DNA of 29,069 bases from positions 1-29,069 of the IMG/VR virus record IMGVR_UViG_3300007541_000132; one strand, given 5' to 3'. The stretch comes from a virus. Positions 1-29,069 of the stretch are shown here, piece by piece. The notes beneath the pieces were generated by a model that was given only the letters and a program-made list of their open reading frames with translations, searched no databases and was not told the origin of the DNA. The position numbers were made by a program, and so were the translations under genes. Positions within the stretch are counted from its first letter, which is position 1. Every line of letters starts with the position of its first letter.

Positions 1-1
1 A

Positions 2-220
2 AACGAAAAATGGCGCACCTCAGACGGCAAAAAAGCCCAACGTAAAGGCGGCACCACACGCTACCTACCAGACAAAGCATGGCGTGAACTCACACCAGCC
101 CAAAAAGCAGCCACAAACCGCAAAAAGATAGCCGCATCCAAACAAGGCAAGCAATTCGTCGCCAACACCCCAGCCGCCAAAAAAGCCGGACAAAAAGCCC
201 GAAACACAAAAAACCGCTAA
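2..220 (+). CDS. Small basic phage protein, 5' truncated
   Basis: The reading frame is open from the window edge to TAA at 218-220, giving 72 residues with no start in view. It is very rich in Lys, Arg and Ala and contains a block reading YLPDKAWRELTPAQKAA followed by NRKK. From memory this resembles the small basic proteins of unknown function often found near packaging genes of aquatic phages (DUF5872-like). That family link is unverified. It is the only plus-strand gene whose coding strand is rich in C and A; the plus-strand genes from 576 onward are rich in G and T. It therefore belongs compositionally with the right end of the window. A short inverted repeat (222-227 with 235-240) follows the stop but has no T-run, so it is a weak terminator at best. 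Confidence 0.6.
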   Translation, partial: NEKWRTSDGKKAQRKGGTTRYLPDKAWRELTPAQKAATNRKKIAASKQGKQFVANTPAAKKAGQKARNTKNR

Positions 221-318
221 AAGCCTTACAAAACAAGGCTAACATCCATTCCAAAACACCCCCGGCCTATTCTCGAAACAATCTGGTCGGACACAGCCCC
301 GTACCTCCTGTGTGTTAA

Positions 319-345
319 CCCCACCCCGCCCCCCTCGTACCCCCC
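319..345 (-). other. G-quadruplex-forming motif
   Basis: Read on the minus strand there are four G runs of 6, 6, 4 and 4 bases separated by loops of 5, 1 and 1 bases. This fits the canonical four-run G-quadruplex pattern, and the plus strand could form the matching i-motif. It lies in the non-coding stretch just upstream of the early operon and close to the change in strand skew. Folding in the cell is not shown. Confidence 0.6.
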
Positions 346-510
346 TGTCACTTGTGTGCTCCGCCCCGTGAGGGGCTCCGCACCTTAAAGTTCCCACACA
401 ACACGACACTAATTAGACTCACATAACCTAAATCATGAGGGCACCCCCAGGCACAGCGCTTGAGGTCTTTTACTGGGGCAGCCTATGTGGTGGTGGTTTG
501 GGTTTGGGTC

Positions 511-538
511 TTTCCCTCTTATTTCATTGCGAGGGAAA
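511..538 (+). promoter_or_regulatory. Leader hairpin upstream of the first early gene
   Basis: TTTCCCTC (511-518) and GAGGGAAA (531-538) form a perfect 8-bp inverted repeat around a 12-base loop. It ends 37 bases before the GTG start at 576 and is not followed by a T-run, so a 5' leader structure is likelier than a terminator. Its presence argues that 435-575 is leader rather than coding sequence. Confidence 0.5.
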
Positions 539-575
539 TCCCCTTGTTTTGTTATCTATTAGAACAGGAGTTGTT

Positions 576-764
576 GTGTTTGATTTTAGTGGTTTGAGTG
601 ATGTTGAGTTGGATGGGGTTCAGGCGTTGTTGGATTCTCAGCGTGCTTTGCTTGCTGAGGTTGATAATGCTGGCGAGTCCATGTCTTGGAAAGAGTGGGA
701 AATTGAGTTTCCAGCCTGCCGTTCTTGCGTGCAGGGCCGTATTGATGATTGTTGCTGTATCTGA
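576..764 (+). CDS. Small hypothetical early protein with a Cys-rich tail
   Basis: A 62-residue protein of unknown function. I chose GTG at 576 because AGGAG lies 5 bases upstream and the translation from there looks ordinary (acidic, helical). The in-frame ATG at 435 has no ribosome binding site and gives an implausible N-terminus. The C-terminus carries CRSC and, after a short spacer, a CCC cluster, so metal binding is possible. It is the first gene of the plus-strand early run, and the next gene starts 11 bases downstream. I do not recognise a family. Confidence 0.5.
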   Translation: MFDFSGLSDVELDGVQALLDSQRALLAEVDNAGESMSWKEWEIEFPACRSCVQGRIDDCCCI

Positions 765-775
765 AAGGGGATGCA

Positions 776-910
776 ATGTTGGAGAAAGTTGTTCAGTGGT
801 TCGAGTCCGGTAGGGCTGAGGACGTGGTGAATTGGCTTGTTGTGGGCTGGTTCGGTCTGATGTTCTTTATTGTGGGTTCGAGTGTTGTTGCGTTGGTGTT
901 AGGTAAGTAA
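776..910 (+). CDS. Small single-pass membrane protein
   Basis: A 44-residue ORF starting at ATG 776, with AAAGGGG 5 bases upstream, and ending at TAA 908-910. A short charged N-terminal helix (about residues 1-18) is followed by one strongly hydrophobic segment (about residues 19-42) rich in Val, Leu, Phe and Gly, with a Lys at the very end. It is predicted to sit in the host inner membrane. Position at the head of the early operon fits a host-modifying or superinfection-type small membrane protein, but that is inference. A TTCGAGTCC string inside it resembles a tRNA T-loop by chance. Confidence 0.55.
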   Translation: MLEKVVQWFESGRAEDVVNWLVVGWFGLMFFIVGSSVVALVLGK

Positions 911-940
911 TTATCCGTTATCGATTACTTGGAGGTAATC

Positions 941-1183
941 ATGTTTGAGCAATTGTCATTGTTTGGTACCGAGTTCAAGGATGTTGAGGTTGAGTTGCCT
1001 GACATGTTTGACTTGGGTTTTGATGAGAGGCTTGCTGATGTTGTTGAGCAGGCGTTTGGTATGGACATGTTCACTGTGGTTGAGGAGTTTGGTTTTGGGT
1101 TCCTTGACCAGTTTGCGTCTTCTGCTGAGGAGATGCGGGCTGTGGTTGCTTGGGTTTCTGACCCGACGAGTGTCCTGTTTTAA
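941..1183 (+). CDS. Small acidic hypothetical protein
   Basis: 80 residues starting at ATG 941, with a strong GGAGGT four bases upstream (931-936). An in-frame start at 929 lies ahead of that site and is not preferred. The protein is strongly acidic, with many Asp and Glu residues, and rich in Phe, Val and Met. It has no Cys motif and no membrane segment. Small, highly acidic early proteins often act as inhibitors or DNA mimics in phages, but nothing here identifies a target. A strong hairpin follows it (1203-1234). Confidence 0.6.
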   Translation: MFEQLSLFGTEFKDVEVELPDMFDLGFDERLADVVEQAFGMDMFTVVEEFGFGFLDQFASSAEEMRAVVAWVSDPTSVLF

Positions 1184-1202
1184 GTACGGTTGTGTGTGTC
1201 TG

Positions 1203-1234
1203 GGTGAGTGGCTCCGAGGGCGTAGCCACTCACC
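1203..1234 (+). promoter_or_regulatory. Strong intergenic hairpin
   Basis: GGTGAGTGGCT (1203-1213) and AGCCACTCACC (1224-1234) form a perfect 11-bp inverted repeat with a 10-base loop. It lies between the genes ending at 1183 and starting at 1264. No T-run follows, so it is more likely an RNA processing or stability element, or a protein-binding site, than an intrinsic terminator. It is one of several strong hairpins placed ahead of genes in this operon. Confidence 0.6.
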
Positions 1235-1263
1235 TGCGACACCACTTAGAGATTGGAGATTAT

Positions 1264-2013
1264 GTGATTAAGTTGCCTGATTTGAATAGTCGAGGCAAGG
1301 TCTTTCCGAAGTCTGGGCGTCCACAAGTTGATGACCGTTTTCCGTTTACGGAACGGTTTTTTCTGAAGGCGTTTGTTGACCAGGGGATTTCTTCTGATGG
1401 TTTGTCGTTGGAGGAGATTGAGTCTGCGTGTGAAGCGTATTGGCTTGGTGACCGTGTTCATAGGTCTGATGATGGTGTGTTTGAGCCTTATCAGGAGTTT
1501 GAGGGCTTCGTTCATGATGATGATTTGTCGTCTGATTTGAAGCGTGATTACGAGTGGGAGTGGTCTGACGGGGATGCTCGTTGGTCGTTTTCGTTTGTGC
1601 CGTCTGATGACGGTGTGTTGGGTTCTGTTGCCCCCGCAGGGGTGCGGGGCAACGAGAACCCCGGTGTAAGTATCCATAAGACTAGTGAAGGAGTGGTTAT
1701 GATTGAGTTGATTGTTGCTGGGGTTTCTAATCCTGGTCCGAATAGTACGAACGTTTCGATTCTGAAGGATGAGAACGGGGTTGCTCGTCAGACTTGGATT
1801 CCGAATGAGATTGTTCAGCAGTACAGTATTGTTCCTGGTTCTACGATTATTGTGGAGCAGGTTCGTAAGATTGGCGTTCTTGAGACGCATTGGGAAAATG
1901 CTGATGGTGAGATGGTTCCGTTGAAGAATCCTCGTCAGCGCATTCAGTTGGGCGGCGAGTTCAGGGTTGAGTCTCCTGATGCTGAGCCGTTGAAGCCACT
2001 GTCTGCTTCCTGA
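1264..2013 (+). CDS. Hypothetical protein, probably a fusion of two small proteins
   Basis: GTG 1264 is preceded by GGAG five bases upstream. The frame is then open for 249 residues to the stop ending at 2013. The first 120 or so residues are acidic and aromatic, with many Asp and Trp residues. The last 104 residues, from ATG 1699, look like a small beta-rich domain. The two parts are joined by a Gly/Pro-rich stretch encoded across a strong hairpin (1621-1660). ATG 1699 carries its own GAAGGAG five bases upstream, so a separate short product (1699-2013) is likely. The beta-rich part could be an OB-like fold, but I see no diagnostic motif. Function is unknown for both parts. Confidence 0.6.
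   Translation: MIKLPDLNSRGKVFPKSGRPQVDDRFPFTERFFLKAFVDQGISSDGLSLEEIESACEAYWLGDRVHRSDDGVFEPYQEFEGFVHDDDLSSDLKRDYEWEWSDGDARWSFSFVPSDDGVLGSVAPAGVRGNENPGVSIHKTSEGVVMIELIVAGVSNPGPNSTNVSILKDENGVARQTWIPNEIVQQYSIVPGSTIIVEQVRKIGVLETHWENADGEMVPLKNPRQRIQLGGEFRVESPDAEPLKPLSAS
1621..1660 (+). promoter_or_regulatory. Long hairpin inside a reading frame, ahead of an internal start
   Basis: The left arm runs 1621-1634. The right arm is GGGGCAAC (1646-1653), one bulged G (1654) and AGAACC (1655-1660). This gives 14 base pairs with a single bulge and an 11-base loop. It ends 38 bases before the internal ATG at 1699. The reading frame passes through it without a stop. Confidence 0.6.
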
Positions 2014-2022
2014 TGCTTGTTT

Positions 2023-2059
2023 GGGGGGTCTGGGTCTCTGTGACCTGGGCCCCCCTTTT
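2023..2059 (+). terminator. Rho-independent terminator
   Basis: Six Gs (2023-2028) plus TCTGGGTC pair with GACCTGGG plus six Cs (2050-2055), allowing three G-T wobbles. The loop is TCTGT (2037-2041), and TTTT follows immediately (2056-2059). It starts 10 bases after the stop of the preceding gene. It is the clearest terminator in the window and would split the early run into two transcripts or dampen read-through into the amidoligase block. Confidence 0.8.
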
Positions 2060-2133
2060 GCTGTTACCGGCTCTGCTAACAACTTCAAGTCACAGGGCGG
2101 GAATTTATCGGGTGGGTTAACTTTGGAGGTTTT

Positions 2134-2301
2134 ATGTCTGCTGTGAGTTTGGTTTTCTTTTGGGTTGGCATTGTGGGCGCTGTTGTGATTGGTGTCCCTT
2201 TGTTGGCCGCTGTATTGGATAAGCGGGATGAGAGGGCAAAGCGGTTGGCTGCTCGTCGTCGTCATCCTACGTTTTTCGGAAAGGATTCTAGCGATGCCTA
2301 G
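2134..2301 (+). CDS. Small membrane protein with a basic tail
   Basis: 55 residues from ATG 2134, preceded by TGGAGGT four bases upstream, to TAG 2299-2301. One hydrophobic segment (about residues 4-27) is followed by a strongly basic stretch with a triple Arg, so the C-terminus should face the cytoplasm. Its end overlaps the amidoligase start at 2294 by 8 bases, which suggests translational coupling and possibly membrane tethering of that system. It is the first gene after the terminator at 2023-2059. Family not recognised. Confidence 0.6.
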   Translation: MSAVSLVFFWVGIVGAVVIGVPLLAAVLDKRDERAKRLAARRRHPTFFGKDSSDA

Positions 2302-3289
2302 TTATGAGGAAGAGTCGGGTTGTTCGTGCTATTCGTGTAACGATTTGTTCGATGATTCTAGTTATGGTTCGTGGTCGGATTACGATGACCAGTGGCGTTG
2401 TGATGATTGCCATGACCGTCATTGTTACGACAATGATAGTGAAAGCGTCATTATGTCGTATGGTGCAAAACCAAGCCCCAATTTTTGGAGCGATGATGGC
2501 CTCTGCTCTTACTATGCGCCGGTTAATGACTCGGGTAGGCAGGTTCAGTGTTATGGCATTGAGCAGGAGGTCGAGTTTGTTGGCCGTGGCGAGATGTTGT
2601 CTCATGCGGAAACTTTGATTGACAAGTTGAATGCTAAAGGTGAGGTTGCGTATTTGAAGGAAGATGGTTCAATTCATCACGGGTTTGAGATTGTTACTCA
2701 TCCTGGGACTTTGGGTTTTTTTATGAATCATTTTCCTTGGCAGCCCATTGCAGATTTGGCGGGCAAGGAGTTCAAGTCCTGGAATCGTCGTTCGTGTGGG
2801 TTACATATTCACATGTCGAGGGCGGCGTTTTTGGATGATAAGCATTTGTTCAAGTTTTTGTATTTTGTTTACAATAATCCTGCTCCGCTTATTCAGTTCG
2901 CTGGTCGTCAAAGTTCATACGCGAAGTTCGGTATTGATGCTTTCTTGAATGGCTATGACGACTATGAGAGGGCTACCACCGTTCGTGGTTCTTCTTTTAT
3001 GGACATGGCGAAGGGGAAAAGCCGTAATCACGACCGTTATGTGGCAGTCAATTTGATGAACGTGCACACTGTCGAGTTGCGGTTTTTCCGTCCATCTTTG
3101 CGTATTGAAACAAATTTGGCTGCGATTCAGTTTTGTGATGCTGTGTTTAATTACACGGAGATGGTGGATACGCCGTCGGTTATGAGTCGTCGTGCGTTGG
3201 AGTTCAATTCGTTTCGTTCTTGGGTTAGGTCTCAGGGTGAGCGTTACGAAATTTTGTCTAATCGTTTTAATGAAAGGGTTACTGCTTAA
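2294..3289 (+). CDS. Amidoligase-family protein with N-terminal zinc-binding motif
   Basis: 331 residues from ATG 2294, with GGAAAGGA upstream. Residues 10-44 hold Cys pairs (C12/C15 and C36/C39) like a small zinc ribbon. The catalytic region begins with GIEQEVEF near residue 88. It continues with EDGS...FEIVTHPGT, then GLHIHMS, and near the end AVNLMNVHTVELRFF. This ordered set matches the glutamine-synthetase-like amidoligase family (Amidoligase_2), whose members are predicted to use ATP to join a carboxyl group to an amine. The conserved Glu and His residues would bind metal and ATP. The stop overlaps the next gene's start (TAATG), and that gene is a glutamine amidotransferase, the expected ammonia-supplying partner. 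Substrate is unknown: host peptide, cell-wall peptide or phage protein are all possible. Confidence 0.8.
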   Translation: MPSYEEESGCSCYSCNDLFDDSSYGSWSDYDDQWRCDDCHDRHCYDNDSESVIMSYGAKPSPNFWSDDGLCSYYAPVNDSGRQVQCYGIEQEVEFVGRGEMLSHAETLIDKLNAKGEVAYLKEDGSIHHGFEIVTHPGTLGFFMNHFPWQPIADLAGKEFKSWNRRSCGLHIHMSRAAFLDDKHLFKFLYFVYNNPAPLIQFAGRQSSYAKFGIDAFLNGYDDYERATTVRGSSFMDMAKGKSRNHDRYVAVNLMNVHTVELRFFRPSLRIETNLAAIQFCDAVFNYTEMVDTPSVMSRRALEFNSFRSWVRSQGERYEILSNRFNERVTA

Positions 3290-4239
3290 TGTGTTTGTTG
3301 ACGTTTATTCCTGAGGGCGTGATGCCGGACATGGAGAAGTTTCGTGTTGCCGCCATCAATAATCCTGATGGTTTTGGTTTCGCTATTTTGGCGGAGTCCA
3401 AGATTTTGACGGGTCATTCGATGAGTTTTGAGGCTGCTGCCGACCAGTTCCTCGACTTGCGTTCTCGGAACATGGGGCCTGCTTTGTTTCATTTCAGGTG
3501 GGCTACTCATGGTTCCGAGACGATAGATAATTGTCATCCTTTCTTTTTGGGTCAGGACGGCAAGTCTGTGGTCGCTCATAACGGTATTTTGCCTGTCAAA
3601 ATTTTGAAGGGTGATGACCGTTCTGACACGAAGGTGTTTGCTCAGGACATTATGCCGGGGGTTGGTGGTATTACTGCGTTGGATGATGATGATTATTATC
3701 AGCGTTTGTCAACGTGGGCTGCTGGTTCGAAGTTGGTGTTTCTGACTTTGCATGATGATGCGAAGTACAACTTTTATATTGTGAATGAGCAGTGTGGTCA
3801 TTGGGCTGATGACATGTGGTGGTCTAATGATGGCTACAAAAGTGTGCAAGTGTACCGGTCGTACGGTTATGGCTGGGGTGGACATCATTGGGATGACTGG
3901 GAGGTCGATGCAGCGGGTTATCCGAACGATACGAAATTTGCTAAGACCAAGTGGGAGCAGGAAGAAATAGACCTAATGGTGGATACTTGCATCGAGCAAT
4001 TTGATGTTTTCATGACGCAAGTTTCTGAGCATTCACAAATTCTGGAATGTTACTGCTGTGGGTATCAGGAAATGTGTGGGCTTGATGACATGCCTACGCA
4101 TTGTCCTGTTTGTGAGTCGTGTTTGTATTGCGGTAATCCGCAAGAGTGTGCGTGTTGGGATGTGTTGTACGAGAATTACAACATGCCTGTTTATCAAAGT
4201 CCGTTTATTGTCAAGGAGGTAAGTAATGCAAGAAGTTAG
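3289..4239 (+). CDS. Class II glutamine amidotransferase
   Basis: 316 residues. The protein begins Met-Cys, so after Met removal Cys becomes the N-terminal nucleophile typical of class II (Ntn) glutamine amidotransferases. Other class signatures are visible: NNPDGFGFA near residue 21, HFRWATHG near 67, AHNGIL near 95 and a SDT motif near 108. The enzyme should hydrolyse glutamine and pass ammonia to a partner. The partner is presumably the amidoligase whose stop overlaps this start. A Cys-rich tail (about residues 253-289, several CxxC pairs) looks like one or two zinc ribbons and is an unusual extension. The central part has a Trp/Tyr/Gly-rich stretch around residues 165-205. The last bases overlap the next gene by 14. 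Confidence 0.8.
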   Translation: MCLLTFIPEGVMPDMEKFRVAAINNPDGFGFAILAESKILTGHSMSFEAAADQFLDLRSRNMGPALFHFRWATHGSETIDNCHPFFLGQDGKSVVAHNGILPVKILKGDDRSDTKVFAQDIMPGVGGITALDDDDYYQRLSTWAAGSKLVFLTLHDDAKYNFYIVNEQCGHWADDMWWSNDGYKSVQVYRSYGYGWGGHHWDDWEVDAAGYPNDTKFAKTKWEQEEIDLMVDTCIEQFDVFMTQVSEHSQILECYCCGYQEMCGLDDMPTHCPVCESCLYCGNPQECACWDVLYENYNMPVYQSPFIVKEVSNARS

Positions 4240-4750
4240 TGTCACTGTTGACTTTCCTTCGGTTGTCAACGTTCCAATCAGGGTTCCGGTAGAGGCTTTG
4301 CGCGAGGCTCAAACCGACGCAATGCGCGAACAATTACGTACAATGGTTGACTCTGTTGTGGAGGAGCGTGTTCCTTCGGCTGAGTTGCTCATTGAGAGTT
4401 TCACGATGGATTGGGATTTTACTCGTAGGGTGCGTGACTGGATGGTGGAGTCTATTTCGTATGCAGATTTGGCTCATACAATGTGGAATCATGTTGACCG
4501 CGCAGAAATCTTGGATTCGTTGGAGTTGACGGAAGAGCGGTTTGCCGAGTTGATTAAGGCGCATTTGTTTAGTGACCGTCGTTTGTCTCGTATTATTGAG
4601 TCGCAAATTTCAAGTCAAATTACCAATAGTGATTACATGGATGCGCTTGCTTCGCGGATGCAAACATTTATTGACCAGAAAGTTGCCGATATAGCGGATT
4701 TGGTTATGCATCGTGTTGTCGGTAATTTTGCTAAGGCTCTCGATGAGTGA
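4226..4750 (+). CDS. Helical hypothetical protein next to the amidoligase pair
   Basis: 174 residues from ATG 4226, with a strong AAGGAGGT upstream inside the end of the amidotransferase gene. The sequence is predicted almost wholly alpha-helical, acidic, without Cys clusters, signal peptide or membrane segment. It overlaps the amidotransferase by 14 bases and the WhiB gene by 8, so it is translated as part of the same unit. It could be a structural or target partner of the amidoligase system, or an unrelated early protein. I do not recognise a family. Confidence 0.6.
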   Translation: MQEVSVTVDFPSVVNVPIRVPVEALREAQTDAMREQLRTMVDSVVEERVPSAELLIESFTMDWDFTRRVRDWMVESISYADLAHTMWNHVDRAEILDSLELTEERFAELIKAHLFSDRRLSRIIESQISSQITNSDYMDALASRMQTFIDQKVADIADLVMHRVVGNFAKALDE

Positions 4751-4994
4751 GTCTATTATTGATTTGTTTCGTGAGCGTTGGATGCTTGATGCTGCATGCA
4801 AAGGTAAGCCGTCGGAGTGGTGGTTTCCTGTGCATGGTGCCAACAAACAGCAGAAAGCCAATGTTCGCGCTGCAAAAGCGTTGTGTGCTGAGTGTTTAGT
4901 TCGCGAGGAATGTTTAGACTTTGCTCAGCGTAACGCATGTGACGGCATCTGGGGTGGCGTTTCATTGTACAGGGGGACATCTCATGGACGATAG
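4743..4994 (+). CDS. WhiB-family iron-sulfur transcriptional regulator
   Basis: 83 residues from ATG 4743, overlapping the previous stop in ATGAGTGA. Four conserved Cys residues (C19, C48, C51, C57) are arranged as C..CxxC..C and would hold a 4Fe-4S cluster. They are followed by the family hallmark GIWGG at residues 68-72. WhiB-like proteins are known only from Actinobacteria and their phages and act with the primary sigma factor. The tail after GIWGG is only about 11 residues and lacks most of the basic stretch that usually contacts DNA. This copy may therefore act mainly through sigma-factor binding, for example to redirect or silence host promoters. That last point is inference. Confidence 0.9.
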   Translation: MSESIIDLFRERWMLDAACKGKPSEWWFPVHGANKQQKANVRAAKALCAECLVREECLDFAQRNACDGIWGGVSLYRGTSHGR

Positions 4995-5202
4995 AGTGCA
5001 TTTGGAGTTGACGATTTCACTGCCAGATGCTGTTACGGTGTCGGAGTTGTTGGGTTGGGCTACTAGTTATAGGATGTCTCGTCTTATTGACGAGAATCCG
5101 GATGACCCTGTGGTGGATGCTCGGTTTAAGCAGTTGGTTGCGGGCGTCAAGTTGCGTCGACAGATTGAGGATATTTTATTCGAAATAACGAAGGGAGAAT
5201 GA
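4984..5202 (+). CDS. Small hypothetical protein
   Basis: 72 residues from ATG 4984, with an AGGGGG site about 7 bases upstream. It overlaps the end of WhiB by 11 bases. The sequence is mixed alpha/beta in appearance and soluble, with no Cys motifs. The upstream in-frame start at 4921 lies deep inside WhiB and is not preferred. No family recognised. It sits between the regulator and the exported lysozyme-like gene. Confidence 0.55.
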   Translation: MDDRVHLELTISLPDAVTVSELLGWATSYRMSRLIDENPDDPVVDARFKQLVAGVKLRRQIEDILFEITKGE

Positions 5203-5206
5203 ATTT

Positions 5207-5638
5207 ATGTTTAGTTCAATTCTGGTGTCTGCTATTTTAGTACTAAATACGGGTGGGTCTGCTCTAGATGGCCCGTCAATGTCTGAGTACAAATATTCCA
5301 AACCTCCGGCTACTGCCAAATGTCCTGAGTGGTGGTATTTGGCCCATCAGGCGGGTTGGACTCGTGGTCAGATGCAGATGCTTGACCGCATCATGTGGCG
5401 TGAATCTCGTTGCGACATGATGGCTTGGAACCCTAAAGACCCTGCGGGTGGGTCTTTCGGATTGATGCAAATCAATGGGTTTTGGGTGAAGTGGCTTCGC
5501 AACCTAGGGATTATCGAGCATAAGTTAGATTTGTCCGACCCTGAGATAAATCTTACTGCTGCTTTGGCTATTTGGGAGTATGCGCATGAACGTCATGGTA
5601 AGGGGTGGAGTCCTTGGGGTTTCCACCGTAAGACTTGA
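5207..5638 (+). CDS. Exported lysozyme-like / SLT-type muralytic enzyme
   Basis: 143 residues from ATG 5207, with AAGGGAG upstream. Residues 1-20 look like a short signal peptide or membrane anchor. The catalytic domain shows WRESRCD, with the likely catalytic Glu at 66. It continues with SFGLMQIN at 83-90 and SPWG at 135-138, the pattern of lytic transglycosylase/lysozyme-like (SLT) domains that cleave the glycan strand of peptidoglycan. C39 and C69 could form a disulfide, which fits export. Its place in the early plus-strand run, far from the late M15 endolysin, is odd. It may aid cell-wall entry, superinfection control or lysis. It could equally be a resuscitation-factor-like enzyme. Confidence 0.75.
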   Translation: MFSSILVSAILVLNTGGSALDGPSMSEYKYSKPPATAKCPEWWYLAHQAGWTRGQMQMLDRIMWRESRCDMMAWNPKDPAGGSFGLMQINGFWVKWLRNLGIIEHKLDLSDPEINLTAALAIWEYAHERHGKGWSPWGFHRKT

Positions 5639-5645
5639 CAGCGTG

Positions 5646-5654
5646 TGCTAACGT
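5646..5654 (+). promoter_or_regulatory. Candidate extended -10 promoter element
   Basis: TGCTAACGT fits an extended -10 (TGn plus TAnnnT, the actinobacterial -10 form). It lies just after the stop of the lysozyme-like gene and ahead of the leader ORF and hairpin that precede the nuclease gene. A TTGACA at 5635-5640 is too close (8 bases) to act as its -35. Start of transcription would be near 5661. No other promoter is convincing here. Confidence 0.35.
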
Positions 5655-5683
5655 GGGGGGAACCTACGGAGGGGGGACAGGTA

Positions 5684-5722
5684 ATGAGTCGAACGACACC
5701 TCGGGGTGTCGTTCTCCGGTAA
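5684..5722 (+). promoter_or_regulatory. Leader: 12-codon ORF overlapping a 10-bp hairpin
   Basis: ATG 5684 follows a very strong GGAGGGGGG site by 7 bases and encodes only 12 residues (three of them Arg) before TAA at 5720-5722. A perfect hairpin lies inside it: GAACGACACC (5691-5700), loop TCGG, GGTGTCGTTC (5705-5714). The nuclease gene starts 22 bases downstream at 5745. Translation of the mini-ORF would unwind the hairpin, so this could be an attenuator-like or coupling device for the replication genes. Confidence 0.45.
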
Positions 5723-5744
5723 GCGTCCACAGTCGGGAGATAAT

Positions 5745-6593
5745 GTGAGAATTGAAGACGATAAGATATTTGTACGCCAGTCATGGCTTGGTGATGCTTT
5801 GATGTGTCCTGAACGTGCCCGGTTGATAGAGCAGAATCCGTCTGCTCGTCGTGAAAATGATTCAGCAGTTATGGGTACAGCGTGTCACTCTGCTATTGAG
5901 GCCGTGTTGAACGGCTCTGTGGACGCAACTGACATCGGGTCGTTCGGTGTTCATAGTTTCCATGCAATTCAGCAGGACTTGGCCTCTCAGGGCAAGGCCG
6001 TCAATGTGACTAATACTGACCCTTCTAAGTGGGAGACGCATATTGCGTCGATGTGTGAGGCTTGGGTTCGTGATATTTATCCGAGTGTGCCTGCTGGTGG
6101 TGAGACTGAAAAAAAGTTTGCTGTTCGTGTCGGGTCTGTGTATAACAAGTTGTATGAGTATGAGTTGTGGTTTGAGGGGACGATGGATTATTTGACATCG
6201 TCAGGTATTTGGGATTGGAAAACTGCGGCTCGTAAATACAATGAAAATGAAAAGCAGATTCAAAATATTCAGTCTGCTATTTATGCTGAGGCTGCTGTGC
6301 AGTTGGGTGTGTTGGAATATCCGCTTGAGTTTAATTTTGGTGTGATGATTCGCAATGCTTCTTCTTCGGGTCAAATTGTTCGGGTGAAGCGTAAGCCCGA
6401 GCATGCCAAGTGGGTTGTTACGCAGGCGACTGCGTTGATTAACAGTATTTTGTTGAGTAAGATTTATCTGCCACAAGAAAGGTGGCCGGTGAACGACCAG
6501 CATCATCTCTGCTCTGAGCGGTGGTGTCCTGTTTGGTCGATGTGTAAAGGCTCCTTTATTTCGGAGCGTACTAATAGCGCTGAGGAGGCGTAA
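5745..6593 (+). CDS. Cas4/RecB-like PD-(D/E)XK nuclease
   Basis: 282 residues from GTG 5745, with GGGAGA four bases upstream; the in-frame start at 5706 falls inside the leader hairpin. MCPERARL near residue 20 gives one Cys (C21), and three more sit at C256, C261 and C267. This is the Cys layout of Cas4/AddB-type nucleases that bind a 4Fe-4S cluster. The nuclease core shows MGTACH (H48), EGTMDYL (144-150), WDWKTA (D157, K159) and QIQNIQSAIYAEA. Such enzymes resect DNA ends. It heads the DNA-metabolism block and its stop overlaps the next start. Likely roles are recombination-dependent replication or host DNA breakdown. Confidence 0.85.
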   Translation: MRIEDDKIFVRQSWLGDALMCPERARLIEQNPSARRENDSAVMGTACHSAIEAVLNGSVDATDIGSFGVHSFHAIQQDLASQGKAVNVTNTDPSKWETHIASMCEAWVRDIYPSVPAGGETEKKFAVRVGSVYNKLYEYELWFEGTMDYLTSSGIWDWKTAARKYNENEKQIQNIQSAIYAEAAVQLGVLEYPLEFNFGVMIRNASSSGQIVRVKRKPEHAKWVVTQATALINSILLSKIYLPQERWPVNDQHHLCSERWCPVWSMCKGSFISERTNSAEEA

Positions 6594-7018
6594 TGGATAA
6601 AGATAGGGCAATTATCACTCAGGTCTGTGCAAAGATTGCTGCAGATTTGACTGACAAGTCAATCGGGGTTGAAGAGCGTATTGGCGAGTTCGCCACGTTG
6701 TTCTCTTCAATTAATGACATCATCATGGATACGATTTATGGTGATGTTGTTGCTGCCGAGAAACAAAATGCAACTGTTGTTGCAATGGTCAAGGATGCCT
6801 TCAACGGTGAAGACGTTAGCGCTCCAACCACTTCGGGTGGCTTGACTGTTGTCGGCAAGCAGCATGGTGCTCTGCCTGATTGGTTGATTAAGGCTTGTAA
6901 GCGTGATGGCGTCACCAAAATTTATGATAATCGTGATGGTGCCAATGCGACCAATAAGCGTCCGCACTTCAAGGCTGTTGATGCCGAGAAGGCGTACTGG
7001 CCGCCGCGTAGCAAGTAA
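6593..7018 (+). CDS. Hypothetical protein of the replication block
   Basis: 141 residues, starting at ATG 6593 on the nuclease stop (TAATG) and ending on the helicase start in the same way. The first 70 or so residues look helical. A linker rich in Thr, Ser and Gly follows, and then a compact C-terminal region (about residues 95-141) with LPDWLIKACKRDGV, YDNRD and a WPP motif near the end. I have a weak memory of this C-terminal block in other actinophage replication loci but cannot name a family. Tight coupling between nuclease and helicase suggests a DNA-binding or loader role. Confidence 0.6.
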   Translation: MDKDRAIITQVCAKIAADLTDKSIGVEERIGEFATLFSSINDIIMDTIYGDVVAAEKQNATVVAMVKDAFNGEDVSAPTTSGGLTVVGKQHGALPDWLIKACKRDGVTKIYDNRDGANATNKRPHFKAVDAEKAYWPPRSK

Positions 7019-8040
7019 TGCGGCTGTCTGCTGAGCAGATTACCTCCAATTGGGATTTGACGGGGTTGCTTACGGCAGCCCCGTCTCCTGATTATCGGAT
7101 GTATTCTCCGTTGTCGGATGCCGCTGATTCGTTTGTTCGTTGGGCTCAGTCTCCACAAGAACGCGTCCATCTTGGTATCAATCGTATTGACGCCGAGTTG
7201 CGTGGTATTGCGCCAGGCGAAATTGCAATGATGCTCGGGTTCGCTCATGGTGGCAAAACACTTGTTTTGTTGCATGCGTTGCGGAACAATCGGGATAAGC
7301 ATATTGCTTTGTTTATTCCGGATGAGCCTCGTCAGTTGGTGTTGACTAAGTTGACTTGTATTCATCATCGTATTGATGCTCGTGAACTTGAGGCTCGGGT
7401 GGCTGCTGATGACAGTGAAGCCATCGAGTTGTTGCGTCGTACTGCTGAAGAAGACTTCCCCAATCTTGCTGTTTTTGACCAGCCGTTAACCGGCTCTGAT
7501 ATGGAACGGGCTTACAATGAAGTTTGTGATGTGTGGGGTCGGGTTCCTGAGTTGGTTGTTGTTGACTATTTGGATTTGGTTGAGGCCGGTGAGACGGTAC
7601 CCGACAAGGCGACGTTTCTAAAATCCTTTGGTCGTCGTCACGATATTCCAATGCTAGTTCTGCATCAGACGTCTCGTACTGCGGGTGCGGATGGTGCAAA
7701 GTTGACGATGTCGTCGGGTTCGTATGGTGGCGAGCAGCAGGCTACGTCAATTATTGGTGTTCGTCGTAAGAAGTATCAGATTATGGCGGAGATTAATGAG
7801 TTGACGGAGAAGTTGGACAGGCAACATAGTGAGCGTCTTGTTGAGCGTCTCGAGTTTTTGCGTCATGATTTAAAGATTCATGAGTTCACGGTGACGGTTA
7901 GTTTGTTGAAAAATAAGCGTCCTGCTGGCCAATTGGTTGATGATATTGATTTTGAGTTGGATATTACGACTGGTCGGTTGCGTGAGTTAAATGGCGACTT
8001 GCCTGCGCAGTATCGGCATTCGCTCGGGAATCATGACTGA
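7018..8040 (+). CDS. DnaB-like replicative helicase / RecA-fold ATPase
   Basis: 340 residues from ATG 7018. The Walker A motif is GFAHGGKT (74-81) and the Walker B region is LVVVDYLDL (about 179-187). LHQTSR (215-220) matches the sensor-like motif of DnaB C-terminal domains, and EINELTEKLDRQHSERL looks like a linker helix. It is shorter than full DnaB (about 450) and has only a short N-terminal region, as in many phage helicases. It would unwind DNA at the fork and pair with the primase encoded next, whose start overlaps this stop (TGATG). Confidence 0.85.
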   Translation: MRLSAEQITSNWDLTGLLTAAPSPDYRMYSPLSDAADSFVRWAQSPQERVHLGINRIDAELRGIAPGEIAMMLGFAHGGKTLVLLHALRNNRDKHIALFIPDEPRQLVLTKLTCIHHRIDARELEARVAADDSEAIELLRRTAEEDFPNLAVFDQPLTGSDMERAYNEVCDVWGRVPELVVVDYLDLVEAGETVPDKATFLKSFGRRHDIPMLVLHQTSRTAGADGAKLTMSSGSYGGEQQATSIIGVRRKKYQIMAEINELTEKLDRQHSERLVERLEFLRHDLKIHEFTVTVSLLKNKRPAGQLVDDIDFELDITTGRLRELNGDLPAQYRHSLGNHD

Positions 8041-8927
8041 TGCTTGACCCCAACATTTGTGTTTCTTATTTCTATTCGTTGTTCCAGGGACGCGATGATG
8101 CGTACGGCACTTGGGAAGGCGGTAGCGAGAAGTGTGACGTTGGGGTCAAACAGTTTGTGAACCACCTCACCGGCAATCTGCTCATTGGTGTCTACCCCCT
8201 GACAGATGAGTCGATGGTCCGGTGGGGTTGTTCCGATATTGATGTGGACGATTTGGATTCGGCCCGCAATTTGCAGACGGCTTTCGCTGTTAAACGGGTG
8301 CCGTCGTTTGTTGAGAAAACTCGGCGTGGTTATCATGTGTGGGTTTTTGCTGATGATTGGGTTCCTGCTCGTGTGATGCGTCGTGCATTTCTTGTTGCGC
8401 ACCAAGTAATCGGTTTGCCACCCAAAGAAGTGAATCCCAAGCAAGAGTCTGTTTCGGGTTTGGGTAATTATGTTCGTTTGCCGTATCCAGGTGGTTTGTT
8501 GTCTTTGCCTTCTGAGCGGTTTGTTTTGGGTGATGATGACAAGCCGTTAGACCTCGGTGATTTCTTGGGAAACGCAATAAATTCAAGGGTTTCCGAGGAT
8601 TTGTTGTCGATGCTTGCTGACATGTATTCGCCCCCGCAGCGTAAATCTTTTGATGTTGTTGCCAATGTTGGGGTGATGGATGCGTTGAGTCGTGTCAATC
8701 CGATTGTTGCCAAGATTTGGCGTGAAGGCCCGTTAGAAGGAGTTGACAGGTCTACTACACTTGCTCGCATGTGTCATTTGATGCGTGAGGCCAACACTCC
8801 TGTGTCGCATGCTTTTGCGCTTCTTGTTGATGCTGATAAACGTTGGGGCAAGTTTCATTTGCGTCCTGATGGCGAGTTGCATTTACGCAACATGCTTGAG
8901 GCGTCTTATAGCAAAGGGGTGTCGTGA
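8040..8927 (+). CDS. AEP-type primase-polymerase
   Basis: 295 residues. The catalytic DxD appears in CSDIDVDD (D66, D68). It is followed by VEKTRRGYHVWVF (91-103) with the conserved His of the family, then KEVNPKQ (129-135) and GLGNYVRLPY (140-149). This order matches archaeo-eukaryotic-type primase domains of the kind also seen in phage primase-polymerases and TOTE elements. The last 100 residues are helical and could be a primase C-terminal or helicase-interaction domain. It should make primers, and perhaps short DNA stretches, for the helicase encoded just before. No separate DNA polymerase is visible in the window. Confidence 0.8.
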   Translation: MLDPNICVSYFYSLFQGRDDAYGTWEGGSEKCDVGVKQFVNHLTGNLLIGVYPLTDESMVRWGCSDIDVDDLDSARNLQTAFAVKRVPSFVEKTRRGYHVWVFADDWVPARVMRRAFLVAHQVIGLPPKEVNPKQESVSGLGNYVRLPYPGGLLSLPSERFVLGDDDKPLDLGDFLGNAINSRVSEDLLSMLADMYSPPQRKSFDVVANVGVMDALSRVNPIVAKIWREGPLEGVDRSTTLARMCHLMREANTPVSHAFALLVDADKRWGKFHLRPDGELHLRNMLEASYSKGVS

Positions 8928-9286
8928 AGAAATTTTCTTTTCACCAAGTGTTTAACATTCGTCCTCGTGCGAAAGGTCGCCCTCGGGTGACCAAAACTGG
9001 TCATACGTATACGCCTAAGCAGACGGTGGATTACGAGAAGGCTATTCGTGAGGCTTATTCGGGTCCGTGTTTTGAAGATGGAATGCTGTCTGTAAAGTTG
9101 CGATTCACTATAGAAGGCACTGAGGTGATGATTGAAAAGGTTGGACTTAATCCAAATGTTGAACAACCCCAATCTAGGTTGCGTGGTGACATAGACAACT
9201 ACGCCAAATCCGTGCTTGACGCCTTGAATGGCGTCGCGTACAAAGATGACCGACAAATCGTTTGCTTGTATTTGGAGAAGGCATGA
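8924..9286 (+). CDS. rusA: RusA-family Holliday junction resolvase
   Basis: 120 residues from GTG 8924, overlapping the primase stop. Family hallmarks are visible: KGRPRVTKTGHTYTP near the N-terminus, and GDIDNYAKSVLDALNG (88-103) followed by YKDDRQIV (106-113), which carry the catalytic Asp residues (D89, D91, D108/D109 region). RusA enzymes are dimers that cut four-way junctions symmetrically. Here it would resolve recombination or replication intermediates before packaging. Length is normal for the family. Confidence 0.9.
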   Translation: MKKFSFHQVFNIRPRAKGRPRVTKTGHTYTPKQTVDYEKAIREAYSGPCFEDGMLSVKLRFTIEGTEVMIEKVGLNPNVEQPQSRLRGDIDNYAKSVLDALNGVAYKDDRQIVCLYLEKA

Positions 9287-9501
9287 TTTCTCAGTGGTGG
9301 TCATGGCTTCTTGTTTTCGTCGGCTCCGCCGGGTTGGTAATCGTTGGCCGTCGAGTCTGGTGGGGTTGGCTCGTGCTCTTTGTCAACGAGTCGCTTTGGA
9401 TTGTGTATTCACTCGTCACCAAACAGTACGGGTTTATTGTGGGCGCAACAATTTATAAGATTGTGTATTGGAATAACATTCGACTTTGGCGGTCTGTGTG
9501 A
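9283..9501 (+). CDS. Small multi-pass membrane protein
   Basis: 72 residues from ATG 9283, with GGAGAAG three bases upstream. It overlaps the RusA stop by 4 bases (ATGA). Trp/Val/Leu-rich hydrophobic stretches near residues 5-22, 24-42 and 46-60 suggest two or three membrane passes. The C-terminus is basic (RLWRSV). Small Trp-rich membrane proteins of this kind are common in actinophage early regions, with no established function. Confidence 0.6.
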   Translation: MISQWWSWLLVFVGSAGLVIVGRRVWWGWLVLFVNESLWIVYSLVTKQYGFIVGATIYKIVYWNNIRLWRSV

Positions 9502-9932
9502 AAGAGTCGCGCTGGGATTTTCCAGCAGAACGTCGTTACAACTTTTCCGATGATTTAAAGTTTGGGAAACTCGGGGAGGAACTCACCCGAGATTTCCTGC
9601 AATCAATTGCGGATGGTTCTTTCGAAGTAAAAACCGACCGTTATCGCAATGGCCGCATGGTTGTTGAGATTGAGCAAAATCCCCGCAAAACTGGTTGGAA
9701 GCCGTCGGGTTTGCGCGTTACTCAAGCAAAGTGGTGGGTGTACATTTATTGTTTGGACGGCGCTTTAATTGCTATTTCGGTTGAGCGGTTAAAACGTTAT
9801 GTTGACCGTTTGCCTAAATCTCGGATGAAGACGTTCGCGCCCACATCGTCTAACCCGACTCGCGGGTTTTTGTTGTTGCCTGAAGAAGTTATGGATTGTT
9901 TGACGAATCCGGATTACGACGCTGAGCAATAA
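9498..9932 (+). CDS. Putative PD-(D/E)XK nuclease-like protein
   Basis: 144 residues from GTG 9498, which overlaps the previous TGA. GKLGEELTRDFL (23-34) supplies a conserved Glu, SFEVKTDR (41-48) gives the E-x-K core and VVEIEQ (55-60) adds acidic residues. TQAKWWVYIY (75-84) completes a typical small restriction-fold layout. Likely roles are a structure-specific nuclease or second junction-resolving enzyme, or a DNA-end-processing partner. The fold call is by motif order only, so confidence is moderate. Confidence 0.6.
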   Translation: MKESRWDFPAERRYNFSDDLKFGKLGEELTRDFLQSIADGSFEVKTDRYRNGRMVVEIEQNPRKTGWKPSGLRVTQAKWWVYIYCLDGALIAISVERLKRYVDRLPKSRMKTFAPTSSNPTRGFLLLPEEVMDCLTNPDYDAEQ

Positions 9933-10005
9933 CGAATCCAGTTTTTCTCCGTTCTCTTCGCTGTTTGCGTATGGAAGTAGGAGGCCAGAGACGCCGATTG
10001 AGGCG

Positions 10006-10761
10006 TTGATGATTGCCGGTATTGGTGAGGATGCTGTTGAGTCTGTTCAGGAATTGCAGCCGATTCGTGAGGCTGTCGCTCAATGTATTGAACAGTTAAG
10101 TGAGCATGACCGTTTTATTGTTGATGCAATCAATAGCGAAATGATTTCTTATGAAGAATTAGGTCAACGTCTTGGTGTTTCCAAACCGCATGCATGGCGC
10201 TTGAAAAATGCAGCGTATGATAAATTAAAGTACTTTTTAATGATGCACCCACTAATTAGAAGGAGAATACAAGTGGCTGATACTTGGGATGAATCTGCCC
10301 TGCAGTGGATTACTCACCTGGATTCTTTGGCAAAGGATTCCGTTGAGATAGATTCCCTGAAGTTGCGTTCATTGCGTGACAAGGCTGTTGATTCGGTTAG
10401 AAATGAAGAGTTGAGTCCGTTGTTCTGGACTTCTATTGCTTCGATGGCAATTTCGGGTTTGCGCAACAAAGGCGGTTTTTCCGTTCAGGGAATGCTAACT
10501 TTGTTGGTTAAAAAGCAGAATGATTATGGTCATGGAAACATTTTGCAGTTTGGCCAGTTTGGTGTATTTGTCCGGTTGAGTGACAAGATTGAGCGACTGC
10601 ATAATTTGAAAAGCAGAAAGGCTCTTTCTGAGCCTTATCTTGATGCCCTTTGGGATGTTGTTGGCTATTGTGTTGTGGCATTAATGCTTGATGATGGTAC
10701 TTTTAGTTTGGAGTTGGGAGAAAAGGTCGTTGAAGAACTATCAAATAACAGTGGGGTTTGA
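10006..10761 (+). CDS. HTH (sigma-region-4-like) plus DUF1599-like fusion protein
   Basis: 251 residues from TTG 10006 (ATG 10009 is equally possible). The frame is open back to 9904 and the upstream translation also looks protein-like, so the true start is unsure. Residues 30-78 resemble a sigma region 4 HTH (LSEHDRFIVDAI, ELGQRLGVSK, AWRLKNAAYDKL). From about residue 155, a DUF1599-like domain shows QNDYGHGN (171-178), VRLSDKIERLHNL (189-201) and YLDALWDVVGYCVVAL (211-226). That domain is linked to nucleotide or DNA modification. A near-perfect ribosome binding site (AAGGAGA) precedes an in-frame GTG at 10273, so a separate 162-residue product is likely. Confidence 0.65.
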   Translation: MMIAGIGEDAVESVQELQPIREAVAQCIEQLSEHDRFIVDAINSEMISYEELGQRLGVSKPHAWRLKNAAYDKLKYFLMMHPLIRRRIQVADTWDESALQWITHLDSLAKDSVEIDSLKLRSLRDKAVDSVRNEELSPLFWTSIASMAISGLRNKGGFSVQGMLTLLVKKQNDYGHGNILQFGQFGVFVRLSDKIERLHNLKSRKALSEPYLDALWDVVGYCVVALMLDDGTFSLELGEKVVEELSNNSGV

Positions 10762-10906
10762 TGTTCCTGTTTACCCGGAAGAAGTCGCACGCGTCTTGGC
10801 GGTCTACTTTGGCCGCGTTGTCGTGGGCAAGGGCATACCGCAGAATGGCCTTCCGCCGGGGTATATCCATGTTCTTAATACAAAGGATGGTTTGGTTGAT
10901 GTCTGA
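10730..10906 (+). CDS. Small hypothetical protein
   Basis: 58 residues from TTG 10730, which follows GGAGAAAAGG. An alternative GTG at 10751 lacks a ribosome binding site. It overlaps the previous gene by 32 bases in another frame, and the following gene by 8. The protein looks like a compact alpha/beta fold (VGFDVPVYPEEVARVLAVYFG). No motif identifies a function. The overlaps and good start context of the next gene support it being real. Confidence 0.45.
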   Translation: MKNYQITVGFDVPVYPEEVARVLAVYFGRVVVGKGIPQNGLPPGYIHVLNTKDGLVDV

Positions 10907-11174
10907 AGATTGGATTTACAATTATGTTTCAGCAGATGACGTAGATGACATGAATCGTGGTGCTGACCGTATTCGCAAGAATATGGAAGGCGGGATTCGT
11001 TTGACGCTTAATGCGGATAACGAGTCTGCCGTTGATTTGTGTCGTATTTGGCGTGACGCCATGAACGGTAACCGCATGGCTTGGGTGAAGATTAGTTCTT
11101 TTGTTGCCGGTATTGTGAACACTGTTGAAGCCCATCTCGATGATGAGGGGATTAATCCGTATGAAGAAGATTAA
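10899..11174 (+). CDS. Small hypothetical protein
   Basis: 91 residues from ATG 10899, with AAAGGATGG about ten bases upstream. The longer frame from 10758 would run across the preceding gene and is not preferred. The protein is soluble and helical, beginning with an acidic segment (SADDVDDMNRGADRI) and ending DDEGINPYEED. No family recognised. It overlaps both neighbours, as is usual in this operon. Confidence 0.55.
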   Translation: MSEDWIYNYVSADDVDDMNRGADRIRKNMEGGIRLTLNADNESAVDLCRIWRDAMNGNRMAWVKISSFVAGIVNTVEAHLDDEGINPYEED

Positions 11175-11454
11175 AAGTCCCTGGCCGCTTGTTGCCATTC
11201 ATTGGCAGGATGCTTTTGATGGCGAAAACGGCTGGACTGACGTTGAGCGTTATGCCCCCGAGCAAACAACTGTTCTAACTGTCGGCTTTTTATGGCCTGA
11301 TTGTTTGAAGGGCTACATTACGTTGGTGTCTTCGTATATGCCCGATGAGGTTCCCGAGTTGAAGACAACTAGTGGCCCTGTGCACATCCCTTTGGGGATG
11401 GTGCTTCGGGTGTGGCTTATCGATAATCCTACTGTGGAGTTGCCTGAGCCCTAA
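11161..11454 (+). CDS. Conserved-looking small phage protein
   Basis: 97 residues from ATG 11161; an upstream in-frame start at 11125 lies inside the preceding gene. The sequence pattern WPLVAIHWQDAFDGENGW, then VGFLWPDCLKGYITLV, then PLGMVLRVWLI is one I associate with small proteins common in many phage early regions, with no known function. It is the last gene of the plus-strand run, and its 3' end overlaps the convergent endolysin gene by 26 bases. Confidence 0.65.
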   Translation: MKKIKSPWPLVAIHWQDAFDGENGWTDVERYAPEQTTVLTVGFLWPDCLKGYITLVSSYMPDEVPELKTTSGPVHIPLGMVLRVWLIDNPTVELPEP

Positions 11455-11920
11455 TTTGCTGGAAGGCTTTCCGCACCTTGTCGGGTGCGTCAGCCATTTC
11501 GGGTGACAGTTCTACGTGCAGCCAATCTCCACCGGGTGCGCCTGTAACAGTGTGTTTGCTGTAGCGGGTCCAACTGTTGCGTCCACATTTCCATGTGCGT
11601 CCGTGGGGTTTGGGCATGTAGTCGATGATGAGTTCAAGGCCAAATAGTTCTGCGTTTTGGGCGAGAAGTTTGCAAATGCGGATTGCTTCTCGTCGTCCGT
11701 TTGGTTTGCCTTTGTTGCCTAGTCGCCTGTAGGAGAGGTCGACTGCTCTTCCTGTGGCATGTACGCTCATTGTGTTTTTGGAGCGCATGTTGCGTACGCC
11801 GAAGTCGCCGTTGTTCCAGAGTGCGCCTCCGGATTCTTTGATGATTTCTTCGATGAATACGCGCATGCCTGGGCGTAACCCTTTGGCGGGTGCGTCGGTG
11901 TTGCCGGTGTATTGTCTCAT
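11429..11920 (-). CDS. M15-type peptidase, putative endolysin
   Basis: 163 residues from ATG 11920, preceded by AGGAGAAACC. SVHATGRAVDL (52-62) supplies His54 and Asp61, and DWLHVEL (132-138) supplies His135 and Glu137. Together these are the zinc ligands and catalytic residue set of M15 D-Ala-D-Ala carboxypeptidase / L-Ala-D-Glu endopeptidase-like enzymes. It would cut peptide cross-links or stems in peptidoglycan at lysis. There is no signal peptide, so release needs a holin or equivalent. It starts 8 bases after the giant gene's stop and is the last gene of the late run. Confidence 0.8.
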   Translation of the reverse strand: MRQYTGNTDAPAKGLRPGMRVFIEEIIKESGGALWNNGDFGVRNMRSKNTMSVHATGRAVDLSYRRLGNKGKPNGRREAIRICKLLAQNAELFGLELIIDYMPKPHGRTWKCGRNSWTRYSKHTVTGAPGGDWLHVELSPEMADAPDKVRKAFQQIRAQATPQ

Positions 11921-11928
11921 GGTTTCTC

Positions 11929-14900
11929 CTAGTTGTATTTGCGTACTGGGGAGCCGAGGTATCCGAGCCATGCGTTGAGTTGGCTGAGTCCTTCGTTGGC
12001 GAAGAGTCGTTCGGCTTGTCCGACGGGTGGTGCTGTTGCGCGTAGCGCGGCGAGCACTCGTTCTTCGGTTGTGGTCAATGGTTTTCCTCCAAAAGCGGTT
12101 TCGCCCATGATTTGTTCTGCTGGAATTTTGATGAGCGGGTTGGCTTTGTTGAGGAATGCTTTGGGGTCGTAAAACATTTTGACGTCATTTTGAAGTCGGT
12201 TGAATCCGATGTCGGGCATGAGGAATAGGCCTTCTCCGAATGGGAGTTTGAATCCTCCAAGTTCGCGGACGAACGGTGGGTCTGGTCGTTCTTTGTCTCG
12301 GAAGTTTCTTTTCAGGCTTTCGTAAATGAGGTATGGGCGTGGGTTGAGCCACATGTTTTGGATTTGCATTGTCATGTTTCTGGTGGTCCACAGCCAGAAT
12401 GGGATGATTTGACGCATGACTTTATCCAAGTTGGAAAGGTCTTCGTAATCAAAGTAAAAACGTTTTACTCTTGCTTGGGCAAGTCCTGCGTCTCCGCCTT
12501 TTACTGCGGTGTCGAATGCAAGTGCAAATCGCATATAGTTGTCTGCCTCTTGACCCAAAGCATAGTTTTTCCGTGTAAGCCAGTTGTCGTAGATTCTGCT
12601 TCCACCGGTTGCTTCTTTAAAGGTTTCGCTGAAGATGCCGCCTCCGGAGCCGAGTGCTCCAAGTCTTGCTTCTTCAAGTACTGGAATCAGTTCGGGTGGT
12701 TGTGTTCTAAGCCAAACTTCCCATCTCGTTCCGGCTCTTTTTGCTTTAGCCCATGATGCATAGATGGGCGTGACGCGGATAAGGTTATCGATGTTTCCGC
12801 CAGAAATGGTAAATGTTACGGCGTTGCCAATTGCGTTTCGGACGTGGAAACCAGGACTGAGGACGGCAAATGCTTTCCATGCTTTGGTGTATGGGCCAAC
12901 GTACAACGCCAGTTTGCGTATCCATTCTGGGTCTGCTGTTCTGGTGGCGTTGTTCCACAGCGCGGCAAACTCTTCGGTTGCCTGTAGTTCGGGGTAGTAC
13001 TTTTCGTTAAGTACAACAAAGCCTTCTTTAAGTACACGCCTGTTTGACTCTGCTACAGCATCGACTGGAACACCATCAATTATGGAACCGTTAGGTAAAC
13101 GCAGTTTGCCGTTTGGCATGAGCACGGCGCCTTTGCTTATGGATGCCTGAACGCTTTGCAGCATCTGTCTGTCAAATGCCGCTTGACTCATGTTTGCAAC
13201 CGCGTCAAAAAACTGTGTTTCAGCATCAATTTGCGCAAGTATTACCGCATCAATTGCATCAATTTCGTCTTTTGTTCCAATGTGCTTGACGAGTTCAAGG
13301 GCGTCGTCCATGCGGACACGGCCCTCTTCCAGAGTTTCGTAAAGTTGGCCTCTTCTTTTGGCGGCCTCTCGGACAATCTGGGCCCGCTCTGCCTGCGACT
13401 TAACTGTGGGCGCAACCTTTTGTTCAAACTGTGTGAGCAGTCCGGATATAACTCGGATGTCGTCTTCAATCTGTTTTGCGCTTTCGGGGGTGTACGTGGC
13501 CAGGTTTTGTGCCTGGTCGTAGACCGCCTGCGCCTGCTGGACGCGGCGGGCGGCGGCTTTGACTTCACCTCTTGATGCGTCCACAAGACTGGTGCGTGTT
13601 GGGGCCAGTAGTTCTTCAAGTTCTTTTTGCAGATTTGTTATGCGTTCTTCATCAACTTGAGTTTTAAAATTTGCTTGACGATAAGGAACGGTTCGCTGCC
13701 CTGCCTCTAGGTCAAGTTGTCGCTTAACTTCGAGTGCCTTGTATGGCTCATCAATGCTTTCTGCTTCTTTTGCTTCAAGCCACCTGGCAACCTTTGAGTT
13801 TTTGCTTTCAACTGCTGCTTCTTGGTGCAGAACCCTATCCAGGGCATTTTGGTTGGCTTCGCTGCGCATTTCCGCTTCTTTTGCGGCTCGTGCCGAGCCG
13901 CGCATGCGAGCAAGTTCTTTCAGTTGTTCTGGAGTTAAATCGTCTGGTGGGCCCTGCAGCAATCTGGTGCGTTCACGTTCAAGCGCACGCGACCCACGTT
14001 CTTTAACTAATGGGGTTTCTACTCCGTCTTCACGAAGTTTTCGAAGAATTCGAATTTCGTCAGCCAACTGCTCTGGGCTTTTGCGTTCAAGTGGCGTAGA
14101 CAAAACGGCGTCAATTTTTTGTTGACCGTATTTGCTTCGAGCAACAAGGTCAGAATAAACTCTTTCGTATTCCGCAATTTTGGATTCGGGTACAGAGTCG
14201 TCCAAAAATTGTTGTTCTTTAGAAGCCTTAACAGCAATGTTGTAAAGTCGGTCTAGTTCTTTTGCGGATTCAGCAGTCCATTCGTCCAACTCTAGGGAGA
14301 GGTTTTGAAGATTTCTTTCAAGTCTTTCACCGGTTTGTGCTGCGCGGTCCATCAAGAATTGACCGTTCTTTGATTTTTCTAGTTGGTCGGCTGCAATCCA
14401 TTCCGCACGTGCATCATTAATTTTACTCAGCATGTTGTAGCCATCAGTATCGGCCCATTGTGCCGCTATCTCTCCGCGCCTAGCAGCAACAATTGATGGG
14501 TCTGCAGCATTGGCGGGATTTTCGGCAATAAGGTCTTGTACTAAACGCTGCACAACATTTTCGTCTGAAACCTCGCCGCCCAATGCGTCCCATTCAGCGC
14601 GATGCAAAGCCTTAAATCTATTGTGTGCAGTTTTAATTATTGCATCAATTTTTTTGTTGACACCAAGTTTTATGGTTCGACCATTTACAATGTCTTCCCA
14701 TTCCTCTTGAGTGAATCTTGTTCCAATTGTTCGTCTTTGGTTATAGGAAAGTTCTGCCAAACTGTAAGCAATGTTCCCGGCTCTTTGCTGGCTTTTAGCA
14801 ATCGGGTATGCGTCGGAGTTAATTAGTTCCTCGTGAACAGCCAGTGCCTCCTGCTTGTTCATGCGTCCTTTTGCGGTGCCTTTGGCAGCCGCGATGGGAC

Positions 14901-17900
14901 GGTCAACACCGGCCATCAAAATGTCCTGCGTTGCCGCCTGACCCCTTTCAGAACGAATGAAAACCCTGGGCATTACGCCCATGTTGCTTTCAATAAGATT
15001 CAAATCACTGAGAAGACGCAAAACCTGGTTTTCTGCCTCACGCATTTCAGATTCAAGACCAGTAATTTTTTTCTTGTAAACAATCTCAATGTGTTCGTCA
15101 AGCGACTCCAAAAGTTTTGCCGCAAACTCTCTTTTCGCCGGTTTATCCCAAGACAATTGGTTGAGTGCCTCAAGGAAATTTCTGTTAGCGGTAATCCAAG
15201 AATCATAAATTTCCCTGCCTTCAAGACTTGTCAAAAGAATATTTTTTACGGTTTGTTGAATGCCCGGTATCTGTTCATCTGAAACCAATTTCGAAACAAC
15301 GTAAACAGAATTATCTGCACCGACAAATTGAAGAGAGTCGGTCGGGTCGACGGCATCTTCAGCAACATCGGCAATAACCTGTTGTTCGGGAATCGTTCCA
15401 AGAACCTGCTCGTCTCTAATCAATTCGGTCGGCTTATATGTTTCGTCAATTTTTTTCTTAATTGACTGAAAAGGCGCGTAAGCAACCTCCTGCTGTGTGC
15501 GCAATTTTCTAACTTCAGCCCTAGCGACTTTGACGTCGTTTTCACGCATCAACTGAACACGCCTTAACGTGGCCCTATACTTTCGGTACTGCTTGGCTTG
15601 CTCTGGAGTTAGTTCCTTTAGTTCGCGCTGTATTTGGGTTTCACCAATCCTGAGACCCTCTGCCTCTTTTGACTTATTTAATTTTCTCCACTGCTCAAAT
15701 TCGGCAAGTTGTTCATCAAAAATAACAGCGTCATCTGACACTTTTCTGTAGTTACTGAATGGATGGTCAAAGGAATCTTTCCCGCCGTAACGACCATAAA
15801 TATTATTTTGGTCAGTAAGTTGCGCAAGACGAGTCTGGTCGCCTCTAGCAATTGCGTCATTAATAAGTGGTTGCGCGTTTCGGCGCAAAATTTCGTCAAC
15901 AATATCATCGCCAATTTCTATTCCGTAAGGCTCCAGTATCGAACGCCATTGCATGTATTGAGCAAATGAGGCCTGCTGGTGCAACAAGTCCTGCATCATG
16001 TGGACGCCACGGACAGTTTCTCCAGACCTAATCAAGCGTTGTGCTTCAGCCCAAATACCATATTGTGTTTTTCTTCCGCCACGGACCTGCACGTTATTGT
16101 TGAGGTCGGTCAAAAATGTTGATTGAACCTTGCCTGCGCCAATTGCTTCTTCGTTTGCAATAATCCGTCCCTGGACGTAGCGCATTACATCGTCAATTGA
16201 TGCTGGCATGGTGTCTTCGTTTAGTGCACGAAAAAGAACTTCTCCTGCAGTATCGTCATTAAATTGTCCGACCGCCTGCTTCATGGCTGGCGTCCAGGCT
16301 GGGTTGGCAGAAACAACGGGTGCCGGTATGCCCCTAAGCCTTGCTATTTTATTTACCGCTTCGTAAATGTCTTTGCCATCTATTTTTTCAAATAGACCAG
16401 AGCCAACTCTTGGAATCATTACTTGGGCATCAGCAAGGTTTGCTATGTCGCGTTCAAAACGTGACACCCTTTTGGTGTAAGCATCAAAGTCTCGCATTAA
16501 CTGTCCAACTTCGCTAGAACTCATTTGGTCAAGCATTAATGCGCGTTGCTTAAGCGCTTCAAGTTGTTGCTGGAATCTTTCGCGCGTGCGCTTAATCATG
16601 CCAAAGTTTGAAATTCCATCAACGTCTTCAATGATGTCATCTAGTTGACTGAACAGAGAAATGTAATTTTGATTTGCAGCGTCGGACGACGCAACAGCGT
16701 CTGCGAGCGCTGCTTTAAGTTGAGCCAAATTTTCTTGACTAAAATCTCCGGCCTTTAAAGCCGCCAGGGTTGCCTGTCGGTCTCCCAGCATGGCGTCAAG
16801 AGCATCCCAAAGTTTGCCGTTATTGTCATTTGTTACGGCAACCCAATTACGTAAAGCAACCGTCATTTCCTGCAATCGCTGTTGTGGTGCGTCCACAAGA
16901 AATTGGCGTGCATACTGCGGGTCAATTTGGAGGACCTTGTCCATCCATTCAATCAGTTGCCGTTGTGTGAGGTATTCGACCATGTCATACGTGGCCAATT
17001 GTTCTGCGTATGCACGAACATATTTTGCCATCACGTTGGCAATGTCTGTTTCAAAAATATCAAAGTTTACGCTTTTCTTACCTGGGTCAATTGAGTTTCT
17101 GGCAAGTCGGTTGAGGTCGTCTACTGTTTCATTTCCGGTCAAAATGTGTCCAAACCACACTTTGCCTTGACCAAGTTCTCGTTCTTTGAACACGGATTGT
17201 GTGCGCGATTTATCTACGCCATAGACCATTTCGTCAAATGCTTCATCGCCCATAGACAAACGATTTTGCATAGACGCTTCGGTTTCCATGCGCGGAAAGT
17301 ATCCGTCAACAATTTCGCCTGGTTCACGTGAACCGATTTGTTTTGCGCGTACTTTTATGCGTTCAATAAAGTTATTAAAAATTGTTCGCATTGCAAGCGC
17401 AGAACGAACATCATCAGGGGATGCTCCCGGAACCAAAGAGGGGTCCTTGACCTTGTCCAGAAGCCTGTGCATGGGAACGCTTGTAGTTCGTGCCTGGTCA
17501 ACAACGGCACCGATTTCATCGGATGCCTCTTCTCCATATTTCGCAATGTTGATTCTTTTGAGGTCGTCTGCTTCAAGAATGGTTAAAACTTTGCCCACTT
17601 CTTCAGATGGCAGGTTTCCTTTTGACAATGCAATTCTGAAATTTCGAATTGCGTTTGGCCCATATTGGTCAATGCTCCCAACACCTTTGGGCGTAATGGC
17701 GCGCATCAAAGCCCCACCCACCTGAGTGCCAACGACACCAAGCCTTGCTTTTGTTAAACCCTTTTCAACAAACATGGCCAAAGGGCCGCTTCCGGGGACT
17801 TTTACTCGGGAACCAAAATAGTAAATACCAGGTCCTCGAATGCCGAGGTCTTCTAAAAGAAATGGATGTTTGTAAAGCGCTTGCTTGCCCTTAGAAGCAA

Positions 17901-18549
17901 TTTCTCCTACTAACGTGTCGACTTCTTTTGCCCCCCAATTGGCAACATTTCTGTCGCCTTGTTGAGCCATCATGTTGAGTCGTTCCCTAACGAACGATGC
18001 CAGTTTTTGTCTGCCTTCACGACCAGTTGTATATTTGCCTATTGCTAGTCGTGTTTTGGTGCCAGCCTTAATTGTTGCTGTTCCACCCTTGAGTATGGCC
18101 TTAGCAGGTACCGCTCCACCAAACGTCGCGTAAGTAATCGGGTCCAGTGCGACGTCGCCAACAAATCCGATGATTCGCCCTTTCCATCCAGACATAGGAA
18201 ATGCTGTACCAAAACCATAATTAACGTTTTGTGTTTGACGGAACCAATCGTTAAAACTCGCACGAGTTCTTGGATTCTCATCTATTAGGTCAGCAATTTC
18301 TCGTGCGGTAGAAATAATTGCGCGTCGGCCAGTATCAACTAGTTGAAGTGGCTTCAAAACAGTTGTCTCAAGAGCCTTGAACGCAAGTTTTGGCGCAAGT
18401 TCGGAACCGTCGGACACCGGTTTTGGGGGCGCGGTTCTAGGCAGGGAATCCAACTGCTTCAAAATTCCCCCCGCAACAGCCGTTTTGTTCGGCTGGTTCA
18501 ACAGTTCAAGGGACTTTAAAAGCGCTCGCTCATCTCTTTTCTTAGCCAT
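11929..18549 (-). CDS. Giant 2206-residue internal virion-type protein
   Basis: One uninterrupted frame of 6.6 kb, almost a quarter of the window. The N-terminal region has a hydrophobic patch GFVGDVALDPITYATFG (128-144). The middle (roughly 500-1850) is mostly predicted helix rich in Glu, Gln, Ala and Arg, with probable coiled coils. The last 310 residues form a distinct region with LSPGFHVRNAIGN (near 1896) and PFWLWTTRNM, seen in other very large phage proteins. Its place after the tail genes and three helical proteins matches T7 gp16, the largest ejected core protein. Roles in genome ejection are therefore likely. I see no clear lytic transglycosylase or protease motif. The start overlaps the upstream stop by 8 bases. 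Confidence 0.75.
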   Translation of the reverse strand: MAKKRDERALLKSLELLNQPNKTAVAGGILKQLDSLPRTAPPKPVSDGSELAPKLAFKALETTVLKPLQLVDTGRRAIISTAREIADLIDENPRTRASFNDWFRQTQNVNYGFGTAFPMSGWKGRIIGFVGDVALDPITYATFGGAVPAKAILKGGTATIKAGTKTRLAIGKYTTGREGRQKLASFVRERLNMMAQQGDRNVANWGAKEVDTLVGEIASKGKQALYKHPFLLEDLGIRGPGIYYFGSRVKVPGSGPLAMFVEKGLTKARLGVVGTQVGGALMRAITPKGVGSIDQYGPNAIRNFRIALSKGNLPSEEVGKVLTILEADDLKRINIAKYGEEASDEIGAVVDQARTTSVPMHRLLDKVKDPSLVPGASPDDVRSALAMRTIFNNFIERIKVRAKQIGSREPGEIVDGYFPRMETEASMQNRLSMGDEAFDEMVYGVDKSRTQSVFKERELGQGKVWFGHILTGNETVDDLNRLARNSIDPGKKSVNFDIFETDIANVMAKYVRAYAEQLATYDMVEYLTQRQLIEWMDKVLQIDPQYARQFLVDAPQQRLQEMTVALRNWVAVTNDNNGKLWDALDAMLGDRQATLAALKAGDFSQENLAQLKAALADAVASSDAANQNYISLFSQLDDIIEDVDGISNFGMIKRTRERFQQQLEALKQRALMLDQMSSSEVGQLMRDFDAYTKRVSRFERDIANLADAQVMIPRVGSGLFEKIDGKDIYEAVNKIARLRGIPAPVVSANPAWTPAMKQAVGQFNDDTAGEVLFRALNEDTMPASIDDVMRYVQGRIIANEEAIGAGKVQSTFLTDLNNNVQVRGGRKTQYGIWAEAQRLIRSGETVRGVHMMQDLLHQQASFAQYMQWRSILEPYGIEIGDDIVDEILRRNAQPLINDAIARGDQTRLAQLTDQNNIYGRYGGKDSFDHPFSNYRKVSDDAVIFDEQLAEFEQWRKLNKSKEAEGLRIGETQIQRELKELTPEQAKQYRKYRATLRRVQLMRENDVKVARAEVRKLRTQQEVAYAPFQSIKKKIDETYKPTELIRDEQVLGTIPEQQVIADVAEDAVDPTDSLQFVGADNSVYVVSKLVSDEQIPGIQQTVKNILLTSLEGREIYDSWITANRNFLEALNQLSWDKPAKREFAAKLLESLDEHIEIVYKKKITGLESEMREAENQVLRLLSDLNLIESNMGVMPRVFIRSERGQAATQDILMAGVDRPIAAAKGTAKGRMNKQEALAVHEELINSDAYPIAKSQQRAGNIAYSLAELSYNQRRTIGTRFTQEEWEDIVNGRTIKLGVNKKIDAIIKTAHNRFKALHRAEWDALGGEVSDENVVQRLVQDLIAENPANAADPSIVAARRGEIAAQWADTDGYNMLSKINDARAEWIAADQLEKSKNGQFLMDRAAQTGERLERNLQNLSLELDEWTAESAKELDRLYNIAVKASKEQQFLDDSVPESKIAEYERVYSDLVARSKYGQQKIDAVLSTPLERKSPEQLADEIRILRKLREDGVETPLVKERGSRALERERTRLLQGPPDDLTPEQLKELARMRGSARAAKEAEMRSEANQNALDRVLHQEAAVESKNSKVARWLEAKEAESIDEPYKALEVKRQLDLEAGQRTVPYRQANFKTQVDEERITNLQKELEELLAPTRTSLVDASRGEVKAAARRVQQAQAVYDQAQNLATYTPESAKQIEDDIRVISGLLTQFEQKVAPTVKSQAERAQIVREAAKRRGQLYETLEEGRVRMDDALELVKHIGTKDEIDAIDAVILAQIDAETQFFDAVANMSQAAFDRQMLQSVQASISKGAVLMPNGKLRLPNGSIIDGVPVDAVAESNRRVLKEGFVVLNEKYYPELQATEEFAALWNNATRTADPEWIRKLALYVGPYTKAWKAFAVLSPGFHVRNAIGNAVTFTISGGNIDNLIRVTPIYASWAKAKRAGTRWEVWLRTQPPELIPVLEEARLGALGSGGGIFSETFKEATGGSRIYDNWLTRKNYALGQEADNYMRFALAFDTAVKGGDAGLAQARVKRFYFDYEDLSNLDKVMRQIIPFWLWTTRNMTMQIQNMWLNPRPYLIYESLKRNFRDKERPDPPFVRELGGFKLPFGEGLFLMPDIGFNRLQNDVKMFYDPKAFLNKANPLIKIPAEQIMGETAFGGKPLTTTEERVLAALRATAPPVGQAERLFANEGLSQLNAWLGYLGSPVRKYN

Positions 18550-19588
18550 TCTTCATTCTTTTTCGCAGTGCAGCGGAACGCAGCAACGCATCCATTAACG
18601 GTGTAATGCCAGCAGCCTCAAGTTGTGAACCCAACTGGCTTGCAATCTGCTCGGCCTGTGCGGCCTTCGACTCTGCCGTACCGGGAACATACTTGCGTTT
18701 ACTAATTTTTTGTTCGAGTGCTCGAAGTTCTGCCGGGCTTGCAGCAACCGTGTAGGAAAGTTTTTCGCCTGCTGGTGTAGATGCGGCAAGTTGACGCAAA
18801 CGGTTTTCGGCTTCTTTTCTGATTGCTGGTTCATCCGACCAAAGGGCCTCAATACCACCCTTCCATGCGCGACCTATACCTCTACCGATTTGGCCAAGTC
18901 CTCGACCGATAACCTGTGTGGGCGACGGCACCCATTCTGTTCGCTTCTTCAAAAGTTCATCAACTTCTTTTGATGACTTATCAATCTCTTTCTTTGACGC
19001 AAACTCTTTGCGAACCTCATCCTCAAGGGCTTTCAAAATATCTTTTCCGTAAATCTGCTTGCCTTGAGAAAGTTTCGCAAGTTGATTCTGCAACCTCTCA
19101 CTTTCACCAAACGCCTCACTCGCACCCTGCAACGCACCAGAAAAAGCCTGCGGAGCAATCCCCATCAAACTTGCAACATTCCAACGCTCATCAACAGACG
19201 GAAGGTTTTTGGCCGCAAACTGGTCAGGCTTCAACTCCTGCTTCAACTGCGCAACACGAACAGACTCCTGCTCCTTGGCCAACTGATTAATAAACTTATT
19301 CCAGTCCTTCTCACTAATGTTGCCGCGCAAAGCCTCGTCCTGGGCGATACTCCACACAGGTTCACCAGAACGCACACGTGAAGCAGCAATGGCACGTGGA
19401 GAACCAGCACCCTCTGCACCAGCCTGCAGAATTGTGGGCGCATTAAGCATGTACAACTCTTCCTCGGAGTATGTCGGGTCAGGACGATACGTATTGGTCA
19501 ACAACCCAAGCACCGGGTCCATCGTTGCCGACGAAGGGTCGGCCCCGCCTAGCATTGCAATCATCGCCTGAACAATTGGGTCCACCAT
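18542..19588 (-). CDS. Internal virion-type helical protein
   Basis: 348 residues from ATG 19588. It is mostly helical and charged, with a Gly/Arg-rich short segment (IGRGLGQIGRGIGRAWKGG, around residues 230-248) that could be membrane-active. It ends in a basic stretch RKRMKNG. It lies between another helical protein and the giant protein, the position of a core or ejection protein in T7-like phages. Function is inferred from position and composition only. Confidence 0.6.
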   Translation of the reverse strand: MVDPIVQAMIAMLGGADPSSATMDPVLGLLTNTYRPDPTYSEEELYMLNAPTILQAGAEGAGSPRAIAASRVRSGEPVWSIAQDEALRGNISEKDWNKFINQLAKEQESVRVAQLKQELKPDQFAAKNLPSVDERWNVASLMGIAPQAFSGALQGASEAFGESERLQNQLAKLSQGKQIYGKDILKALEDEVRKEFASKKEIDKSSKEVDELLKKRTEWVPSPTQVIGRGLGQIGRGIGRAWKGGIEALWSDEPAIRKEAENRLRQLAASTPAGEKLSYTVAASPAELRALEQKISKRKYVPGTAESKAAQAEQIASQLGSQLEAAGITPLMDALLRSAALRKRMKNG

Positions 19589-19605
19589 ACCTTTTGGCCT
19601 TTCTG

Positions 19606-20718
19606 TTACTTGCTTTTCGCGGCCTTAACCGCCTCAGCCAACTTCGGGAACTTCTTCGTAATATCGGCCACCGTAGCCTTCGGGTTATTCTTCATGTACT
19701 TCGGCGCAAACTCCTTAGCCGCCTCCCTCAAGTTCTTTGCTGTGGACGCAACCCGTTCGACTTTTGTCATTGTCGTGTCAGCACCAGTTTCTGGGTCAAT
19801 TCCCTCAGAAATAAGGGTGTCAATAAGGTCTTGTCTACGGCCAATAGCATCTTGTTCCTGGGCAAACCTTTGTTCCGCTACCCAGCGGGCAAGGTCGCTA
19901 AGCGACTGCTGCCGCGCCTGTCCAGCCCTGGACTCAAACGCTGCACGTTCCTGTCCCAAGCGTTGTGCTGCGATTTGACGCGCCATTTCGGCCTCTGCGC
20001 CCCTAGACTGCAGGGCAGAGGTTTGCGCCCCTGAGAGGACTCCCAGAAGCGACTGGAAGGCTTCTGCGCCCTGCCTACCGGCAAGGGTCTCGGCCTGCAA
20101 CTGCTGGGCAACATCCGGGGCTGTAATCCCGTAAGCAGCCAAAGTCTGCTCCATCGGATTACTCAGAGTCGTCATCTGCTGGGTCAGACCCTCATAAGGG
20201 TTGACCTGATTTTGTGCCAAATAATTAGACAACGCATCAAACCCCTTGGTCGTCAAACCCTGAGCAGCACCATAACCAGCGCCAATATCTTTCATGGCCT
20301 GACCGTAAATGTCCTGCACACCCTTACGGGTTTCTGCTTCCATGCCGCTAATGCCACGCAAGGCAGCATCAATACCTTCACGGTAACCGCCAGACTGCAA
20401 ACGCTGCTGCATCAACGCCAACTGTGCTTCACGCCTACGGCGGGCCTCCGCAGCAGAAGCCAACTCAGCCTGCCATTTTTCTCGGGCCAAAGTGTCGCTG
20501 GCGCTTGCACCGCCACCTCCACCAGCAAGTTGACTAATCATTTTAGAATATTCATTAACGAAATTGTTTGTTGTTTGAGCGGTCCGTTGCGCTGCTGCAG
20601 TGTCGCCCACATCCATGCCAACAATTCCAACCGGCAAGTCTAGGTTCTGGGGACCAAACTTTGGGGCCGGTGGTGGCCAAACGGTTACGTTAGATGAGTT
20701 TTCGTTTTCGCCTGCCAT
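19606..20718 (-). CDS. Ala/Gln-rich internal virion-type protein
   Basis: 370 residues from ATG 20718, preceded by AGGAG. A Pro-rich N-terminus (WPPPAPKFGP near residue 14) leads to a Gly run (residues 66-70). Long helices rich in Ala, Gln, Arg and Glu follow, then a short basic C-terminal domain. The composition is typical of ejected core proteins or tail-chaperone-like structural proteins. It follows the tail hub and two small helical genes. No enzymatic motif seen. Confidence 0.6.
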   Translation of the reverse strand: MAGENENSSNVTVWPPPAPKFGPQNLDLPVGIVGMDVGDTAAAQRTAQTTNNFVNEYSKMISQLAGGGGGASASDTLAREKWQAELASAAEARRRREAQLALMQQRLQSGGYREGIDAALRGISGMEAETRKGVQDIYGQAMKDIGAGYGAAQGLTTKGFDALSNYLAQNQVNPYEGLTQQMTTLSNPMEQTLAAYGITAPDVAQQLQAETLAGRQGAEAFQSLLGVLSGAQTSALQSRGAEAEMARQIAAQRLGQERAAFESRAGQARQQSLSDLARWVAEQRFAQEQDAIGRRQDLIDTLISEGIDPETGADTTMTKVERVASTAKNLREAAKEFAPKYMKNNPKATVADITKKFPKLAEAVKAAKSK

Positions 20719-20719
20719 G

Positions 20720-21151
20720 TCACACTCCTGCTCTTAGACGAAGAAGTTCCAAAGCGTCCTGTTCAATCTGACGGGCCTTCGCAAACTCCAAATCGGACAA
20801 ATCGTTCATGTACTGTTCACGCAACTGGCGTTCCTCCAACTGACTCAAAGCGGAACTTTGGTCCAAATCACGTTGAGCCTCAGCCGTTGCACGAATCCTG
20901 TTCTTAGCAAAATCAGCCATTGCGCGTTTAAACGCACCAGACTGCACACCAGGACCAACAAGTCCACGGCGACCAAACGAACCAACAACCCTTGGTGCTT
21001 CACGTTCATATTGTTCGTTCAGGTTCAATAGGTCTCGTTGACCTCGTTGCTGTGACAAGAAACGCTGATAAGCGTTCATCGCTCCTTGCGCCGCATAGTT
21101 GCTTAGCAACGAACGGCGACGAGCCTCAAACTGACTAGCGTCGTACGCCAT
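20720..21151 (-). CDS. Helical hypothetical virion protein
   Basis: 143 residues from ATG 21151, with GGGAGA upstream. The sequence is nearly all predicted helix, rich in Arg, Gln, Leu and Ala, with one Gly-rich break (GSFGRRGLVGPGVQSG, around residues 57-72). Size and place correspond to the smallest T7 core protein (gp14-like). It ends one base before the next gene's ATG and overlaps the upstream gene by 17. Assignment rests on order and composition. Confidence 0.55.
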   Translation of the reverse strand: MAYDASQFEARRRSLLSNYAAQGAMNAYQRFLSQQRGQRDLLNLNEQYEREAPRVVGSFGRRGLVGPGVQSGAFKRAMADFAKNRIRATAEAQRDLDQSSALSQLEERQLREQYMNDLSDLEFAKARQIEQDALELLRLRAGV

Positions 21152-21332
21152 TGTTTCTCCCTCGTCCAGAAGTCACGGCATCAAACCGTACCGCTTCAAC
21201 TTTTTCTAATGCGCTAATGCGCTTCTCCAAAGCAACAATCTCGTTGACCAGAGAAGCAATAATTGCACGTGTTGCAGTGGCATCAGTTCCACTTAATGCC
21301 GTAACAGCGGGAATCGTTATTGAATAACTCAT
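21135..21332 (-). CDS. Small coiled-coil protein
   Basis: 65 residues from ATG 21332, overlapping the tail hub stop by 4 bases. A Thr/Ala-rich N-terminal part is followed by a short heptad-like helix (IIASLVNEIVALEKRISALEK, residues about 24-44) and a basic tail. It resembles small trimerising or coiled-coil accessory virion proteins. It could be a fibre-tip or head-completion component. No family recognised. Confidence 0.55.
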   Translation of the reverse strand: MSYSITIPAVTALSGTDATATRAIIASLVNEIVALEKRISALEKVEAVRFDAVTSGRGRNNGVRR

Positions 21333-22942
21333 CCCGACACCTTTCTTGTGTTAAACTTGTAGGCAATACTGTCAATGCCCCAGGCAAGCCCAGATGGGCC
21401 AGTAAACAAAAGTTGCACGGAACGGGCCAACCCAAGGTTGGACCCTCTAATTACCTGCGAACCTTCGGCATCCAAACCCCAGTAGCCGGAACCCCAGTTT
21501 TCCAAACCCCATCTCATGCCCTGGGCAGACGCGGGGATAACAACGTTGAAGTTCTTGCGTTCGTTGCCAACAGCCTCTTCATAATTGTGGTACACCTTCA
21601 CATTAATCTGTGACGCTTCGTTCAACTGTTTGACAACGAAATCTGGTCGTCTAAACATTTTCTTCATCGAGTACATTCGACCGTCATACCATCCGGTTCG
21701 GTAGAACGATTGGAAACCTGTTTCGGTTGTTTCAATAACGTCTTTTTCGTATTCGTACAAATCGACTTCCAAAACTCTTGGCAAAGTTGGATGGCAACTA
21801 AAGTATCGTTTGCGACCGGTGGAATCCGTCCAGTCTGTTCCGCCCACAATGCCGTACCCGTCGCTGGTGGAATGAACCACCCAGCAGCCATCATTGATGG
21901 TTGGGTCAAAAACAAACGACGCTGTAGTTTCGTTAGCGGTCGTAATCTTTGAGTACGGTGCAGACAGCCACACACGTCCGTTAATGTATGAAACATCATA
22001 CTTTTCGGGCAACGCAACATTGACATACCCTTCCGGGAAAATAGGGCGTATCTGTTCGGATACATCAACAATTCGTGTGCCATCATAAAAATACAGGCCC
22101 TTCTGATGACTGTAAAAATAGACGCCATTTTCTGCAACAGCAATATGCTCATGTTCGAGAACACCCAACTGGTTCGTCAACTGAACAATCTGAAAATCAT
22201 CTGCGTCATAACCAAACACGACATAAATAGCACCAGGCTTAAACACCAACAACTGCCCGCTTGTGGACGCAATAGCCGTAACGCCTTCGCCGCCACCTTC
22301 AAAATCAAAGTAATGGTCTTGATGCCAGTTGTCCGGTATCGCCTCAAGCGAATACCGAACTCGGTTCGGGTAATGCACTCCAGCCTCCGTCAAATGACCA
22401 ACAAACATTTTGTTTGCGTGAATAGCAATATGCTCCGCGGTGGGCATCTTGTGCGCAGAAGGGTCAGGCGTGGCCTGCCATGCGTTAGGAGAAACACCAG
22501 ATGCGGTCAACTCAAACGCATACGTATTTGCCGGGTCCCACTCATACCCGCCACTACCTGCTCGACCGGTGGTCATGTACATCTTTTTGTTCCATTGAAC
22601 CATGCAGGAACCATGGTCGCTGACAGGCGCAATAGGATTGCCAGCAGAATACTCAAGCATCGTAAAATTTGTTCCAGACGACCAATAAACCCTGTTCACA
22701 GTCGACAACATCAAACGTGGGGTTTCGCTGTTAAGTGGATAAAGCCTTACTGGGTTCCAGGTTCCACCGATTGCCGTGGAGTTAATTGCTCGCATAGCGC
22801 CACGTGTAAACATTCCGCCACGCGGGTCCACCTCGATGTTCAACATCTCTGGAGACTCGTTGCGCGCCAACTTAAACTGGTCGGCTCGAAGGTTCAAGCC
22901 ACCAGTGAAATCGTCATACCTTTCGACAACGACTTCGCTCAT
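21329..22942 (-). CDS. Tail hub / nozzle-like protein
   Basis: 537 residues from ATG 22942, sharing ATGA with the upstream stop. An in-frame open stretch reaches 23167 but would lie inside the adaptor gene. The sequence is rich in Tyr, Trp, Gly and beta-prone repeats (GLYFYDGTRI, WVVHSTSDGYGIVGG), as in beta-propeller tail hub or nozzle proteins such as T7 gp12 or P22 gp10. The N-terminal FTGGLNLRADQFKLARNES pattern is common to that group. It directly follows the adaptor, as gp12 follows gp11 in T7. Confidence 0.7.
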   Translation of the reverse strand: MSEVVVERYDDFTGGLNLRADQFKLARNESPEMLNIEVDPRGGMFTRGAMRAINSTAIGGTWNPVRLYPLNSETPRLMLSTVNRVYWSSGTNFTMLEYSAGNPIAPVSDHGSCMVQWNKKMYMTTGRAGSGGYEWDPANTYAFELTASGVSPNAWQATPDPSAHKMPTAEHIAIHANKMFVGHLTEAGVHYPNRVRYSLEAIPDNWHQDHYFDFEGGGEGVTAIASTSGQLLVFKPGAIYVVFGYDADDFQIVQLTNQLGVLEHEHIAVAENGVYFYSHQKGLYFYDGTRIVDVSEQIRPIFPEGYVNVALPEKYDVSYINGRVWLSAPYSKITTANETTASFVFDPTINDGCWVVHSTSDGYGIVGGTDWTDSTGRKRYFSCHPTLPRVLEVDLYEYEKDVIETTETGFQSFYRTGWYDGRMYSMKKMFRRPDFVVKQLNEASQINVKVYHNYEEAVGNERKNFNVVIPASAQGMRWGLENWGSGYWGLDAEGSQVIRGSNLGLARSVQLLFTGPSGLAWGIDSIAYKFNTRKVSG

Positions 22943-23631
22943 TGCCCAAGCGTTCCACCGAGGGTCTGCAACCAGCGCTTCATGGTCGGATAGCGACGGC
23001 CACCAGACATGATTACGGGCTGAGCACTCGAAGCCTTCATCAGGTCGCGTCGAGCGAAGGCTACGCCTTCCTCGAACGAACGCATATACATTGCGGACAG
23101 TTCGGCGTCTTCCTGACGCTGATAAACACGTGCGACCACAAAGTATGGAAGAATTGCATGAAACCACTCGTCGAGGTCAATTTCCTCGTCAGCGTTTGTC
23201 AACCAGTCGTATGTTGGATTGCGGTAGGCGCGGACAGTAATCGGATACACCGCATCGGGCTTCGGCCACAAATACAGTTCTTGGTCCCAGAAAGAATAAA
23301 AATATGGGCGGCTCGGGGAATCCGTGTTCCCCAACCAAATCTCTTCAGCGTTGTTGTAATCAATTAACGTCATGCGAGCACCAGACGCAGAAGTGTCCAC
23401 AACCGACACAATTTCACGAATGTCACCAATTGTTTCAATGTCGTATTCACGTTGACCAACCACCGTGCTGAACGTGTAGGTTCGTTGGAGGTTTGGCCAG
23501 CGACGCTCCAAAGCGTAAATACGCTGAAAACCTTCCTTGGCGAACTGGTCGACAACTGCGTTAGGCAGGTCGGTTTCGTCAAGGTCGGTCATCGACCGGG
23601 CTTGCGCCCTAAGCGTATTAAGGGTAATCAC
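22939..23631 (-). CDS. Head-to-tail adaptor (T7 gp11 / SU10-adaptor-like)
   Basis: 230 residues from GTG 23631, overlapping the upstream stop. The N-terminal ITLNTLRAQARSM... is followed by helical and strand segments, then YFYSFWDQELYLWPKPD (around residues 107-123) and VRAYRNPTYDW. This is the pattern of connector/adaptor proteins that sit under the portal ring. Order portal, capsid, adaptor, hub supports the call. It would close the head and dock the tail. Confidence 0.7.
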   Translation of the reverse strand: MITLNTLRAQARSMTDLDETDLPNAVVDQFAKEGFQRIYALERRWPNLQRTYTFSTVVGQREYDIETIGDIREIVSVVDTSASGARMTLIDYNNAEEIWLGNTDSPSRPYFYSFWDQELYLWPKPDAVYPITVRAYRNPTYDWLTNADEEIDLDEWFHAILPYFVVARVYQRQEDAELSAMYMRSFEEGVAFARRDLMKASSAQPVIMSGGRRYPTMKRWLQTLGGTLGQ

Positions 23632-23843
23632 TTAACCTTCCCTTGGGAGCGTAGATGCCCGACACAAAAGTCGGTGCCCTTGGCCTTTGGGCCGTCACAG
23701 GTGTCATCATTGGCGATGCACCTGTTCCGACCAACATAAGGCGCAGACGGGGCTGCGATACGGGCTGTTCCTGTGGCCGCCAAACGGTAGCCCTTGACAG
23801 GCTCCCCGTAAAGGGCGTGTGCTGGTTTGCTGTTTTGAGTCAT
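23628..23843 (-). CDS. Small Cys/His zinc-binding-like protein
   Basis: 71 residues from ATG 23843. The longer frame to 23966 overlaps the next gene and has a poor N-terminus. The C-terminal half holds CIANDDTC, then FCVGH, giving a C-x6-C-x10-C-x2-H pattern that probably binds zinc. The end overlaps the adaptor start by 4 bases. Similar small CCCH proteins occur in virion gene runs of related phages by my recollection. Role unknown. Confidence 0.55.
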   Translation of the reverse strand: MTQNSKPAHALYGEPVKGYRLAATGTARIAAPSAPYVGRNRCIANDDTCDGPKAKGTDFCVGHLRSQGKVK

Positions 23844-23874
23844 CACCCTAAAGGATGATTTGTTACCTACAAAA

Positions 23875-24318
23875 CTAGCGAGCCCCAGGACCCATGTACG
23901 GGTTCTTCTTCTTGCGGGCAGCCACAGCGGCGGCACGACCAGCCGAACGAGAACGACCACCAACATCCTTGCGGACCGGCTTTACGGTTGCACCGCTAGG
24001 CAGGGTAACCGTCTTGGACGAGGAAGATGAAGACGAACCCTTCGTCTTAGAAGTACCAGACTTGCTGGAACCCATCTTTCCCTTCTCGCCCTTCTTGTAA
24101 AAACCTGCACGAGAAACGTCGCCAGCAGCGTACTTCTTACGAAGTTCCTGACGCTTAGCCTTGTCGACCTTGACGCCCTTAGCAGCAAGTTCTGCTGAAC
24201 GGGTTTGCACGTAGAAACGCTTACGCGCTTCTCCCGCCTTGACACCCTTCTTCTTCATTTCGCCCACAGCCTGCTTGCGTGCTGCCACTCGGGCCTTAAC
24301 CTTTGGCTTCATCGCCAT
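23875..24318 (-). CDS. Basic Lys/Arg/Ser-rich protein of the head region
   Basis: 147 residues from ATG 24318, with AAGGAG upstream. The first 85 residues are helical and very basic (KARVAARKQ, KVDKAKRQELRKK). A Ser/Thr/Gly linker with a seven-Ser run follows, then a second basic segment ending KKKNPYMGPG. Such histone-like composition suggests DNA binding, possibly packaged with the genome or linking capsid to DNA. It immediately follows another basic mini-gene. No family recognised. Confidence 0.6.
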   Translation of the reverse strand: MAMKPKVKARVAARKQAVGEMKKKGVKAGEARKRFYVQTRSAELAAKGVKVDKAKRQELRKKYAAGDVSRAGFYKKGEKGKMGSSKSGTSKTKGSSSSSSSKTVTLPSGATVKPVRKDVGGRSRSAGRAAAVAARKKKNPYMGPGAR

Positions 24319-24328
24319 TGCGTTCTCC

Positions 24329-24451
24329 TTAATACTTCTTAGACTTGACGCTCTTCTTTGAACCCTTTGACTTTGGGTAAGAAGAGGTCTTCATGCCAGC
24401 CTTTGACTTTGCGTCTGCATGGCTTGAAAGAATCCGATACTTTTGTGGCAT
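24329..24451 (-). CDS. 40-residue basic protein
   Basis: ATG 24451 is preceded by GGGAG five bases away; stop TAA is at 24331-24329. The protein is Lys/Ser-rich throughout (SKAGMKTSSYPKSKGSKK) and begins PQKYRILSSHADA. It sits between the major capsid gene and the larger basic protein, with a ribosome binding site partly buried in a hairpin (24453-24472). It may be a minor capsid or DNA-associated protein. The good start and tight spacing (10 bases to the next ATG) argue it is real. Confidence 0.55.
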   Translation of the reverse strand: MPQKYRILSSHADAKSKAGMKTSSYPKSKGSKKSVKSKKY

Positions 24452-24452
24452 T

Positions 24453-24495
24453 CCTACTCCCTTGCGAGTAGGGGACCCGGACTATCCGGGCCCCC
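24453..24495 (-). promoter_or_regulatory. Tandem hairpins after the major capsid gene
   Basis: On the minus-strand transcript the first hairpin (24495-24471) has arms GGGGG+CCCGGA and TCCGGG+TCCCC with a 3-base loop. The second (24472-24453) has arms CCTACTC and GAGTAGG with a 6-base loop. The second hairpin's right arm contains the ribosome binding site of the 40-residue gene. No T-run follows, so an RNA processing, stability or translation control element is likelier than a full terminator. T7 also places a regulatory terminator just after its capsid gene. Confidence 0.5.
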
Positions 24496-24514
24496 CAACT
24501 CTATTGCTAAGACC

Positions 24515-25453
24515 TTAGGCGGTCTTGGCCGTCAACTTACCCTGCTTCGCAGCGTTGCGGCAGGTGAGGTTTCCGTAGCACATGATGAGCGCGTAGCGAG
24601 CATCGAGGTTCTCCGGACGGACGAATTCCGTCTGTGCGAACCACTTGCCACTGTGACCCACGAGGGTGAGGTACTTGCTGTTGAGGAAGTACACAACACC
24701 TGCGGTGCAGTGCTCATCGTACGTCACCGGGGCAGCCTTGAACAGCAGGTTCTGGAAGCCAGCATCTGCGGTCTTGGTGTCGGTGTAGCGCAACTGCGGC
24801 TGCAGAAGCGACTCATACTTTTCGAACAAAGTCTGGGTCGTCAGCACCATGTCTGGGTGGTCGTTACCAACCGACACGCTGTTGTACGCCGTCGACATCT
24901 GGGCGAGGGTCAAAGCACCAGCGGTGTTCTCCTCGTAGGAGCGCCAGTACTCGTTGCCTGCCGTTGCACGGTTGATGCCACCGACGGTGCCGGAAGCCTC
25001 AACGATGTTGCCGAGACCGTTCCAGTTCTTGCCGGAGTTGCCGGTGCCGTCACTGAAGAACATCTGGTTGAAACCTTCACGCATCGACTCTTCAGCCTGC
25101 ATAATCTTCGCCTCAAGGAGGTTGATGATTTCCTGCTCGCCGTTGTTCTTGGCCTCTTCGATTCCCGAGATGGCGATGGACGCAGCGTACTGCTTCCAGT
25201 CGTACTCGGCAGCCGTGATGCCGTCCTGTGCGGTCAGCGAGATGGTGTCGTAGCCACTGTACGAGGCGACAGTCGAGTTCTGACCGTAGATGAGGGGCTC
25301 AACAATCTTCGTGCCACCGTTAAGCATGCGCAGGCGACCCTTGTCCATGAGGAAGTAGGTCAACGGGCGTGCCGTGAACACGTTGTCGGTCAACTGGTTG
25401 CGGTAGTTTGCAAGCGTCGTCGACAACAGTTGGTCAAAGTTTGGGTTTGACAT
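24515..25453 (-). CDS. Major capsid protein (HK97-fold type)
   Basis: 312 residues from ATG 25453, with AGGAGA six bases upstream. The sequence shows an early helical N-arm (NFDQLLSTTLANYR), a beta-rich core and a long helix rich in Glu (GIEEAKNNGEQEIINLLEAKIMQAEE, approx 96-121). DMVLTTQTLFEKYESLLQPQLRY and a C-terminal FVRPENLDARYALIMCYGNL follow, typical of HK97-fold capsid proteins of podoviruses. Portal and scaffold genes precede it. It forms the icosahedral shell. I cannot name the exact Pfam family. Confidence 0.8.
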   Translation of the reverse strand: MSNPNFDQLLSTTLANYRNQLTDNVFTARPLTYFLMDKGRLRMLNGGTKIVEPLIYGQNSTVASYSGYDTISLTAQDGITAAEYDWKQYAASIAISGIEEAKNNGEQEIINLLEAKIMQAEESMREGFNQMFFSDGTGNSGKNWNGLGNIVEASGTVGGINRATAGNEYWRSYEENTAGALTLAQMSTAYNSVSVGNDHPDMVLTTQTLFEKYESLLQPQLRYTDTKTADAGFQNLLFKAAPVTYDEHCTAGVVYFLNSKYLTLVGHSGKWFAQTEFVRPENLDARYALIMCYGNLTCRNAAKQGKLTAKTA

Positions 25454-25475
25454 TTGTGTCTCCTAAATTTTTAGG

Positions 25476-26267
25476 CTAAACGCTGGTCTGCCGCAGTGCG
25501 GCTTCCCATGCGTCTCGCACGGATGTAATGGGTTTAGCCGAGACGTCTGCAGAACTCGATGACGCAGCCCCATTGACAACCGCAGCCTGACGCTTAGAGT
25601 CAACGATTTGCTTCTGAGCCTTCGCCTTCTCCTCACGGATTTGGCGAATGCTTTTCGCATCCTCGTAAACCTTGTCAAACGCAATCATCTTGTAAACCGC
25701 TTCCAAATCGGAAGACCCCAAAGCGAGCGCCTTGGCGACCACCTCATTAGCATCGAAATCTGAGCCATACTTGGCTTCAAGCGTTCCGATAGTACGTTCC
25801 AACTCCTCCATCGCCTTCTGTTGTTCGAAGGCTTGGATTCGCTGTTCCAACTGTCGGTACTGCTTCTCAACCGGGTCCAACGAGAGTTCCTCTTCGGGAG
25901 AGGTTTGCTCTTCCAACCCGTAATGTTTGCTAAGCAGTTCCAGCGTCTCCTTGGGGTTGTTCTGCAGGGCTTCCTGCAAAGCAGCACCAAATTGCAACTG
26001 TCGCCTTTGCTCGCTTAACTCCTGTGTCTTGCGGGTATAGTCCGCCTGACGCTGGTAGCCAGAGAGCGCCTCCTTCAAAGGAACACGAACCTCTTCGCCA
26101 TCAACGGTTACGGAAACATACTTGTCTCCGAACTCGTCTACGGGAAGGAGTTCAATTTGCTCCTCTGTGAGACTTTCAACTACATCTGTGACTTCCTGCG
26201 GTTGTCCCTCGCTTTCGGGCGTAGGGGCCGATTCCATCTCGACTTCATTGCTAACTATGTCGCTCAT
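25476..26267 (-). CDS. Scaffolding protein
   Basis: 263 residues from ATG 26267. Acidic N-terminus, then a small domain KYVSVTVDGEEVRVPLKEALSGYQRQADYTRKTQEL (about 49-85) often seen in phage scaffold proteins. Long Gln/Glu-rich helices and a Ser-rich linker follow, ending in a short C-terminal helix (VRDAWEAALRQ) of the type that docks on coat protein. It lies between portal and capsid genes, the usual scaffold site. It would guide procapsid assembly and leave the mature head. Confidence 0.75.
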   Translation of the reverse strand: MSDIVSNEVEMESAPTPESEGQPQEVTDVVESLTEEQIELLPVDEFGDKYVSVTVDGEEVRVPLKEALSGYQRQADYTRKTQELSEQRRQLQFGAALQEALQNNPKETLELLSKHYGLEEQTSPEEELSLDPVEKQYRQLEQRIQAFEQQKAMEELERTIGTLEAKYGSDFDANEVVAKALALGSSDLEAVYKMIAFDKVYEDAKSIRQIREEKAKAQKQIVDSKRQAAVVNGAASSSSADVSAKPITSVRDAWEAALRQTSV

Positions 26268-26312
26268 CGCGTTGAGTCCTCCGTGGGTTGCTCTAATAGA
26301 CAGCGAAAAGCG

Positions 26313-28112
26313 TTACATGCCAGGGGGCATCATGCCACCCTGCATGAGTTGAGCCAGAACTTCTGGCGGCAACTCGCCCTCAGGCATTTCTTCCTCCACA
26401 CCTGGAGGCATGCCCGGAGGCATGCTTGGCGGCATGCCAGGAGGAAGCCCAGCCGAAGGCGCAGTCGGGGGAGGGGCAACCTCCGGCTGGGCGGGTGGTT
26501 GTGGAGCCACAATAAACGACTCGGCGCTCTTGATGCCGAACCCCTGCTGCAGCACATACTTTGCCAAACGCTGCATATCCACGATACCAGCAGTAGCAAA
26601 GGGCGCCATAGCGTCCACAACCTGAAGAGCCATCTGTCGGCGAAACGATTCGTTCATCGGCTGTGTAGAACCAGCCTCAACTTCGAAATCAAATTCTCCT
26701 TGAATGTAGTCCCGGTCGAACTTCATCCAGGCATTAGAACTGCTCTTGCCAGAGACACGAATCGCCTGCTCGCCAGTCATGTACTGCTGTGCCAGCATCA
26801 CGAGCCTGCGAGCGGCGTCAGCAATGGCACGCTCAATGATTGCCAACTTGTCGGACGACCTAGCGTTGGCAGCATCCTGAATGATGCCAGCCTCCGTGGC
26901 CGTGCGGCGGATTTCGGGCAAAGCACCACGTGCGTACTCCGAGATGCCGGTAATGCGGTCAATGTCTGCAGTAATCAACGAAGACTGGTTGTAGAACTCA
27001 GGTGGGCTAATAACAGCAGGCATCGGTGCGATAATGCCACCGAGGGGTTCCTCGGACACGACGGGAACCATTACGTTGTCCTCGTCGGACTCCAGCATGT
27101 TTCGACCTTCCTGGTCGAATGCTGATTCCTTGTACAACCATTTACGCGAGAACCGCTTGCGGTGGTTCATCATCTGTGTACGAGTTTCGTTCAGTTCGCG
27201 CTGAAGCGGTTCAATTGCTTCAAGTTCACCCATCGGGTAAAAGAAATCTGGCACCTGATAGTTCGGAATGAACACGAATGGGTGTCCAAAAGCAAACGGA
27301 ATTTCTTGCGGGGCAACAAGAAACTTGTCGCCACCGTCGCAGAACACAGACATCTTGTTGCGGTCCACATCGTAGAACTCCCAAATCTCGACGTAGCCGT
27401 CTTCGGGCTTCTCGGACCTGCGAGGCAGGTAGGAGTCCAAACCGAACTTGGAGTAGTGTGACGGCGATGCCTCTTGGCGCGCCTGAGCGTTATAGCGCTT
27501 GTCCTTGCGCACCTCCAACAGTGGTCGGCGGATGCGTTGTGCAATCCACCTGATGTCATGCATGCTTGTAGCATCCGGGTCAACAAAAACATCAAACGGA
27601 GAAATGCGCTCCACAAACGGACGGTCTTCCGTAATAATCAAATCGCTTTCAGCAATTGATTCTGGCGCAAGCGAAGCCAACTCGTCAGAGTTGTCGTAAT
27701 CGTCTTCACCCTTCTCAACAAAACGGTAACCGGTCTTCACCCAGCCGTGTCCAGTAATCAGCATGTCTTTGACTGCTCGACGAAACTCTCGCTGGCAGTC
27801 GTAGTGGCGCCACCAGTAGTTGACGATTTCTTCGGTAACTACCGCTCGCGGCGCGTCTTCGCTCCGACGAGCGTTAACGGTAATCTTTGGATAGTTAACC
27901 GACACGCTGGGCCAAATCACGTTAATTGTGGCAAACGCATCGTTGATAAGCATGCGGTCTGTTTCTGAATCTGTTTCAAAATGCTTGCCCCGGTAAAGGT
28001 CAATCATTCGTTTCCATGTTGCGTCAAGACCTTCCTGTTGACGCCACCGCTTTGACTGCTGAATCTTGTCGCGGTATTGGGAAATGATTTCTCGGTTAGA
28101 AATTCGTGCCAC
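26313..28112 (-). CDS. Portal protein
   Basis: 599 residues from GTG 28112. The N-terminal half holds WKRMIDLYRGKHF, then VNYWWRHYDCQREFRRAVKDMLITGHGWVKTGYRF, and later ERISPFDVFVDPDA. The middle includes NETRTQMMNHRKRF and TGISEYARGA. This layout matches podovirus-type portal proteins. The last 60 residues are low-complexity Pro/Gly/Met, with repeated PPGM units, and end MMPPGM. The portal dodecamer threads DNA and docks terminase and adaptor. The start shares one base with the upstream stop. Confidence 0.85.
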   Translation of the reverse strand: MARISNREIISQYRDKIQQSKRWRQQEGLDATWKRMIDLYRGKHFETDSETDRMLINDAFATINVIWPSVSVNYPKITVNARRSEDAPRAVVTEEIVNYWWRHYDCQREFRRAVKDMLITGHGWVKTGYRFVEKGEDDYDNSDELASLAPESIAESDLIITEDRPFVERISPFDVFVDPDATSMHDIRWIAQRIRRPLLEVRKDKRYNAQARQEASPSHYSKFGLDSYLPRRSEKPEDGYVEIWEFYDVDRNKMSVFCDGGDKFLVAPQEIPFAFGHPFVFIPNYQVPDFFYPMGELEAIEPLQRELNETRTQMMNHRKRFSRKWLYKESAFDQEGRNMLESDEDNVMVPVVSEEPLGGIIAPMPAVISPPEFYNQSSLITADIDRITGISEYARGALPEIRRTATEAGIIQDAANARSSDKLAIIERAIADAARRLVMLAQQYMTGEQAIRVSGKSSSNAWMKFDRDYIQGEFDFEVEAGSTQPMNESFRRQMALQVVDAMAPFATAGIVDMQRLAKYVLQQGFGIKSAESFIVAPQPPAQPEVAPPPTAPSAGLPPGMPPSMPPGMPPGVEEEMPEGELPPEVLAQLMQGGMMPPGM

Positions 28113-28312
28113 TAGTCGTTCTCTTTCAGGCCTTCATGCCAGCCAATATGTTTGTCCAACTTGCTTCCGATACGGTCAATTCTGCTGCCAATATGTCGCA
28201 ACAAAATTGTGTTGTGGTTATGTTGCTCAGTGTTCTCTTTACGCAGTTTCTGCAATACAACTACGACTGGCCCGGTGATTACGGCAACAACAATTGGGAC
28301 CAGCCATTCCAT
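28112..28312 (-). CDS. Small single-pass membrane protein, holin-like candidate
   Basis: 66 residues from ATG 28312. One N-terminal membrane segment (about residues 3-21, LVPIVVAVITGPVVVVL) is followed by an amphipathic, charged helix with an ILLRHIGSRIDRIGSKLDKHIG repeat. This layout is that of small actinophage membrane proteins of the DUF2746/holin-like type. It could be the holin that releases the M15 endolysin, though it lies far from that gene, or a virion membrane factor. The call is tentative. Confidence 0.5.
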   Translation of the reverse strand: MEWLVPIVVAVITGPVVVVLQKLRKENTEQHNHNTILLRHIGSRIDRIGSKLDKHIGWHEGLKEND

Positions 28313-28315
28313 CGG

Positions 28316-28540
28316 TTACATCCAGTTTGTAACGGGTTCAGCGTTGTAACCGTTAACTCTGGCGTCTTCGACCGTCTTGCGTTGACGCTCACGAATCGTT
28401 GGACCATGAAAGTCCTCCTGCCCGTAGGTGAACCCAAGGCGGATACTTTTCACATGGCACTTAAAGCAAACCGAACCCCTTCGGGGTAGTTCGTCGGCCA
28501 CAAACTCGGCCAAACATTCAAGACAACGGAAATTCTTCAT
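28316..28540 (-). CDS. Small zinc-ribbon protein
   Basis: 74 residues from ATG 28540 (AGG six bases upstream); TTG 28543 is an alternative start. CLEC near residue 6 and CFKC near residue 25 give a CxxC...CxxC zinc ribbon, followed by a basic region (RERQRKTVEDARVNG). It lies between terminase and the membrane gene. Small HNH-like or zinc-ribbon proteins at this place often assist packaging, but no HNH motif is visible, so the role is unknown. Confidence 0.6.
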   Translation of the reverse strand: MKNFRCLECLAEFVADELPRRGSVCFKCHVKSIRLGFTYGQEDFHGPTIRERQRKTVEDARVNGYNAEPVTNWM

Positions 28541-28571
28541 CAATAACCTGTTGATTCGTTACCAAAAACCA

Positions 28572-29069
28572 TCAATCCACGACGTTATAAGCCCCAATTG
28601 GGGCATTCCGCGGTTTTGGGTCCCCAACAATGAACCTGGACCACCAATCCAAAGAATTCTTTCTTGGCTCTAAATCGTTCCTGTATTCGGGCAACCAAAC
28701 GTATTTCAGCATCTGGTTACAGATGGCCAGGGACATTACCCTGTCGTCATGGGGTGAGCCGTGCATTTTGCCGTTTGACTCACGCACAAATGAACGAAGT
28801 TCGGCAATCGTCTTAGAATCAAACAGCAATACAGATTCGTCACGCAAAGCCGCATTCAACTCATCAATCGCCAAAGGCTTAGAAATCGACGTCGTGCGCC
28901 AACCCAAAGACTCCGAAGCCACAGGGGCACGAACCTGCATCTTGCGGTTCCTGTACAGGTTCCTATAACCCACACGCTGCAAAGCCTTCAAGGTCGTCAA
29001 ACCGTGGTTGTTGGACTCCACACCCAAAAGTGCGTAGTTGTAGAAATACCCCAAACCAACCAGCACATC
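28572..29069 (-). CDS. Large terminase subunit, C-terminal nuclease part (truncated at window edge)
   Basis: The frame is open through the right edge and 165 residues are seen; the ATPase half lies outside. LLGVESNNHG (visible residues about 14-23) and PHDDRVMSLAICNQML (about 106-121) are the acidic metal-binding motifs of the RNase H-fold terminase nuclease. This enzyme cuts and packages the genome. It is the most upstream visible gene of the late run, so that promoter lies to the right of the window. Confidence 0.85.
   Translation of the reverse strand, partial: DVLVGLGYFYNYALLGVESNNHGLTTLKALQRVGYRNLYRNRKMQVRAPVASESLGWRTTSISKPLAIDELNAALRDESVLLFDSKTIAELRSFVRESNGKMHGSPHDDRVMSLAICNQMLKYVWLPEYRNDLEPRKNSLDWWSRFIVGDPKPRNAPIGAYNVVD

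Follow-up and report, generated by a model that had tools for sequence, protein, structure and literature searches.

Adjoining genes for an amidoligase and a class II glutamine amidotransferase (GATase) are already known from several phages, and functions for them have been proposed. In podoviruses of the LUZ24, phiEco32 and RIO-1 type, both belong to a 'peptidoglycan modification cassette' found among early or replication genes (PMC5498523, PMC3890496). The Methylophilales (OM43) phages MEP401 and MEP402 carry the two genes side by side and in the order seen here, and the article describing them (PMC10580990) cites the idea that the host wall is modified. Modification of the wall has been put forward for this cassette or larger ones (PMC10580990, PMC5498523, PMC11945000); this function, like superinfection control, was thus suggested in earlier papers on related phages and is not new. 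Mycobacterium phage Marvin (Marvinvirus) encodes an amidoligase (gp105) followed by a GATase (gp106), which are 30–31% and 42% identical to the proteins studied here. MurT resembles the Mur ligases and GatD represents another type of GATase, and neither is known to be homologous to the phage pair. MurT-GatD, the two-gene combination of ligase and glutamine amidotransferase that amidates peptidoglycan in S. aureus, offers a functional analogy only (as outlined in PMC3267633). Ergothioneine synthesis likewise uses a GCL-like ligase (EgtA) and a class II Ntn protein (EgtC) in one pathway, EgtC being a structural neighbour of our GATase. EgtA and EgtC are not known to be an ammonia-feeding pair, however; EgtB acts between their two steps.

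The window analysed here is the whole 29,069-base stretch of an IMG/VR virus record, a fragment of a genome of the short-tailed-phage type. Its minus strand encodes portal, scaffold, major head and terminase proteins, and a plus-strand block encodes a PD-(D/E)XK exonuclease, a DnaB-like helicase, a primase and RusA. A second record is 99.86% identical to the window across 9.8 kb. Four genes at 2134–4750 (plus strand), each overlapping its successor, lie where the original prediction had placed them, and its label of an early operon seems reasonable from the strand and these neighbours. A hairpin resembling an intrinsic terminator (2023–2055, plus strand; 14-bp stem followed by TTTT; –33.4 kcal/mol, z –5.8) closes the upstream gene (1192–2013), so the operon plausibly starts at 2134. 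A scan for sigma-70-type promoters gave 14 matches versus 12.7 in shuffled sequences, and we claim no promoter. Searches of the window for tRNA genes and Rfam families returned nothing, and there was no match to PADLOC defence families. Elsewhere in the window, an AEP-TOTE type primase (8040–8927, plus strand; 5.4e-17) adjoins the DnaB-like helicase, and a 2206-aa protein (11932–18549, minus strand) has no confident Pfam or PADLOC match.

The second of the four genes (2294–3289, plus strand) encodes the GS-like amidoligase, of 331 aa, with its catalytic domain at residues ∼85–290. Its score against Pfam Amidoligase_2 is below threshold (18.3 bits, cut-off 22) and its PHROG match is strong (1.4e-27); in an alignment of 64 viral and cellular amidoligases, 63 match Amidoligase_2 at E ≤ 0.01 (best 1.9e-11). 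Residues E90, E92, K122, D124, E132, H171, H173, R205, N253, E261 and R263 are invariant or nearly so across these 64 rows, where the GxExE, K-x-D-x-S, HxH and TxExR catalytic motifs form invariant columns. Counted over 183 amidoligases, GxE.[ED] and GxHxH are present in all and TxExR in 182. This conservation of catalytic residues indicates, at the level of sequence, an intact GS-like site. The AlphaFold model is confident (pLDDT 92.6), with YbdK, GmaS, plant glutamate-cysteine ligase (GCL), Dop, PafA and GS as the best PDB matches in Foldseek, at probabilities of 0.93–1.00 yet TM-scores of only 0.3–0.4. By this model the protein adopts the predicted GS/GCL fold.

Ahead of the catalytic domain lies a zinc-ribbon or LIM-like CxxC..CxxC motif (C12/C15/C36/C39, residues 12–39; 2327–2410, plus strand). 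This N-terminal motif had been predicted, and C12 and C36 are invariant, with C15 and C39 present in at least 90% of the 64 rows; viral and cellular amidoligases share the Cys pairs. Seven of the aligned amidoligases match Pfam LIM (best 1.8e-6). A PDB sequence search with the amidoligase alone returned nothing; when its profile was used instead, most matches were to LIM-type zinc proteins and involved the N-terminus. Bacteria seldom have LIM-like domains. In Clostridia loci (e.g. L264, L262 and L209), amidoligases have arrays of CxxC in their N-termini.

The GATase gene (3289–4239, plus strand; 316 aa) starts within a TAATG overlap with the amidoligase gene, and its product contains the Cys2 nucleophile, RWATHG, HNG and SDT. 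As with its partner, the Pfam score is sub-threshold (GATase_4, 20.7 bits, cut-off 23) and the PHROG match strong (7.3e-40); all 65 aligned relatives match GATase_4. A match to NCBIfam was limited to the GlmS/PurF glutaminase region and scored well under the cut-off. Cys2, the N-terminal nucleophile after Met, is invariant in the 65 rows. The same is true of R70, T73, G75, N98, G99 and D113, which make up the Arg/Thr/Gly, Asn-Gly oxyanion and Asp glutamine-binding motifs, and the class II catalytic residues are, judging from the alignment, intact. The AlphaFold model (mean pLDDT 86.5; domain confident, with low-confidence stretches at 189–218 and 303–316) matches the GlmS glutaminase domain and EgtC in Foldseek.

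Residues ∼253–289 of the GATase form the Cys-rich tail noted in the original prediction. A tail of this kind (at least two CxxC) is present in 102 of 102 unique viral relatives versus 2 of 46 cellular ones, a contrast that is a new detail. Marvin resembles the window in this respect and in the Cys pairs of its amidoligase; unlike the window, it has a different genome setting and a C-terminal extension on the amidoligase. MEP401 and MEP402 differ in having a long amidoligase N-terminal extension and a GATase without the Cys-rich tail, and the tail is also missing from the GATases of podovirus ctgrD200 and StenR_269, which are distant phages like MEP401. The Cys-rich motifs of both enzymes may bind zinc.

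We scanned with profiles of both enzymes, taking the best 80 matches in each case, a sample that leans to close relatives. Among the matches listed, 78 of 79 newly retrieved viral amidoligase loci have a GATase within 1 kb, and the sole exception ends at a contig edge; the reverse scan from the GATase found 77 of 77 viral loci paired at this distance, again among the matches listed. The concern that the two genes might rarely occur together is therefore dispelled. In every locus with both genes, the amidoligase precedes the GATase and shares its strand (184 viral, 54 cellular and 4 public loci, counts that include contigs retrieved more than once). On genome contigs, mostly of Clostridia and Ruminococcus, a GATase accompanies the amidoligase in 54 of 80 loci, and in the other 26, mostly Clostridia, none was detected, both among the matches listed; some records of C. 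difficile phages or phage-plasmids likewise hold an amidoligase with no GATase detected. The pair also occurs on Mycobacterium or Mycobacteroides plasmids (L331, L332), in one of which the GATase is annotated as glucosamine 6-phosphate synthetase. No natural fusion of amidoligase and GATase was seen in the loci compared.

With the DnaB-like gene as an independent anchor, 44 loci had enough upstream sequence, and both enzymes are present in 44 of 44, so the pair looks to be core in this phage family. The distance matrices of the two proteins correlate beyond what DnaB and the exonuclease account for (partial r 0.68; 0 of 2000 permutations), and linkage of adjacent genes can account for part of this correlation. 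A more distant phage, Manatee Spring phage MW202803 (44% DnaB), has neither enzyme in the 24 kb examined; its 'ATPase-like' and hypothetical genes were considered as a candidate pair and proved to be AAA_5 and DUF7192. Of the predicted four-gene module, the two enzymes stand as a near-obligate pair, and the outer two genes do not belong to the core: the two enzymes alone keep company in different phage groups, on plasmids and in Clostridia loci, and the neighbourhood comparison found no third gene common to viral and cellular settings. The fourth gene (4226–4750, plus strand; 174 aa) belongs to a family found in this phage group only. Neither it nor the membrane protein encoded by the first gene has relatives in distant phages; none was seen in Marvin.

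Intact catalytic residues together with near-obligate pairing make ATP-driven, glutamine-fed amide formation likely, as had been predicted, and we regard the pair as probably a glutamine-fed, ATP-dependent ligase. The GATase would use Cys2 to hydrolyse glutamine, and the amidoligase would convert a carboxyl into an activated acyl phosphate at the expense of ATP; the released ammonia, presumably passed from one enzyme to the other, would attack this intermediate to give a primary amide. Because no third gene recurs across lineages, the two enzymes probably complete the reaction together. To our knowledge, no characterised GS-fold ligase draws ammonia from a separate class II amidotransferase, and a demonstrated activity would, if the prediction is true, define a new enzyme arrangement. 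Among the papers searched, we found no enzyme-activity experiment on any member of the family.

The Foldseek matches also include enzymes of gamma-glutamyl chemistry (YbdK, plant glutamate-cysteine ligase and GmaS for the ligase, EgtC for the GATase), and gamma-glutamyl cyclotransferases (GGCTs) are part of the larger phage cassettes. Accordingly, the ligase might attach a gamma-glutamyl group, with the GATase-like protein serving as an EgtC-like or PuuD-like hydrolase and not as an ammonia donor. In the EgtA/EgtC and PuuA/PuuD pathways, however, a middle enzyme works on the glutamylated intermediate. No such enzyme is conserved beside the phage pair, and ligase and hydrolase alone would be futile. 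The LUZ24/phiEco32-type cassettes are richer in genes, with ATP-grasp, COOH-NH2 ligase and GGCT among them, whereas the window has the two enzymes only: a Pfam scan of its plus-strand proteins (1192–11171) gave no match to any of these three. We consider gamma-glutamyl chemistry quite improbable.

The first gene (2134–2301, plus strand) encodes a 55-aa protein with a single TM segment and a basic tail that ends ..ARRRHPTFFGKDSSDA and contains an HP[ST] motif. A match to RHH_10 (19 bits, cut-off 27) was judged to be chance. In the closest relatives (L008, L014, L016 and L039), a small TM gene immediately precedes the amidoligase gene; in other relatives the TM gene is further upstream, and in L017, L018 and L024 it is beside an amidoligase copy that lacks the Cys domain. 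Many TM tails have HP[STA] (e.g. RNHPTN, RRRHPTF), and 27 of 79 unique relatives have a small TM gene with such a tail ahead of the amidoligase. In many of these phages the GATase, too, has a terminal motif, TTHPSYY or TTHPSYN: C-termini with the motif were found in L008, L009, L014, L017, L021 and others, and the TM counterpart is at 2260–2290 of the window. The appearance of HP[ST] in both TM protein and GATase is a second new detail, and endings of this kind are nearly absent from the other protein families of the neighbourhood.

Both motifs are found in 20 of the 79 unique relatives, only the TM motif in 7, only the GATase tail in 2 and neither in 50. Much of this co-occurrence is explained by common ancestry, and two families can come to share a short motif by chance. 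The window GATase lacks the tail, nested in a clade that bears it (support 99/96 and 98/81), and the window TM protein retains HPT though its GATase has lost the tail. The shared motif may hint at a common docking partner, and nothing more. The predicted coupling to a membrane protein thus holds for close relatives, with the HP[ST] tail as a hint, and fails for distant ones. A more specific scheme is a long shot: one partner, such as the Cys-rich N-terminal domain of the amidoligase, would recognise docking motifs in the cytosolic tail of the TM protein and the C-terminal tail of the GATase, and the resulting GS-fold amide synthetase, fed by glutamine and tethered to the membrane, would be needed for infection throughout this actinophage family.

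Several of these observations bear on a protein or peptide as the substrate. The amidoligase could act on a protein carboxyl in the manner of Dop or PafA, both matched by its model, with ammonia from the GATase and with a host enzyme or the phage HP[ST] tails as targets. Its Cys-pair, LIM-like N-terminus is typical of protein–protein recognition, and the motif common to the GATase and TM tails would fit. However, no candidate target protein is conserved with the pair across lineages, and the pair persists in the window even though its GATase has lost the tail; we hold protein modification to be unlikely.

Peptidoglycan precursors are our leading guess, because of the membrane link, a lysozyme-like neighbour and the published proposals. 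The neighbour, in the same operon, is an SLT protein with a hydrophobic N-terminus (5207–5638, plus strand), which may simply be the endolysin, and none of the sequence features points directly to peptidoglycan. As a substrate, peptidoglycan is thus favoured tentatively, at rather less than even odds. In the full account, the TM protein of this phage group would probably hold the pair near the inner face of the membrane, where the likeliest substrate would be a carboxyl group on the stem peptide of host peptidoglycan or on its membrane-bound precursor. The altered wall might then serve superinfection control or, equally tentatively, control of the wall and lysis during infection. We give this account as a whole, a TM-held amide synthetase acting on a wall carboxyl during infection, a probability of roughly 0.4. 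Core status (44 of 44) suits a basic role in infection no less than it does an optional function in superinfection.

A WhiB-like regulator (4746–4994, plus strand) follows the fourth gene. As a marker, WhiB points to actinobacteria. Nanopelagicales phages of ∼39 kb isolated from fresh water have WhiB too (PMC10202952); from both facts we infer that the host of the window virus is probably an actinobacterium, and the virus would be of the lake-actinobacteria type. The window adds a member to the known kind of enzyme pair, from a family in which the pair looks to be core, stripped to two enzymes and a family-specific TM protein. The pair, widespread in phages and mobile elements and predicted to make amides at the cost of glutamine, serves, to judge from its core status, a function that these small actinophages do not do without, and is a promising way into the question of how they alter their hosts.

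Two other readings are less likely than action on peptidoglycan precursors. Help with host nitrogen assimilation was proposed for Phage-ZRK32, which has an amidoligase, a GATase, glutathione synthase and GGCT (PMC10945688), on evidence from growth with the whole phage, not from single genes. The Cys-rich domains, obligate pairing and core status better fit a specific target than bulk metabolism, and we think such a role very improbable here. The pair might instead amidate the precursor of a modified nucleobase destined for phage DNA. Some relatives encode a DUF1599 (nucleotide modification associated domain 1) protein (e.g. L115:11398–11712, minus strand; 4.9e-8), and the window has a weak, sub-threshold DUF1599 match at 10006–10758 (plus strand), next to a match to sigma-70 region 4. 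The proteins scanned in the window fragment, however, included no members of thymidylate-synthase-like, nucleotide-kinase or base-transferase families, leaving DNA base modification barely credible.

In some relatives the main amidoligase is preceded by another, shorter copy that lacks the Cys-rich N-terminus (L024:7563–8420, L018:3118–3954, L017:7596–8444 and L169:3257–4051), an arrangement of two ligases and one GATase. In several cases this copy is directly 3′ of a small TM gene.
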